Source: Rubrivivax sp.
Lineage (GTDB): Bacteria; Pseudomonadota; Gammaproteobacteria; Burkholderiales; Burkholderiaceae_C
DNA: 64,000 nucleotides
Reading direction: 5' to 3'
Assembly (NCBI GenBank): GCA_030680415.1
Contig: JAUXVE010000103.1
Coordinates: 23,003-87,002 of the forward strand
Positions 1 through 64,000 of this stretch are shown here, one piece after another. The translations under genes and the position numbers were made by a program. The notes below the pieces were generated by a model. That model was given only the letters and a program-made list of their open reading frames with translations, was not told where the DNA came from and made no database searches. The number at the start of each line of letters is the position of its first letter. Position 1 is the stretch's first letter.

Positions 1-1769
1 ATGTGGTCGCTGCGGCTTTCCCACAGCGGCTCGATGACCTTCTGACGCCACTGCAGGGAGCGGTTGGAAGCCGTGCACGAGCCGCTGGTTTCGAACTGCG
101 TGCAGGCCGGCAGCAGGTAGACGGCGCGGTTCGGATTCTGGTCGTCGGCCTTGCCGGGCATCGCCGCCATGGCGGCGGTGGCGGAAGGGAAGGGGTCGAC
201 CACCACCAGCAGGTCGAGCTTGTCCATGGCCCGCTTCATCTCGAGACCGCGCGACTGCGAGTTCGGCGCATGGCCCCAGAAGAACAGGCCGCGCAGGTTG
301 CTCTCCTGGTCGATGAGTTCGTTCTTCTCCAGCACGCCGTCGATCCAGCGCGACACCGTCATGCCCGGCTTGGTCATCATGCCCGGCGCGTACTGCTGCT
401 TGATCCACTCGAAGTCCACGCCCCACACGCTGGCAAAGTGCTTGAACGAGCCTTCGGCCAGACCGTAGTAGCCCGGCAGCGAATCGGGGTTGGGACCGAC
501 GTCGGTGGCGCCCTGCACGTTGTCATGGCCGCGGAAGATGTTGGCGCCGCCGCCACTCTTGCCGATGTTGCCCAGCGCCAGTTGCACGATGCACGAGGCC
601 CGAACCATGGCGTTGCCGATGGTGTGCTGGGTCTGGCCCATGCACCACACCAGCGTGCTGGGGCGGTTCTCGGCCATCGTCTTGGCGGCCTGATAGCAGG
701 CGGCTTCGTCGACACCGCAGGCCTCGAGCACCTTGTCCGGGGTCCACTTGGCGAGCACGTCCTCGCGCACCTTGTCCATGCCGTAGACGCGGTCGGCGAT
801 GTACTGCTTGTCCTCCCAGCCGTTCTTGAAGATGTGATACAGGACGCCGAACAGGAACGGGATGTCGCTGCCCGAGCGGATGCGGATGTACTGGTCCGCC
901 TTCGCCGCCGTGCGCGTGAAGCGCGGGTCGACGACGATCATCTTGGTACCGGTCTCCTTGGCGTGCAGCATGTGCAGCAACGACACCGGGTGCGCTTCGG
1001 CGGCATTGCTGCCGATGTACAGCGCCGCCTTCGAGTTCTGCATGTCGTTGTAGGAGTTGGTCATCGCGCCATACCCCCACGTGTTGGCCACGCCGGCCAC
1101 GGTGGTAGAGTGGCAGATGCGCGCCTGGTGGTCGGTGTTGTTGCTGCCCCAGAGGCTCATCCACTTGCGCACCAGGTAGGACTGCTCGTTGTTGTGCTTG
1201 GACGAGCCGACGACGAAGATCGAATCGGGGCCGCTGTCCTTGCGCAGTTCCAGCATCTTCTTGCTGATCTCGTCCAGCGCCACGTCCCAGGAGATGCGCT
1301 GGTACTTGCCGCCCACCAGCTTCATCGGGTACTTGAGGCGGAACTCACCGTGACCGTTTTCGCGCACCGCCGCGCCCTTGGCGCAATGCGCGCCCAGGTT
1401 GATCGGACTGTCGAACACCGGCTCCTGGCGCACCCAGACGCCGTTTTCCACCACCGCGTCGAGCGCGCAGCCCACCGAGCAGTGGCCGCAGACGGTGCGC
1501 TTGACCTCGATCGTGCCGGTGCCGGTGCCGGCGTTGGCCGAACGCTCGGCGGCCTCGACCTTCCTCACCAGCGTCAACTGCGACACGGCAATGCCGGCGC
1601 CGACGCCCAGCCCGGAGCGGCGCAGGAAGGCACGGCGGTCCATGGTGGGAATCGCGCGCGAAACGCCGCGCGCCAGGCTCGAGACCAGGCTCGATGAGCC
1701 GAGGCCGGCGTGGGTCTTGCCGGCGCTGCCGGCGGGGAAGGTCTTGCGGATAAGCAGCATCGCTGTCAT
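1..1769 (-). CDS. fdhA: formate dehydrogenase alpha subunit (molybdopterin oxidoreductase), 3' end outside window
   Basis: Minus-strand translation MTAMLLIRKTFPAG...MDRRAFLRRSGLGVGAG (Tat signal)...VKRTVCGHCSVGCALDAVVENGVWVRQEP...ARICHSTTVAGVANTWGYGAMTNSYNDMQNSKAALYIGSNAAEAHP; absent from ORF track because no stop lies inside the window. Confidence 0.92.
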   Translation of the reverse strand, partial: MTAMLLIRKTFPAGSAGKTHAGLGSSSLVSSLARGVSRAIPTMDRRAFLRRSGLGVGAGIAVSQLTLVRKVEAAERSANAGTGTGTIEVKRTVCGHCSVGCALDAVVENGVWVRQEPVFDSPINLGAHCAKGAAVRENGHGEFRLKYPMKLVGGKYQRISWDVALDEISKKMLELRKDSGPDSIFVVGSSKHNNEQSYLVRKWMSLWGSNNTDHQARICHSTTVAGVANTWGYGAMTNSYNDMQNSKAALYIGSNAAEAHPVSLLHMLHAKETGTKMIVVDPRFTRTAAKADQYIRIRSGSDIPFLFGVLYHIFKNGWEDKQYIADRVYGMDKVREDVLAKWTPDKVLEACGVDEAACYQAAKTMAENRPSTLVWCMGQTQHTIGNAMVRASCIVQLALGNIGKSGGGANIFRGHDNVQGATDVGPNPDSLPGYYGLAEGSFKHFASVWGVDFEWIKQQYAPGMMTKPGMTVSRWIDGVLEKNELIDQESNLRGLFFWGHAPNSQSRGLEMKRAMDKLDLLVVVDPFPSATAAMAAMPGKADDQNPNRAVYLLPACTQFETSGSCTASNRSLQWRQKVIEPLWESRSDH

Positions 1770-1831
1770 CTCCAGGCGCTGATGTTCAGGGCCGGGCCAC
1801 GCTGCGCGGGCCCGGCGTTCGGTTGCAGGCG

Positions 1832-2047
1832 TCAGACCTTGGCGGTCTGGTAGTAGCGCATCACGTGCGCGCTGAGCCGGTAGCCGCCGCCCTGCTCGGG
1901 CGCCGTCTCGGGCGTCGTAGCCACCGGCGGCGCCTTGAGGGCCTGCGGAACGGCCGTGACGGCCACCGCGGCGGCACCTGCGACGCCTGCACCGACCAAC
2001 ATGCCACGCCGCGAAAGCGCGGGGAACGAAGACTGGTTCATATACAT
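1832..2047 (-). CDS. small Tat-signal formate dehydrogenase accessory protein
   Basis: MNQSSFPALSRRGMLVGAGVAGAAAVAVTAVPQALK...HVMRYYQTAKV: twin-arginine leader plus short tail, directly upstream of the Fdh alpha gene. Confidence 0.7.
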   Translation of the reverse strand: MYMNQSSFPALSRRGMLVGAGVAGAAAVAVTAVPQALKAPPVATTPETAPEQGGGYRLSAHVMRYYQTAKV

Positions 2048-2303
2048 CTCCACCGAAGAATGTTGTGTTCTACACCGGTCTGCACAGCATCCGCAAGCCA
2101 CCGTGACGGCCGACCGCACTCGCAACTGGACCGCCAGGGGTTGCCTCAAATCAATGATCGGCCCATGAACAGACGAGCATAGGCAGGCCTGATTACCCTA
2201 CGCGGCCTTGAACTGTTCAATAGGGGCAGTCCCGAGGGCACGAAACCCGCAGCCAGCAACCCTGTGCGCCCGATGCACATGCGCCACGACCCTAGAATGC
2301 CCG

Positions 2304-2819
2304 ATGACCTTGAATGCTCCAGCTCAGCAGCAGCGCCTGAACTCGACACCGCCGACGATACGCGTGGCGGTGCTCATCGAACGCCAGCGCCAACCCAATG
2401 CGTGGGAGGATTGGCGCTTCCGCATCACCGAAGTGATCCTCGACGACGGCGGCTTCGGCAGCCAGGTGCGCACTTTGCGAGACGACGGCCAGACGGCGAT
2501 CTTCCTGCACCCGGGCCTGCCGCTCAGCCTGTACAGCGACGAGGGCGAGGGCTACTACCTCAACCTCAGCAGCGGTTCACCGGTCTGGTTCGTGATGTGG
2601 CGCACCGCCGACGCAGACCCGTCGCGCGCGTGGCCCGAGTTCGTGACGCTCTCCTACAACGAGGCCGGCCGCCTGCTCGACGCACAGGAGCGCGTGGACA
2701 ACGTCTCCTTGCCCGCCGAGCTGTGCCAGTGGCTGCAGGCCTACACCGACGAGCACTACCGCCCCGAACCGAAGAAGCGGCGGCGGCCGGTGTCGTTCCA
2801 GCCGCCCGACCAGCGCTGA
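2304..2819 (+). CDS. DUF3305-type protein
   Basis: MTLNAPAQQQRLNSTPPTIRVAVLIERQRQPNAWEDWRFRITEVILDD...; neighbours the DUF3306-like ORF in a formate dehydrogenase cluster. Confidence 0.75.
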   Translation: MTLNAPAQQQRLNSTPPTIRVAVLIERQRQPNAWEDWRFRITEVILDDGGFGSQVRTLRDDGQTAIFLHPGLPLSLYSDEGEGYYLNLSSGSPVWFVMWRTADADPSRAWPEFVTLSYNEAGRLLDAQERVDNVSLPAELCQWLQAYTDEHYRPEPKKRRRPVSFQPPDQR

Positions 2820-2829
2820 TGCAGCCGAG

Positions 2830-3495
2830 ATGAACCAGGACGACGGTTTCCTGACGCGCTGGTCGCGTCGCAAGGTGCAGGTGCAGCGGGGCGTGGTGGT
2901 CAACGCACCGGCGGCTGAGACTGTGCTGGCCGATGCCGCGGCAGCCACCGAGAAGCCGACCACGGCCGCAGCATCAGTGCCGGTCGCGCGCGCCGACACC
3001 CAACAGCCTGTAGAGCCACGACAACCGGTCGAGCCACCCCCGCCCACCTTGGCTGAAGCCCAAAGCCTCACGCACGACGCCGACTTCACCCGCTTCGTCG
3101 GCCGCGATGTCGATCCCGAGGTCAAGAACACGGCGCTGAAGACGCTGTTCGGCGACCCGCACTTCAACGTCATGGACGGCCTGGACACCTACATCGACGA
3201 CTACGGCAAGCCCGATCCGCTGCCGCCCGGCATGTTGCGCCAGATGGTGCAGTCGGCGGCGCTGGGCCTGTTCGCCGACGAACCTGCCGCGACACCCCCT
3301 GCCGGCACCGCGCCGGCCGCAGTGCCCGACGACGCCCCCCCTTCCCTGCCGGCGGCCCTGTCGAGCGACCCCGCAGCGCCCCCAACCGACGCCCCCACCG
3401 ATGAAGACACTGATCTGCGACTGCAACCGGACGATGACGCTGGACGCCCCGGCGCTGAGCCGGGCGCTGGAGAAGACCCCGGGCGCCAGCGCTGA
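2830..3495 (+). CDS. DUF3306-type protein
   Basis: MNQDDGFLTRWSRRKVQVQRG...FVGRDVDPEVKNTALKTLFGDPHFNVMDGLDTYIDDYG. Confidence 0.75.
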   Translation: MNQDDGFLTRWSRRKVQVQRGVVVNAPAAETVLADAAAATEKPTTAAASVPVARADTQQPVEPRQPVEPPPPTLAEAQSLTHDADFTRFVGRDVDPEVKNTALKTLFGDPHFNVMDGLDTYIDDYGKPDPLPPGMLRQMVQSAALGLFADEPAATPPAGTAPAAVPDDAPPSLPAALSSDPAAPPTDAPTDEDTDLRLQPDDDAGRPGAEPGAGEDPGRQR

Positions 3496-5593
3496 GGGCC
3501 TGGCGCAGGTCCACAGCCTGCTGTGCCGGCGCGAGGCACCGGCGTTTCAGCGCGCGGCCAAGGACAGCGGCGCCAGCGGCGACGAGCTGCTGGTGGCCTG
3601 CACGCAGGAGCGGCGCTTGTTCCTCGAGCTCAACGAGCAGACCGAAGGCGCGGCCAGCATCGAAGAGCGGCCGATCCATTTCGTCAACATCCGCGAGACC
3701 GGCGGCTGGTCACGCGACGGCCGCCAGGCCACGCCCAAGATCGCGGCACTGATCGCCGCCGCGCAGTTGCCGGCGGCTGCGCCTGTGGCCACGGTCAGCT
3801 ACCGCTCGGCTGGGCGCGTGCTGGTGCTGGGCGCGGCGGATGCGGCCGAGCACGCCGCGGCCTTGCTGGCTGACGCGCTGGACGTCAGCGTGCTGATCGA
3901 ACGCGCGGGCGGCGCCCTGGCGCAGGCGCACACGCACGCCGTGCACAGCGGCCGGCTGCAGCGCCTGAACGGCTGGCTGGGCGCCTTCGAGGCGCACTGG
4001 GAAAGCGGCAACCCGATCGACCTCGACCTGTGCACGCGCTGCAACGCCTGCATCGACGCCTGCCCCGAAGGCGCCATCGACTTCAGCTACCAGGTCGATC
4101 TGTCCGCCTGCAAGAGCCACCGCGACTGCGTGCGCGTCTGCGACGCCGCCGGCGCCATCGACTTCCAGCGCCCGCCGCAGGCCGTGAGCGAGACCTTCGA
4201 CCTCGTGCTGGACCTGCGGGCCGCGCCCGCGTTCACGATGCATCAGCCGCCGCAGGGCTACTTCCACGCCGGCGGCGACGAGCGCGGCTTGATGAAGGCC
4301 GTGCTGGCGCTGCGCGAGCTCAGCGGCGAATTCGACAAGCCCAAGTTCTTCAACTATCAGCAGCGGCTGTGCGCACACACGCGCAACGAGCAGATCGGCT
4401 GCACGGCCTGCATCGATGTCTGCTCGACACGCGCCATCCGCGGCGACGCCTCGCTCAAGGGCAAGGCGCGCGGCAAGGGCCATGCCGCGGGGCCGGTCAC
4501 CGGCGGCGTGATCGTCGAGCCGCATCTGTGCGTGGGTTGCGGCGCCTGCAGCACGGTGTGTCCGAGCGGCGCGATGAGCTTTGCCTACCCCGGAACGGTC
4601 GACCAGGGCCGGCGACTGCGCACCATGCTGACCGCCTACGGCCACGCCGGCGGGCGCGATGCGGCGCTGCTGTTGCACAGCCAGGGCGCCGGCGTGCGCA
4701 TGGTCGACGACCTCGGCCGTGCCGCCCGCACCGACAGCCAGTATCACGGCCTGCCGGCACGCGTGCTGCCGGTGGCCGTGTGGCACACGGCCAGCGTCGG
4801 CATCGACCTCTGGCTGGCGGCCATCGCCCAGGGCGCGAGCCAGGTCTGGGTGCTGCTCACCGAAGAAGAGGCGCCCGAGTACCGGCAGGCCCTGTCGGAC
4901 CAGATGGCCGTCGCTCAGGCGGTGCTCACCGGCCTGGGCTACGGCGGAGCGCACTTCAGGCTGCTCGATGCCCGCGACGCGCGTGACCTGGCAGCGTTGG
5001 ACGCGGCCTTGCGTGCCCCCGCCGCGGCGACAGTGGCGCGGCCAGCTGCCTTCGCCGCCCAGGCCGACAAACGCGCCACGCTAGAGCTGGCGCTGGACCA
5101 CCTGCTGGCGCTGGCGCCGGCCGCGCCCGAGCAGATCGCCTTGCCGGCCGCCGGGGCGCCCTTCGGCAGCCTCGTCATCGACACCCACAAGTGCACGATG
5201 TGCCTGAGCTGCGTCGGCGCCTGCCCGGTGAGCGCCCTGGCCGACAATGCCGAACGGCCGCAGCTGCGCTTCATCGAGAAGAACTGCGTCCAGTGCGGCC
5301 TGTGTGCAGTCACCTGCCCCGAGGACGCGATCACGCTGCAGCCCAGGCTGTGGCTCGCCGACGGCGGCAAGGCGCGCAAGGCCACCCGTGTGCTGCACGA
5401 AGTCGAGCCCTTCCTCTGCATCCGCTGCAGCAAGCCTTTCGGCACCCTGCGCGGCATCGAGTCGATGATGGGCAAGCTCGCCGGCCACGCCATGTTCCAG
5501 GGCACAGCGGCCGAGCGCCTGAAGATGTGCACCGACTGCCGCGTCATCGACATGTACTCCAACCCCAGCGAAGTCCGCATCACGGACCTCTGA
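3401..5593 (+). CDS. multi-cluster 4Fe-4S ferredoxin-like protein of the formate dehydrogenase cluster
   Basis: 730 aa, repeated CxxCxxCxxxCP motifs (CTRCNACIDACPEGAI, CVGCGACSTVCPSGAM, CTMCLSCVGACPVSAL, CVQCGLCAVTCPEDAI). Confidence 0.85.
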   Translation: MKTLICDCNRTMTLDAPALSRALEKTPGASAEGLAQVHSLLCRREAPAFQRAAKDSGASGDELLVACTQERRLFLELNEQTEGAASIEERPIHFVNIRETGGWSRDGRQATPKIAALIAAAQLPAAAPVATVSYRSAGRVLVLGAADAAEHAAALLADALDVSVLIERAGGALAQAHTHAVHSGRLQRLNGWLGAFEAHWESGNPIDLDLCTRCNACIDACPEGAIDFSYQVDLSACKSHRDCVRVCDAAGAIDFQRPPQAVSETFDLVLDLRAAPAFTMHQPPQGYFHAGGDERGLMKAVLALRELSGEFDKPKFFNYQQRLCAHTRNEQIGCTACIDVCSTRAIRGDASLKGKARGKGHAAGPVTGGVIVEPHLCVGCGACSTVCPSGAMSFAYPGTVDQGRRLRTMLTAYGHAGGRDAALLLHSQGAGVRMVDDLGRAARTDSQYHGLPARVLPVAVWHTASVGIDLWLAAIAQGASQVWVLLTEEEAPEYRQALSDQMAVAQAVLTGLGYGGAHFRLLDARDARDLAALDAALRAPAAATVARPAAFAAQADKRATLELALDHLLALAPAAPEQIALPAAGAPFGSLVIDTHKCTMCLSCVGACPVSALADNAERPQLRFIEKNCVQCGLCAVTCPEDAITLQPRLWLADGGKARKATRVLHEVEPFLCIRCSKPFGTLRGIESMMGKLAGHAMFQGTAAERLKMCTDCRVIDMYSNPSEVRITDL

Positions 5594-5607
5594 ACCGCAG
5601 GCTGCCG

Positions 5608-6237
5608 ATGACCGCCACCGCACCGCTCCACTTCGCCAGCACCGACGACAGCGAGGAGCTGGCTCGCGCCGAGCTCTACGGCTTGCTGTCGCGCCTGTGG
5701 CTGGCGCCGCCCGACGCCGAAATGCTGCAGCAGTTCGCGGTCGCCGTGACGCAGGCGCCCGAGGCCGGCGCCCACCTGGAGGAGCCGTGGATGCAGCTCG
5801 TCGGTGCCCTGCGCGCGACCACGGTGGAGGCAGCCGCCGCCGAACACGAGGCGCTGTTCCACGGCGTCGGCAAGCCGGAGGTCTTTGCCTACGGCTCGTT
5901 CTACCTCACCGGCTTCCTGAACGAGAAGCCGCTGGCCGTGCTGCGCACCGACCTCATGGACCTGGGCCTGACGCGCGACCCCCTGCGCGTCGAGACCGAG
6001 GATCACGTGTCTTATGTGTTCGAGGTCATGCGCTACCTCATCGCAGGTGACGACGCGGCGGTGTGCAACCTGGAGCGGCAGCGCCGCTTCTTCCGCGCCC
6101 ATCTGCAGCCTTGGGTGGAAGACCTGTGCACGACGACCGCGGCGCATCCGCGCGCCGACACCTGGCGCGCCGTGGCGGCGTTCACGCGCAGCTTCGTGCA
6201 GATCGAGGCGCAGGCTTTCGACATGCTCGAAACATGA
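5608..6237 (+). CDS. TorD/DmsD-family molybdoenzyme chaperone
   Basis: [40 protein letters not shown]...[35 protein letters not shown]. Confidence 0.82.
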
Positions 6238-6293
6238 GCCCGCACGGCAGCCCGAAGGGCGAATCCCGCAGTGCGCAGCACGAAGGCACCCCG

Positions 6294-6905
6294 ATGACCA
6301 TTCCGCCGGAGCAGATCACCGGCCTGATCCTCGCCGGTGGCCGCGGCAGCCGCATGGGCGGGGTCGACAAGGGCCTGCAGAACTACCTTGGCATGCCGAT
6401 GGCACTGCACGCGATGCTGCGCCTGCAGTCGCAGGTCGGCGAATTGATCATCAATGCCAACCGCAACTTGTCGGCCTACGAATCGATGGGCGTGCCGGTG
6501 TGGCCCGACCCGCTGCCCGACTACCCCGGCCCGCTGGGCGGCCTGCTGGCGGGCCTGGAGCACTGCACGACACCCTACCTGGTGACGGTGCCCTGCGACA
6601 CGCCGAACTTCCCTGCCGACCTCGTGCCGCGCCTGGCGGCGGCACTGGCGGCCGCCGACGCCGAGGTGGCCATGGCGGCCACGCCGGAAGGCGGCGAGAT
6701 GCGCAAGCAACCGGTGTTCAGCCTCGTGCGCATCGACCTGCTGGAAAGCCTGGTCGCCTTCCTGCAAAGCGGCGAACGCAAGATCGACCGCTGGACGCAG
6801 CGGCACCGTTGCGTGGAAGTGCCCTTTGACGACCCTGCGGCGTTCTACAACGCCAACACGCTGGCCGAACTGCAGCAACTCCAGGCCGGCGGTCGAGCCG
6901 CCTGA
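6294..6905 (+). CDS. mobA: molybdenum cofactor guanylyltransferase
   Basis: [29 protein letters not shown] nucleotidyltransferase motif; follows molybdoenzyme genes. Confidence 0.9.
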
Positions 6906-7101
6906 GCGGCCGGGCATCCGCCGTTGGCGGTTGGGCCGGAGCAGGCGCTGCCCGATCGAGGCTTGAACATCACGCCGGGCCGGACAACGTGCGAATGTGC
7001 CGATGCTGCAAGCGCATAATGGCCTTGCGGCTGCCATACGCTTGTGGGTCATCGCTTTCAGTCGCCCGCGCCATGCGGACTGGAACCTGTCGGGAAAGAT
7101 C

Positions 7102-8025
7102 ATGATCTCGATGCAGGGCGTGCCTTCATCGCTCATCCTCAGAAACGAATCGTGGGTTCGCCAGCACGCAAGTGCGCTGGCGCGGCGCTTGCCGTCGAAC
7201 GTGGAACGCGCCGACCTGATCCAGGTCGGCTTGATCGCGGTGGCACAGGCGGCACTCGGCTTCGAATGGGAAGGTGACCGCGAGACCGACGAAGCCCGGG
7301 AGGCCTTCGTGCGCTACGCCAAGATGCGCGTCAACGGCGCCATGATCGACGAATTGCGGCAGATGGACCACCTCACACGGCCGCAACGGCGCAAGGTGAA
7401 GGTCGTGCAGGTGGCCAGGCAGCAATGGCAGGCCCTGTCCGACGCGCGCCCGACGGCCGCCGACCTCAGCCGCCTCAGCGGATTGAGCGTCGACGAGATC
7501 TTCCAGGCCGAAAGCGACGCCCGGTGCGGCCATGACGTGAGTTCACAGTCCGACCCCGAGGGCGCTGACGACGGGGCGCAACAGACCGAACACGCCACGC
7601 CACAGGACGAGGTCGAGGCCCGCGTCGACACCGGCATGCTGATGCGCCGCCTCGAGAGCTTCTTCGCCGGATTGCCGGAGTCTGAACGCAGGGTCATCGA
7701 CGCTTACCTCGGCATCGGCCTGACGCCGGTCAAGTTGGCCGCGGAAATGCACGTCACCCCGTCGCGGGTGTCGCAGATCTTCAAGTCGGTTCGCGATCGC
7801 ATCGTGCAGCACATGGCTCAGCCGGAGCGCCGCTCTGTCGACCGCGCACTCGCTTCAGCTGGCACCCGCTTCGACGATCTGATCGCGCAACGAGAGGCCG
7901 AGCTGGCAAGCTTGCATGCCAGCGGCGCATGGAGCAGGCGCCTCGAGGAGGTGCTGGTCAAGCAACAGGCCACGAAGTCGCGCCGCAAGCCGGCGGTCGT
8001 CGCCACCGAAGAGCGCCGGCGCTGA
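7102..8025 (+). CDS. FliA-like sigma-70 family RNA polymerase sigma factor
   Basis: ARRLPSNVERADLIQVGLIAVAQAALGFE (region 2) ...LGIGLTPVKLAAEMHVTPSRVSQIFKSVRDRIVQHM (region 4 HTH); start chosen from in-frame ATGs. Confidence 0.75.
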   Translation: MISMQGVPSSLILRNESWVRQHASALARRLPSNVERADLIQVGLIAVAQAALGFEWEGDRETDEAREAFVRYAKMRVNGAMIDELRQMDHLTRPQRRKVKVVQVARQQWQALSDARPTAADLSRLSGLSVDEIFQAESDARCGHDVSSQSDPEGADDGAQQTEHATPQDEVEARVDTGMLMRRLESFFAGLPESERRVIDAYLGIGLTPVKLAAEMHVTPSRVSQIFKSVRDRIVQHMAQPERRSVDRALASAGTRFDDLIAQREAELASLHASGAWSRRLEEVLVKQQATKSRRKPAVVATEERRR

Positions 8026-9123
8026 TCAGGTGCCCTTGGAGACGCTGATGGTCGGGAACTTGGCCGAGAAGTCCTTGGCCTTCTGCGCAATCTTCACCGC
8101 CACCGTGCGCGCAATCTGGCGGTAGGTGGCGGCGATCTCGCCTTCGGGGTCGGCCACCACGGTCGGACGGCCGCTGTCGGCCTGTTCGCGGATGCTCATC
8201 GTCAAGGGCAGGCCACCGAGGTAGTCGACCTCGTACTGCTCGGCCATGCGGCGGCCGCCGTCGGCGCCGAAGATGTGTTCCTTGTGGCCGCAGTTGGGGC
8301 AGATGTACACGGCCATGTTCTCGACGATGCCGAGGATGGGCACACCCACCTTCTTGAACATCTCCACGCCGCGCTTCACGTCGAGCAGCGCGATGTCCTG
8401 CGGCGTCGTCACGATCACGGCGCCGGTCAGCGGCACACGCTGGCTGAGCGTGAGCGCGATGTCGCCGGTGCCCGGCGGCATGTCGATCAGCAGGTAGTCC
8501 AGGTCGCGCCAGCGCGTCTGGCGCAGCAGTTGCGCGAGCGCCTGCGTGGCCATCGGGCCGCGCCAGATCATGGCCTGGTCGGCATCGACCAGGAAACCGA
8601 TCGAGATCACCTGCACGCCGTAGTTCTCCAGCGGCTCCATGGTCTGGCCGTCGGCGCTTTCGGGGCGGCCTTCGATGCCCATCATCATGGGTTGGCTGGG
8701 GCCGTAGATGTCGGCGTCGAGGATGCCCACCGTGGCGCCCTCGGCAGCCAGCGCCAGCGCCAGATTGACGGCGGTCGTGCTCTTGCCTACGCCGCCCTTG
8801 CCCGAGGCCACGGCGATGATGTTCTTGACGTTGGGCAGCAGCTGCACGCCGCGCTGCACGGCGTGCGAGACGATCTTGCTGGTGACGTTGACGCTGACGT
8901 TGCCCAGGCCCGGCAGCGTGCGCGCGGCGGCGATGAGTGCCTTGCGCAGACCGGCCACCTGGCTCTTGCCGGGGTAGCCGAGTTCGACGTCGAAGGCGAT
9001 GTCGCCGCCTTCGATGCGCAGGTTCTTGACCTGCCGGGTGCTGACGAAGTCCTTGCCGGTGTTGGGGTCGGCGACGGTCTTCAGCGCTTCGAGCAGCTGG
9101 GCTTCGGTGACAGCAGTGGACAT
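8026..9123 (-). CDS. apbC: Mrp/NBP35-family iron-sulfur carrier ATPase
   Basis: MSTAVTEAQLLEALKTVADPNTGKDF...KNIIAVASGKGGVGKSTTAVNLALALAAEGATVGILDADIYGPSQPMMMG. Confidence 0.95.
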   Translation of the reverse strand: MSTAVTEAQLLEALKTVADPNTGKDFVSTRQVKNLRIEGGDIAFDVELGYPGKSQVAGLRKALIAAARTLPGLGNVSVNVTSKIVSHAVQRGVQLLPNVKNIIAVASGKGGVGKSTTAVNLALALAAEGATVGILDADIYGPSQPMMMGIEGRPESADGQTMEPLENYGVQVISIGFLVDADQAMIWRGPMATQALAQLLRQTRWRDLDYLLIDMPPGTGDIALTLSQRVPLTGAVIVTTPQDIALLDVKRGVEMFKKVGVPILGIVENMAVYICPNCGHKEHIFGADGGRRMAEQYEVDYLGGLPLTMSIREQADSGRPTVVADPEGEIAATYRQIARTVAVKIAQKAKDFSAKFPTISVSKGT

Positions 9124-9176
9124 GGGCCGGGGGTGTCTCTGGTGAGGGTTCCGGAGTCTAGCCGCCCCGGCCGGAC

Positions 9177-10970
9177 TCAGCGCCGCGCCGGCGGCAAATC
9201 CGTGCAGCTGCCATGGGCCACCTCGGCCGCCATGCCGATGCTTTCGCCCAGCGTCGGGTGCGGGTGGATGGTCTTGCCGATGTCCACCGCGTCGGCGCCC
9301 ATCTCGATGGCCAGCGCCACCTCGCCAATCATGTCGCCGGCGTGCGTGCCGACGATGCCGCCACCGACGATGCGATGCGTGGCGGCGTCGAAGAGCAGCT
9401 TGGTGAAGCCTTCGTCGCGGCCGTTGGCGATGGCGCGGCCCGAGGCCGTCCACGGGAACAGGCCCTTCTTGACGGCGACGCCGCGTGCCTTGGCGTCGTC
9501 CTCGGTAAGGCCGACCCAGGCGATTTCGGGGTCGGTGTAGGCCACGCTGGGGATGACGCGGGCGTCGAAGCGCGCGTGGGCATCGCCAGCAGCCACTTCT
9601 GCCGCCACGTGCGCCTCGTGCACCGCCTTGTGCGCCAGCATGGGCTGGCCGACGATGTCGCCGATGGCGTAGATGTGAGGCACGTTGGTGCGCATCTGCA
9701 CGTCCACCGGGATGAAACCGCGGTCGGTGACGGCCACGCCGGCCTTGTCGGCACCGATCTTGCGGCCGTTGGGCGTGCGGCCGACGGCCTGCAGCACCAG
9801 GTCGTAGAGCTGCGGGGCCGCAGGTGCGCTTTCGCCCTCGAAGCGCACCAGGATGCCATCGGCGGTGGCCTCGGCGGCCACCGTTTTGGTCTTCAGCATG
9901 ACGTGGTCGAAGCGCTTCGCGTTCACCTTCTGCCACACCTTGACGAGGTCGCGGTCGGCGCCGGGCATCAGCCCGTCGAGCATTTCGACCACGTCGAGCC
10001 GGGCGCCGAGCGTGCTGTAGACGGTGCCCATCTCCAGGCCGATGATGCCGCCGCCGACAATCAGCATGCGCCGGGGCGCCTGCGGCAGTTGCAGCGCACC
10101 GGTGGATTCGACGATGCGCGGGTCGTCGGGCAGGAAGGGCAGCCGCACCGCCTGCGAGCCGGCGGCGATGATGCATTGCTTGAAGCGTATGGTCTGCGCC
10201 TGGCCGGTCCTTTCCTGGCCCTCGCCGGTGGTGATTTCGACCACGACGTGATGCGGGTCGACGAAGGCGCCGTAGCCGCGCACCACCGTCACCTTGCGCA
10301 TCCTGGCCATCGCAGCCAGGCCCGTGGTGAGCTTGCCGACGACCTTGTTCTTGTGCTCGAGCAGCTTGCCGCGGTCGATCTGCGGCGCGCCGAAGGTGAC
10401 GCCGAGATCGGCGAAGTGGCTCGCCTCGTCGATCACGGCGGCCACGTGCAGCAGCGCCTTGCTGGGAATGCAGCCGACGTTGAGGCAGACGCCGCCGAGG
10501 CTGGCGTAACGTTCCACCAGCACCACCTTGAGGCCCAGGTCGGCGGCGCGGAAGGCGGCCGAATAACCGCCGGGGCCGGCGCCGAGCACGAGCAGGTCGC
10601 AATCGTGGCCGGCGGTGCCGGTGTGGGCGGCAGCGGCGGCCGCGGCCTTGCCCTGGGAGGCAGCGTCTTCACTCCCTCTCCCGCTTGCGGGAGAGGGCTG
10701 GGGTGAGGGTGAGGGCGCGGCCGCCGTCGTCGCCTCCGCCTCCAGCACCAGCACCACCGAACCTTCGTTCACCTTGTCCCCCACCGCCACCCGCAGCTCC
10801 TTCACCACGCCGGCGGCCGACGACGGGATCTCCATCGACGCCTTGTCGCTTTCCACCGTGAGCAGGCTCTGCTCGGCCTTGACCGCATCGCCGGGCTTGA
10901 CCAGCACCTCGATCACCGCCACGTCCTTGAAGTCGCCGATGTCCGGCACGCGGATTTCGATCGTTGCCAT
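9177..10970 (-). CDS. lpdA: dihydrolipoamide dehydrogenase with N-terminal lipoyl domain
   Basis: MATIEIRVPDIGDFKDVAVIEVLVKPGD...ESDKASMEIPS lipoyl domain, then DLLVLGAGPGGYSAAFRAADLGLKVVLVERYASLGGVCLNVGCIPSKALL. Confidence 0.96.
   Translation of the reverse strand: MATIEIRVPDIGDFKDVAVIEVLVKPGDAVKAEQSLLTVESDKASMEIPSSAAGVVKELRVAVGDKVNEGSVVLVLEAEATTAAAPSPSPQPSPASGRGSEDAASQGKAAAAAAAHTGTAGHDCDLLVLGAGPGGYSAAFRAADLGLKVVLVERYASLGGVCLNVGCIPSKALLHVAAVIDEASHFADLGVTFGAPQIDRGKLLEHKNKVVGKLTTGLAAMARMRKVTVVRGYGAFVDPHHVVVEITTGEGQERTGQAQTIRFKQCIIAAGSQAVRLPFLPDDPRIVESTGALQLPQAPRRMLIVGGGIIGLEMGTVYSTLGARLDVVEMLDGLMPGADRDLVKVWQKVNAKRFDHVMLKTKTVAAEATADGILVRFEGESAPAAPQLYDLVLQAVGRTPNGRKIGADKAGVAVTDRGFIPVDVQMRTNVPHIYAIGDIVGQPMLAHKAVHEAHVAAEVAAGDAHARFDARVIPSVAYTDPEIAWVGLTEDDAKARGVAVKKGLFPWTASGRAIANGRDEGFTKLLFDAATHRIVGGGIVGTHAGDMIGEVALAIEMGADAVDIGKTIHPHPTLGESIGMAAEVAHGSCTDLPPARR
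10668..10713. repeat. GC-rich palindromic interspersed repeat inside lpdA linker
   Basis: cttcactccctctcccgcttgcgggagagggctggggtgagggtgag. Confidence 0.8.
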
Positions 10971-10981
10971 GCGTGGGCTCC

Positions 10982-12799
10982 TTACAGCAGCACCCGGCGG
11001 AAGTCCGCCAGGATGGCACCCAGATAGGCATTGAAACGTGCCGCCGACGCGCCGTCGATGACGCGGTGGTCCCAGCTCAGGCTCAGCGGCAGCATCAGGC
11101 GCGGCACGAACTGCCTGCCGTCCCAGCGCGGCTCGGTGCTGCTCTTGCACACGCCCAGGATGGAAACCTCGGGCGCGTTGATGATGGGCGTGAAGTAGCG
11201 CCCGCCGATGCCGCCCAGCGAGCTGATGCTGAAACAGCCGCCCGTCATCTCGGCCGGCCCAAGCTTGCCGTCGCGCGCCTTCTTGGCCAGCTCGCTCATC
11301 TCCTGGCTGATCTGCAGCACGCCTTTCCTGTCGGCGTCCTTGATCACCGGCACCATCAGCCCGTTCGGCGTATCGGCGGCAAAGCCGATGTGGAAGTAGT
11401 TCTTCAGCACGAGCTGATCGCCGTCCAGCGAGGCGTTGAAGTCGGGGAACTTCTTCAGCGCCGCGACGCTGGCCTTGATGAGGAAGGCCAGCATCGTGAC
11501 CTTGACGCCGGTCTTCTCGTTTTCCTTGTTGAGCTGGACGCGGAAGGCTTCCAGGTCGGTGATGTCGGCGTCGTCGTGGTTGGTGACGTGCGGGATCAGG
11601 ACCCAGTTGCGGTGCAGGTTGGCGGCGCTGATCTTCTTGATGCGGCCCAGGTCCTTGCGCTCGACGGGGCCGAACTTGGCGTAGTCCACCTGCGGCCAGG
11701 CCAGCAGGCCGGGGAAGGCGCCGCCGGCCGCCGCCGCCGTTGCGGCAGCAGGCGCCCTCGCCTTCTGCGCTGTGGTCTGCACGCTGCCGGCCATGACGCC
11801 CTTGACGAAGCCCTGCAGGTCATCCTGCGTGATGCGTCCCTTGGGGCCGCTGCCGGTGACTTCGGCCAATGGCACGCCGAGTTCGCGCGCCAGGCGGCGG
11901 ATCGAGGGCGAGGCATGCGGCAAAGTGCCCAGTGGCGCCGTGGGCTCGTGGGCAGGCATGGCGGCGGGGGCAGCACCCTCACCCCCCGCCCTCTCCCGCG
12001 CAGCGGGAGAGGGAGCCACAGCCGCAGCGCCCTCACTCCTTCTCCCGCTGGCGGGAGAGGGTTGGGGTGAGGGTGGCGAGACCTCGCCCGCAGCCCCCTT
12101 CAGCAGCACCACCGGCGAACCCTTGGCCACCTTGTCGCCGACCGCCACGAGCACCCGTTCCACGACGCCGGCGTGGGAGGACGGAATCTCCATCGACGCC
12201 TTGTCGCTTTCGACGGTGATCAGGCTCTGCTCGGCCTTGACCGTGTCGCCGGGCTTGACCATGACCTCGATCACGGCCACTTCGTCGAAGTCGCCGATGT
12301 CGGGCACGAGAACTTCGACGGCGGCGGGCGCGCCCTCACTTGCAGTGCGCGTTCCGGCCTGCAGGCCGGAACTGCTCAGCGGGCTCGCCGCATGCGGCTC
12401 GAAACCCCCGCCTTGCCCCCCCGCCCTCTCCCGCGGGGCGGGAGAGGGGGCCTCGGCTGCCGCGGCCGGTGCGGGTGCAGCGGCTTCACTCCCTCTCCCG
12501 CCTGCGGGAGAGGGTTGGGGTGAGGGTGCATCGACCGCAGCCTGCGCCCCCGCCCCTTCAGCCTCCAGTACCAGCACCAGCACCAGCGAGCCCCGGCTGA
12601 CCTTGTCACCCAGCGCGACCCTCATCTCCTTCACGACGCCGGCATGGGTGGAAGGGATCTCCATCGACGCCTTGTCCGACTCCACCGTCAGCAGCGACTG
12701 GTCCACCGCCACCGTGTCGCCGGGCTTGACCAGCACTTCGATGATCTCGCCGTCCTTGTAGTCACCGATGTCGGGCACCTGCACTTCGACCAAAGCCAT
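10982..12799 (-). CDS. aceF: pyruvate dehydrogenase E2, dihydrolipoamide acetyltransferase with two lipoyl domains
   Basis: Two lipoyl domains, E3-binding motif (ASPSIRRLARELGVPLAEVTGSGPKGRITQDDLQ), catalytic end LSLSWDHRVIDGASAARF. Confidence 0.96.
   Translation of the reverse strand: MALVEVQVPDIGDYKDGEIIEVLVKPGDTVAVDQSLLTVESDKASMEIPSTHAGVVKEMRVALGDKVSRGSLVLVLVLEAEGAGAQAAVDAPSPQPSPAGGRGSEAAAPAPAAAAEAPSPAPRERAGGQGGGFEPHAASPLSSSGLQAGTRTASEGAPAAVEVLVPDIGDFDEVAVIEVMVKPGDTVKAEQSLITVESDKASMEIPSSHAGVVERVLVAVGDKVAKGSPVVLLKGAAGEVSPPSPQPSPASGRRSEGAAAVAPSPAARERAGGEGAAPAAMPAHEPTAPLGTLPHASPSIRRLARELGVPLAEVTGSGPKGRITQDDLQGFVKGVMAGSVQTTAQKARAPAAATAAAAGGAFPGLLAWPQVDYAKFGPVERKDLGRIKKISAANLHRNWVLIPHVTNHDDADITDLEAFRVQLNKENEKTGVKVTMLAFLIKASVAALKKFPDFNASLDGDQLVLKNYFHIGFAADTPNGLMVPVIKDADRKGVLQISQEMSELAKKARDGKLGPAEMTGGCFSISSLGGIGGRYFTPIINAPEVSILGVCKSSTEPRWDGRQFVPRLMLPLSLSWDHRVIDGASAARFNAYLGAILADFRRVLL
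11974..12016. repeat. GC-rich palindromic interspersed repeat inside aceF linker, opposite orientation
   Basis: caccctcaccccccgccctctcccgcgcagcgggagagggag. Confidence 0.75.
12031..12075. repeat. GC-rich palindromic interspersed repeat inside aceF linker
   Basis: cctcactccttctcccgctggcgggagagggttggggtgagggt. Confidence 0.8.
12411..12452. repeat. GC-rich palindromic interspersed repeat inside aceF linker, opposite orientation
   Basis: ccttgcccccccgccctctcccgcggggcgggagagggggcc. Confidence 0.75.
12484..12528. repeat. GC-rich palindromic interspersed repeat inside aceF linker
   Basis: ttcactccctctcccgcctgcgggagagggttggggtgagggtg. Confidence 0.8.
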
Positions 12800-12823
12800 G
12801 GCCTGTCTCCGTTGTGTTGTCTG

Positions 12824-15526
12824 TTAGGCGTAGAGCGGGTTGACCTTGCCGGTGTCGATGCCGTAGCGCGCGATCGCCTCCGCCACCTTGGCCACCGGCA
12901 CCGTGCCTTCGTCGGCCAGCGACTTGAGCGCGGCCACCACGATGTAGTGGCGGTTGACTTCGAAGTGCTCGCGCAGCTTGCTGCGGAAGTCGCTGCGGCC
13001 GTAGCCGTCGGTGCCCAGCACGCGGTAGACGCGGCCCTTGGGAATGTAGGCACGGATCTGGTCGGCGTAGTTCTTCATGTAGTCGGTGGCCGCCACCACC
13101 GGGCCGGCGTGCGCGCCGAGCTGCTGCGTCACGTAGGCCAGGCGCGGCTCTTCGGTGGGGTGCAGCAGGTTCCAGCGCTCGCAGTCCTGGCCGTCGCGCG
13201 CCAGTTCGTTGAAGCTCGGGCAACTCCAGACATTGGCCGCCACGCCCCAGTCGGCGTCCAGCAGCTTCTGCGCCGCCAGGCTTTCGCGCAGGATCGTGCC
13301 GCTGCCCAGCAGGTTGACGCGCGGCGTCTTCTTCGCGCCCTCGGCCAGCAAGTACATGCCCTTGATGATCTGCTCCTCGGTGCCGGGGACGAGGCCCGGC
13401 ATCGGGTAGTTCTCGTTGAGCAGGGTGATGTAGTAGTAGACGTTGTCCTGCTTCTCGACCATGCGCTTCAGGCCGTGGTGCAGGATGACGGCGACCTCGT
13501 GGGCGTAGGTCGGGTCGTAGCTGATGCAGTTGGGAATGGTGCTGGCCAGGATGTGGCTGTGGCCGTCTTCGTGCTGCAGGCCCTCGCCGTTGAGCGTGGT
13601 GCGGCCGCTGGTGCCGCCGAGCAGGAAGCCGCGGGCCTGCATGTCGCCGGCGGCCCAGGCCAGGTCGCCGACGCGCTGGAAGCCGAACATCGAGTAATAG
13701 ACGTAGAACGGCACCATGATGCGGTTGTTCGTCGAATACGATGTCGCCGCGGCGATCCAGCTCGCCATGCCGCCCGGCTCGTTGATGCCCTCCTGCAGGA
13801 TCTGCCCGGCCTTGTCCTCGCGGTAGTACATCACCTGGTCCTTGTCGACCGGCGTGTACTTCTGGCCCTCGGGGTTGTAGATGCCGATCTGGCGGAACAT
13901 GCCTTCCATGCCGAAGGTGCGCGCCTCGTCGACCAGGATCGGTACCACGCGCGGCCCCAGCGCCTTGTCGCGCAGCAGGATGGTGAGGAAGCGCACGAAG
14001 GCCTGCGTGGTACTGATCTCGCGGCCTTCGGCGGTGGCGTCGAGCACGGGCTGAAAGGTCTCGAGCGAGGGCACGGTGAACTGCTCGTCACTGCGCGTGC
14101 GCCGCTTGGGCAGATAGCCGCCCAGCGCCTGGCGTCGCTCTTGCAGGTACTTCATTTCCGGCGTGTCGTCGGCCGGCTTGTAGAAGGGGATCTTGGGCAG
14201 TTCGCTGTCTGGAATGGGGATGTTGAAACGGTCGCGGACATAGCGGATGTCGTCGTCGCTGAGCTTCTTGGTTTGGTGCGCGGTGTTCTTGCCCTCGCCG
14301 GCAACGCCCATGCCGTAACCCTTGACCGTCTTCACCAGCAGCACGGTCGGCTGGCCGACATGGCTGTTGGCGCGGTGGAAGGCGGCGTAGACCTTGGGCG
14401 AGTCGTGGCCGCCGCGCTGCAGGTGCCAGATCTCCTGGTCGCTCATCTGGGCCACCATCTCCAGCGTGCGCGGATCGCGGCCGAAGAAATGCTTGCGCAC
14501 GAAGGCGCCGTCGTTGGCCTTGAAGGCCTGGTAGTCGCCGTCGAGCGTGTCCATCATGACCTTGCGCAAAGCGCCGTCCTTGTCGCGCGCCAGCAGCGGG
14601 TCCCAGTTGCTGCCCCAGATCAGCTTGATGACGTTCCAGCCGGCGCCGCGGAATTCACCTTCGAACTCCTGGATGACCTTGCCGTTACCGCGCACCGGAC
14701 CGTCCAGGCGCTGGAGGTTGCAGTTGATGACGAAGATGAGGTTGTCGAGCTTCTCGCGCGCCGCCAGTCCGATGGCGCCACGCGACTCGGGTTCGTCCAT
14801 CTCGCCGTCGCCGCAGAAGACCCAGACCTTGCGCTTGGCGGTGTCGGCGATGCCCCGTGCGTGCAGGTACTTGAGGAAGCGCGCCTGGTAGATCGCCATC
14901 AGCGGGCCCAGACCCATCGACACGGTCGGGAACTGCCAGAACTCGGGCATCAACTTGGGGTGCGGGTAGCTCGACAGGCCCTTGCCCGATCCCTCCTGGC
15001 GGAAGTTCAGCAGCTGCTCTTCGGTCAGGCGGCCTTCCATGTAGGCGCGGGCGTAGATGCCTGGTGCGCTGTGGCCCTGGATGTAGAGCAGGTCGCCGCC
15101 GTGGCCTTCGCTCTCGGCGCGCCAGAAATGGTTGAAGCCAGCGGCGAACATGTGCGCCACCGAGGCAAAACTGCTGATGTGGCCGCCGAGGTCACCGCCG
15201 TCCTCGGGATGCAGGCGGTTGGCCTTGACGACCATGGCCATCGCGTTCCAGCGCATGAAGGCGCGCAATCGGCCCTCGAGCATGCGGTTGCCAGGGCTGC
15301 GTTCTTCCTGGTCGGGTTCGATCGTGTTGACGTAGCCGGTGTTGGCCGAGAACGGCAGGTCGATGCTGCTCTGTCGTGCGTGCTCGAGCAGCCGCTCCAG
15401 CAGGTGATGCGCGCGTTGCGGCCCTTCGGCGTCGATGACGGCCGTCAGAGCGTCGAGCCACTCGCGGGTTTCCTGCGCGTCGGCGTCGTTCTCGGCGCCT
15501 GGTAGGGATTCCGGCATTGCAGACAT
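12824..15526 (-). CDS. aceE: pyruvate dehydrogenase E1 component (homodimeric type)
   Basis: 900 aa; RMLEGRLRAFMRWNAMAMVVKANR..., VFCGDGEMDEPESRGAIGLAAREKLDNLIFVINCNLQRLDGPVRGNGKVIQEFEG. Confidence 0.97.
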   Translation of the reverse strand: MSAMPESLPGAENDADAQETREWLDALTAVIDAEGPQRAHHLLERLLEHARQSSIDLPFSANTGYVNTIEPDQEERSPGNRMLEGRLRAFMRWNAMAMVVKANRLHPEDGGDLGGHISSFASVAHMFAAGFNHFWRAESEGHGGDLLYIQGHSAPGIYARAYMEGRLTEEQLLNFRQEGSGKGLSSYPHPKLMPEFWQFPTVSMGLGPLMAIYQARFLKYLHARGIADTAKRKVWVFCGDGEMDEPESRGAIGLAAREKLDNLIFVINCNLQRLDGPVRGNGKVIQEFEGEFRGAGWNVIKLIWGSNWDPLLARDKDGALRKVMMDTLDGDYQAFKANDGAFVRKHFFGRDPRTLEMVAQMSDQEIWHLQRGGHDSPKVYAAFHRANSHVGQPTVLLVKTVKGYGMGVAGEGKNTAHQTKKLSDDDIRYVRDRFNIPIPDSELPKIPFYKPADDTPEMKYLQERRQALGGYLPKRRTRSDEQFTVPSLETFQPVLDATAEGREISTTQAFVRFLTILLRDKALGPRVVPILVDEARTFGMEGMFRQIGIYNPEGQKYTPVDKDQVMYYREDKAGQILQEGINEPGGMASWIAAATSYSTNNRIMVPFYVYYSMFGFQRVGDLAWAAGDMQARGFLLGGTSGRTTLNGEGLQHEDGHSHILASTIPNCISYDPTYAHEVAVILHHGLKRMVEKQDNVYYYITLLNENYPMPGLVPGTEEQIIKGMYLLAEGAKKTPRVNLLGSGTILRESLAAQKLLDADWGVAANVWSCPSFNELARDGQDCERWNLLHPTEEPRLAYVTQQLGAHAGPVVAATDYMKNYADQIRAYIPKGRVYRVLGTDGYGRSDFRSKLREHFEVNRHYIVVAALKSLADEGTVPVAKVAEAIARYGIDTGKVNPLYA

Positions 15527-15657
15527 GGGCGTCTCCTATGGTGGTCGATTTGCAATGGGGCGCGAGTTTCGCACAATGCAAGAGTTTTTCGAATGGCGCA
15601 GGCTCATTTCATATTGCGGCACACGACGGCTGATGTTGACAGGCACACGATAATCCC

Positions 15658-18246
15658 GTGATGCCCTTGACGCGAGCACCTCAGCCCACGCATCAATCCC
15701 GACTTCCGGCCGCCAAACGCCTGTTCGGGCAGTGGTGGCGGCGCCAGTCGCCAGCCCGCCAGGACCGCTTCGCCACGCTCGCTCCGCTGCTGTCGGTGCT
15801 GCTGTTCCTGGCCGCCATCATTTCGGCCTTTTGGTACCTGCGCAATGAGGAAATCGAGCGTGAGACCGAGTCGGTCAAGCGCGACACCGAGATCACGCAG
15901 CAGCAGATGGGCCTGCGCCTGATCCAGAACCAGGAGGCGCTGATCCGCATGGCGCGCGAACTGGCCACGCGCGTCATCGACAGCGACAGTTTTCTCGGCC
16001 AGGCCGTGGGCTTCACGCGCGAGCGGCCCGAGATCACGCACCTGACCTGGATCGACGCCCGGCGCCGCATCAAGGCCAGCCACTGGGCGATGTTCTACAA
16101 CCTCTACCCGGCCGATGCCGCCCCCGAGGCCGCACTGCCCGTCGATGGCCGCGCCACCGAGCCAGAGTCCACCTTTCGTGCGGCCCGCGACACCCGCTCG
16201 CCGGCCTATTCACGCGCCTTTGCCGACAGCACGGGCGCACCGATGTTCCAGCTCCACATCCCGCTCATCGAGCAGGGCATCTTCACCGGCACGCTGATCG
16301 CCGAGTACTCGGTGGACGCCCTGGTGCGCCACTTCGTGCCCGCCGACGTGGCGCAGCGTCACATGATCGCCGTCGTCGACGAAAAGCAGGTGCAGCTGGC
16401 CGCCACCGTCACCACCCTGCCCGGCCAGCGCAGCCGCCGCGCACCCATCGTCAGCGACGCGCCCTTGACCCCGGCGCTGAACGGCCTGCTGCTGCGTGGC
16501 CAGGGCTGGCGCACCTCCATCGGCCTCATCAGCAACACCCTGTTCTGGATGGTGGCGGCGCTGTCGGTGCTGACGGTGTGGATGCTGCTGGGCACCTGGC
16601 GCCACATGCGCCGGCGCTCGCAGATCCAGGACGCGCTGATACAGGAGACCAACTTCCGCCGCGCCATGGAAAACAGCATGCCCACGGGCATGCGTGCGAT
16701 GGACCTCGACGGCCGCATCACTTACGTCAACGCCGCCTTCTGCCAGATGACGGGGTTTGCGCAGAGCGAGCTCGTCGGCCGCCTGCCGCCCTACCCGTAT
16801 TGGCCACCGGACCGCGTCGACGAAAACAGCCGCCTCCTGCAGCAGGAGCTGCACGGCCGCAGCCCCAGCGGCGGCATCGAGGTCAAGGTCATGCGCAAGG
16901 ACGGCACGCTGCTGGACGCGCGCATGTACGTCAGCCCGCTGATCGACCCCAAGGCGCATCAGACCGGCTGGATGACGAGCATGACCAACATCACCGAGGC
17001 CAAGCGCGTGCGCGACCAGCTCTCGGCCAGCCATGAGCGCTTCACCACCGTGCTCGAAGGCCTGGACGCGTCGGTGTCGGTGCTGTCGGTACAGCAGGGT
17101 GAACTGCTCTTTGTCAACCGCTCCTACCGCGTGTGGTTCGGCGGTGACGCGCGCGGCCACCAGCAGATGGCCGGTGGCGTCGTCGGCGCCCCGTACAACG
17201 CCCACGCCGAGGATGACTCCGACCCGCTGTCCGGCCTGCCGACGCAGGAAATCACCGAGACCGGCGCCCACCCACGCGAAGTGTTCGTGGAGTCGCTGCA
17301 GAAGTGGTTCGACGTGCGCGCGCGCTACCTGCAATGGACCGACGGCCGGCTGGCGCAGATGCTGATCGCCACCGACATCACGGCCCGGCTGCGCGCCGAG
17401 GAGCAGACGGCGGCGCAGGCCGAAAAGGCCCAGATGACGAGCCGCCTGGTGACCATGGGCGAGATGGCATCCTCGGTGGCGCACGAGCTCAACCAGCCGC
17501 TGACAGCCATCACCAACTACTGCAACGGCATGGTCTCGCGGGTACAGGGCGAGGCCATTGCCCGCGGCGAGCTCGTGGCCACGCTGCGCAAGACGGCACG
17601 CCAGGCTGATCGTGCGGGCCAGATCATCCGTCGCATCCGCGCCTTCGTGAAGCGCAGCGAGCCGCAACGCCAACCGGCGCAGGCGCGGCAGATCATCGAG
17701 GACGCGGTGGAACTGGCGGGCATCGAACTGCGCCGCCGCAACGTCGCCATCCACACCTATGTCGCGCAGCGGCTGCCGCTCATCCTGGTGGACCCGATCC
17801 TCATCGAACAGGTGGTGTTGAACCTGCTGAAGAACGCTGCCGAGGCCATCGACGATGCGCAGTTGCCGACGGCGCGCCGCCAGATCGAGTTGCGTGTCGT
17901 GCCGCGGCACACCGCCGAGGAAGGCGGGATCATCGAGTTCAGCGTCACGGACAAGGGCCCTGGCATCAAGGACGAGGTCATCGGCCGCCTCTACGAAGCC
18001 TTCTTCACGACCAAGGCCGAAGGCCTGGGCATCGGCCTGAGCCTGTGCCGCACCATCGTCGAGTCGCACCGCGGCCGGATCAAGGCACAGAACCTCTACA
18101 ATGCCAATTCTGTCGTTGGTTGCATGTTTTCCTTCACGCTGCCCGTCGAACTGCCTGCCAAGATCCAAGTCGATTCCGATTCCGGCACTGCCTTTGCCCA
18201 ATTCGAGGCGGCTTCCTCCACCAACCCCACCGCGATTCCCGAATGA
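15658..18246 (+). CDS. membrane sensor histidine kinase with PAS domains
   Basis: N-terminal TM, PAS-like segments (RAMENSMPTGMRAMDLDGRITYVNAAFCQMTGF), H-box MGEMASSVAHELNQPLTAITNYCNGM, ATPase boxes VLNLLKNAAEAID, DKGPGIKDE. Confidence 0.92.
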   Translation: MMPLTRAPQPTHQSRLPAAKRLFGQWWRRQSPARQDRFATLAPLLSVLLFLAAIISAFWYLRNEEIERETESVKRDTEITQQQMGLRLIQNQEALIRMARELATRVIDSDSFLGQAVGFTRERPEITHLTWIDARRRIKASHWAMFYNLYPADAAPEAALPVDGRATEPESTFRAARDTRSPAYSRAFADSTGAPMFQLHIPLIEQGIFTGTLIAEYSVDALVRHFVPADVAQRHMIAVVDEKQVQLAATVTTLPGQRSRRAPIVSDAPLTPALNGLLLRGQGWRTSIGLISNTLFWMVAALSVLTVWMLLGTWRHMRRRSQIQDALIQETNFRRAMENSMPTGMRAMDLDGRITYVNAAFCQMTGFAQSELVGRLPPYPYWPPDRVDENSRLLQQELHGRSPSGGIEVKVMRKDGTLLDARMYVSPLIDPKAHQTGWMTSMTNITEAKRVRDQLSASHERFTTVLEGLDASVSVLSVQQGELLFVNRSYRVWFGGDARGHQQMAGGVVGAPYNAHAEDDSDPLSGLPTQEITETGAHPREVFVESLQKWFDVRARYLQWTDGRLAQMLIATDITARLRAEEQTAAQAEKAQMTSRLVTMGEMASSVAHELNQPLTAITNYCNGMVSRVQGEAIARGELVATLRKTARQADRAGQIIRRIRAFVKRSEPQRQPAQARQIIEDAVELAGIELRRRNVAIHTYVAQRLPLILVDPILIEQVVLNLLKNAAEAIDDAQLPTARRQIELRVVPRHTAEEGGIIEFSVTDKGPGIKDEVIGRLYEAFFTTKAEGLGIGLSLCRTIVESHRGRIKAQNLYNANSVVGCMFSFTLPVELPAKIQVDSDSGTAFAQFEAASSTNPTAIPE

Positions 18247-18863
18247 GCCTGATTCCCAAGAAGGGCACGGTCTACATCGTCGATGACGACGAAGCCGTGC
18301 GTGATTCGCTGCAGTGGTTGCTGGAAGGCAAGGACTACCGCGTCAAGTGCTTCGATTCCTCGGAATCGTTCCTGTCGCGCTTCGACCCGCGCGAGGTCGC
18401 CTGCCTGATCGCCGACATCCGCATGGACGGCATGAGCGGCCTCGAATTGCAGGACCGCCTGCTCGAGCGCAAGAGCCCGCTGCCGGTGGTCTTCATCACC
18501 GGCCACGGTGACGTGCCGATGGCGGTGACGACGATGAAGAAGGGCGCGATGGACTTCATCGAGAAGCCGTTCAAGGAAGAAGAGCTGCTCGGCCTGGTCG
18601 AACGCATGCTGGAGCAGGCGCGGCTGGCCTTCAGCCAGCACCAGGAACAGGCCAGCCGCGATGCCCTGCTGTCGCGCCTGACGACGCGCGAGGCGCAGGT
18701 GCTCGAACGCATCGTCGCCGGACGCCTGAACAAGCAGATCGCCGACGACCTGGGCATCAGCATCAAGACCGTGGAGGCGCACCGCGCCAACATCATGGAA
18801 AAGCTGAACGCAAATACGGTCGCGGACTTGCTCAAGATCGCCCTAGGCGCTCAACGCGCCTAG
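18243..18863 (+). CDS. FixJ-type response regulator with LuxR HTH
   Basis: [27 protein letters not shown] receiver and [50 protein letters not shown] overlap with kinase stop. Confidence 0.94.
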
Positions 18864-18925
18864 GACGATCTTTTCGCCGCGCCTGCCACCGCGTTCGCGC
18901 AAGCGCGGACCGGACTGCTCCCCCC

Positions 18926-18946
18926 AGCCCCCTCCGGGAGGGGGCT
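18926..18946. repeat. GC-rich hairpin repeat between the response regulator and folD
   Basis: agccccctccgggagggggct, near-perfect palindrome, no T-tract. Confidence 0.5.
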
Positions 18947-18975
18947 CCAATCAGAGTGACGAAAGAGTGCCGAGC

Positions 18976-19824
18976 ATGACCGCGCAACTCATCGATGGCG
19001 TGGCCCTGTCGCGCCAGATTCGATCTGAAGTCGGGGCGCGCGCCGCGGCGCTGGCGGGGCGCGGCCGTACGCCGGGACTGGCGGTGATCGTCGTCGGCGA
19101 CGACCCGGCCAGCGCCGTCTATGTGCGCAACAAGGTCAAGGCCTGCCACGAACACGGCCTGCATTCGGTGCTGGAGAAGTACGACGCGGCGCTGTCGGAG
19201 CCCGAGCTGCTGGCACGCGTGGCGGCGCTGAATGCCGACCCGGCCATCCACGGCATCTTGGTGCAGATGCCGCTGCCGCGGCACATCGACCCGCAGAAGG
19301 TGATCGCTGCCATCGACACGCGCAAGGACGTCGACGGCTTCTCGGTGCTGTCCGCCGGCGAGCTGATGAGCGGCCTGCCAGGGCTGCGTCCGTGCACGCC
19401 CTATGGCTGCATGAAGCTGATCGAGAGCACCGGGCAGGCCATCAAGGGCAAGCACGCGGTCGTCATCGGCCGCAGCAACACGGTGGGCAAGCCGATGGCG
19501 CTGCTGCTGCTGCAGGCCCACGCCACGGTGACCGTCTGCCACAGCGCGACGCCCGATCTCGCAGTACACACGCGGCAGGCCGACATCGTTGTGGCGGCGG
19601 TGGGCCGGCGCAACACGCTCACCGCCGGCATGGTCAAACCCGGCGCCATCGTCATCGACGTCGGCATGAACCGCAACGACGCAGGCAAGCTGTGCGGCGA
19701 CGTCGATTTCGGCGCCGTGCGCGAGGTCGCCGGCTGGATCACGCCGGTGCCCGGCGGCGTCGGGCCGATGACGATCACGATGCTGCTCGTCAACACCCTT
19801 CAGGCTGCCGAGTCGCAGCCGTGA
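18976..19824 (+). CDS. folD: methylenetetrahydrofolate dehydrogenase/cyclohydrolase
   Basis: [61 protein letters not shown]...[28 protein letters not shown]...[16 protein letters not shown]. Confidence 0.97.
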
Positions 19825-20042
19825 ACCCGCTGCTGCAGGCCACCGAGTGGCCGGACTGCCTTTCAGCTGATGCCTGTAGCGCCTTCGAGGAAGCCGGCGT
19901 CTTCGACCCGGCAACCGGCGAGCGCTGCCGCCGCGACATCCTGGAAGTCGGCGGCAGCCGCACGGCGCTGGAGAGCTTTCGCGCCTTCCGCGGCCGCGAA
20001 CCGAAGCTCGACGCGCGGTTGCGTCATCAGGGCCTGGCTTGA
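19821..20042 (+). pseudogene. internally deleted M3 oligopeptidase A-like remnant
   Basis: 73-aa [75 protein letters not shown]: PrlC-like extreme N-terminus joined to the typical C-terminus. Confidence 0.7.
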
Positions 20043-20104
20043 GCGCGGCGCCCAGGTCGGTTAGATTGACTAGACCCACGTCCATGTGCCGCTGGTGCCC
20101 ACCC

Positions 20105-20722
20105 ATGACCCCCAAGCTCGTGCGCTACCTGGCCACCGCACTGCTGGCTGCAACAGCGCTGCCGGCGCCGGCGCTGTACAAGGTGGTGCAGCCCGACGGC
20201 AGCGTCACCTACACCGACCGGCCGCCAGCCGCCGGCAGCGGCCGCGTCATCACGCTCGGCCACGACGCTGCCCCGGTGGCACCCGAAGTGGTGCTGCCGC
20301 TGGAGTTGCGCCAGGCGGCACAGCGTTACCCGGTCACGCTATACACGTCGGCTGAGTGCACGCCCTGCGACAACGGCCGGCGCCTGCTGCAGCAGCGCGG
20401 CGTGCCCTACACTGAACGCCTGATCAGCAGCGAGGACGATGCGGCGGCGCTGGAACGCGCTGTCGGCGGCCGCACCGTGCCGGCGTTGACCATCGGTGCG
20501 CAGCCGCTGCGGGGCCTGTCCGAAAGCGACTGGACGGCCTTCCTCGACGCCGCCGGCTACCCGCGCGAATCGCGCCTGCCGCGCGGCTGGCAGCCGTCGG
20601 CGCCGACGCCGCTGGTCAAGCGCATGCCGGTGCGCCAGGAGCCGGCAGCCGCCGCGCCGGCACCCCGGGCGCCCGAGTCACCACCGCCCGCGCCACCGCC
20701 AGCGGGCACGCTGCGCTTCTGA
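20105..20722 (+). CDS. glutaredoxin-family protein with N-terminal DUF4124-like segment
   Basis: ALYKVVQPDGSVTYTDRPPA and VTLYTSAECTPCDNGRRLLQQRGVPYTERLI...GRTVPALTIGAQPLRGLSESDW. Confidence 0.82.
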   Translation: MTPKLVRYLATALLAATALPAPALYKVVQPDGSVTYTDRPPAAGSGRVITLGHDAAPVAPEVVLPLELRQAAQRYPVTLYTSAECTPCDNGRRLLQQRGVPYTERLISSEDDAAALERAVGGRTVPALTIGAQPLRGLSESDWTAFLDAAGYPRESRLPRGWQPSAPTPLVKRMPVRQEPAAAAPAPRAPESPPPAPPPAGTLRF

Positions 20723-20735
20723 TCACGAACGGCCC

Positions 20736-21980
20736 TCAGGGTGCCGTGACCAGCCGTCGCGCCACCCACGAGCCGGCGCCCACCGCGCTGCCCACGGCCC
20801 AGAACAGCACCGCCGCGCCGAGCAGCGTGCCGGTGGCGCCGAAGACCAGCGGCATCACCGTGCTCGACGCGTTCATCGCCATCGAGCGCAAGGCCAGCGC
20901 CTCGCCGTGGCGCTCGTCGGGCGTGAGGTGGTGCAGCATCGACATCACCATCGGCTGCACGCTGCCCAGCGTGATGCCCAGCAGCAGCGCGCACAGGCCC
21001 ATGAACCACGGGTTGGGCGCCAGCGGGTAGAGCGCGAAGACGACGCCGGTGCCGACCATCGCCGCGCGCACCACGGCGACCTCGCGCAGCCGGTGCGCCA
21101 GCAGGGGGATCACGGCCCGCACCGCCGTCACCGACAGCGTGAAGGCACCGAGGATGAGGCCGATCGTGCTGGCGTTGTAGCCACGCTCGTGGCCGAGGAT
21201 GGGCACCGCGAAGGTGTGCACGTCCCAGCACATCGACAGCAGCCAGTTCACCACCAGCAGACGCTTGAGCCCCGGCGCCCGCAACAGGTCCCATGAGGTG
21301 CGCCCTGCCGGCACCGCCTTGGCCAGCGCCGGCGCGCTGCGCGGCACCTGGCGCGCCGAGATCAGCGTTGCCAATGGCATCAGAAGCAGCAGCGCGTAGC
21401 CGGCGCCGAAGCCGTGGGCGTCGATCATGAAGCCCACGGCCACCGGCCCGATGACGTTGGAGAACGAGGGTGCGATGCCCAGCCAGCTGAAGATGCGCAC
21501 GCGCTCGACGCTGCTGCTGGCCGCCACGCTGGCGGTGCGCTGGATCGTCAGCATGCCGGTGTTGGCGCCGGTACCCGCGGCCATGGCGGCCCCGCACAGG
21601 AGCGCGAAGTGCCAGGCGCCGGCCAGGAAGGTCGACGCCACAGCGAGCAGGCAGCCCAACGCCGCCAGAGCCACCGACAAGTACACCGGCCGGTGGTAGC
21701 CGAGCCGGTCGGCCAGGCGGCCGGCGTGCAGCGCCGACAGCACCGGCGCGGCGGCGAACAGCGCCAGCAGCAGCCCCACCGCCCAGGGGCTGTAGCCCTC
21801 GCGCAGCGTCTGCAGCGGAGCCGCCAGCCGCAACCCGGCCATCGCCGAGTGCATGCCGAGCTGACCGACGATGAGTGCGCTCAGCACGCGGCCCGAGCCG
21901 GGGCGCGGCGGTGCGGTGTCAGCCACCGCGTCTGTCGCCCGCTGCGTCGCCCGTCGCTTCACCGGCTTCTTCGCCGGCAT
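20736..21980 (-). CDS. MFS transporter
   Basis: 414 aa, about 12 hydrophobic segments, RLADRLGYHRPVYLSVALAALG loop motif. Confidence 0.85.
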   Translation of the reverse strand: MPAKKPVKRRATQRATDAVADTAPPRPGSGRVLSALIVGQLGMHSAMAGLRLAAPLQTLREGYSPWAVGLLLALFAAAPVLSALHAGRLADRLGYHRPVYLSVALAALGCLLAVASTFLAGAWHFALLCGAAMAAGTGANTGMLTIQRTASVAASSSVERVRIFSWLGIAPSFSNVIGPVAVGFMIDAHGFGAGYALLLLMPLATLISARQVPRSAPALAKAVPAGRTSWDLLRAPGLKRLLVVNWLLSMCWDVHTFAVPILGHERGYNASTIGLILGAFTLSVTAVRAVIPLLAHRLREVAVVRAAMVGTGVVFALYPLAPNPWFMGLCALLLGITLGSVQPMVMSMLHHLTPDERHGEALALRSMAMNASSTVMPLVFGATGTLLGAAVLFWAVGSAVGAGSWVARRLVTAP

Positions 21981-23292
21981 CGTCGTTCAGCAGTCCCGGC
22001 AACAGCTGCGCCGCGCGCAACTCCGTCAGCGCCTCCACGGACTTCAGGCGCCGCGTCATGACGTTGCTGCGCGTCTGCGCCTGCTCGATGGTGCTGCTGG
22101 CTTCGTCGAGCTTCTTCTTGGTCTTGGCCAGCACGTCGCCGAACTTGGCGAACTCGGTCTTCACGGCGCCCAGCACCTCCCACACCTCCACCGAGCGCTG
22201 TTCCAGCGCCAGCGTGCGGAAGCCCATCTGCAGGCTGGTCAACGTAGCCAGCAGCGTGGTCGGGCCGGCGAGCATGACCTTGTGTTCGCGCTGCAGCGCC
22301 TGCACCAGCCCCGGGCGGCGCAGCGCCTCGGCGTACAGGCCTTCGGTGGGCACGAAGAGGATGGCGAAGTCCGTCGTGTGCGGCGGTGCCACGTACTTGT
22401 CGTGGATGCTTCGCGCTTCGAGTTTCAGCCGCGTCTCTATGGCCTTGGCCGAGACCTCCATGGCCACGGCGTCGGCGCGCTCGTGGGCGTCGAGCAAGCG
22501 TTCGTAGTCCTCGCGCGGGAACTTGGCGTCGATGGGCAGCCACAGCGGCGCGCCGTCGTGGCGCTGCCCGGGCAGCCGGATCGCGAACTCCACGCGCTCG
22601 CTGCTGCCCGGCACGGTGGCCACGTTGACGGCGTACTGCTCGGGCGTGAACACCTGCTCCAGCAGGCCGGCGAGCTGCACCTCGCCGAACACGCCGCGCG
22701 TCTTGACGTTGGTCAGCACGCGGTTGAGCGCACCCACGTCGCGCGCCAGCCCCTGCATTTCGCCCAGCCCCTTGTGCACCTGCTCCAGGCGGTCGGCGAC
22801 CTGCTTGAAGCTTTCGCCCAGGCGCTGCTCCAGCGTGGCGTGCAGCTTCTCGTCGACGGTGGCGCGCATCTGCTCGAGCTTCTTCTCGTTGCCTTCCTGC
22901 AGCGCGAGCAGGCGCGCCTCGACGGCAGCGCGCAGTTCGCCCTGGCGCCGTTCGCTGGCCTCGGACAGCAGCCGCAACTGGTCGGCCAGCGTCTCGCTGA
23001 AGCGGCGCAGCGCCGTGTCGGTCTGCTGCTGCATGGCCGCCAACTGGGTACGAAAGGAGTCGATCTGCTCGTTCTGCGTGCGTGCGACGTCGCCGCCTTG
23101 CGTGAGCAGCATCTGCTGGAAGGTGCCGAGATCGCTGCGCGTGGTCTGTCCCTGGCGGCCAAGCTCGTCGCGCAGTTCGCGTTCCAGGCGTTCGATCTGC
23201 GCGCCACTGCGGTCTGTGCGGCTTCGCAGCGCGATCCACAACAACAGCAACAGGTTCAGCGCCAGCAGCGCGGGGACGATCCAGTCGGGCAT
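21919..23292 (-). CDS. rmuC: DNA recombination protein RmuC
   Basis: Coiled-coil N-terminus; GVFGEVQLAGLLEQVFTPEQYAVNV...LPIDAKFPREDYERLL...FVPTEGLYAEAL...AGPTTLLATLTSLQMGFRTLALEQRS. Confidence 0.93.
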   Translation of the reverse strand: MPDWIVPALLALNLLLLLWIALRSRTDRSGAQIERLERELRDELGRQGQTTRSDLGTFQQMLLTQGGDVARTQNEQIDSFRTQLAAMQQQTDTALRRFSETLADQLRLLSEASERRQGELRAAVEARLLALQEGNEKKLEQMRATVDEKLHATLEQRLGESFKQVADRLEQVHKGLGEMQGLARDVGALNRVLTNVKTRGVFGEVQLAGLLEQVFTPEQYAVNVATVPGSSERVEFAIRLPGQRHDGAPLWLPIDAKFPREDYERLLDAHERADAVAMEVSAKAIETRLKLEARSIHDKYVAPPHTTDFAILFVPTEGLYAEALRRPGLVQALQREHKVMLAGPTTLLATLTSLQMGFRTLALEQRSVEVWEVLGAVKTEFAKFGDVLAKTKKKLDEASSTIEQAQTRSNVMTRRLKSVEALTELRAAQLLPGLLNDDAGEEAGEATGDAAGDRRGG

Positions 23293-23305
23293 CCGGCGGA
23301 TTGTG

Positions 23306-24292
23306 TCAGTCGCGCGGGGCCAGCACTTCCGGGTTGATCGGCGTCGGCGGCATGCCTCCGGTGAGCGCGGCGATCAGGTTGTCGGCGGCGCAGCCCACCA
23401 TCGCACGCCGTGTCGCCTCGGTGGCACTGCCGATGTGGGGCAGCAACACGACGTTGGACAATTCCAGCAGTGCCGGGTGCACCTGGGGTTCGTTCTCGAA
23501 CACGTCGAGCCCCGCTGCGGCGATGCGGCGCTCGCGCAACGCCGCCGCCAGCGCCGCGTCATCGACGATGCCGCCGCGCGCCACGTTGGTCAGCGTGGCC
23601 GTCGGCTTCATCAGCGCCAGCTCGGCAGCCCCGACGGCATGGTGGCTGGCTGCGCTGTAGGGCAGCACCAGCACCAGGTGGTCGCTCTCGCGCAGCAGCG
23701 TGGCCTTGTCCACGAAGCGCGCGCCCAGCGGTGACTCGTCGGCCTCGGGCAGCCTGCTGCGGTTGTGGTATAGCACCTTCATGCCGAAGCCGAGCGCGCC
23801 ACGCCGCGCGATGGCCTGGCCGATGCGTCCCATGCCCAGGATGCCTAGCGTCGCACCGTGCACGTCGCTGCCCACGAGCAGGTCGTAACGCCACTTCGTC
23901 CACTGCCCGCTGCGCAGGTAGCCCTCGGCCTCGGCCATGCGGCGCGCGGCGGCCATCATCAGCGCGAAGCCGAGATCGGCCGTGGTCTCGGTGAGCACGC
24001 CCGGCGCATTGCTCGCCAGCACGCCGCGCGCGGTGCACGCCGGCACATCGACGTTGTTGTAGCCCACCGTCATCAGGCACACCGCGCGCAACTGCGGATG
24101 GGCGTCGAGCAGCGTGGCATCGATGCGCTCGCCCGCGGTGCACAGCAGGCCGGCCTTGCCCTGCAGCCGGCGCGACAGTTCCTGCGACGGCCACTCGGTG
24201 TCATCGTCGTTGGTCTCGACCTCGAAGTGCTCGCGCAGACGCGCCACCACCTCGGGAAACACCGCACGTGCGACGAGGATGCGAGGCGGCAT
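23306..24292 (-). CDS. D-2-hydroxyacid dehydrogenase (glyoxylate/hydroxypyruvate reductase-like)
   Basis: GATLGILGMGRIGQAIARRGALGFGMKVLYHNRS; TLTNVARGGIVDDAALAAALRERRIAAAGLDVFENEP. Confidence 0.92.
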   Translation of the reverse strand: MPPRILVARAVFPEVVARLREHFEVETNDDDTEWPSQELSRRLQGKAGLLCTAGERIDATLLDAHPQLRAVCLMTVGYNNVDVPACTARGVLASNAPGVLTETTADLGFALMMAAARRMAEAEGYLRSGQWTKWRYDLLVGSDVHGATLGILGMGRIGQAIARRGALGFGMKVLYHNRSRLPEADESPLGARFVDKATLLRESDHLVLVLPYSAASHHAVGAAELALMKPTATLTNVARGGIVDDAALAAALRERRIAAAGLDVFENEPQVHPALLELSNVVLLPHIGSATEATRRAMVGCAADNLIAALTGGMPPTPINPEVLAPRD

Positions 24293-24398
24293 GGCGCAAG
24301 ATGAGGGTCGTGGTTTGCTCTCATTCTATGCACGGCGGCGAGGCGCGCGAGAGGGCATCGGGCGACGCATAATCCGCCCGCTCACAAAGACAGCGTCC

Positions 24399-24875
24399 AT
24401 GGCCCACTCCGTCAGCGCCTTCCTCTCCCTGTACGTGTTCTGGCTGCTGCTTTCGGGCTACTTCACGCCGTTCCTGATGATCGCCGGCGCGGGCTGCGCC
24501 GCCGCGGTGGTGCTGTTCACGCGCCGCATGCAGGTGCTCGATCGGGAAGGCCAGCCGCTGCAACTGGTGCTTCGGTCGCTGCCGTACTGGCGCTGGCTGC
24601 TGGTGGAGATCCTCAAGTCGGGCTGGGCCGTGAGCCTCATCATCGTCCACCCGCGGCTGCCCATCAGCCCGACCCTGGTGCGCTTCAAGCCCAGCCAGAA
24701 GACCGCGGTGGGGCTGGTGACGCACGCCAACTCGATCACGCTGACACCGGGCACGATCACCGTGGAGGCCGACGCCGACGAGTTCGTGGTGCACGCGCTC
24801 ACGCGTGCCGCCGCCCAGGGCGCACTGAGCGGCGAGATGGACGCCCGCGTGCTGGCCCTCGAGGCCGATCGCTGA
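24399..24875 (+). CDS. mrpE: Mrp-type Na+/H+ antiporter subunit E
   Basis: MAHSVSAFLSLYVFWLLLSGYFTPFLMIAG...LVTHANSITLTPGTITVEADADEFVVHAL. Confidence 0.9.
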   Translation: MAHSVSAFLSLYVFWLLLSGYFTPFLMIAGAGCAAAVVLFTRRMQVLDREGQPLQLVLRSLPYWRWLLVEILKSGWAVSLIIVHPRLPISPTLVRFKPSQKTAVGLVTHANSITLTPGTITVEADADEFVVHALTRAAAQGALSGEMDARVLALEADR

Positions 24876-25180
24876 TGTTCGCTGCCGCCGCGCTGGCATT
24901 GCTGGTGACGCTGGCGCTGGCCGTCGTGCGCGCGACGCTGGGCCCGACGGTGTTCGACCGCGTGCAGGCCGCAAACACCGTCGGCACGGTGGCCATGCTG
25001 CTGCTGTCGGTGCTGGGCTTCCTCACCGGACGGCCCGAATTCCTGGACCTCGCGCTGGTCTACGGGCTGCTCAACGTGGTGGGCACCGTGGCGGTGCTGA
25101 AGTTCTTCCGCTTCGGCAACCTCGGCGACCCTGGCGAAACGCCAGACGAGGCCGGCCCGGCACCGGGGACCGGCTCATGA
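24875..25180 (+). CDS. mrpF: Mrp-type antiporter subunit F
   Basis: ALAVVRATLGPTVFDRVQAANTVGTVAMLLLSVLGFLTGRPEFLDLALVYGLLNVVGTVAVLKFF. Confidence 0.9.
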   Translation: MFAAAALALLVTLALAVVRATLGPTVFDRVQAANTVGTVAMLLLSVLGFLTGRPEFLDLALVYGLLNVVGTVAVLKFFRFGNLGDPGETPDEAGPAPGTGS

Positions 25181-25247
25181 GCGCCGCGGCTGTGCCGAGG
25201 GCGAAGTCCCGCGTCGCGGCGCCGGGCGCAGGCCGTGGGGTGCTCCA

Positions 25248-25577
25248 ATGACCACGGTGATCGACATTCTCAGTTGGGCCTGCCTGCTGGCCGGCAGTGC
25301 GTTCTGCATCGTCGGCGCCACCGGGCTATTGCGCATGCCCGATTTCTATACCCGCATGCACGCCGCCAGCGTGGTCGACACGCTGGGCGCCGGCTTCATC
25401 CTGCTGGGCCTGTTTCTGCAGGCCGGTCTCACGCTGGTGGCCGTGAAGCTGCTGATGATCGGCGCGCTGCTGCTGTTCACCAGCCCGACCGCGACGCACG
25501 CGCTGGCGCGCGCCGGTTTTGCGCGCGGGCTCGCGCCGCTGCTCGCCGCCGAGGAGGGTGCGCCATCGAAACCCTGA
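25248..25577 (+). CDS. mrpG: Mrp-type antiporter subunit G
   Basis: LLAGSAFCIVGATGLLRMPDFYTRMHAASVVDTLGAGFILLGLFLQAG. Confidence 0.92.
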   Translation: MTTVIDILSWACLLAGSAFCIVGATGLLRMPDFYTRMHAASVVDTLGAGFILLGLFLQAGLTLVAVKLLMIGALLLFTSPTATHALARAGFARGLAPLLAAEEGAPSKP

Positions 25578-26107
25578 TCATCAACGTCCTGCTGGTGCTG
25601 ATGGCCGCCACCGTGGTCTCGCTCGGCCGCAGCCGCAACCTGTTCTCGGTGGTCGTGCTCAGCGGCGTGTACAGCTTCATGATGGCCACCGTGCTGGTGG
25701 CCAAGGACGCGGTGGACGTTTCGATGACCGAGGCCTCGGTGGGTGCCGGCATCTCCACCGTGCTCTTCCTGGGCGCGCTGTACCTGTGCGACAGCGAGGA
25801 GGCCAAGCCGATGCACGAGCCCTGGCTGCCGCTGGCGGTGTCGGTGGCGGTGGGCGCCCTGCTGGTCTACGGCTCGCTCGGACTGCCGATGTTCTCCGAC
25901 GGCCGGGCGCCGATCCACACGCACGTGGCTCCGCACTACCTGCAGCAGGGGGTGAAGGAAACCGGCGTGCCCAATGTCGTGACCGCGGTCCTGGCCAGCT
26001 ACCGCGGCTTCGACACGCTGGGCGAGACGACGGTGGTCTTCACCGCCGGTGCGGGCGTGGTGGCTCTGCTGCGCCGGCGCCGCCGTGAGCAGGACGGCAG
26101 CCGATGA
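25565..26107 (+). CDS. Mrp antiporter DUF4040/MbhD-type subunit (N-terminal part of MrpA/B-type protein)
   Basis: IETLIINVLLVLMAATVVSLGRSRNLFSVVVLSGVYSFMMATVLVAKDAVDVSMTEASVGAGISTVLFLGALYLC; start codon uncertain (see findings). Confidence 0.8.
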   Translation: METLIINVLLVLMAATVVSLGRSRNLFSVVVLSGVYSFMMATVLVAKDAVDVSMTEASVGAGISTVLFLGALYLCDSEEAKPMHEPWLPLAVSVAVGALLVYGSLGLPMFSDGRAPIHTHVAPHYLQQGVKETGVPNVVTAVLASYRGFDTLGETTVVFTAGAGVVALLRRRRREQDGSR

Positions 26108-26532
26108 AGAACGACCTCGTGCTGCGGGTGGTGGCCAAGCTGCTGATCCCGTACATCCTGCTGTTCGCCCTGTACGTGCAGTTCCACGGCGATTTCGGCC
26201 CCGGCGGCGGTTTCCAGGCCGGCGTCATCGTCGCCGCGGCGATGATCTTCTACGGCCTGATCTACGGCCTGCCGGCGGCACGCCGGGCGGTGCCCGAGCC
26301 GCTGGTCGAGTCGATGATGGCCGTGGGCGTGCTGATCTACGGCGGTGTCGGGCTCGCCGGGCTGCTGCTCGGCGGCAACTACCTCGACTACTTCGTGCTC
26401 GACCCCGACCCGGTGCACGGGCAGGAGCGCGGCATCTTCTGGGTCGAGGTCGGCGTGGCGGTGACCGTCGCCGGCGTGATGCTGAAGATCTTCTACATGT
26501 TCGCCGACCGCAGCAAGCTCGACCTGTCATGA
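26104..26532 (+). CDS. mrpB: Mrp-type antiporter subunit B (MnhB domain)
   Basis: VAKLLIPYILLFALYVQFHGDFGPGGGFQAGVIVAAAMIFYGLIYG. Confidence 0.92.
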   Translation: MKNDLVLRVVAKLLIPYILLFALYVQFHGDFGPGGGFQAGVIVAAAMIFYGLIYGLPAARRAVPEPLVESMMAVGVLIYGGVGLAGLLLGGNYLDYFVLDPDPVHGQERGIFWVEVGVAVTVAGVMLKIFYMFADRSKLDLS

Positions 26533-26921
26533 GCAGTCCCGCGGGCCTGCCCGGCCTGCTGGGGCACTTCAGCTACTTCGTCACCGTGTTCCTGCTCGTG
26601 GCGGGCCTGTTCATCGTCATCGCGCGCGGCAACCTGATCAAGAAGCTGGTCGGCCTGGGCGTCTTCCAGACCTCGGTGTACCTGCTGTACATCGCGCCGG
26701 GCAAGCTCGTCGGCGGCACGCCGCCGATCATCAGCGACGCCTACACCGTCTATTCCAACCCGCTGCCTCACGTGCTGATCCTGACCGCCATCGTCGTCGG
26801 CGTGGCCACGCTCGCGCTCGGCCTGGCGCTCGTGGTGCGCATCCACGACGCCTACGGCACGATCGAGGAAGACGAGATCCTGCTGCAGGAGGCCGGCCCG
26901 TCTGCGGACGAAGACCGATGA
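26529..26921 (+). CDS. mrpC: Mrp-type antiporter subunit C (NuoK-like)
   Basis: GLFIVIARGNLIKKLVGLGVFQTSVYLLYIAPG...NPLPHVLILTAIVVGVATLALGLALVVRI. Confidence 0.93.
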   Translation: MSSPAGLPGLLGHFSYFVTVFLLVAGLFIVIARGNLIKKLVGLGVFQTSVYLLYIAPGKLVGGTPPIISDAYTVYSNPLPHVLILTAIVVGVATLALGLALVVRIHDAYGTIEEDEILLQEAGPSADEDR

Positions 26922-28399
26922 GCCTGGCGACCCATCTGCCGGCGCTGCAGGTCGTGCTGCCGCTGCTCGCGGCACCGCTGACGGTGCTGCTGCGCCGGCC
27001 CGGCATGGCCTTCGTGGTGGCGGTGGCTGCGAGTTGGTGCGCGCTGGCCATTGCGGTGGCGCTGGCCATCCAGGTCCACCGCAGCGGCGCCATCTCCTAC
27101 GCCATCGGCAATTGGCCGGTGCCGATCGGCATCGAGTACCGCGTCGACGCGCTGTCGTCGCTGCTGCTGGTGCTGGTCTCGGGCATCGCGTCCGTCGTGC
27201 TGCCCTACGCGCGCGGCAGCATCGAGCGCGAGATCCCGGCGCCGCAGCACTACCTATTCTACACGATGTTCCTGCTGTGCATGACCGGCCTGCTCGGCAT
27301 CTCGATCACCGGCGACGCGTTCAACATCTTCGTCTTCCTCGAGATCTCCTCGCTGTCCACCTACGTGCTGATCGCCCTCGGGCGCGACCGCCGCGCGCTC
27401 GTGGCGGCCTACCAGTACCTGATCATGGGCACCATCGGCGCCACCTTCATCGTCGTCGGCATCGGCCTGCTGTACATGATGACGGGCACGCTGAACCTGG
27501 GCGACATGGGCCGGCGCGTCGCCGGTGTCAGCGGCACGCGCCCGGTGCTGGCCGCGCTGGCCTTCCTGACCGTGGGTGTGTCGCTGAAGCTGGCGCTTTT
27601 CCCCTTGCACCAGTGGCTGCCCAATGCCTACGCGTATGCGCCGTCGGCGGTGTCGGCCTTCGTCGCCGCCACGGCCACCAAGGTGGCGGTGTACGTGCTG
27701 CTGCGCTTCTACTTCAGCGTGTTCGGCGAATCGCAGGTCTTCGGCCGCTTGCCGATGGAGCAGATGATGCTCGTGCTGGCGCTGGCGGGCATGTTCGCCG
27801 CCAGCACGGTGGCCATCTTCCAGACCGACCTCAAGCGCCTGTTCGCCTATTCCAGCGTGGCGCAGATCGGCTACATCATCCTCGGGCTGTCCTTCGACTC
27901 GGCCACCGGCCTGACGGCGACCATCGTGCATTTGTTCAACCACGCCGTGACCAAGGGCGCGATCTTCATGCTCCTCGGCGGCGTGGTGGCGTCCGTCGGC
28001 GGCGTCACGCTGCTGCGCGTGCACGGCCTGGCTCGGCTCATGCCGTGGACCAGCGCCGGGATCGTGCTGGCCGGGCTGTCGCTGATCGGCGTACCCGGCA
28101 CGGCCGGCTTCGTGAGCAAGTGGTACCTGATCCTGGCCGCGCTGGAGAAGGGTCAGTGGTGGCTGGTCTTCCTCATCGTGCTGTCGTCGCTGCTCGCGGT
28201 GGCCTACGTCTGGCGTTTCGTGGAAGCAGCCTACTTCCGCGAGCCGCGCAAGGACATCGTGCCGGCGCCGCTGCCGGCGTCGATGGCGCTGCCCACCGCA
28301 GTGCTGCTGGCGATGGTCGTGATCTTCGGGCTCGACACCACCTACACCGTCGACCCGGCCGCCAAGGCGGCCGAGATGCTGCTGGGAGGGTCCCGGTGA
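26918..28399 (+). CDS. mrpD: Mrp-type antiporter subunit D (NuoN/L-like), copy 1
   Basis: Proton_antipo_M-type segments: GDAFNIFVFLEISSLSTYVLIALGRDRRALVAAYQYLIMGTIGATFIVVGIGLLY; SVAQIGYIILGLSF. Confidence 0.93.
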   Translation: MSLATHLPALQVVLPLLAAPLTVLLRRPGMAFVVAVAASWCALAIAVALAIQVHRSGAISYAIGNWPVPIGIEYRVDALSSLLLVLVSGIASVVLPYARGSIEREIPAPQHYLFYTMFLLCMTGLLGISITGDAFNIFVFLEISSLSTYVLIALGRDRRALVAAYQYLIMGTIGATFIVVGIGLLYMMTGTLNLGDMGRRVAGVSGTRPVLAALAFLTVGVSLKLALFPLHQWLPNAYAYAPSAVSAFVAATATKVAVYVLLRFYFSVFGESQVFGRLPMEQMMLVLALAGMFAASTVAIFQTDLKRLFAYSSVAQIGYIILGLSFDSATGLTATIVHLFNHAVTKGAIFMLLGGVVASVGGVTLLRVHGLARLMPWTSAGIVLAGLSLIGVPGTAGFVSKWYLILAALEKGQWWLVFLIVLSSLLAVAYVWRFVEAAYFREPRKDIVPAPLPASMALPTAVLLAMVVIFGLDTTYTVDPAAKAAEMLLGGSR

Positions 28400-29874
28400 C
28401 GGCACCCGAGCAGGCGGTGCTGGCTGCGCTGGCCGTGCCGCTGGTGGGTGCGGCGCTGATCGCGCTTTCCGGCCGCACGCCCATGCTGCGCGAGACGGTG
28501 ACGCTGGCCACGGCGCTGCTGCTGCTGGGCTGCGTGCTCACGCTGCTGCCTGCCGTGCAGGCCGGCGAGCGGCCGGCGGTGGCGCTGTTCGAGCTGCTGC
28601 CGGGCCTGGAGATCGCCATGCGCGTCGAACCGCTGGGCATGCTGTTCGCGCTCATCGCCTCGGGGCTGTGGATCGTGAATTCGCTGTACTCCATCGGCTA
28701 CATGCGCGGCAACCAGGAACGGCAGCAGACCCGCTTCTACGTCTGCTTCGCGCTGGCGCTCGCGGCCACCATGGGCATCGCCCTGTCGGCCAACCTGTTC
28801 ACGCTGTTCCTGTTCTACGAGATGCTGACGCTGGTGACCTACCCGCTGGTCACGCACCACGGCACCGAAAAGGCGCGCCAGGGTGGGCGTGTCTACCTCG
28901 GACTGCTGCTGGGCACCTCCACCGTGTTCCTGTTGCCGGCGCTGGTGTTCATCTGGCACCTCGCCGGCACCACCGACTTCAGGCCCGGCGGCATTCTCGA
29001 GGGCCGCCTGGGGCACGGCGAGCTGGCGGCGCTGCTCGCGCTCACCGTGTACGGCCTCGGCAAGGCGGCGCTGATGCCCTTTCACCGCTGGCTGCCGGCG
29101 GCGATGGTGGCACCGACGCCGGTGTCGGCGCTGCTCCACGCGGTGGCCGTGGTCAAGGCCGGTGTCTTCAGCGTCGTCAAGGTCATCGTCTACATCTTCG
29201 GCCTCGACAACCTGGCCTCGGCCGGCATCGACGGCGCTGCCGACTGGCTGGTGGCAGTGGCGGGCTTCACGATCCTGGCCGCGTCGGTGGTCGCGCTCGG
29301 CGCCGACAACCTGAAGCGGCGCCTGGCCTACTCCACCGTCAGTCAACTGGCCTACGTGGTGATAGCCGCCGCGCTGCTGGCACCGCTGAGCGTCATCGGC
29401 GCCGTGCTGCACATCGCCGCGCACGCCTGCGGCAAGATCACGCTCTTCTTTGCCGCCGGTTCGATCTACACCGCGGCGCACAAGACCGAAGTCAGCCAGC
29501 TCGACGGCATCGGCCGCCGCATGCCCTGGACCATGGGCGCCTTCGCCATCGGCGCGCTGTCGATGATCGGCCTGCCGCCGGCGGCCGGTTTCGTCTCCAA
29601 GTGGTACATGCTGTCGGGCGCGATGGCCGCGCAGCACTGGCTGGCGGTGGCCGTGATCGTCGTCAGCACGCTGCTCAACGCGGGCTATTTCCTGCCCATC
29701 GTCTACCGCGCCTTCTTCGTCGCCCCGGCACCCGACCTGCATGGCCACGCCCACGGCGAGGCGCCGCTGCCGATGGTGATCGCGCTCACCCTCACGGCGG
29801 CGGCCACGGTGCTGCTGTTCTTCCTGCCGGACGTGCCGTTGGCGCTGGCGCGGCAGATGCTTGCCGGCGGCTGA
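28396..29874 (+). CDS. Mrp-type antiporter D-like subunit (NuoL/M-like), copy 2, GTG start
   Basis: LYSIGYMRGNQERQQTRFYVCFALALAATMGIALSANLFTLFLFYEMLTLVTYPLVTHHGT; STVSQLAYVVIAAALL; overlaps stop of copy 1. Confidence 0.9.
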   Translation: MTAPEQAVLAALAVPLVGAALIALSGRTPMLRETVTLATALLLLGCVLTLLPAVQAGERPAVALFELLPGLEIAMRVEPLGMLFALIASGLWIVNSLYSIGYMRGNQERQQTRFYVCFALALAATMGIALSANLFTLFLFYEMLTLVTYPLVTHHGTEKARQGGRVYLGLLLGTSTVFLLPALVFIWHLAGTTDFRPGGILEGRLGHGELAALLALTVYGLGKAALMPFHRWLPAAMVAPTPVSALLHAVAVVKAGVFSVVKVIVYIFGLDNLASAGIDGAADWLVAVAGFTILAASVVALGADNLKRRLAYSTVSQLAYVVIAAALLAPLSVIGAVLHIAAHACGKITLFFAAGSIYTAAHKTEVSQLDGIGRRMPWTMGAFAIGALSMIGLPPAAGFVSKWYMLSGAMAAQHWLAVAVIVVSTLLNAGYFLPIVYRAFFVAPAPDLHGHAHGEAPLPMVIALTLTAAATVLLFFLPDVPLALARQMLAGG

Positions 29875-29879
29875 ACACG

Positions 29880-30140
29880 ATGACGGATCGGCACCATCAC
29901 CAGGGGCTCGACGACCCGCGCCGATCGAGGTGGCTGTGGCGCGGCTTCCTCGCCGTGCTGGCCCTGGCCGTAGCCGCCGAGTTCGTCGTGCGCCTGCACC
30001 CGCACTTCGGCATCGATTCGGTGTTCGGCTTCGCCGCCTGGTTCGGCTTTGGCGCCTGTGCCGCGATGATTGCCGCGGCCAAGGCGCTCGCGCTGTGGCT
30101 GCAGCGTCCCGACACCTACTACGGCAAGCGCGATGAATGA
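29880..30140 (+). CDS. small two-TM membrane protein of the antiporter cluster
   Basis: MTDRHHHQGLDDPRRSRWLWRGFLAVLALAVAAEFVVRLHPHFGIDSVFGFAAWFGFGACAAMIAAAKALALWLQRPDTYYGKRDE, embedded in the operon. Confidence 0.75.
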   Translation: MTDRHHHQGLDDPRRSRWLWRGFLAVLALAVAAEFVVRLHPHFGIDSVFGFAAWFGFGACAAMIAAAKALALWLQRPDTYYGKRDE

Positions 30141-31818
30141 CCTCGTGATCCACCCCGCGCTGGTGCTGATCGCCGGTGCCTTGCTGCTGCCGTGGCTGCG
30201 CGGCGCGCTGCGCAAGGTCTTCATCGTCACCCTGCCCTTCGTCGTGCTGGCCCTGGTGTGGCGGGTGCCCGACGGCACGGCCTGGCAGCTGTCATGGCTG
30301 GACCACACCCTGGTGCCGCTGCAGGGCGACAAGCTCTCGCGTCTGTTCGCCTCCGTCTTCGCACTCATGGCCGCCGGCGGCGGCTTGTTCGCGCTCGGGC
30401 AGGAGAGCCGCGTCGAGGTGCCCGCGGCCTTCGTCTATGCCGGCTCGGCCATCGGCGTCGCGCTGGCCGGCGACCTGGTCACCGTGTTCGTGTTCTGGGA
30501 GCTGATGGCAGTGGGCTCGACGCTGGTGCTGTGGAGCCAGGGCAGCGCTGCCGCCTACCGGGCGGCGCGGCGTTACCTGATGATCCACCTCGCCGGCGGC
30601 GTGGTGCTCTTTGCCGGCATCGCCGGCCACGTCGTCGACACCGGCAGCGTCGCATTCACGTCCATGGCACCCGATTCGGTGGCGCACGGGCTGATCCTGG
30701 TCGGCTTCCTCGTCAACGCCGGCGCGCCGCCGCTGTCGGCCTGGCTGCCCGACGCCTACCCCGAAGCTTCGTGGAGCGGCACGGTGTTCCTCTCTGCCTT
30801 CACCACCAAGGCCGCGGTTTACGTGCTGCTGCGCGGCTTCCCGGGCACCGAGTTGCTGATCTGGGTCGGCCTGCTGATGGCCTTCTACGGCATCGTCTAC
30901 GGTGTGCTGGAGAACGACATGCGGCGCCTCCTGGCATACACGATCGTCAACCAGAGCGGCTTCATGATCGCCGGCATCGGCATCGGCACCGAGATGGCAC
31001 TCAACGGTGCGGCGGCGCAGGCCGTCACCGGCGTCGTCTATGTGGCACTGCTGCTGATGTCGGCCGGCTCGGTGCTGCTGATGACGGGCCGGCGCAAGTG
31101 CTCCGAACTCGGCGGCCTGTTCCACACCATGCCGCTGACCACGGCGTGCGGCGCCATCGGCGCGCTGGCGATCTCGTCCTTCCCGCTGACCTCGGGCTTC
31201 GTTTCCAAGTCGATGGTCGCGCAGGCCGCTGCCGATGGCCACCTGCTGAGCGTGTGGCTGCTGCTCACGGCGGCGTCTGCGGGTGTCGTGCTGCACGCCG
31301 GCCTCAAGTTCCCGTGGTTCGTCTTCTTCCACCAGGACTCGGGGCTGCGCCCGCCCGAGCCGCCGGCGTCGATGCGGTGGGCGATGTTGTTCTTCGCCTT
31401 CCTGTGCATCGCGCCCGGTGTCTGGGCCGAGCCGCTGTACGCGCTGCTGCCGTACGCCGTGAAGTACGAGCCGTACACCTGGGCCCATGTACTGACGCAA
31501 CTGCAGTTGCTGCTGTTCTCGAGCCTGGCGTTCGTCGTCATGCTGCCCTACCTCAGACGCACGCTGACGATCACGCTCGACATGGACTGGATCTGGCGCC
31601 GGCTGCTGCCGGAGCTCGTGGACGCAGCAGCCGCCGTCATCGGCGCCACGCACCGTGCTGCGGGCGCCACGGCCGCCGCCACCGCGCGGCACGCCCGCGC
31701 CGCCGTCGAGCGCACGCACGGTCTGAACAGCCGCTTCGCGAAGACCTGGCCCACCGGGACCATGGCGTTGTCGGTGCTGCTGCTGCTGCTGGGCTACCTG
31801 CTGCTGTATTACCTGTAG
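30133..31818 (+). CDS. third NuoL/M/N-like proton-conducting antiporter subunit
   Basis: 561 aa; GDLVTVFVFWELMAVGSTLVLWSQGSAAAYRAARRYLMIHLAGGVVLFAGIAGHV; NDMRRLLAYTIVNQSGFMIAGIGIG. Confidence 0.88.
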   Translation: MNDLVIHPALVLIAGALLLPWLRGALRKVFIVTLPFVVLALVWRVPDGTAWQLSWLDHTLVPLQGDKLSRLFASVFALMAAGGGLFALGQESRVEVPAAFVYAGSAIGVALAGDLVTVFVFWELMAVGSTLVLWSQGSAAAYRAARRYLMIHLAGGVVLFAGIAGHVVDTGSVAFTSMAPDSVAHGLILVGFLVNAGAPPLSAWLPDAYPEASWSGTVFLSAFTTKAAVYVLLRGFPGTELLIWVGLLMAFYGIVYGVLENDMRRLLAYTIVNQSGFMIAGIGIGTEMALNGAAAQAVTGVVYVALLLMSAGSVLLMTGRRKCSELGGLFHTMPLTTACGAIGALAISSFPLTSGFVSKSMVAQAAADGHLLSVWLLLTAASAGVVLHAGLKFPWFVFFHQDSGLRPPEPPASMRWAMLFFAFLCIAPGVWAEPLYALLPYAVKYEPYTWAHVLTQLQLLLFSSLAFVVMLPYLRRTLTITLDMDWIWRRLLPELVDAAAAVIGATHRAAGATAAATARHARAAVERTHGLNSRFAKTWPTGTMALSVLLLLLGYLLLYYL

Positions 31819-31842
31819 CCGGAAACGGGCGCACGAAAAAAT

Positions 31843-31868
31843 GCCCCTCGCCGTTGCCAGCGAGGGGC
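31843..31868 (-). terminator. Rho-independent terminator for the minus-strand thioesterase/HDAC-like genes
   Basis: 9-bp perfect stem gcccctcgc/gcgaggggc followed on minus strand by a T-tract (aaaaa at 31836-31841 on plus). Confidence 0.8.
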
Positions 31869-32070
31869 CAAGCTCCTGGCCGCCGAACCGCACCCTGGCG
31901 GTGCGACGGAATTCGACGGCGCCCGACCGTACCCCGAAACCGCCTGTGCCCGCAACCGGGCATGCGACGAGGAACTCTCTTCGAACGCCGATTCGCGACC
32001 TACTCGACGAAGTGGCGAACCCCCGCACGGGCTCGCGTGCGGACGGCGGCAACGTTTTCCGGGCTGATGT

Positions 32071-32514
32071 TCATGCGGCCCTGGCAAGCGGCTGCAGCGC
32101 CGCTAGAAGTGGGGCCGGCAAGGGCACCGGGCGGCGTGTGGCGCGATCGACGTAGACGTGGACGAACTGCCCCACCGCCGCCGACAAGGGCGCGCTGTCG
32201 GCAAACAGGCCCAGTTCGTAGCGCACACTGGAGCGCCCGATGTGGGCCACGCACAGGCCGGCGTGCACCGCCTGCGGGAACGCTATCGCATCGAAATAGT
32301 GGCACTGCGTCTGCACCACCAGGCCGATGACGGCGCCGTGGTGGATGTCCAGCGCGCCGGCCTCGATGAGGTAGCCGTTCACTGCGGTATCGAAGAGGCT
32401 GTAGTGAACGACGTTGTTGACGTGGCCGTAGACATCGTTGTCCATCCAGCGTGTTTGGAGGGTGCGGAACAGCGGGAAGTGTTCGCGCGGCAAGGGCCGG
32501 TGACGTTCGCTCAT
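32071..32514 (-). CDS. acyl-CoA thioesterase, hotdog fold (YbgC/4-HBT-like)
   Basis: FRTLQTRWMDNDVYGHVNNVVHYSLFDTAVNGYL. Confidence 0.88.
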   Translation of the reverse strand: MSERHRPLPREHFPLFRTLQTRWMDNDVYGHVNNVVHYSLFDTAVNGYLIEAGALDIHHGAVIGLVVQTQCHYFDAIAFPQAVHAGLCVAHIGRSSVRYELGLFADSAPLSAAVGQFVHVYVDRATRRPVPLPAPLLAALQPLARAA

Positions 32515-33464
32515 CGAACGCATTCTTCCACTGCACGCCAGCGCCGCCATGAGCCCAGCGCCTCGGCCAGCGTGCGGCGCTGGATGGCCACCGTGGTGGC
32601 CAGGTTGCGGCCGTAGCCGCCGGCCATCGACAGTGCCACCGGGATGCGCCGCTCGCGCAGCACGGCCAGCACACGCCGGTCGCGTTCGGCCAGACCCTCC
32701 GCGGTGAGCTTGAGGCGGCCGAGGCGGTCGTCTTCGTGCGCGTCGGCGCCGGCCACGTAGAAGACCAGGCCGGGCGGCGTGCTGCCATGGTGCGCCCAGG
32801 CCGCGGCCAGCGCAGCGTCGAGCGCCGCCAGGTAGTCCGCGTCGGTGCAGCCGTCGGGCAGTCCGACATCGAGGTCGCTGGCTTCCTTGCGCAAGGGAAA
32901 GTTCTTCGCGCCGTGCATCGACAGCGTGAACACCGTCGGATCGTCGCGGAAGATCGCCGCCGTGCCGTTGCCCTGGTGCACGTCGAGGTCGATCACCAGC
33001 ACGCGCAGAAGGCGCCGCCGGTGCCGGTGCCATTCGGCCTGCATCAGCCGCGTCGCCACGGCCACGTCGTTGAAGACGCAGTAGCCGGAGCCCTTGTGCG
33101 CGTAGGCGTGGTGCGTGCCGCCGGCCAGGTTGGCGGCCACGCCTTCATCGTCGAACAGCGCCGCGCGCGCGGCCATGATCGTCGCGCCGACCGAGCGCCG
33201 AGAGCGTTCGACGAGCTGCGCGGACCAAGGCGAACCAATCTCACGCTGCTGCGCTGCCGACAGGGTGCCGTCCACCACCGAACCGATCCACGCCGGCTCG
33301 TGCGCCAGTGCCAGTTCCCCGTCGCCGGCCGGCTGCGCCTCGGCCACGCGCACGCCGGGCAAGGTGGCTTCGGTGGCTTGCCGCAGCAGCCGGTACTTGG
33401 ATACGGGAAAGCTGTGTTCGGGCGGCAGCGGCAGCACGAAGGCGTCGGAGTGGTAGGCGAGCAC
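32511..33464 (-). CDS. histone deacetylase-family protein, GTG start
   Basis: VLAYHSDAFVLPLPPEHSFPVSKY...NLAGGTHHAYAHKGSGYCVFNDVAVA...VLVIDLDVHQGNGTAAIFRDDPTVFTLSMHG. Confidence 0.9.
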   Translation of the reverse strand: MLAYHSDAFVLPLPPEHSFPVSKYRLLRQATEATLPGVRVAEAQPAGDGELALAHEPAWIGSVVDGTLSAAQQREIGSPWSAQLVERSRRSVGATIMAARAALFDDEGVAANLAGGTHHAYAHKGSGYCVFNDVAVATRLMQAEWHRHRRRLLRVLVIDLDVHQGNGTAAIFRDDPTVFTLSMHGAKNFPLRKEASDLDVGLPDGCTDADYLAALDAALAAAWAHHGSTPPGLVFYVAGADAHEDDRLGRLKLTAEGLAERDRRVLAVLRERRIPVALSMAGGYGRNLATTVAIQRRTLAEALGSWRRWRAVEECVR

Positions 33465-33494
33465 GAACGGCGATTCTAGGAATTGGCCCCTAGA

Positions 33495-33571
33495 TTGCTG
33501 CGATGCAGCAAAAAAGTGCTTGCATTGCAGCGGGAGAACCCTATACTTCATTTCATGTTGCAGCGCAGCAA
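33495..33571 (+). promoter_or_regulatory. phasin promoter with candidate PhaR-type TGC-rich operators
   Basis: Palindrome TTGCTGC-GAT-GCAGCAA (33495-33511); -35-like TTGCAT (33520-33525), 16-nt spacer, -10-like TATACT (33542-33547); second near-palindrome TTGCAGCGCAGCAA (33558-33571). Confidence 0.65.
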
Positions 33572-33628
33572 AGAAGTACGGGCAGCGCTGCACGGTCCCC
33601 CCGCCTCACCTCTCTTTGGAGATACACC

Positions 33629-34183
33629 ATGACCTTCACCCCTGAACAAATGATGGCTGCCCACAAGGCCAATGTCGAAACGCTGTTCGGTCTCACCGCC
33701 AAGGCTTTCGAAGGCGTCGAGAAGCTCGTCGAACTCAACCTGCAAGTGGCCAGGACCACGCTGAGCGAAGCCGCCGAAACCGCGCAGGCGACGCTGGCCG
33801 TCAAGGACGCGCAGGAACTGCTCGCCCTGCAAGCCAGCCTGCTGCAGCCGGCTGCCGAGAAGGCGGCTTCCTACAGCCGCCACCTCTACGACATCATGGC
33901 CGGCACCAACGCCGAAGTGGCCAAGGTCGCCGAAGCCCAGATGGCCGAAGGCCAGAAGAAGACCCTGGCCCTGGTCGACAACGCCGTGAAGAACGCACCT
34001 GCCGGCACCGAGAGCGCCGTCGCGCTGGTGAAGTCGGCCGTCGCTGCGGCCAGCAACGCCTTCGAGAGCGTGCAAAAGGCCACCAAGCAGGCTAGCGAAG
34101 TCGCCGAAGCCAACTTCCAGGCCATGACCAACACGGCCGTCAAGGCCACGCAAAGCGCCACCAAGGCCGCCAAGCGCGCCTGA
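33629..34183 (+). CDS. phaP: phasin family protein (PHA granule-associated)
   Basis: [68 protein letters not shown]. Confidence 0.93.
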
Positions 34184-34308
34184 CAGTGATTTGCGGCTGA
34201 ACTTTTCCAGCCGCACGACCTCTACACAGGGCCTGTAGCTTTGCTTCGGGCCTCTTGTGTGAAGGGTTGACTCCTCAGCACCTTGAAATTCCCTTTCTGG
34301 TGCTCTTT

Positions 34309-34332
34309 CGGCCCGGTCCAACGACCGGGCCG
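34309..34332 (+). terminator. Rho-independent terminator downstream of phaP
   Basis: cggcccggtc-caac-gaccgggccg perfect 10-bp stem followed by ttttctt. Confidence 0.9.
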
Positions 34333-34351
34333 TTTTCTTGTGCGCGGCCGA

Positions 34352-35302
34352 TCAGTGCGTCAGCGCCGCGATGCGTGCCCTGATCTGGGGCAGCAGACGC
34401 AAGGCAGCCTCACGGCCGGCCTGGATGGCGCGGGCGCGGGCGCCGAAGTCGGCGCTGGACATGCCCGCCATTGCCGGCCGCAGCACCAGGTCAGCGTCGC
34501 GCAGCTCGAACTGGTTGATGCTGCGGCCCATGATGGCAAAGGTCTGCAACAGCATCTTCATCACGTCGCCGGTGGCAGCCCCGTCGGGCGGCGCGGTGAT
34601 GTCGACGGCAATCACCATCTCGGCGCCCATCTGTCGCGCATAGCGCACAGGCACGGGCGACACCAGCCCGCCATCGACGTACTCGCGGCTGCCGATACGC
34701 ACCGGCTGGAACACCGCCGGCACGGCGCTGGATGCGCGCACGGCACTGCCGGTGTCGCCGCGCTGGAACAGGATGCCGTCGCCACTGTCCAGGTCGGTAG
34801 CCACGATGCCCAGCGGCAGCTTCATCTGCTCGATGCCGAGGCCTGCGGTGTGCTGGCGCACATAACGCGCCAGCGCCTCGCCGCGGATCAGGCCGCGGGC
34901 CGGAAACGACCAGTCGGTGATTGCGCCCTCGTCCATGCCCAGCGCCAGCGTTGCCAGCTCGGGCCCGGACTTGCCTGACGCGTAGAGCGCCGCCACCAGG
35001 CTACCAGCCGAGGTGCCGACCACCAGGTCGGGCTGGACGCCCGCCTCTTCGAGCACCTGGATGACGCCGATGTGGGCAAACCCGCGCGCCGCGCCGCCAC
35101 CCAGCGCCAGGCCGATGCGCGGCGGTTTGGGCGGCGGCTTGGGCGTCACGACGGGCGCTGCGGGCGGTGTCTCGGCGACGGGCGGCGGCGCCGGCGGCGG
35201 CGTCTGGCAGGCCGCCAGCAACAGGGCCAGCACCGTGACGCCCAGCACGCGCCAGGCTCGAAGGGTCCAGGAAGATGCACACAGGCGAGTCATCGCAGCC
35301 AT
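34352..35302 (-). CDS. patatin-like phospholipase family lipoprotein (RssA-like)
   Basis: Lipobox [75 protein letters not shown] (D-G-G). Confidence 0.93.
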
Positions 35303-35442
35303 TCTAGGAAGCCATGCCGGGCATCTTCATTCTCCATTGGCATAACCAAGCAACTATTCTGTAGTTCCAGGAAGTAACGACCCTTCCTAGAGTGCAAGCC
35401 TTCGGTGGGCCCAGGCCCGCCTGTGCAGGCATAGGTGGTCGG

Positions 35443-36210
35443 ATGGATTCCTTGGCAGTGATCAGCGGCTTTGCCGTCGGCGCCATCGTCGGCATGACCG
35501 GTGTCGGCGGCGGCTCGCTGATGACACCGTTGCTGCTGGGCGTATTCAGGCTGAACCCGGCCGTGGCCATCGGCACCGACCTGTGGTTTGCCGCCATCAC
35601 CAAGTCCGGCGGCAGCTGGGCGCACCACCGTCACGGCCACGTCGAATACCGCATCACCGCGCTGCTGCTGGCTGGCAGCCTGCCGGCGACGCTGGTCACC
35701 GTCGCCGTGCTGCATCTGAGTGGGCTCACGGCCGGCTGGTCGGGCACCCTGACGGTGACATTGGGCATCGCCTTGCTGCTGACCGCCGTCTCGGTGGCCT
35801 ACCGCCGGGCCTGGCACGCGATCGGGCTGCGGCTCGAGCACTGGCTGCCCGAGCGGCGCAGGGCCGCCCTGACGGTGGCCGCCGGTACCCTGCTGGGGGT
35901 GCTGGTGACGCTCAGTTCGATCGGCGCCGGCGCCATCGGCGCCACGCTGCTGCTGCTGCTGTACCCGCGGCTGCCGGCGCAGAACATCGTCGGCACCGAC
36001 ATCGCCCATGCGGTGCCGCTGACCCTGGTTGCCGGCATCGGCCACGCGCTGCTGGGCCATGTCGACTGGGGTCTGCTGGCGGCTTTGCTCGTCGGCTCGC
36101 TGCCGGGCATCTGGCTCGGTGCGCACCTGACCAAGTCCCTGCCCGAGCGCTTCGTGCGCGGCGTGCTGTGCCTGTCGCTGCTCGGCGCCGGCGTCAAGGT
36201 GCTCAGTTGA
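35443..36210 (+). CDS. sulfite exporter TauE/SafE family protein
   Basis: ISGFAVGAIVGMTGVGGGSLMTPLLLGVFRLNPAVAIGTDLWFAAITK; precedes cys genes. Confidence 0.9.
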   Translation: MDSLAVISGFAVGAIVGMTGVGGGSLMTPLLLGVFRLNPAVAIGTDLWFAAITKSGGSWAHHRHGHVEYRITALLLAGSLPATLVTVAVLHLSGLTAGWSGTLTVTLGIALLLTAVSVAYRRAWHAIGLRLEHWLPERRRAALTVAAGTLLGVLVTLSSIGAGAIGATLLLLLYPRLPAQNIVGTDIAHAVPLTLVAGIGHALLGHVDWGLLAALLVGSLPGIWLGAHLTKSLPERFVRGVLCLSLLGAGVKVLS

Positions 36211-36226
36211 ACCGGGGCCACCGAAC

Positions 36227-37936
36227 ATGTACCGCTACACCGAATTCGACCGCCGCTTCGTGCGCTCCCGCGCCGCGCAGTTCCGCGACCAATTGCAGCG
36301 CCACCTGGCCGGCGAACTGCCCGACGACGACTTCCGCCCGCTGCGGCTGCAGAACGGCTGGTACCTGCAGCGCCACGCGCCGATGTTGCGGGTGGCCGTG
36401 CCCTATGGCGAACTGTCGAGCCGGCAGCTGCGCCAGCTGGCCCGCATCGCACGCGAATTCGACCTCCAGGACTCCGGTCTGGCCGCCGGACGCGGTGGCT
36501 ACGGACACTTCAGCACGCGCCAGAACATCCAGTTCAACTGGATCCCGCTGGCACGCGCCGCCGACGTCATGGACCTGCTGGCCGAGGTCGACATGCACGG
36601 CATCCAGACCAGCGGCAACTGCATCCGCAACATCACCAGCGACGCGCTGGCCGGCATCGCGCACGACGAGGAGGTCGACCCGCGCCCCTACTGCGAGATC
36701 CTGCGCCAGTGGAGCACGCTGCATCCCGAGTTCTCCTTCCTGCCGCGCAAGTTCAAGATCGCCGTCAGCGGTGCCCGCGAGGACCGCGCCGCCACGGCCT
36801 GGCACGACATCGGCCTGCGGCTGCGCCGCAACGCCGCCGGCGAGGTGGGTTTTGCCGTCGCGGTGGGCGGCGGCATGGGTCGCACGCCGGTGATCGCCAA
36901 GCCCGTGCACGACTTCGTGCCGTGGCGCCAGATCCTCGTCTTCATCGAGGCCGTCGTTCGCGTCTACAACCGCTACGGCCGGCGCGACAACCTGTACAAG
37001 GCGCGCATCAAGATCCTCGTCAGGGCCGAGGGGCAGCGCTTCGTCGACGCCGTCGCCCGCGAGTTCGCTGTGCTGCTCGCCGACCCGGCGACGGCGCTCG
37101 TCCCCGAGGCCGAACTCGAGCGCCTGCAGCGCTGCTTCGCGGCGCCGCCGCTGCCCGCCGCCGCGCCGCCGGCCACGTCCGGCGAAGCGCTGCCGGCCTA
37201 CACACGCTGGGCCGGGCGCAACGTGCACGCCCACCGCCTGCCGGGCTACCGCGCGGTGGCGCTGTCGCTCAAGCGCACCGGCCTGCCGCCGGGCGACGTC
37301 AGCGCCGACCAGATGGAAGGCGCCGCCACGCTGGCCGAGCGCTACAGCCACGGCGAACTGCGTGTCACGCACGACCAGAACCTGCTGCTGCCCTGGGTGC
37401 AGGCCAGTGAGCTGCGCGCGCTGTGGCTGGCGGCGCGCGAGGGCGGCTTCGCGACGCCCAACATCGGTCTCCTGACCGACATGATCGCCTGCCCCGGCGG
37501 CGACCTCTGCGCTCTAGCCAATGCGCGCTCGATCCCCATCGCGGCGGCCATCACCGAGCGCTTTGCCGATCTCGACGAACTGCACGACATCGGCGACATC
37601 GACCTGCACATCAGCGGTTGCATCAATTCCTGCGGCCACCACCACAGCGGCCACATCGGCATCCTCGGCGTCGACAAGGACGGCAGCGAGTGGTACCAGG
37701 TGACGCTGGGCGGCGCCGACGGCAGCCTGCTGTCGGGCGCGGCGACGCCGGGCAAGGTCATCGGCCCGTCGTTCGCCGCCGACGAGGTGCCCGACGCCGT
37801 CGAAGCCGTGATCGCCACCTACCTGCACCAGCGCCAGGGCGGCGAACGATTCATCGAAACCGCGCGCCGCCTGGGCCCGCAGCCCTTCCGCCATGCCGCC
37901 GACGCGGTGCGGCGCAGCACGGCACTGGCCGCATGA
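36227..37936 (+). CDS. cysI: sulfite reductase hemoprotein-type (nitrite/sulfite reductase)
   Basis: GHFSTRQNIQFNWIPL, QTSGNCIRNITSD, DLHISGCINSCGHHHSGHIGILGVDK (siroheme/4Fe-4S Cys motifs). Confidence 0.93.
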   Translation: MYRYTEFDRRFVRSRAAQFRDQLQRHLAGELPDDDFRPLRLQNGWYLQRHAPMLRVAVPYGELSSRQLRQLARIAREFDLQDSGLAAGRGGYGHFSTRQNIQFNWIPLARAADVMDLLAEVDMHGIQTSGNCIRNITSDALAGIAHDEEVDPRPYCEILRQWSTLHPEFSFLPRKFKIAVSGAREDRAATAWHDIGLRLRRNAAGEVGFAVAVGGGMGRTPVIAKPVHDFVPWRQILVFIEAVVRVYNRYGRRDNLYKARIKILVRAEGQRFVDAVAREFAVLLADPATALVPEAELERLQRCFAAPPLPAAAPPATSGEALPAYTRWAGRNVHAHRLPGYRAVALSLKRTGLPPGDVSADQMEGAATLAERYSHGELRVTHDQNLLLPWVQASELRALWLAAREGGFATPNIGLLTDMIACPGGDLCALANARSIPIAAAITERFADLDELHDIGDIDLHISGCINSCGHHHSGHIGILGVDKDGSEWYQVTLGGADGSLLSGAATPGKVIGPSFAADEVPDAVEAVIATYLHQRQGGERFIETARRLGPQPFRHAADAVRRSTALAA

Positions 37937-38331
37937 GCCGGGAGCAGACCATGGAATTCCTTGAACCAGGCAGCGCCCCGCCCGCCGGCACGCTGCTGCT
38001 GGACAACACCGCCGACGTAATCGTCGGCGCCGACGAGATCCGTCGGCACGCCGCGGTGGCGCTGCACTTCCCGCGCTGGACCGACGGCCGCGCCTATTCG
38101 CAGGCCGTACTGCTGCGCGGCCGGCTGCATTACACCGGCGGCGTGATCGCCACCGGCGAGGTGCTGGCCGACATGCTGCCGCTGCTGCGCCGTTGCGGCT
38201 TCGACGCCGTGCAACTGCGCGCCGACCAGCGGCTGGAAACGGCGCAGCGCGCGCTCGGCTACTTCGATTCCCACTACCAGGTCGGCGCCGGCGAACGCCG
38301 GTCCCTGTCCGCATCAGGAGCCACACCATGA
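37933..38331 (+). CDS. DUF934 family protein
   Basis: ALHFPRWTDGRAYSQAVLLRGRLHYTGGVIATGEVLADMLPLLRRCGFDAVQLRADQ, between cysI and cysH. Confidence 0.88.
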   Translation: MSREQTMEFLEPGSAPPAGTLLLDNTADVIVGADEIRRHAAVALHFPRWTDGRAYSQAVLLRGRLHYTGGVIATGEVLADMLPLLRRCGFDAVQLRADQRLETAQRALGYFDSHYQVGAGERRSLSASGATP

Positions 38332-39065
38332 ACCGCGCCATCGACCTTTACGCCCGCCCCACGCCGGGCTTCGACTCCCGCGTCGCCCATGCGCTGGCAC
38401 AGCTGCGACTGGCCGCCGCCCAGCACGCCGGCCGCATCGTGCAGACGACGAGCCTGGGCGCCGAGGACATGGTCGTCACCGACCTCATCGCACGCCACCG
38501 GCTGCCGATCGCGCTGGCGACGCTGGACACCGGCCAACTGCACGAGCAGACGCTGGCGCTGATCCCGCGCATCGAAGCCCGCTTCGGCCTGAAGGTCGAG
38601 CGCTGGCAGCCGCGTGCCGAGCAGGCGATCCACTTCGTCGCGCGCCATGGCGACACGGCCATGCGCCGCAGCGTCGAACTGCGCCAGGCCTGCTGCAGGC
38701 TGCGCAAGCTCGAGCCGCTGGCGCGCGCGCTCGCCGGCCGCAGCGCCTGGGTGACGGGGCTGCGGCGCGAACAATCCGGAAGCCGCGTCGAGGTCCCGCA
38801 CGAAGAGACCGACGACCAGGGCCGCGCCAAGCTCAACCCCCTGGCCGACTGGAGCTGGGCCGATGTCTGGCACTACATCGCCCAGCATGAGGTGCCCTAC
38901 AACCCGCTGCACGACGCCTACTTCCCGAGCATCGGCTGCGAGCCATGCACGCGCGCCATCGCCGTCGGTGAAGACTTCCGCGCCGGGCGCTGGTGGTGGG
39001 AAAGCGAAAGCGCGAAGGAATGCGGCTTGCATCCGAGCCGCAACACCAAGGAAGTCACCGCATGA
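38328..39065 (+). CDS. cysH: phosphoadenylyl/adenylyl-sulfate reductase
   Basis: IVQTTSLGAEDMVVTDLIARHRLPIALATLDTGQLHEQTLALI...CCRLRKLEPL...SIGCEPCTRAI...KECGLH. Confidence 0.93.
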   Translation: MNRAIDLYARPTPGFDSRVAHALAQLRLAAAQHAGRIVQTTSLGAEDMVVTDLIARHRLPIALATLDTGQLHEQTLALIPRIEARFGLKVERWQPRAEQAIHFVARHGDTAMRRSVELRQACCRLRKLEPLARALAGRSAWVTGLRREQSGSRVEVPHEETDDQGRAKLNPLADWSWADVWHYIAQHEVPYNPLHDAYFPSIGCEPCTRAIAVGEDFRAGRWWWESESAKECGLHPSRNTKEVTA

Positions 39066-40021
39066 ACGCCCCCGCCACGCTGGAGCACCTGCTCCCCGAA
39101 CTGGACCACCAGCATCTGGATGGCCTGGAAGAGGAAGCCATCTTCATCTTGCGCGAGGTCGTGGCCAGCTTCGAGCGGCCGGCACTGCTGTTCTCGGGCG
39201 GCAAGGACTCGTGCGTCGTGCTGCGCCTGGCCGAGAAGGCCTTCAAGCAGCACCTCGGCGGTGACGAGTTCAGTGGTGCCCTGCCCTTCCCGCTGCTGCA
39301 CGTCGACACCGGGCACAACTTCCCCGAGGTGATCGAGTTCCGCGACCGCCGCGTCGCCGAGATGGGCGAGCGGCTGCTGGTGGGCAGCGTCGAGGACTCG
39401 ATCCGCAGCGGCAGCGTGCGCCTGGCGCACGCGCTGGAGTCGCGCAACGGCCACCAGACGGTGACGCTGCTGGAGGCGATCGCCGAACACCGCTTCGACT
39501 GCCTCGTCGGCGGTGCCCGCCGCGACGAGGAAAAGGCGCGCGCCAAGGAACGCATCTTCAGCCACCGCGACGGCTTCGGCCAGTGGCAGCCCAAGGAACA
39601 GCGGCCGGAACTGTGGACGCTGTTCAACACGCGGCTGCGCCCCGGCGAACACTTCCGCGCTTTTCCGATCAGCAACTGGACCGAGCTCGACGTCTGGCTG
39701 TACATCGCCCGCGAGCGCATCCCGCTGCCGGAGATGTACTACAGCCACCAGCGGCCGGTAGTGCGCCGCCGCGGCCTGCTGGTGCCGGTGACCGAGGTCA
39801 CGCCAGTGGGTCCGGGGGAAACGGTCGAAACGCTGCCGGTGCGTTTTCGTACCGTCGGCGACATGACCTGCACCTGCCCGGTGGAGAGCCTGGCCGCCAG
39901 CGCGGCCGAGATCGTGGCCGAGACGCTGACGGTGACGATCAGCGAACGAGGCGCCACGCGCCTGGACGACCGCAGCTCCGATTCCGCGATGGAGAGGCGC
40001 AAGAAGGAAGGGTATTTCTGA
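39062..40021 (+). CDS. cysD: sulfate adenylyltransferase subunit 2
   Basis: LFSGGKDSCVVLRLAEKAF...HVDTGHNFPEVIEFRDRR...GGARRDEEKARAKERIFS. Confidence 0.96.
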   Translation: MNAPATLEHLLPELDHQHLDGLEEEAIFILREVVASFERPALLFSGGKDSCVVLRLAEKAFKQHLGGDEFSGALPFPLLHVDTGHNFPEVIEFRDRRVAEMGERLLVGSVEDSIRSGSVRLAHALESRNGHQTVTLLEAIAEHRFDCLVGGARRDEEKARAKERIFSHRDGFGQWQPKEQRPELWTLFNTRLRPGEHFRAFPISNWTELDVWLYIARERIPLPEMYYSHQRPVVRRRGLLVPVTEVTPVGPGETVETLPVRFRTVGDMTCTCPVESLAASAAEIVAETLTVTISERGATRLDDRSSDSAMERRKKEGYF

Positions 40022-41370
40022 TGGCCGCCGTGATCGACATTCCCCTTGCTGTGGCCGCAACGGCCGCCCCGGCAGCGACCACCCGCCGCGCGCTGCGCTT
40101 CCTCACCGCCGGCAGCGTCGACGACGGCAAGAGCACGCTCATCGGCCGCCTGCTCTACGACAGCCGCGCCATCCTGGCCGACCAGCTCGACCACCTGCAC
40201 GCCCGCGCCGCCGGCCAGCAGCGCACCGCGGGCGACCCCGGCTTCGACTTGTCGCAGCTCACCGACGGCCTGGAGGCCGAGCGTGAACAGGGCATCACGA
40301 TCGACGTCGCCTACCGCTACTTCGCCACCCCGGCGCGCAAGTTCATCATCGCTGACGCCCCCGGCCACGAGCAGTACACGCGCAACATGGTCACCGCCGC
40401 TGCCGGCAGCGACGCGGCCGTGGTGCTGGTCGACGTGACCAAGCTCGACCTCGCCGCGCGGCCCTTGCGCCTGCTGCCGCAGACACGGCGCCACGCCCTG
40501 CTGGCGCACCTGCTGCGCGTGCCGAGCATCGTCGTCGCCGTCAACAAGCTCGACGCCGTGGCCGACCCCGGCGCCGCCTTCCGCGCCGTGCGCGGCGCGC
40601 TGCAGGCCTTTGCCGACGAAGCCGGCGTCGCCGTGGCCGGCATCGTGCCGATCTCGGCGCTGCGCGGCGACAACGTCACCACGCCGCTGGCCGTGCCCTG
40701 GTACGGCGGCCCTTCGCTGCTGCAGTTGCTGGAAGACCTGCCGGCGACCGCGGAGCGCAGCCATGGCGACTTCACGCTGCCGGTGCAGTACGTGGCGCGA
40801 CAGGGCTTGGGCACCGGCAAGCAGCCGCGTGTGCTGTGGGGCCGCGTCGCCGCGGGCCGCGTGCAGGTCGGTGACGAGGTCGCCGTCTTTCCCAGCGGCG
40901 AAAGCGCCCGCGTCGCCGAAGTGCGGCGTGCCGGTCACGCCGTGGGCCAGGCGCAGGCGGGTCAGTCGGCCGGCGTCGTGCTCGACCGCCAGCTCGACGT
41001 CTCGCGCGGCGACTGGCTGGCCACGCCCGGCGGCCTGCAGCCGACGCGGCGCTTTGCGGCGACGCTGGCCTGGCTCGACAGCGAAACCGCCACGCCGGGC
41101 CGCAAGTACTGGCTGCGCCACGGCAACCGCTGGGTGCAGGGGCAGCTCGTGAGCGTAGAACATCGGCTCGACATCCACACCCTGCAGCCGACCGCGTCGC
41201 ACCAGCTCGCCGCCAACGACATCGGCGAGGTCGTCTTCGAACTGCAGCAGGCGCTGCCGCTGGCCGCCTATGCCGACAACCGCGTCGGCGGCGCGCTGAT
41301 CGTCGTCGACCCGGCCAGCCACCGCACCAGCGGCGCGCTGCTGGTGCGCCGCACCAGCGAGGCCCGGTGA
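40021..41370 (+). CDS. cysN: sulfate adenylyltransferase subunit 1 (GTPase)
   Basis: RFLTAGSVDDGKSTLIGRLLYDSRAILADQ...EREQGITIDVAYRYFATPARKFIIADAPGHEQYTRNM. Confidence 0.96.
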   Translation: MAAVIDIPLAVAATAAPAATTRRALRFLTAGSVDDGKSTLIGRLLYDSRAILADQLDHLHARAAGQQRTAGDPGFDLSQLTDGLEAEREQGITIDVAYRYFATPARKFIIADAPGHEQYTRNMVTAAAGSDAAVVLVDVTKLDLAARPLRLLPQTRRHALLAHLLRVPSIVVAVNKLDAVADPGAAFRAVRGALQAFADEAGVAVAGIVPISALRGDNVTTPLAVPWYGGPSLLQLLEDLPATAERSHGDFTLPVQYVARQGLGTGKQPRVLWGRVAAGRVQVGDEVAVFPSGESARVAEVRRAGHAVGQAQAGQSAGVVLDRQLDVSRGDWLATPGGLQPTRRFAATLAWLDSETATPGRKYWLRHGNRWVQGQLVSVEHRLDIHTLQPTASHQLAANDIGEVVFELQQALPLAAYADNRVGGALIVVDPASHRTSGALLVRRTSEAR

Positions 41371-42140
41371 TGGCTGGCGCGGCCACTGGGCGCGTGGTCT
41401 TCATCGGCGCCGGGCCGGGGGCCGCAGACCTCATCACCGTGCGTGGCGCGCAGCGCCTGGCGCAGGCCGACGTGGTGCTGTTCGACGCCCTCACTGACCC
41501 GGCGCTGCGCGACTTTGCGCCACAGGCGCGCTGGATCGACGTCGGTAAACGCGGCGGGCGCCACGCCACCGACCAGGCCGCCATCGGCGCGCTGCTGGTG
41601 CGCCAGGCCCGCGAGCAGCGCATCGTGGTGCGCCTGAAGGGTGGCGACCCCAGCGTGTTCGGGCGCCTGGAAGAAGAGCTGCAGGCCTTGGCCGCTGCCG
41701 GCATCGCCTGCGAGGTGGTGCCCGGCGTCACCGCCGCGCTGGCCGCCGCTGCCGACACACTGCGCCCGCTATCACGCCGCGGCAAGGGCCGCAGCGTCGG
41801 CCTGTCGACGGCAATGACGGCCCAGGGCACGCTGCAGGGCGGCTGCCACGCCGACACCGAGGTCTTCTATATGGCCGGGCGCCGGCTCGGCGCGCTCGGC
41901 CGCGCCTTGCTGGCCGCCGGCTGGGCCCTGGACACGCCGGTGTGCGTGGTGTCGCGTGCCGGCTGGCCCGACCGCCTGGCCAGCGACCACGGTCTGGCCG
42001 ACCTGGGGCAGGCGGCGCTGCTGCACGCGGGCCGCCCCACGGTGGTGACGGTGGGTGCCGGCGCCCGCGCCGTGGCCCACGCAGCGCAGGCCGGCGCCCT
42101 TCACCACGCCCCTGCCGGGGTGGGGTCGGCGGCACCGTAA
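41370..42140 (+). CDS. cobA: uroporphyrinogen-III C-methyltransferase
   Basis: GRVVFIGAGPGAADLITVRGAQRLAQADVVLFDAL...VVRLKGGDPSVFGRLEEE. Confidence 0.94.
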   Translation: MAGAATGRVVFIGAGPGAADLITVRGAQRLAQADVVLFDALTDPALRDFAPQARWIDVGKRGGRHATDQAAIGALLVRQAREQRIVVRLKGGDPSVFGRLEEELQALAAAGIACEVVPGVTAALAAAADTLRPLSRRGKGRSVGLSTAMTAQGTLQGGCHADTEVFYMAGRRLGALGRALLAAGWALDTPVCVVSRAGWPDRLASDHGLADLGQAALLHAGRPTVVTVGAGARAVAHAAQAGALHHAPAGVGSAAP

Positions 42141-42206
42141 AATCTGCGCTCCTGGCGGATCGCGGCATGTGCCGCCATGGTCCCGCCTTCCCATCGCGAG
42201 CCTTCC

Positions 42207-42530
42207 ATGACCCACGTCGTTCTCGAATCGTGCATCCGCTGCAAGTACACGGACTGCGTCGATGTCTGTCCCGTCGACTGCTTCCGCGAGGGGCCCAACA
42301 TGCTGGTCATCGACCCCGACGAATGCATCGACTGCGCGGTGTGCATCCCCGAGTGCCCGGTCAACGCCATCCTGCCCGAAGAAGACGTGCCCACCGACCA
42401 GTTGCCCTTCCTCAAGCTCAACGCCGAGCTGTCGCGCAAGTGGCCCAGCATCACCAAGCGCAAGGCGCCGCCGGCCGATGCCGACGAATGGAAAGACCGC
42501 CGCGACAAGCTGGACCAGCTCGTGCGCTGA
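42207..42530 (+). CDS. fdxA: ferredoxin FdxA (3Fe-4S/4Fe-4S)
   Basis: [55 protein letters not shown]. Confidence 0.95.
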
Positions 42531-42536
42531 AAGAAC

Positions 42537-43637
42537 ATGCAGGTCGACGAAAACCCCGCCATCGCGGCGGCGGCAGGCGGCCACGACGGGCCGATCGAAA
42601 CCGACGCCGTCATCGTGGGTGCCGGCCCGGTGGGCCTGTTCCAGGTCTTCGAGCTGGGCCTGCTGGAGATCAAGGCGCACGTCATCGACTCGCTGGCCTA
42701 TCCCGGCGGCCAGTGCATCGAGCTCTACCCCGACAAACCCATCTACGACATCCCGGCCGTGCCGATGTGCACCGGCAAGGAACTCACCGACAACCTGCTC
42801 AAGCAGATCGAGCCCTTCGGCGCCACCTTTCACTTTGGCCACGAGGTCAGCGTGGTACGCAAGCAGGACGACGGCCGCTTCTACGTTGAAACGTCCAGAG
42901 GCACGCGCTTCCTGAGCAAGACGGTGTTCATCGCCGGCGGCGTGGGTTCGTTCCAGCCGCGCACGCTGCGCCTGGACGGCATCGACAAGTACCTCGACAC
43001 GCAGCTCTTCTACCGCGTGAAGAGCCCAGCACAGTTCGCGGGCAGGAACCTGGTCATCATCGGCGGCGGCGACTCGGCGCTGGACTGGACGCTGAACTTC
43101 GTGCAGGAGGGCCCGCACCGCGCCGAGAGCGTGATCCTCATGCACCGTCGCGACGCTTTCCGCGCGGCACCGGCCAGCGTGGCCAAGATGCGCGAGCTGT
43201 GCGAGGCCTACGAGATGCAGTTCGTGGTCGGCCAGGCCACCGGCTTCGAAGAGCAGGACGGCCGCCTGACCAGGCTCAAGGTCACCGGCAGCGACGGCGT
43301 CACCCGTGTCGTGCCCTTGGACATGCTGCTGGTGTTCTTCGGCCTCAGCCCCAAGCTCGGACCGATCGCCGACTGGGGGCTGGGCGTCGACCGCAAGCAG
43401 CTCGTCGTCGACACCGAGAAGTTCGAGACCACGGTGCCCGGCATCTTCGCGGTGGGCGACATCAACACCTACCCGGGCAAGAAGAAGCTCATCCTGTCGG
43501 GCTTTCACGAGGCCGCGCTGGCCGCCTTCGGCGCCGCGCCCTACGTGTTCCCGGAAAAGCGCATCCTGCTGCAGTACACGACCACCAGCCCCAAGCTGCA
43601 CAAGGTACTGGGCGTGGAGACGCCGGTGTTCGACTGA
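42537..43637 (+). CDS. NAD(P)/FAD oxidoreductase, ferredoxin-NADP+ reductase (thioredoxin reductase-like)
   Basis: [82 protein letters not shown]. Confidence 0.93.
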
Positions 43638-43667
43638 AGCAGCGCGCCGCGCGCCCCACTGTCAATA

Positions 43668-43688
43668 CAGCCCGCCCTCGGCGGGCTG
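43668..43688 (+). terminator. Rho-independent terminator
   Basis: cagcccgcc-ctc-ggcgggctg followed by ttttgt. Confidence 0.88.
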
Positions 43689-43769
43689 TTTTGTCGAGGG
43701 CTCACGAATGCGCTGGCGCGCTGGTTGATAATGCCGCTTGGTGCAGGGCCCGTTCCTGCATCACTTCGC

Positions 43770-43855
43770 TAGGGGTGTTGGCGCTGCCGCAAGGCAGTGT
43801 CGACTGAGAAAGTCCCTTTGAACCTGATTGAGGTAATCCTCGCGCAGGGAAGCAG
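43770..43855 (+). promoter_or_regulatory. TPP (THI-element) riboswitch
   Basis: aggggtgttggcg...ctgagaaagtccctttgaacctgattgaggtaatcctcgcgcagggaa matches conserved TPP aptamer blocks (GGGGUG, CUGAGA, CCCUUUGAACCUGAU, GGUAAU, GCGNAGGGA). Confidence 0.93.
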
Positions 43856-43923
43856 TCACCAGCAGCCGCCCGCTCAGGGCCGTGCCTGCCGATATGCCCC
43901 CTGCCATCGCTCGAAAGCTCACG

Positions 43924-46119
43924 ATGGCACACCGTTCCGTTCATCCCACCGGCAGCGCACTGGCCCTGGCGGCGTGCGCGCTCCTGTCGCTGGCCGCCCA
44001 GGCCCAAGGCCAGACAACGGTCACCGTCACCGGCCGCAGCCTCGGCGGCGCCGGCGTCGCCGGTTTCGGCAACGTGCCGCTGGCCAGCGCACCGCTGCAG
44101 GCCAGCCTGTTCAGCGGCCAGCAGCTCGGCGACGCCGGCGTCACGTCGATCGGCGGCCTCACCCGGCTCGACGCCAGCCTGGGCGACGCCTACAACGCCG
44201 AGGGCTACTGGAGCATCCTGTCGGCGCGCGGCTACACGCTGGACAACCGCGCCAATTACCGCCGCGACGGCCTGCCGATCAACGCCGAGACCGCGATCGC
44301 GCTCGACAACAAGGAGCGGCTGGAACTGCTCAAGGGCACCAGCGGCATCCAGGCCGGCACCAGCGCACCCGGTGGTGTCGTGGACCTGATCGTCAAGCGA
44401 CCGAACGGCACGTTGCGCAGCGCGCGCATCGAGGCGCGGGAGGCCGGCTCGCTGCTTGCCGCCGTCGATCTGGGGCAACGCTTCGGCGTCGACGGCGCCT
44501 TTGGCCTGCGCCTGAACGCAGCGCACGAACGGCTGCGCCCGCAGGTGCGCGACGCCGACGGCCAACGCTCGCTGTGGGCAGTGGCGGCCGACTGGCAAGC
44601 GGGCGCCGACACGCTGCTGCAGGCCGAGGTCGAATCGAGCCGCCAGACCCAGCCCAGCGTGGCCGGTTTCAGCATGCTCGGCGACACCGTGCCCGATGCC
44701 CGCGCCGTCGATCCGCGCGTCAACCTCAACCGCCAGCCCTGGGGCCAGCCGGTGGTGATGAGCGGCAACACGGCGTCGCTACGCTGGCAGCAGCGGCTGG
44801 CCGCCGACTGGCAGTTCACCGCGCACGCCATGGCGCAGCGCTTGAAGAGCGACGACCGCACGGCCTTCCCCTATGGCGTCTACGACGAAAGCTACGACTG
44901 TCCGCAGTGGTGCGACCGCTACGCGCCCGACGGCAGCTTCAGCTACTGGCAGTACGTCAGCGACAACGAGCGCCGCAAGAGCGACGCGCTCGAGCTGTCG
45001 CTCAAGGGCAGCGCCGTCACAGCGGGCATCACCCATCAACTGCAGGCGGGGGTGCTGCGCACGCGCTACCGCGGTCGCTTCCAGGACCAGGTCTTCGACC
45101 TGGCCATCGACCCCAGCGGCAGCGGCGTCGGCAGCGGCCGCATCGACGGCACGCTCGACACGCTGCCTGCGGCCGGTTACACCGACGCCAACACCAACCG
45201 CGACGAACGCAGCACCGAGTGGTTCGTGCGCGATGCAATGCGCCTGGGCGAACGCTGGCAGCTGTGGGCCGGGCTGCGCCACACGCGGCTGCAGCGCGAC
45301 AGCGTGCGCACGAGCCCGGCCGACGACGGCCCCGGGAACGACGGCCTGCGTGTCACCCGCTACGACCAGCGTGTCACCGTGCCCTGGCTGGCGCTGGCGC
45401 ACGAGTTCAGCCCCGGCACGATGGCCTACGCCAGCTGGGGCCAGGGCCTGGAGACCGAGGTGGCGCCCAACCGCGCGCGCTACAGCAACCGCGGCCAGGC
45501 CTTGCCGGCGCTGAAGAGCCGGCAGTTCGAGCTGGGCCTCAAGCACGGCAGCGACACCTACGACGCCGCGCTGACGCTGTTCGACATCGACCGCCCGCAA
45601 GCCGCAGATATCGGCACCTGCAAGTTGGACGACAGTTGCCTGCGCGCCATCGACGGCAGTGCGCGGCACCGCGGCGCCGAGGCGCAGGCCACGCTGCGCG
45701 ATGGTGCCTGGCAGTGGCGCGCGAGCCTCATGCTGCTCGACGCCGAGCGCCGTGGCTCGGCGCAGGCCGGCGTCAACGGACAGCGGCCCGTCAACGTGCC
45801 CGAAGCCACCTTGCGACTGGGCAGCGAGTACCGCGTTGGCGCCCTGCCGGGCCTGGCGCTGCAGGCGAACCTGACTGCCGAAAGCGACCGCGTCGTGTTG
45901 CCCTACGACCCGAGTGTGCGCATTCCCGGCTGGGCGCGACTGGACCTGGGTGCACGCTGGCGGCAGGAGCGGGGTGCGACGATGCTGGTCTGGCGCGTCG
46001 GCCTGGACAACGCCACCGACCGCCGCGCCTGGAAGGAGTCGCCGTACCAGTTCGGGCACGTCTACCTGTATCCACTGGCGCCCCGCACCTGGCGTGCATC
46101 GGTGCAGGCATCGTACTGA
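43924..46119 (+). CDS. TonB-dependent receptor (siderophore-receptor fold), TPP-riboswitch controlled
   Basis: Signal peptide; plug ILSARGYTLDNRANYRRDGLPINAETAIALDNKERLELLKGTSGIQAGTSAPGGVVDLIVKRP; C-terminal VRASVQASY-type aromatic end (ASVQASY). Confidence 0.92.
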   Translation: MAHRSVHPTGSALALAACALLSLAAQAQGQTTVTVTGRSLGGAGVAGFGNVPLASAPLQASLFSGQQLGDAGVTSIGGLTRLDASLGDAYNAEGYWSILSARGYTLDNRANYRRDGLPINAETAIALDNKERLELLKGTSGIQAGTSAPGGVVDLIVKRPNGTLRSARIEAREAGSLLAAVDLGQRFGVDGAFGLRLNAAHERLRPQVRDADGQRSLWAVAADWQAGADTLLQAEVESSRQTQPSVAGFSMLGDTVPDARAVDPRVNLNRQPWGQPVVMSGNTASLRWQQRLAADWQFTAHAMAQRLKSDDRTAFPYGVYDESYDCPQWCDRYAPDGSFSYWQYVSDNERRKSDALELSLKGSAVTAGITHQLQAGVLRTRYRGRFQDQVFDLAIDPSGSGVGSGRIDGTLDTLPAAGYTDANTNRDERSTEWFVRDAMRLGERWQLWAGLRHTRLQRDSVRTSPADDGPGNDGLRVTRYDQRVTVPWLALAHEFSPGTMAYASWGQGLETEVAPNRARYSNRGQALPALKSRQFELGLKHGSDTYDAALTLFDIDRPQAADIGTCKLDDSCLRAIDGSARHRGAEAQATLRDGAWQWRASLMLLDAERRGSAQAGVNGQRPVNVPEATLRLGSEYRVGALPGLALQANLTAESDRVVLPYDPSVRIPGWARLDLGARWRQERGATMLVWRVGLDNATDRRAWKESPYQFGHVYLYPLAPRTWRASVQASY

Positions 46120-46157
46120 GAGGCGGTGACGGATCAAGCTATACTCGCAGGCTGCAT

Positions 46158-46233
46158 TCCCCGATAGCTCAGTTGGTAGAGCGCCGGACTGTTAATCCGT
46201 AGGTCCCTGGTTCGAGCCCAGGTCGGGGAGCCA
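46158..46233 (+). tRNA. tRNA-Asn(GTT)
   Basis: tccccgatagctcagttggtagagcgccggactgttaatccgtaggtccctggttcgagcccaggtcggggagcca: 7-bp acceptor, anticodon GTT, encoded CCA. Confidence 0.97.
46187..46233 (+). repeat. attL-type direct repeat (3' end of intact tRNA-Asn)
   Basis: gactgttaatccgtaggtccctggttcgagcccaggtcggggagcca. Confidence 0.95.
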
Positions 46234-46405
46234 AGAATGACGGGGGTTGGCAGGTGAGTAGCCGCTAACCCCTTTGTCTTTTCTGGTCCGTCAGGTGCCG
46301 TATGGGTGCCGTAGTGCGGAAACCACGCCCACCGGCGGTGGCCCCATGCCACGAAAAAGCCCGCACGCGGCGGGCTTCGACCATTGCGGCGGCGAATCGA
46401 TGTGT

Positions 46406-47026
46406 TCAACCTTCGGCGCGCGACTCGCGGGCTTCGACCCTGCGGCGCTTTTCGGCTTTGGCCGCTCTCGCTCGTTCCAGCTGCGCCAGCTTCTCCGCGC
46501 GTCGCCGGCGAACCATGCTCAAGAGCACCTGCGATTCCCGAATGGCGTTTCCTTCGTGCCATCGCAGAATTCCCGCCGTGTCGACGTGCCGAGCGACGAT
46601 GCCGACCATATCCGCTAGAACGTCGAGCATGGAGTAAGCGCCAAATTCAACCGCGCGCGACCCTGCGTGCGCCGCCTGGCCGGCTTGCTCCAGCGCGTCG
46701 CGGATATCACGGGTGGCGCGCCAATCGTCGCCGGCCGCAAAGCTGGCGCGCGCCCGATTTAGCAGATCCTCGGCCGCCACAACACCGGCCCAGCGGCTGA
46801 AAATAATCTCGGAGTCGCGCCCAGCGGACCCCGCGACGAGCTGCCCGAGCAGTGCTGCCAGCTTGGGCGCGGCCAGGACTGGCGGGGCGGTTTGGGGACG
46901 TTGTTCTACTGGGGCAATCTCGCCCCTATGATCTGCGTAGGTCATTGCTGCAACTCCTGTTTGCGGTGGTGTCTTAGGGGTCGGTCGGCGTTCGCGCGCC
47001 TTCCGGCCCCGCCTGTTTCTGGCCAC
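46406..47026 (-). CDS. hypothetical protein of the satellite element
   Basis: 206 aa open frame in minus-strand operon, GTG start possible or ATG at ~46945; ...AALLGQLVAGSAGRDSEIIFSRWAGVVAAEDLLNRARASFAAGDDWRATRDIRDALEQ. Confidence 0.55.
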   Translation of the reverse strand: MARNRRGRKARERRPTPKTPPQTGVAAMTYADHRGEIAPVEQRPQTAPPVLAAPKLAALLGQLVAGSAGRDSEIIFSRWAGVVAAEDLLNRARASFAAGDDWRATRDIRDALEQAGQAAHAGSRAVEFGAYSMLDVLADMVGIVARHVDTAGILRWHEGNAIRESQVLLSMVRRRRAEKLAQLERARAAKAEKRRRVEARESRAEG

Positions 47027-47199
47027 TATGCCGGCGGCCTGGCCCCCTTCTCACGCTTGCGCTGCAGTTTGGCCGCATAGGCGCGGATCTGCGCATGGTC
47101 GTCGGGGTGGGCGTACAGCTCGAGCCGCGCCAGACCGGCGGCCTTGCGCCGCTCGCGCAGGTCGGCAATGCGCTCGCTGTTGGTTTTCGTCGCACTCAT
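47026..47199 (-). CDS. small RHH-like protein (57 aa)
   Basis: MSATKTNSERIADLRERRKAAGLARLELYAHPDDHAQIRAYAAKLQRKREKGARPPA; below ORF-track size cut-off. Confidence 0.6.
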   Translation of the reverse strand: MSATKTNSERIADLRERRKAAGLARLELYAHPDDHAQIRAYAAKLQRKREKGARPPA

Positions 47200-47345
47200 G
47201 GCCTGCGACGTTACCGGAAAGTTACCGGAACATCAAGCGCGGGGCCGGCAACGGCGCGTCAGATTGGCGCTGGCTGCACGATCAGCGAGGGGGTGGTGGG
47301 GTAGTAGCCTGGCCGGCGTTCGGCCACCCTGCAGCACCCTGGGGA

Positions 47346-47555
47346 TCAGTGCAGCCGGAGTCGGCGCACCTGGCGCAGCATGACATCCACAGCGGCGGCT
47401 GGGTAGTCATCGTCCTCCGCGAACTGCGCAGCGGCGGCGACCACGGCCTCAACGATGTAGGTGTCCGGGTCGCGCCTCCCGGCCGCCGACCTGGCGATGC
47501 GCACCGCAAGGCGGCGCAGCCGCTCCAACTCGTCAAGGGAGAGGTCGGGCACCAT
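47346..47555 (-). CDS. hypothetical protein
   Basis: MVPDLSLDELERLRRLAVRIARSAAGRRDPDTYIVEAVVAAAAQF; minus-strand operon position. Confidence 0.5.
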   Translation of the reverse strand: MVPDLSLDELERLRRLAVRIARSAAGRRDPDTYIVEAVVAAAAQFAEDDDYPAAAVDVMLRQVRRLRLH

Positions 47556-47558
47556 AGG

Positions 47559-47774
47559 TCAGTCGGGCGCCGACTCGTGCAGCAGGTCAGCGATTTCGAC
47601 GAGAAGTGCCAGTGCTCGCGCTGGCGGGCGCAGACGCTGTAGATCGCGCAGCGTGTGCGCGTAAAAGTGATCGACCCGGCGCGCCTGGCGCCGCCTGGGC
47701 GTGCGGGCGCCAGTAGGCGCCTGGCGCCGCGGCGGGGGCAAGTCGATCACGTCAGCCACGGCCGTTGACCCCAA
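47559..47774 (-). CDS. hypothetical protein
   Basis: 71-aa ORF in minus-strand array. Confidence 0.45.
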   Translation of the reverse strand: MGSTAVADVIDLPPPRRQAPTGARTPRRRQARRVDHFYAHTLRDLQRLRPPARALALLVEIADLLHESAPD

Positions 47775-48126
47775 GTGCCCTCAACAACTGCCCGCGCGAG
47801 GCTGCACGGCGCTGCGCATCAAGGTGGTCGAGTAGATCACGCACGACGTCAACGTCGTCTTCTTCCACTGCACCGCCACTGGCACGCTGCAGAGCCTCAC
47901 CAGCCATTGCGGCCAGCGGTGCGACCTCGGGACCGATGCCGGCGTGGGCCAGGCGCGCGGCCAGGTGGATGCTGAACTGCAGCTCATGCAGCGTCTGCGC
48001 GCTGGCGGTGCCGGCGGCCAGTTCCGACAGAGCCAGCCTGTCGCGCGTCTCGACGTGCCGCAGCTCAGGCTCGGTCATTTTCATGGCCAGCCTGACCGGG
48101 TTGAATAGGTGCGCGTTGCAAAGCAT
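47752..48126 (-). CDS. hypothetical phage-like protein
   Basis: MLCNAHLFNPVRLAMKMTEPELRHVETRDRLALSELAAGTASAQTLHELQFSIHLAARLAHAGIGPEV. Confidence 0.55.
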   Translation of the reverse strand: MLCNAHLFNPVRLAMKMTEPELRHVETRDRLALSELAAGTASAQTLHELQFSIHLAARLAHAGIGPEVAPLAAMAGEALQRASGGAVEEDDVDVVRDLLDHLDAQRRAASRGQLLRALGVNGRG

Positions 48127-48271
48127 CTCGTTGGCGTCCCTGGCGCGCGTGCCTGGCTCCGACGAAGGAGGTATCGGCCACCAAGCGGGTCTCGACCATT
48201 GCAGGGTGCCTCTCAAGCCCCTCCGCGCGCCCTATGGTCAAGTCCTTGGACGCGCGCACCCTGCCGCAAAA

Positions 48272-48931
48272 CTATCTGGCGAAGACGGCCACCGCGGTGC
48301 GCGGGTCGGCGCCCAAGGTGACGATTGACACCTCACGCACCTGGCCGTTGCGCAGCACGTTCAGCGGGCCGTGGAAGACCTGGCCGTTGACGCTCACGCT
48401 CTTGCCGGCCGGCACCGCCTCGCGGGTGTAGCTGTACAGGCCCACACTCATCTCGAACGGCACGCCACGCTGCGCGAGCTGGGCGATGCGCTCGGCGGGA
48501 CTCCCCGGCATATCGCTGAACAGCCGGCCGCCGACAACCATGCGATGGTCCCTGGCGGCGGCCTGCTCGATGACGCCGATGATGTCGCTGCGGTAGTGGT
48601 TGTCGAGCAGCGGCAGCTTCTCGTTGAACTTGGTGGTGGCCAGGTCGATGACCACCTCGAAGTCGGGCACGAACCCGCCGCTGTAGGCGGTGCCGCTGAA
48701 TCGGTTGGGCAGCGCACCGTCGGCGCCGGCCTTGAGCGCCAGCGGCGCATTCAGCAGCACCGTGTTGTGCGCCTGGCGCAGCATCACCACGCGCTCGCCG
48801 GCCGGCGGGCGCATTGCGCGTGCCTCATCGGGGCTCAGGGTGACGGTTCGGCCGACGATGAGGTTGATCTTTCCGGCAGCGGCGGCGCGGGCATAGGCGG
48901 CCTCGCCGGCTGTGGTGGTGGTGACTGGCAT
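48272..48931 (-). CDS. prohead (capsid maturation) protease-like protein, HK97/S78-type
   Basis: LPLLDNHYRSDIIGVIEQAAARDHRMVVGGRLFSDMPGSPAERIAQLAQRGVPFEMSVGLYSYT...VREVSIVTLGADPRTAV: LDNH and MSVG positions fit S78 catalytic motifs. Confidence 0.75.
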   Translation of the reverse strand: MPVTTTTAGEAAYARAAAAGKINLIVGRTVTLSPDEARAMRPPAGERVVMLRQAHNTVLLNAPLALKAGADGALPNRFSGTAYSGGFVPDFEVVIDLATTKFNEKLPLLDNHYRSDIIGVIEQAAARDHRMVVGGRLFSDMPGSPAERIAQLAQRGVPFEMSVGLYSYTREAVPAGKSVSVNGQVFHGPLNVLRNGQVREVSIVTLGADPRTAVAVFAR

Positions 48932-49200
48932 CACAGCCTCCCCGACAGGAAGGGTTCGTGCTTGCGCAGCGGCGCCCCCCCCACCTCGCGCGTCGGCGCC
49001 GGGCGCGGGTCGCGCCGCAGGCAGCCGGCTCGTTGCCACTCCACGACGGCCAGCGCCACCGCGCGGCCCGAGTGCTGGGCAAGCAGGTCGAGGGCGGCGT
49101 CGAGGGCGGCGCGGCCCGCGGCATCAAGGTGCTCATCGCGGCTCAGCGTCATCACCGTGACGACGGCCCCAGCGAGAGCTTTGGATCGTTGTTCGCTCAT
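48931..49200 (-). CDS. hypothetical protein
   Basis: MSEQRSKALAGAVVTVMTLSRDEHLDAAGRAALDAALDLLAQHSGRAVALAVVEWQ; adjacent to the protease start. Confidence 0.5.
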   Translation of the reverse strand: MSEQRSKALAGAVVTVMTLSRDEHLDAAGRAALDAALDLLAQHSGRAVALAVVEWQRAGCLRRDPRPAPTREVGGAPLRKHEPFLSGRL

Positions 49201-49204
49201 GGCG

Positions 49205-49744
49205 TCAATCTCCCAGCATCAGGCCAGCGTCGCGGGCCTGCGCAGCAACGTTCTCTTCCTCGGCTTCGAGCTTCGCGATGAGCCCGTCCAGGCGCGTCAA
49301 TTCGGCTTGTCGCTGCGCCATCGGCAGGCCCTCAGGCGCCGGCCAGGCCATGCCGTCAACGGCGCGGTCAAGCGCGGCCACCGTCAATTCGGCGGCCAGC
49401 GAGCTGAGCACCATGTCGAAGCCGCGCGGCGTCGGGTTGCCTTGTGGCGCGGTGGCCGCGACCAGACCGAAGACCCCGGCCACGCGCTCGGGATCGGCCA
49501 GCATGATCGGCTTTGCCACCAGTGGGGCAAGCGCGCGCTGCAGGAGGACGGTGTACCGCTCGCCTCCGGCGCCGATGTAGGCGCGCAGCGCGGCCTTGAT
49601 GTCTTCACGCGCGGCCGGCGCTGCGGCCACCAGGTCGCGCTCGCGGCGCAGTGCCTCCAGTTGCGCGCGCCGCTTGCGCTGGTCCGTCTTGAGGCCGCTC
49701 AACGCGGCCTTGATCGAGGTAAGGGTGGGGATGTCCATGTTCAA
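49205..49744 (-). CDS. hypothetical protein, coiled-coil rich
   Basis: MNMDIPTLTSIKAALSGLKTDQRKRRAQLEALRRERDLVAAAPAAREDIKAALRAYI. Confidence 0.55.
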   Translation of the reverse strand: MNMDIPTLTSIKAALSGLKTDQRKRRAQLEALRRERDLVAAAPAAREDIKAALRAYIGAGGERYTVLLQRALAPLVAKPIMLADPERVAGVFGLVAATAPQGNPTPRGFDMVLSSLAAELTVAALDRAVDGMAWPAPEGLPMAQRQAELTRLDGLIAKLEAEEENVAAQARDAGLMLGD

Positions 49745-50241
49745 GCCTTCGCAGAAGAGGTGGTTGTGTTCGAGCCCTCATCCTGCTCTGGTCGGCCTGG
49801 GATTTCTTCGAGAACAAATCCCCGAAGCAAGTCATGGATGTGCCATACGCTCAAGCTGTCGCCGTCGTTGAATTTCGAGCACCAGTACAAGGCGACGTGC
49901 AGTTCGGCGGCGCCCGCAGGCGGCGTGTCCAGATCGCGCCAGGATCGCCACGGGCCGCGCGAGAGGAAGCTTTCCCAGGCCCCATGCACGCGGCGGGCAA
50001 TCGGCCCTTCGCCGGGCTCGGCGTCGACCAGGCGGGCGAGCTCGGACAACCAGGCATTGCGCTGGCGCACTCGCCGCTGGAATGGGGTCGACCTCAGCCG
50101 CAGGCAGCGTTCGAGGCTCACTTCCCCGCCGGCCCGCGACCACGCGGCGAAGCCGTCGCGCATCCAGCGCAGGGCTTCGGCGTCAACCTCGCCACGCGCC
50201 AGTCGGGCGGCGAGTGCTTCGGCGTGCGCGGGCTCGGTCAT
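49741..50241 (-). CDS. hypothetical protein
   Basis: MTEPAHAEALAARLARGEVDAEALRWMRDGFAAWSRAGGEVSLERCLRL...NAWLSELARLVD; 4-nt overlap with downstream ORF. Confidence 0.55.
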   Translation of the reverse strand: MTEPAHAEALAARLARGEVDAEALRWMRDGFAAWSRAGGEVSLERCLRLRSTPFQRRVRQRNAWLSELARLVDAEPGEGPIARRVHGAWESFLSRGPWRSWRDLDTPPAGAAELHVALYWCSKFNDGDSLSVWHIHDLLRGFVLEEIPGRPEQDEGSNTTTSSAKA

Positions 50242-50365
50242 GCCTATGCAGTGACGGTGAGCAGCAGGTTCACTTAAGACCCCTTAGGAGACCCATGGAA
50301 CAGTCCGCAAGTGCGCTGCAATGGACCTCGCACCGCACAGCCATCCAGAAGTACCTTGACAGTCT

Positions 50366-50830
50366 TCATGGGCACGTCACCTCGCCGGCCGCTATTGCGT
50401 ACCACGGCCGGTCTTTGTCTTCGACGATGTACTCCTCCCCGTCCGCGCCGAGCGCGGACTTGTACGTGTGGCCGGCCAGGAGCAGCGCCCAGACTCCCAT
50501 GAACAACATGACCTCCCAGCGCCTGGCCGGCGGCACGGCCCGCATGGCGGCCTGCAGCCGGGGGACGATGGCGGCGCGCAGGTCGGGCTCGCGCTCGTGG
50601 TGCAGCAGCAGGTGCCAGGCCTCGACGGTGGCCACCGGGTCGGGTGGCGTGGCGACGACTCCGGCCTGGCTCAGTGGCGCCGCCGTGCCGCGCTTGCGCT
50701 TGGCAACACTCAGGTGCTGCATGCGCCAGCGGCGGGCGCCTTCTAGGTCGTCTGGCATGCCCCGGCGCAGGTACCGAGAGACTGCGCTCTGGCTCAGGCC
50801 CAGCGCGGCGCCAAGATCAGACTGCTTCAT
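50366..50830 (-). CDS. HTH protein, possibly terminase-small-subunit/Nu1-like or regulator
   Basis: MKQSDLGAALGLSQSAVSRYLRRGMPDDLEGARRWRMQHLSVAKRKRG. Confidence 0.55.
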   Translation of the reverse strand: MKQSDLGAALGLSQSAVSRYLRRGMPDDLEGARRWRMQHLSVAKRKRGTAAPLSQAGVVATPPDPVATVEAWHLLLHHEREPDLRAAIVPRLQAAMRAVPPARRWEVMLFMGVWALLLAGHTYKSALGADGEEYIVEDKDRPWYAIAAGEVTCP

Positions 50831-51023
50831 GGGTGAATCCTGTTGAATGCATGCATGGGGTGGGCGTAGAACGCTGCTGAAACACGGCGCTCTAGCTCTT
50901 CGTCGAGCCGCAATAGCCCCACGAGGCTCCTCATACGTGGAAGTACCTTGGTTTTTTGATGGCCGCGCAGCCTCGACCACGGCCACCTGGGGCCGCGCTG
51001 CCGGGCATGGGCACAGAGGTCTA

Positions 51024-51210
51024 CCCCCCTCGACAAAGTCGACAGAGTCGACAGACTCGACGCACTCCCCCCGGTCTGTCGACTTTGTCGACTCTGTCTA
51101 CGGGGGTGGGGGTCGGCCCCTGCATCGAAAGAAGAAGAAGAAGGAAGGTCTGATTTGCCTTCTGGCGACAAACCGACAGACTCGACAATCTCGACAGACT
51201 CGACAGACCG
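51024..51210. repeat. 9-nt iteron arrays and 33-bp inverted repeat
   Basis: cgacaaagt/cgacagagt/cgacagact units; arms 51024-51056 and 51074-51106; third array 51165-51210. Confidence 0.85.
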
Positions 51211-51224
51211 GGCGGGCTGGGCAG

Positions 51225-53597
51225 TCATGGGTGCACCTTCGGGTTGACCACGTAGGCGGTGGTGGGCGGCGCGCCCTTGTTGTGCCGCTTGACCTCGCGC
51301 AGCACGTCCTGGGCCTCCAGTCGGTCGACGGCCTTCTTGAGCCGCTCAACGCTGCGGAAGCGGCCTTCCTGTGCCTTCTGGGCCTCGCGCCGGGTGAACT
51401 CCAGCAGTCGACCGGCCTGCACCCACTTCAGCACCGCCGCCGCGTCGGAGTCGACGCCATCGGCGCCGAGCAGCGCGAACGCGGTACGGGCATGGGCCAC
51501 AAGCAGCGTCGCCAGCCGCACCGCGCGCTCCATGCTTTCCAACGGTACCTCACGCACCTGCAGTCCATGCTCGGCCAGGGCCAGCACCGCCGCGATGCGC
51601 GCCGCGGCGCCGGGCAGCTTGGATGTCCAGTCAGCGATGCTCTCCAGCTTCCCGCCTTCGCCCTGCTGTCGCTCGATCTTGTCGGCCAGGTCGAGCCAGC
51701 ACTCCCGCGCCTCGGGTGCCAGGCGCAGCGTCTGCGGCTTCGTGACCTCGCCACCCCAGCCATCGAGCAGCGTGTGCAGCTGGTGCGAATACTCGTCGCG
51801 CACATGCTCTGGTACAGGCAGGTGCCGCCGCACGTCCCGCTGGCCGACGTTGGACATCGGCAGCGCGAACAGGAAGCGGGCCAGCAGCCCGGAGTCGCGG
51901 AACCGCCTGCTGCCCGCCACGTCGGCCAGCACCCCCGGCTGGAGTGCCAGGCCGAAGGACAACGCCGGCTTGTCGACGTGCGCCAGTCGCCCGGCCCTGT
52001 CGACGCGCATCGGTGTGCCGGCGTGGCCTTGCAGTGCGACGTCAAGGTTCGCCGCCCCACCGCTGTAGACGCCGGCCAGTATCAAGAAGATGCCGGCCTC
52101 ATCGGACAGCACCGCCATGCGCTCGCCGTGCTCGACCAGCAGGCCCTGCAGCCTCTCTGGCGTGCAGTCGCCCGTGAACAGGCGCGGCGCGCGCAGCTCG
52201 GCGGGCGTGTCGACTTCCTCGCGCTCGATCTCGGCCTCGATGGCTTTGCGGGCGGTGTTGTCCTTCGCTTTGCCGGCGTCGACCAACAGCTTCTCGATGC
52301 GCTTCTTCGCCACCGCACGCTGCGCCGTGACCTTGGCAATCTCTGCCCGCATGCGGTCGCGCATCAGCTTCTCCCAGGCCACCAGCGGCCCGGCCATCGC
52401 ATTGATGACGGCGGTCTTTCTGGTGCCGCTGGGCAGCGCGGTCAGGGTCCACAGTGCCAGGGGTTCGGTGTAGTCGTCGCCGAACGGGGCAACCTCGAAG
52501 CGCCGCTGCACCGCCGTCGCCAGCACCGCCAGCGCCACCATGACGGCCAGGGCCGGCGGCGTCTGCGTGCTCTTGGCAACTGCGTCGGCCATCTCGCCCA
52601 CCCACCCAGGCAACAGGTCTGCAGGCAGATCTGGCGGTGGCCGATTGCCTGGCAGGATGGGGTCGGGCCATTCGCCCGGCGCATCGTCATCGGCGAAGTC
52701 GCGGTCGTCGACGGGTGGCCTGAATGCCACCCGCGCGGCCAGGTCCTGGCCGTGCTGGTGTTGGTAGCGGCGCAGGATGTCGGCCACGACGCCATCAACC
52801 TCGGCATCAGTCTTCGGCGGATCGCACGCACGCTCGTTCTCTGCATGCACCGCCACGCGCACCGCGTCAGCCGGCATGCCGCGCCAGTTCAGTTGTGCGG
52901 CCCACTTCACCAGGTGCGCGTGTCGCCCGCCAGCCGCGACCTTGCCCATGATCTCGCCCGTCTCTGGGTCGACGCGCCTGGCGGGCTTCTGCGGCGCCGA
53001 CAGGTCCAGCCCCAGCCGCTGCACCAGGTCATCGAACTGGTACGGCTGGAAGGCTTCCAGGCTCACGATGCGGGTGCGAAAGGGCTCGCCCTTGCGATGA
53101 ACGAACCCAGGCACGCGCAGCACCCGCGGCAGGTCGTGCACGCTGATGTCGCCGTTGAACTTCGCCGCGAGCGCCTTCTGCATCGGCTTGAACTGCGCCA
53201 GCGCGCAGTCGGCCACCAGCCAGTAGACATGCCACTTGCCGGGGCTTGATCCGATGACGGCGTGCGGCTCGACGCCGGCCGCCAGCACAGGCTGCAGCGG
53301 CGCGTGGTCGAGGTCGACGAAGACGGCGCGCACGCCGGTGACGTTCTCCGTTTCGCGGCCGGCGCCATCGGTGTGGTTGACCGTCCAGAAGACGCCGGCG
53401 CCGCGGGTGTTGTAGGCCTGCAGCCGCTGCACATGCTGCTCGAGGGTGCCGTGCAGCACAGTCGCCAGCTCGCGCCTCTTTCCGCCGCCGTCATCGAAGG
53501 TCTGGAAGGTGACGGGCTCGCCCTCGGCCATCATGTCGAGGAAGCGTGCGGCGTCGATCAGGTCGACGGCGGGCGCCACGGGGTGCAAGGCGCTCAT
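51225..53597 (-). CDS. DUF3987-type primase/helicase-like replication protein
   Basis: N-term NTRGAGVFWTVNHTDGAGRETENVTGVRAVFVDLDHAPLQPVLAAGVEPHAVIGSSPGKWHVYWLV (primase-like); later TALPSGTRKTAVINAMAGPLVAWEKLM, FTGDCTPERLQGLLVEHGERMAVLSDEAGIF. Confidence 0.75.
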   Translation of the reverse strand: MSALHPVAPAVDLIDAARFLDMMAEGEPVTFQTFDDGGGKRRELATVLHGTLEQHVQRLQAYNTRGAGVFWTVNHTDGAGRETENVTGVRAVFVDLDHAPLQPVLAAGVEPHAVIGSSPGKWHVYWLVADCALAQFKPMQKALAAKFNGDISVHDLPRVLRVPGFVHRKGEPFRTRIVSLEAFQPYQFDDLVQRLGLDLSAPQKPARRVDPETGEIMGKVAAGGRHAHLVKWAAQLNWRGMPADAVRVAVHAENERACDPPKTDAEVDGVVADILRRYQHQHGQDLAARVAFRPPVDDRDFADDDAPGEWPDPILPGNRPPPDLPADLLPGWVGEMADAVAKSTQTPPALAVMVALAVLATAVQRRFEVAPFGDDYTEPLALWTLTALPSGTRKTAVINAMAGPLVAWEKLMRDRMRAEIAKVTAQRAVAKKRIEKLLVDAGKAKDNTARKAIEAEIEREEVDTPAELRAPRLFTGDCTPERLQGLLVEHGERMAVLSDEAGIFLILAGVYSGGAANLDVALQGHAGTPMRVDRAGRLAHVDKPALSFGLALQPGVLADVAGSRRFRDSGLLARFLFALPMSNVGQRDVRRHLPVPEHVRDEYSHQLHTLLDGWGGEVTKPQTLRLAPEARECWLDLADKIERQQGEGGKLESIADWTSKLPGAAARIAAVLALAEHGLQVREVPLESMERAVRLATLLVAHARTAFALLGADGVDSDAAAVLKWVQAGRLLEFTRREAQKAQEGRFRSVERLKKAVDRLEAQDVLREVKRHNKGAPPTTAYVVNPKVHP

Positions 53598-53815
53598 CGG
53601 TTGTCTTTCCTGCGCGCCTGGCGAGCCGCCGCACGGCGCTGCGCACGGTTCTGGGTGTGGACGATGGAGTCGACCATCGTTTCCTCGTCCACGGCTTCCA
53701 AGGTGGGATTGCAGATGCAGCGGTCACCGGCGCCGTGCACACCAGGGCACCATGAGTCGTGTCGGACGACGATGAAGTTGACGACGCCGGGCTTGATGAG
53801 GTCGTCGAGGTTCAC
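53594..53815 (-). CDS. small hypothetical protein
   Basis: MNLDDLIKPGVVNFIVVRHDSWCPGVHGAGDRCICNPTLEAVDEETMVDSIVHTQNRAQRRAAARQARRKDNR. Confidence 0.55.
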   Translation of the reverse strand: MNLDDLIKPGVVNFIVVRHDSWCPGVHGAGDRCICNPTLEAVDEETMVDSIVHTQNRAQRRAAARQARRKDNR

Positions 53816-54096
53816 GGCTGCGCCTCACCCGGCGCCCGCAGCGCTTTCGTCAGCACGCTGCATAGCCCTCGCAACTCCGCGCCGTACAGCATCGCAACGA
53901 GCACCGCCAGCTCATCAGGTTGGGCCTGCTGCGCCTGCAGCCGCGCGATGAATAGCCGCGCCTTTTTCTCGCCCTCTAGCACGCGCAGGGCTTGCCCGGA
54001 ATGGCCAGCGCGGGCGACAATCGGCGCGTCCTGTAGTGTTTGCTCTTGGGGGGTCGGCGTCGCGAGCGCCGGCCCTTCGTCATTTGGGGCGCTCAC
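53812..54096 (-). CDS. small hypothetical protein
   Basis: 94 aa, overlaps neighbours by 4 nt in the same operon. Confidence 0.5.
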   Translation of the reverse strand: MSAPNDEGPALATPTPQEQTLQDAPIVARAGHSGQALRVLEGEKKARLFIARLQAQQAQPDELAVLVAMLYGAELRGLCSVLTKALRAPGEAQP

Positions 54097-54317
54097 TTCG
54101 CGGCCCCGTTCATTGCGTCGATCAGGGACCCCGCTCGCCAGCGAGCGAACTGCGGCCCGTCGCGCTCAGGCTGCGGCAGCTTGCCGGCCTTCACGTCCGC
54201 ATAGAACTTCGATCTGCCGCGCCCGGTGAGCTGCAGCGCCTGTTCGGCGGTCAGCCTCATTTCCGGGTGAATCACTGCCGGAAGTGCCGACAGCATCGCG
54301 CCTCGCTTCTTGCCCAT
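54093..54317 (-). CDS. AlpA-family/excisionase-like DNA-binding protein
   Basis: MRLTAEQALQLTGRGRSKFYADVKAGKLPQPERDGPQFARWRAGSLIDAM. Confidence 0.7.
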   Translation of the reverse strand: MGKKRGAMLSALPAVIHPEMRLTAEQALQLTGRGRSKFYADVKAGKLPQPERDGPQFARWRAGSLIDAMNGAAK

Positions 54318-54484
54318 AGTCCAAACCCCTTTCGTTTGGACTCGTTCGCTGCCTTGCGCCTATTCGCTAGGTAATGCGCCTGAGTCCGTGGGGGTGAAAT
54401 GTCCGGTTTGGGGCGGGCGCGGGCACGTCCTCACATCGCGCGCGCAGCGGCGATGTCGGGACTTGCAAAGTGCGGCGGCGCGTG

Positions 54485-55051
54485 CTACCGGCCGGCTATC
54501 TCGCGGAGCAAGCGGTGATGCGCGAGTTCGTTCTTCACCAGCGGCACGGGGTCAAGCTCGCGGCCGTCGTCGGCGCGAATCCCGGCCACTTCCAGGCATG
54601 CGGTGATGATCGTCAGGAATGGCTCGCTCAGGCCAACATCGATGCCGTGCTTGCGCGCGTTGTGGGCCACGAAGGCGACCAGACTCTGCGCGGCGTGCTT
54701 CGGCGGTCGGCGCCCAGTGCGCGGCAGGCTCTCAAGGTGGGCACGCTGGATTCCGCAGGACGAAACAAGTTCTGGCAGGTACTTGAGCGCGCCCTCCAAC
54801 GTTTCCTTACCGATGCCGATTAGGTCAACAAGGTCGGCGGCTTGAAAGGCGCGCTGCAGCGCTTCCGCGGCCTCGATCATCGCGTCGATGGCATTCTTGC
54901 GCTCGGCGACGGTCATTCGATTCACGGCCCAGTTGTCAGCGCACAGATCAGCCAATTGAGCGAGAAACTCGGGCGGCAGTTGCTGAACCTCAGACCACTT
55001 TCGCAGCTGCTCGGCCTTTCGGCGAACGACGTCCGGTGCAGGCGCGCTCAT
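54485..55051 (-). CDS. hypothetical protein
   Basis: MSAPAPDVVRRKAEQLRKWSEVQQLPPEFLAQLADLCADNWAVNRMTVAERKNAIDAMIEAAEALQRAF; start abuts integrase stop. Confidence 0.55.
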   Translation of the reverse strand: MSAPAPDVVRRKAEQLRKWSEVQQLPPEFLAQLADLCADNWAVNRMTVAERKNAIDAMIEAAEALQRAFQAADLVDLIGIGKETLEGALKYLPELVSSCGIQRAHLESLPRTGRRPPKHAAQSLVAFVAHNARKHGIDVGLSEPFLTIITACLEVAGIRADDGRELDPVPLVKNELAHHRLLREIAGR

Positions 55052-56502
55052 GCTGCCACCTTGCGCCGGCTCTTGATCGGCGTGACGGTTGCGGCCTTGC
55101 CCTGCAGTCGCAGTGCCCACAGCTCGATTGCCGCGCGTTTCTCGGGCAGGTAGTCGTGCTTGTCGTAGTGGCGCTGCTGGATGCCACCCAGGCCGTGGCT
55201 CTGGATCTGCGCGCGCACGTCGCTGCTGATCCCCAGCGCGGCCATGTGCGTTTCAGCGGTGCGCCTCAGGTCGCGCATCTGGAACGGCCCGCGCTCGAGC
55301 TCGCCGGCCGCGGCCATGTCGGCGCAGATTTCGCCCACCAGCTCGGAAGCGGTTTCGTCGCGCAACTGCACGTCGCCGGTGGCGCTGAATAGCGGCGCGT
55401 CGGCGGTCTGACACAGTAGGCGCCGCCGCTTGATGATGGGCGCCAGCTCGGCCACGATGGGCAGCAGGTGCCGGCGTGGATTCGCTGCCCGGTTGCGGCC
55501 CTTGATGTCGCGCAGCACGAGGGTGCCGGCGCTCTCGTCAACATCGGCCGCAACGGCTCGCAGTAGCTGCCGCGGTCGCTGTCCACCAAGTAGCAGAGCC
55601 GCCGTGATGGCGTCGCGCGCCGCGCCCTCTGGCTTGCCCTGCAGCCGCTTCCAGAATGCGTGCAGCTCGGGCAGCGTCAACGCGCGGTCGAGTGCCTTGC
55701 TGAATTGCGACAGGCTCGGCAGCCGCTCCAACTGGTTGACCTCGACGCCGAATGCGGAAAACGTGCCGGGGATGGTCGGGTCAAGCCCGGCGCGCATCGC
55801 CATGCTGTAGGCGGCGCGCAGGTAAGCGCGCAGCTTCGCCGCCGTGCGGCCCTTGCCGGCGTCGATCAACTTCGCCAGCACGTCGCGGAACTGCTCGGCC
55901 TTGATCGTCGCGGCCTGCGCCTGCGCCAGCGCCGGGAATGCCTCGGTAACGTGCAAGCGGAACAGTCCTTCCGCGTCATCGTGGCTCTGCCGGCCCTCCA
56001 GGCTCTTGCAGTAGGCGTCGAGTAGCGCCTGCAGGCTGCCACGCTCTGCCCTGGCCTGCGCCGTAGCGGCGGCCTCGCGCTCGGCCTCGGTGCGCGCCTT
56101 GTCGGCCTGCTCCATTGCCGCGAAGTGCTCGCGCAAGTCGGTGATGCCGGACCTGTGCAGCCGCTGCAGCTCGCCGGCTTTGTCTCGCGCCTCGGTCAGA
56201 TCAAGCCCGCGAACGCCGGTCGGATCGTAGTTGCCGAGCACCAGCGCGTCGCGCGTGCCGTCGCTCTTGGTGAAGCGGTAGACGACGGATCGTGCGCCGC
56301 TCGGCCGGCAGCGCACGCCGAGCCGGCCGGCGCCCCGCGCCGCTGGATCAGTCAACCACTCGTCTTTGCCGGTGGCCTTCGCCTTCGTCGCCGCGGCCTC
56401 GATCTGGCGCGCGGTGATGATGCCGGCTCGGGTGCCGTTCGCCGGCTCGGGTGCCGTTTCTTTGTCGGCGTGCGTGGCCTTGCGCTTCAAATCGGATTTC
56501 AT
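55048..56502 (-). CDS. tyrosine-type site-specific integrase
   Basis: LLLGGQRPRQLLRAVAADVDES (catalytic R region) ... MRDLRRTAETHMAALGISSDVRAQIQSHGLGGIQQRHYDKHDYLPEKRAAIELW (R/H/Y motifs); next to attR. Confidence 0.92.
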   Translation of the reverse strand: MKSDLKRKATHADKETAPEPANGTRAGIITARQIEAAATKAKATGKDEWLTDPAARGAGRLGVRCRPSGARSVVYRFTKSDGTRDALVLGNYDPTGVRGLDLTEARDKAGELQRLHRSGITDLREHFAAMEQADKARTEAEREAAATAQARAERGSLQALLDAYCKSLEGRQSHDDAEGLFRLHVTEAFPALAQAQAATIKAEQFRDVLAKLIDAGKGRTAAKLRAYLRAAYSMAMRAGLDPTIPGTFSAFGVEVNQLERLPSLSQFSKALDRALTLPELHAFWKRLQGKPEGAARDAITAALLLGGQRPRQLLRAVAADVDESAGTLVLRDIKGRNRAANPRRHLLPIVAELAPIIKRRRLLCQTADAPLFSATGDVQLRDETASELVGEICADMAAAGELERGPFQMRDLRRTAETHMAALGISSDVRAQIQSHGLGGIQQRHYDKHDYLPEKRAAIELWALRLQGKAATVTPIKSRRKVAA

Positions 56503-56653
56503 GTCCGTAGGTCCTCGGGTGCCGTATGGGTGCCGTAAGGCGCCGGCAGGTGGCACACTGTCGCGCACACCTGCGGACAATTATCGAGCCTAAGTGATTG
56601 ATTTGTCTACACCGTACGGCACCTGACGCACAGCAGCGGACACGGGCGAGGAT

Positions 56654-56700
56654 GACTGTTAATCCGTAGGTCCCTGGTTCGAGCCCAGGTCGGGGAGCCA
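56654..56700 (+). repeat. attR-type direct repeat (displaced 3' end of tRNA-Asn)
   Basis: Identical 47-bp copy, not preceded by the tRNA 5' half. Confidence 0.95.
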
Positions 56701-56738
56701 TAAAACTCGAAATGAATCAAGCACTTGGGTCACAAGAC

Positions 56739-57794
56739 TCAGGTGCTTTTTTCTTTCCTCTCGACGGCCTGTGACGGATTTGTGCCATGAATGGCCAACT
56801 CCCCATCACGCAGACCGCCCAATCGCTCCGCATAGGGCGCCAGATGATCCGCGGCAAGGTGCGCGTACCGCCGCACCATCTCCGCACTCGCCCAGCCCCC
56901 CATCTCCTGCAAGACGAACAAGGGCGTACCGCCCTGCACGTGCCAGCTGGCCCAGGTGTGCCGAAGGTCGTGCCACCGAAAATCTTCGATGCCCGAGCGC
57001 TCCAGCGCCGAATACCAGGCCTTCGTACTGACCTGCGTGATCCGGCTACCTTGGTAGCTGAACACATGCGTGACGTGTTTCCCCAACTGCTTGGCGATCA
57101 CTGCGACCGCTTCCGCATTGAGCGGAACCGGTATCGCCTTTCGCGCCTTCGCCTGGTCTGGATGAATCCACGCCAGCCGCCTGTCCAAGTTCACTTGCGA
57201 CCACATCAACCCGGTGACGTTCGCAGCCCTCAACCCGGTCGAGAGCGAGAACGTCGCCATGTCCGCCAAGTGCTCCGGCAACTCGGCCAGCAATCGCTGG
57301 GCTTCCTGCCGCATCAGGTACCGGATGCGCCGTTTGGGCTCCCGCAGCATGCGAACTGCAGGGGCCTTGTCCAGCCATTCCCAGTCCCTGACGCACTTGC
57401 GCAGGATGGACCTCACCAATGCCAGCACGCGGTTGACCGTCGCGTTACTGCACCCTCCCGCAAGCTTGGCGTCCGTGATCTTGTCGATCAAGGCGCGGTT
57501 GATGGCATCGAGTTCTTTGCCGCCGAGGTGCGTGTCCAGCCACCTCAACTTGGCCTTGTCCTCTTTGGCGGTCGCCTTGTGCGACTGCTCCTTCAGCCAT
57601 TTCACCGCCGCCTCGTTCCAGGTCCGCCGCGGCTTCTCGCCAAGTTTGACGATCCGCCACAGTTCGGACTTGACCCGATCATGAAACTCCTGCGCTAGGG
57701 TTTTGTTGGCAGTCCCAGCAGTTCGGCGTACTCGTTCCCCGTTGGGAGCAATGACGTCGATCCACCAGACACCGCCGCGTTTGCGTAGTGACAT
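56739..57794 (-). CDS. second tyrosine-type site-specific integrase
   Basis: MSLRKRGGVWWIDVIAPNGERVRRTAGT...FSLSTGLRAANVTGLMWSQVNLDRRLAWI...FRWHDLRHTWASWHVQGGTPLFVLQEMGGWASAEMVRRYAHLAADHL. Confidence 0.95.
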   Translation of the reverse strand: MSLRKRGGVWWIDVIAPNGERVRRTAGTANKTLAQEFHDRVKSELWRIVKLGEKPRRTWNEAAVKWLKEQSHKATAKEDKAKLRWLDTHLGGKELDAINRALIDKITDAKLAGGCSNATVNRVLALVRSILRKCVRDWEWLDKAPAVRMLREPKRRIRYLMRQEAQRLLAELPEHLADMATFSLSTGLRAANVTGLMWSQVNLDRRLAWIHPDQAKARKAIPVPLNAEAVAVIAKQLGKHVTHVFSYQGSRITQVSTKAWYSALERSGIEDFRWHDLRHTWASWHVQGGTPLFVLQEMGGWASAEMVRRYAHLAADHLAPYAERLGGLRDGELAIHGTNPSQAVERKEKST

Positions 57795-58078
57795 TCCGAT
57801 TCCTTTCTCAGTGTCACTTGCAACGCTTGCCGGGGTACAGGATAGCGCGAGCGGATGTGCTCCGCCAGGTCGTCCTCGAGGAACACCCAGGCACGCCCGA
57901 CCTTCGCGCCGGGGATCTTTCCGGCCTTGGCGCGCGAGCGCAATTCCTGCGGATGGCAGCGCAGGAACGCAGCGGCTTCCTTGAGATCGAGAGTCTTCAC
58001 GGCAGCATCCCCCACTGGCTGTATGAGCGCAGCGTTCGCGATGGGGAATCGCACCATGCAGACGTCCCACAGCGACAC
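57695..58078 (-). CDS. helix-turn-helix/excisionase-like protein
   Basis: VKTLDLKEAAAFLRCHPQELRSRAKAGKIPGAKVGRAWVFLEDDLAEHIRSRY (MerR/Xis-like HTH). Confidence 0.75.
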   Translation of the reverse strand: MSLWDVCMVRFPIANAALIQPVGDAAVKTLDLKEAAAFLRCHPQELRSRAKAGKIPGAKVGRAWVFLEDDLAEHIRSRYPVPRQALQVTLRKESECHYANAAVSGGSTSLLPTGNEYAELLGLPTKP

Positions 58079-58356
58079 GGATCAAGGATGCTGTGAGGGC
58101 CGGTTAATCAGAACTCGCCCCAGCGCAACGTGGCGCAGGCTACCCAAGCCACAGCGCAAGTTGATGCCAGGCGACAAGGTGTCTGGTATGTGCATCGATG
58201 TACGCGGAACGAGGCTCACGCCTGAGTACGCCAGAGTTGGTTGGTTGTCGCCGCACGGACTGTGACGATACCGATGCCGCGCGCGCCAAGAGATCGGACC
58301 AGGCCGGGCTGTCAACAGCCGGCTTCGCGGCGATCACCCACACACCCAAGGCTGCA

Positions 58357-58782
58357 ATGAACGAACAAGGCATCAGTGAAATCTGCTTCGAAGAGGCATG
58401 CACCATCCACCCCGACCAGACCGCGAAGAGCCTGTTTTCCAGGCTGGCGCACGGCTGCGCGTACGCAGATCAACTGCTGGATGGGCTGGCAACGGGCTAC
58501 CTCGTTGCGCTAGTCGAGTCGGTCTGCATCCGCGAGATGCTTCGTCACATGGACACGACCACCGAGATCATCGTAGGCCGCGCCATCAACATCCAGCATT
58601 GCGCACCTGTGGCACCGGGCAAACGGGTTTGGCTGCGTGGCTGGACGAGCCGACTCGGCGAGCGCAGCACCACATTCACAGTGCAGGTCTTCGACGACCA
58701 CGAAGCGATTTGCGATGGCAGCGTGACGCTGATGGCGACATCGCGCACGGCCCTTGAAGCTCGCCTGGCACGCAAAGCCTGA
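58357..58782 (+). CDS. hotdog-fold acyl-CoA thioesterase-like protein
   Basis: FSRLAHGCAYADQLLDGLATGYLVALVESVCIREMLRHMDTTTEIIVGRAINIQHCAPVAPGKRVWLRGWTSRLGERSTTFTVQVFDDHEAICDGSVTLM. Confidence 0.7.
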   Translation: MNEQGISEICFEEACTIHPDQTAKSLFSRLAHGCAYADQLLDGLATGYLVALVESVCIREMLRHMDTTTEIIVGRAINIQHCAPVAPGKRVWLRGWTSRLGERSTTFTVQVFDDHEAICDGSVTLMATSRTALEARLARKA

Positions 58783-58816
58783 ACCATCAACGTGGTGCCC
58801 ACGCACGTACCCGCCC

Positions 58817-59044
58817 CTACGTTGTCGGTGCATTGCGCAGGGCCTTGAATGCCCTGTCTCTCTCCATGAAAGCCGCCAGCATGTGCGGGATCAGCGTCGG
58901 CGCGTCGACCGGCTCGCTCCAAACCTGCGCATGCAAGTCGGCGTAGCGATCGAGCATCGTCTTGAGTTCGATCGACAAGGTGACGGTGAGCTTCACCGTC
59001 TCGGTCCGGGGCAACGGCCCCAGGCGCAGTTTGGGCGCGCTCAT
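58817..59044 (-). CDS. DUF2274-type protein of conjugative trb cluster
   Basis: MSAPKLRLGPLPRTETVKLTVTLSIELKTMLDRYADLHAQVWSEPVDAPTLIPHMLAAFMERDRAF. Confidence 0.75.
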   Translation of the reverse strand: MSAPKLRLGPLPRTETVKLTVTLSIELKTMLDRYADLHAQVWSEPVDAPTLIPHMLAAFMERDRAFKALRNAPTT

Positions 59045-60288
59045 TGCGACGATCCTCGCTGGAAGAACAGCGGCTGATACGGCCGCAGGATCAAATCCTT
59101 GTTCACCATCACCCGCATCGGGAACCCCGGCCGGATGGTCAGCGTCGGCTGGATGCTCATGTTGCGCTTGGTGATCTCCTGACCGACCTGGTTCACCGTG
59201 TCCTGTGCGCTCTGTCGAACGGCGACAGTGACTCCGCCGCTGCTGCCGTTGCTGTTGGGCGCGGCGAGCTCGGCACCGACCCCGAGCAGCGTGGACAGCG
59301 CCGCGCCGGCGAGGATGCGATCCCAATGCCAATCGACGCCATCCTCGAGCCCGGCATAGCCGGCCGGGTCGATGCCGGGTAGCCGGTCGAGCGCGATCGA
59401 CGACGTGTCCGGCAGGATCAGCCGCGTCCACACCAGCAGCACGCGCCGCTGTCCGAAGGCCACCTGGCTGTCGTAGCGTCCGATCAAACGCGAGCCCTGC
59501 GGAATCAGCAGGAAGCGACCCGTGGCCGTGTCGTAGACCGCCTCGCTCACGTTGGCGATCACCTGTCCCGGAAGGTCGGAGTTGATTCCCGTCACCAGCG
59601 CTGCCGGAATGATCGTGCCCGCCATCACCTGATAGGGTGAAGCCGGCAGTTGGAGGCCGGCAAGATTGCGCGTGGCCGTGTCGCCCGCATTCGCCACGAG
59701 TGCCTGCTTCTGCTCCTGCCGGTTCTGCACGGCCGTCTGATCGGCGGGCTGTGCCGACGCAACCGCACGGGCCATCGGATTGAACGGCTGGTTGCCCGAC
59801 ACCGGCTCGGGCATGGCCCCGCCCGCAGAGACTGCTGGCGCGGCCTTCGCAGCGCTGCTGCTCCTGAAGAACACCCCCGACCTCGCCGCCTCATCGGCAT
59901 CGCGGACGCGGGCCAGCCGATCCGTCTGCGCCGGACTGTCGTACGCGCCGGTGCCGGTGTTGGCGTCGCGTTGCGAACGCACGATGGCCGGCCCCAGATC
60001 GCCAGGCAACGGTTCGCCGAGTACGGGCACGGCCGGCTTCGTCACGGCCGGCATCTTGGAATAGTCCTTCGGCAACTGGTCCAGGCTCTCGGCCCGCGAC
60101 ACCCGATCCACGTTGAATAGCTCGGTACCGGCGTTGCGCTCGCGCTTGTGCGATTGCAGCGACCACAGCGTGGCCCCGAGAACACTGGCGCCCAGGGCCC
60201 CTGCGAGAGCAGCCAGCATGCGCCGGTTCAGCCGCGTGACCGGGCGTGGAGGCGCGCGCAAGACCAAGGTGTCTGGATCCAATGGCAC
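59041..60288 (-). CDS. trbI: conjugal transfer protein TrbI/VirB10-family, N-terminus probably truncated at the mobile-element junction
   Basis: RPVTRLNRRMLAALAGALGASVLGATLWSL...YQVMAGTIIPAALVTGINSDLPGQVIANVSEAVYDTATGRFLLIPQGSRLIGRYDSQVAFGQRRVLLVWTRLILPD. Confidence 0.9.
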   Translation of the reverse strand: MPLDPDTLVLRAPPRPVTRLNRRMLAALAGALGASVLGATLWSLQSHKRERNAGTELFNVDRVSRAESLDQLPKDYSKMPAVTKPAVPVLGEPLPGDLGPAIVRSQRDANTGTGAYDSPAQTDRLARVRDADEAARSGVFFRSSSAAKAAPAVSAGGAMPEPVSGNQPFNPMARAVASAQPADQTAVQNRQEQKQALVANAGDTATRNLAGLQLPASPYQVMAGTIIPAALVTGINSDLPGQVIANVSEAVYDTATGRFLLIPQGSRLIGRYDSQVAFGQRRVLLVWTRLILPDTSSIALDRLPGIDPAGYAGLEDGVDWHWDRILAGAALSTLLGVGAELAAPNSNGSSGGVTVAVRQSAQDTVNQVGQEITKRNMSIQPTLTIRPGFPMRVMVNKDLILRPYQPLFFQRGSSQ

Positions 60289-60469
60289 TTCCTTAAGGAA
60301 AATTCCTTTCCAATCAATGTGATAGCGTGGAATTGAGGTCGACCAGCGATGTCCCCGTGGCAGATCTGGATGATTTCTGCAGGCTTTTCTGATAGTGCCG
60401 GCGGGCGATGCTGGTCATTGGCACCCAGGGGGCTTGCGTTCCAAATCCAACTCGATTACTCTGCGATGC

Positions 60470-61351
60470 ATGCAGAGCCTGGTGATCTACCGACACCGCG
60501 TCATCACCGAAGACGACCTCGTCTTCATCCGCAAGCTCATTGCTGAGCATCCGGGCTCGAGTCGAAGGGATCTATCGAAGAGGCTGTGTCAGGCCTGGAA
60601 TTGGGTGCAGGCCAACGGCGCGTTGCGCGATATGGTCTGCCGCGGGTTGATGCTGATGCTCCACCGCGGAGGCCTGATCGAACTGCCGCCGGTGCGCCGG
60701 GTGCCACGCAATCCGATGGTCGATCGCAACCAACCGTTGCTCGTGAGCGTGGACGAGGCGCCGCTGCAGATGGCATTGGGCGAGCTCGGTCGGCTGGAGC
60801 TGCGGCAAGTGCGGCGCACGTCCGAGGAGGCCCTGTTCAACAGTCTGCTCAGGCACCACCACTACCTGGGCTACACGCAGCCTGTGGGTGAACATCTGAA
60901 GTACCTTGTATTCGCCAGGGGACGACCGATCGCCTGCGTGGCGTGGTCGTCAGCGCCGCGTCATCTGGGCAGCCGCGACCGGTTCATCGGCTGGGACAAG
61001 AAGACGCGGCTGAAGAACATCCGACTGCTGGCCTACAACACGCGGTTTCTGATCCTGCCGTGGGTCAAGGTGCCACATCTGGCGTCGCACATTCTGGGGC
61101 GCATGGCGCGCACGCTCTCGGCCGATTGGCAACGCGTGTACGCGCATCCGATTTACTTCGTCGAGACGTTCATCGATCCGCAGCGCTTTGCCGGCACCTG
61201 CTACCGGGCCGCTAACTGGACGGTGTTGGGGGAGACGACGGGGCGCGGCAAGGATGACCTGGCACACAAGGCCAATCGCTCGATCAAGGAGGTGCTGGGC
61301 TATCCGCTGGTCAAGGACTTCCGCAAGCGACTCTCGCAACTGGCTGCCTGA
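60470..61351 (+). CDS. DUF4338 (Druantin DruA-like) protein
   Basis: LFNSLLRHHHYLGYTQPVGEHLKYLVFARGRPIACVAWSSAPRHLGSRDRFIGWD...ETFIDPQRFAGTCYRAANWTVLGETTGRGKDDLAHKANRSIKEVLGYPLVKDFRKRL. Confidence 0.85.
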   Translation: MQSLVIYRHRVITEDDLVFIRKLIAEHPGSSRRDLSKRLCQAWNWVQANGALRDMVCRGLMLMLHRGGLIELPPVRRVPRNPMVDRNQPLLVSVDEAPLQMALGELGRLELRQVRRTSEEALFNSLLRHHHYLGYTQPVGEHLKYLVFARGRPIACVAWSSAPRHLGSRDRFIGWDKKTRLKNIRLLAYNTRFLILPWVKVPHLASHILGRMARTLSADWQRVYAHPIYFVETFIDPQRFAGTCYRAANWTVLGETTGRGKDDLAHKANRSIKEVLGYPLVKDFRKRLSQLAA

Positions 61352-61450
61352 AGCGTGCTGCCCCGGTCATTGCCCACAGCCACTCCAAGCAGACTGACTT
61401 CGATCCCTGCAGCCGACCTGGTTGTGCAACCCAAAGGAGGATTGACCTCA

Positions 61451-62847
61451 ATGAAGAATAGCAAGCTCATGCGGTTGGGTCAGCAGGTGAAGCAGTTTGC
61501 AGCGCAATTCTTGCAGTCGGGAAGGGAACTGCTTGGCGCGATCATTCCGCTGACCGAGTTGGAGCAATGGGTTAGAGAGGAAGCGCCAAAACATCGAAAT
61601 AGCGAATACGCACCCCTGCGAACCTTGATGTTATTCATCGAGCAAGTCTTGGGTGCGGATCACAGCTGCCAGGACGCGGTGGCCCGTGGCGCGAGCCATA
61701 AGCGTGGCCGCAAGTCGGCCAAGATCAACTTGAACACGGGACCCTACTGCAAGGCCCGAATGCGTTTGCCGTTGGGGCTGGTGCTGCGTCTAAGCCGGGC
61801 TGTCGCCCAGCGCTTGAGCGCACGCCAGGCCGAGCACTGGAAGTGGCGCGGCCGCGAGATCAAGCTCGTCGACGGCACGACGGTGTCGATGCCCGACACG
61901 CCGGACAACTGGAAGAGCTTTCCTTCAAGCAGGGGTCAAAAAGGGGGCTAAGCTTTCCGCGAGCACGTCTGGTGGGCGTCGTGTCGCTGTCTTGCGCCAC
62001 CGTGCTCGATTGGGCCATGGGTCCGTATGCGGGTAAGCAGACGGGTGAGGCCGCGCTGCTTTGGACTCTACTGGACAACTTCAAGCCCGGCGACGTGATG
62101 ATTGCCGATCGGCTGTACACCAGCTACTTCATGATTGCGCGGCTGAAGCAATTGGGAGTGGATGTCGTGATGCGCCAGCATCAAACTCGACACACCGATT
62201 TTCGGCGCGGCAGACGTTTGGGCACGCGAGACCACGTCGTACAGTGGGATCGTCCGGCACGGCCGGCTTGGATGGATGAGGCCACCTATGCCGGCATGCC
62301 TGCGACCCTGGACATGCGAGAGGTTCGGGCCGGTGGCTGGACACTGGTAACGAGCTTCGTCGATGCGAAGTCGGTAAGCAAAATGGATCTGGTCGATCTC
62401 TATCACAGCCGCTGGCATGTGGAGCTGGATTTCCGTTCCATCAAGGACGTCATGCAGATGGACGAACTGCGCTGCAAGACCGCGCAGATGGTGCGCAAGG
62501 AAGTCGCCGTCCATCTGCTGGCCTACAACCTGATTCGAACGGTCGCGGCCCATGCGGCTCTCCTGGCTCGTGTGCTGCCCAGACGCGTGAGCTTCAAGGC
62601 GACTCTGCAGACACTGACCAACTTCTTCCACAAGCTTCGCGAATGTCCACAGCGCAAGCTGCCTGTGCTCCACGCGACTCTATTGCAGGCAATTGCGAAA
62701 CTGCTCTTGCCCTTGCGACCGAATAGGTGTGAACCGCGGGCCGTAAAACGACGGCCAAAGCCACATCGCCTGTTGACAAAGCCGCGCCAAGTCGAGCGCG
62801 CGCGTCTCGAAAAGCGGCAACAGCGAATCTTGGCTGCGTTCGCTTAA
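61451..62847 (+). pseudogene. IS4-family DDE transposase split by a frameshift
   Basis: Part 1 ends WRGREIKLVDGTTVSMPDTPDNWKSFPSSRGQKGG* at 61951; part 2 continues in the -1 frame SFKQGSKRGLSFPRARLVGVVSLS...VMIADRLYTSYFM...LYHSRWHVELDFRSIK (YREK signature). Confidence 0.88.
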
Positions 62848-62883
62848 GGAAGCCATTGGCCGCATAGGGGTAGTCCGCGGCGG

Positions 62884-62912
62884 TTGACGGATGATCTCAT
62901 CGGCAGTATCAT
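62884..62912 (+). promoter_or_regulatory. sigma70-type promoter for hicAB
   Basis: TTGACG - 17 nt - TATCAT. Confidence 0.65.
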
Positions 62913-62918
62913 CGTTGC

Positions 62919-63146
62919 ATGAATGCTGCGGCCAAGCTCCTGGTTGCCATGCGACGAAATCCGCTCGACTGGCAGATCACTCAACTCCAGAGTGTTGCCC
63001 GACAGCATGGCATTGAGTGGCGGCACGATGGTGGGAGTCACTGCGTGTTCATACGCGCCGATGGTCGGACGTTGCCAGTCCCGGCGCATCGACCCATCAA
63101 GCCGATCTACGTCAAGAAGTTCGTCGAACTGATCGATGGAGCCTGA
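62919..63146 (+). CDS. hicA: type II toxin HicA family
   Basis: WQITQLQSVARQHGIEWRHDGGSHCVFIRADGRTLPVPAHRPIKPIYVKKFVELI (HicA GSH motif). Confidence 0.9.
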   Translation: MNAAAKLLVAMRRNPLDWQITQLQSVARQHGIEWRHDGGSHCVFIRADGRTLPVPAHRPIKPIYVKKFVELIDGA

Positions 63147-63149
63147 ACC

Positions 63150-63509
63150 ATGAGCAAGCTGTCCGACTATCCGTTCGAGATCCGTCCCTTGACCGAGGAG
63201 GAAGGCGGAGGGTTCCTGATCTCCTTCCCTGACTTCGCGGAGTGCATCTCCGATGGCGAGACTGTTGAAGAAGCGCTGGCGAGCGGCCGCGAAGCACTGA
63301 AGGCCACGATTGCCGCGCTCAAGTCCAAGAAATTGGCGGTTCCTGCGCCGAATAGCGGCGGCGTCGCCTCAGGCAAGTTTGTAGCCCGTGTGCCGAAAAC
63401 AGTACACGCACAACTGGCTACACGCGCCAAGGCAGAGGGCGTCTCGTTGAATGCGTTGGTCCTCACGTTTATCGCCCAAGGCCTCGGTCGAAAAGAGGGT
63501 CGGGCGTAA
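63150..63509 (+). CDS. hicB: HicB antitoxin with C-terminal RHH domain
   Basis: YPFEIRPLTEEEGGGFLISFPDFAECISDGETVEEALASGREALKATIAALKSKK...FVARVPKTVHAQLATRAKAEGVSLNALVLTFIAQGL. Confidence 0.92.
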   Translation: MSKLSDYPFEIRPLTEEEGGGFLISFPDFAECISDGETVEEALASGREALKATIAALKSKKLAVPAPNSGGVASGKFVARVPKTVHAQLATRAKAEGVSLNALVLTFIAQGLGRKEGRA

Positions 63510-63612
63510 GGGTCGCGAATGCGGCCTCTTAAGTCACTCCCTCCAAGTAATTGATTTGAAAGGAGATTTCCAGAGTGACTTTCGGGCGATTTGCGGGCGC
63601 GGCCGATTACTT

Positions 63613-63724
63613 CGCTAACCCTTCGCTCAAGCGGAGCGCCAACGGCATGCCGCGCTTGGCCCTCATTTCATTCTGGGCCAAGCGCGTCCTGCCGCTGTCG
63701 CCCGCTCTCCAGGAACCGATAGCG
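63613..63724 (+). other. integron attC-like palindromic recombination site
   Basis: cgctaacccttcgctcaagcggagcg...cgcgcttggccc-tcatttcattct-gggccaagcgcg...gatagcg; near-complete folding. Confidence 0.65.
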
Positions 63725-63843
63725 TAAGTTGTTGATTTTCCTAGACCTCGTCACAGGCCCGCAGGACGTGTACACCCATCGGTTCCTGACCCATGTGCGG
63801 TTTCGGCGACCGCCGAAACAAGGGGCTTAGCTCAAACGTTGAT

Positions 63844-64000
63844 ATGGCTTCTTTCTGTCAACTCAAGAGTACCGAGTTCTGCCTATCCGGCGAGCCGGAA
63901 CATGTCCATTCGATCGGGGTCTTGCCGATCGACGATGAATTTCGCGAGGCAACTGTGCTGAGCGCAAGTCATCAGAAATGTTGGCAGGGTGTGGCGCAGC
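63844..64000 (+). CDS. start of an ORF running off the window edge
   Basis: ATG 4 nt after cttagctcaaacgtt; MASFCQLKSTEFCLSGEPEHVHSIGVLPIDDEFREATVLSASHQKCWQGVAQ open to window end. Confidence 0.5.
   Translation, partial: MASFCQLKSTEFCLSGEPEHVHSIGVLPIDDEFREATVLSASHQKCWQGVAQ

Follow-up and report, generated by a model that had tools for sequence, protein, structure and literature searches.

Genes and Boundaries of the Element

A 10,467-bp element (~10.5 kb) is integrated in a tRNA-Asn gene in the draft genome (MAG) of a Rubrivivax sp. The stretch of this genome that was analyzed, referred to as the window, is 64 kb long. The features of the element are listed below from attL to attR, with the supporting evidence in parentheses.

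46158..46233, plus strand: tRNA-Asn(gtt), reconstituted on the attL side (ARAGORN; Rfam tRNA, 68.6 bits)
46187..46233, plus strand: attL, 47-bp direct repeat (repeat comparison)
46406-47026, minus strand: ORF at the attL end, no family (ORF call, family searches)
47026-47199, minus strand: ORF at the attL end, no family (ORF call, family searches)
47346-47555, minus strand: small ORF, no family (ORF call, family searches)
47559-47774, minus strand: small ORF, no family (ORF call, family searches)
47752..48216, minus strand: late-zone ORF, no convincing family (ORF call; Pfam, PHROG, PADLOC, NCBIfam)
48272..48934, minus strand: stand-alone capsid-maturation protease domain (~220 aa) without scaffold C-terminus (phrog_3244, 4.3e-19; NCBIfam protease/MCP fusion, 1.5e-7)
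48931..49200, minus strand: small ORF, no family, overlapping the start of the protease gene (ORF call, family searches)
49205..49744, minus strand: protein of 174-179 aa, no family (distant relatives in the satellite-like loci L051 and L064)
49741..50241, minus strand: small protein also conserved in further satellites (L063, between TerS and MCP; L027, before the MCP)
50366..50830, minus strand: TerS-like HTH protein, C-terminal half unlike phage TerS (phrog_57 TerS, 6e-4)
51020..51215, no strand: 9-bp iterons (CGACARACT-like) in a direct and inverted array, putative replication origin 3′ of the primase (motif scan)
51225..53597, minus strand: RepB-type primase fused to a DUF3987 helicase (DUF3987, 1.9e-103; RepB_primase, 1.1e-14)
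53594..53815, minus strand: small ORF, no convincing family in Pfam or PHROG (ORF call)
53812..54096, minus strand: small ORF, no family in Pfam or PHROG (ORF call)
54093..54317, minus strand: AlpA-like HTH protein, putative excisionase/regulator, weak match (PHROG excisionase, E = 0.027; BLAST)
54485..55051, minus strand: protein of no known family between int and the AlpA-like gene (ORF with coding-like GC3; weak KfrA_N match, E = 0.07)
55048..56580, minus strand: inward-reading tyrosine integrase whose exact start codon is uncertain (PHROG phrog_1, 1.7e-29; Arm-DNA-bind_3, 1.4e-6)
56654..56700, plus strand: attR, 47-bp repeat identical to attL, displaced 3′ part of the tRNA (repeat comparison)

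The exact 47-bp repeats reported in the first-pass annotation were recovered at both ends of the element. No further copy with ≤3 mismatches was found in the window (shuffling expectation, 0), and a search of the whole MAG provided no copy elsewhere in the genome. A single intact tRNA-Asn(gtt) was identified at the site using ARAGORN and Rfam; it lies on the left, and the right repeat was verified as a displaced 3′ part, both as described previously. The integrase gene adjoins attR and reads into the element. Every identified gene of the element is on the minus strand, in agreement with the strand bias noted earlier. A TrbI conjugation gene is located 2.3 kb outside attR.

The integrase, primase/helicase, HTH, and prohead-protease assignments made from the letters alone were all confirmed by family searches. 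The AlpA-like assignment held in part. The ORF matches ORFs at the equivalent position in relatives with BLAST E values of 1e-5 to 1e-8, but the PHROG excisionase match is weak and no Pfam match was obtained. Pfam and PHROG searches of the ORFs in the element detected no family of TerL, portal, MCP, tail, or lysis proteins, in agreement with the reported absence of terminase large subunit, portal, tail, and lysis genes. The largest minus-strand ORFs from the HTH gene to attL are the protease ORF (255 aa from its first start) and one of 206 aa. The latter is too small for an MCP. Nothing convincing was found among defense genes using PADLOC and NCBIfam.

The iteron density is 7 sites per 400 bp in the array versus 0.01 per 400 bp elsewhere. 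An ORF at 50827-51228 was rejected as a gene because it has a flat GC1/2/3 profile and overlies the array. Iterons 3′ of the primase are also found in most relatives of the element; 8 of 27 loci score 0 with the same pattern, and some of these eight have other repeats at that place. The primase with a 3′ ori, as in GN-PICIs, is present at the level of the nucleotide sequence, with the iterons as the putative origin.

The N-terminal part of the TerS-like HTH protein matches TerS genes located beside TerL in viral contigs. Full-length relatives are found in the satellites L017, L021, and L055, and L021 carries a separate TerS alongside. Since this second TerS is present in L021 and the protein has no recognizable TerS C-terminal half, it is perhaps no subunit of a terminase. 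A BLASTN comparison with the five phage contigs described below revealed no common cos/pac site and no long shared noncoding DNA. The ORF at 49205 has no relatives among the viral contigs.

Relatives in the Burkholderiales

GTDB genomes were scanned with a primase alignment, which provided 16 loci. Among 401 sampled genomes of the family, matches with E < 1e-60 were obtained in 12, the window's own genome included. The two scans overlap, with certain contigs recovered by each of them. About two dozen relatives were found in the Burkholderiales, with primase identities of 43-72%. The search for the same gene order in this group, suggested in the first-pass annotation, was productive. The order int, AlpA-like gene, primase, DUF3987, TerS or TerS-like gene, small genes, and capsid gene recurs, as read for several relatives from mechanical ORF calls and BLAST against a small reference set. 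The relatives occupy different tRNAs, are of similar size, and share the same early and replication genes. Exact tRNA att repeats of 38-48 bp were identified in five relatives, and the integrase is also aimed inward in each of these:

L025: 8.17 kb, exact tRNA repeats
L063: 8.66 kb, exact tRNA repeats
L052: 8.88 kb, exact tRNA repeats
L053: 9.49 kb, exact tRNA repeats
L061: 9.64 kb, exact tRNA repeats

An MCP is present in 24/24 relatives with a visible late zone (L010, L011, L014-L017, L020, L022-L030, L052, L053, L055, L056, L058, and L061-L063) and is absent from the window element. The assignment was made by PHROG matches in 21 of the 24 (for L028 via L059, which is the same contig) and by BLAST to the L010 protein for L017, L020, and L030. 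The weakest match is that of L058 (1e-14). Among these loci, L020 comes from the environmental Acidovorax sp. NB1 and L028 and L029 from Malikia granosa, both of them cultivable. The MCPs are of the HK97 type, protease-MCP fusions, or of the lambda gpE type. These loci outline a Burkholderiales family of small satellites in which several kinds of capsid gene occupy one slot. An element from the same genus, L091, has the primase N-terminus alone in common with the window element.

The Stand-Alone Protease Domain and Its Phage Counterparts

The nearest phage copies of the protease are protease-scaffold proteins of 357-366 aa (phrog_3244; L007, L008, L009, L077, and L078). The identity over the protease domain is 71-76% to the first four and 66% to L078. 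The gene order on these contigs is portal-protease-decoration, with TerS-TerL(GpA) upstream where covered. In the phage copies, the protease domain is followed by a scaffold-like C-terminal part (or an MCP fusion), whereas the copy in the window ends directly after the protease domain and the scaffold half is gone. All 16 relatives on viral contigs are longer, and no stand-alone domain is found among them; those beyond the nearest five are ORFs of 433-732 aa, some truncated by contig ends. The DNA match to L007 and L008 is 80% over ~475 bp and is restricted to 48295-48767 (BLASTN). The Mu-like I protein of Psychrobacter phage vB_PmaS_Y8A is 36% identical to the window protease.

The catalytic histidine (LLDNHYRS) and serine (FEMSVG) are located in invariant alignment columns and are the same as in the phage proteins. 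As judged from this alignment, the domain keeps the catalytic residues of an active capsid-maturation protease. The ORF has coding-like GC3 and overlaps its neighbors. The dN/dS values over 163 codons are 0.34-0.43 for satellite-phage pairs versus 0.15-0.46 for phage-phage pairs; being pairwise, these values do not separate out the branch of the satellite. The protease was modeled with low confidence (pLDDT of 56). Its fold matches include T4 gp21 and herpesvirus proteases and are not significant.

Identity of the Element and Proposed Role of the Protease

The exact tRNA att repeats, the inward integrase, the recurrent family layout with capsid genes, and the phage-related protease together argue that the element is very probably a Gram-negative PICI-type phage satellite. 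The GN-PICI features present are a tyrosine integrase of its own with att repeats, the inward orientation of int, a late zone with a phage late gene, and the lack of TerL, portal, and tail genes. In published GN-PICIs, int points inward, the ori lies downstream from pri, and phage late genes occupy a late zone (PMC10111431). The PICI/P4-type layout proposed in the first-pass annotation was thus upheld for the satellite nature and the PICI type; the P4-like type was rejected, since no sid, psu, or delta family is among the Pfam and PHROG matches. The account as a whole (an intact GN-PICI-type satellite, the type of its helper, and the role of its protease) is considered probable.

A defective prophage remnant would also explain a phage-derived protease and TerS-like HTH protein, but int aims inward (outward in prophages), and TerL, portal, tail, and lysis genes are missing. 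The full structural module that the ORFs of no family might have encoded was not detected by family searches, and the element is one of a recurring family whose members are comparable in length, sit in various tRNAs, and share their early and replication genes. This explanation is therefore highly improbable. Equally remote is an integrative plasmid-like or mobilizable island that replicates via RepB/DUF3987 and acquired a phage gene fortuitously. The RepB_primase family also includes plasmid primases and the TrbI gene lies near attR, but family searches revealed no relaxase or plasmid transfer gene between the att sites, and relatives with the same primase have TerS and an MCP. A plasmid-derived island without phage homologues, as raised at the outset, is at odds with the DNA identity of the protease gene to phage head-gene clusters.

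The element resembles the GN-PICIs EcCICFT073 and PmCI172 (PMC6092414, PMC10111431): it is inserted at a specific att site, int points inward, a putative alpA-like gene is present, iterons follow the primase, a phage head gene occupies the late zone, the size is ~10 kb, and TerL, portal, and tail are lacking. It differs in that a maturation-protease domain replaces the capsid protein, in its DUF3987/RepB replication module, in its Burkholderiales host, and in the weak AlpA match. Both PmCI172 and EcCICFT073 have capsid homologues (PMC6092414), and an MCP is found in 21/29 reference PICIs (PMC10111431). The late-zone head gene of the window element is a lone protease domain, and the element is therefore counted as a new variant of the GN-PICI satellite. 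SaPIbov5 (PMC8569155, PMC6893505) similarly contains a single head gene that has diverged from its helper counterpart, and the relatives of the window element have Ccm-like MCPs; Ccm, which redirects capsid assembly, is homologous to a capsid protein, whereas the window element encodes a protease but lacks a capsid protein. For SaPIbov5, it is stated that no protease could be identified (PMC8569155). The cf-PICIs are also satellites with head genes, but they build their own capsids, and this assignment was rejected because the element has no head set of its own (MCP, portal, TerL). The PICMIs share int, alpA, a DUF3987-type primase, and small size (PMC10803314). They are integrated at fis in Vibrionaceae and are without capsid-remodeling genes (PMC10803314), whereas the window element is in tRNA-Asn with a protease, and a PICMI was rejected on these grounds.

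In the proposed life cycle, the activity of a helper phage would lead to excision of the element by Int, with the AlpA-like protein as the putative excisionase. The RepB-primase/DUF3987 protein would then replicate the element, starting at the iterons immediately 3′ of its own gene, and packaging by the large terminase of the helper would be steered by the TerS-like HTH protein or by an unrecognized cos/pac site. As the helper, a tailed phage is most likely, one whose terminase is of the GpA type and whose head cluster resembles that of L007-L009, L077, and L078. The protease domain of this phage type, apparently cut loose from its scaffold domain, occupies the slot in which relatives hold a capsid gene. 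Its most likely role would be to disturb or redirect helper head assembly through untimely or unlocalized cleavage of the scaffold or capsid protein. Interference with or redirection of head assembly is a plausible though tentative function; the narrower proposal, that mistimed or misplaced cutting of the helper scaffold or capsid protein by the scaffold-free protease blocks or resizes the heads, is put forward with somewhat greater reserve. The capsid-interference factors covered by the satellite literature consulted (Sid, CpmAB, Ccm, Rcm, and a PLE protein) act via binding, scaffolding, or capsid mimicry, and a stand-alone protease acting on helper heads would be an enzymatic route of capsid interference. 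Searches of the literature with literal terms, which could miss synonyms and leave most subscription journals outside their scope, found no paper combining satellites with a prohead protease.

The protease could also be an idle relic: a larger head cluster, comprising protease-scaffold, decoration, and MCP, would have been captured and then mostly lost, with the element riding in unmodified helper capsids, and this is a serious possibility. Late genes enter PICIs as clusters, and many are proposed to be lost afterward; the knock-out of one PICI capsid gene was tolerated (PMC10111431). Since transfer does not depend on the published PICI capsid genes (PMC10111431), a gene in the late zone may be without function. 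Recognizable phage similarity in the late zone is moreover confined to the protease domain. Against a relic are the open reading frame with its coding-like GC3, conserved catalytic residues, and overlapping neighbors, the pairwise dN/dS within the phage range, and family and BLASTN searches that revealed no leftover MCP or scaffold fragments. It is unlikely that the protease is instead a helper sensor, decoy, or superinfection factor. Satellites of other families respond to helper proteins for induction (SaPI Stl, PMC6092414), but the gene is positioned in the late zone, where relatives hold capsid genes, and the catalytic residues are retained.

Several points weigh against the preferred reading of a satellite that acts on its helper: the weak AlpA match, the missing TerS C-terminal half of the TerS-like protein, the low-confidence protease model, and the fact that no helper was found in the same MAG (96% complete). 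Searches of the MAG provided no GpA-type terminase, Phage_cap_E protein, or second such protease. The one TerL that PF03354 detected in the MAG is part of a cf-PICI-like element (contig C7), which carries an HK97-type protease.

A probable second element adjoining attR

The region to the right of attR (56654-56700) contains the following genes.

56739-58085, minus strand, second tyrosine integrase
57695-58078, minus strand, HTH_17 excisionase-like gene
59041-60288, TrbI conjugation gene

The first two start right of attR, and together with TrbI they probably mark the edge of another integrative element at the same tRNA-Asn. This element is perhaps conjugative. The end of the window is also the end of the contig. 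The neighbouring element also encodes a DruA-like (Druantia) protein at 60395-61351 and, at 63150-63509, a HicB-like antitoxin.

Primases of related loci

Relatives of the 174-179-aa protein encoded at 49205-49744 of the window were found in two satellite-like loci whose primase is of another kind (phrog_1139).

L051 4965-11514, satellite-like locus
L064 107-3751, satellite-like locus

RadC and TerS are present in L051, and the major capsid protein (MCP) was not detected in this locus. The DUF3987 primase ORF at 8536-10086 of the tRNA-att-bounded relative L053 is split by an in-frame TAG, and therefore this relative may be decaying.

Capsid-bearing elements

A cf-PICI-like element with an integrase, MCP, HK97-type protease, portal, and TerL is located in the same draft genome as the window, and a lambda gpE-type MCP is found in the Malikia granosa satellite.

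L093 3416-13495 (G000:C7 about 11415-21494), cf-PICI-like element
L059 14424-15437 (L028 15269-16282 of the same contig), lambda gpE-type MCP

A transposase-looking ORF appears at L059 12103-13137, within the late zone of the Malikia granosa satellite.
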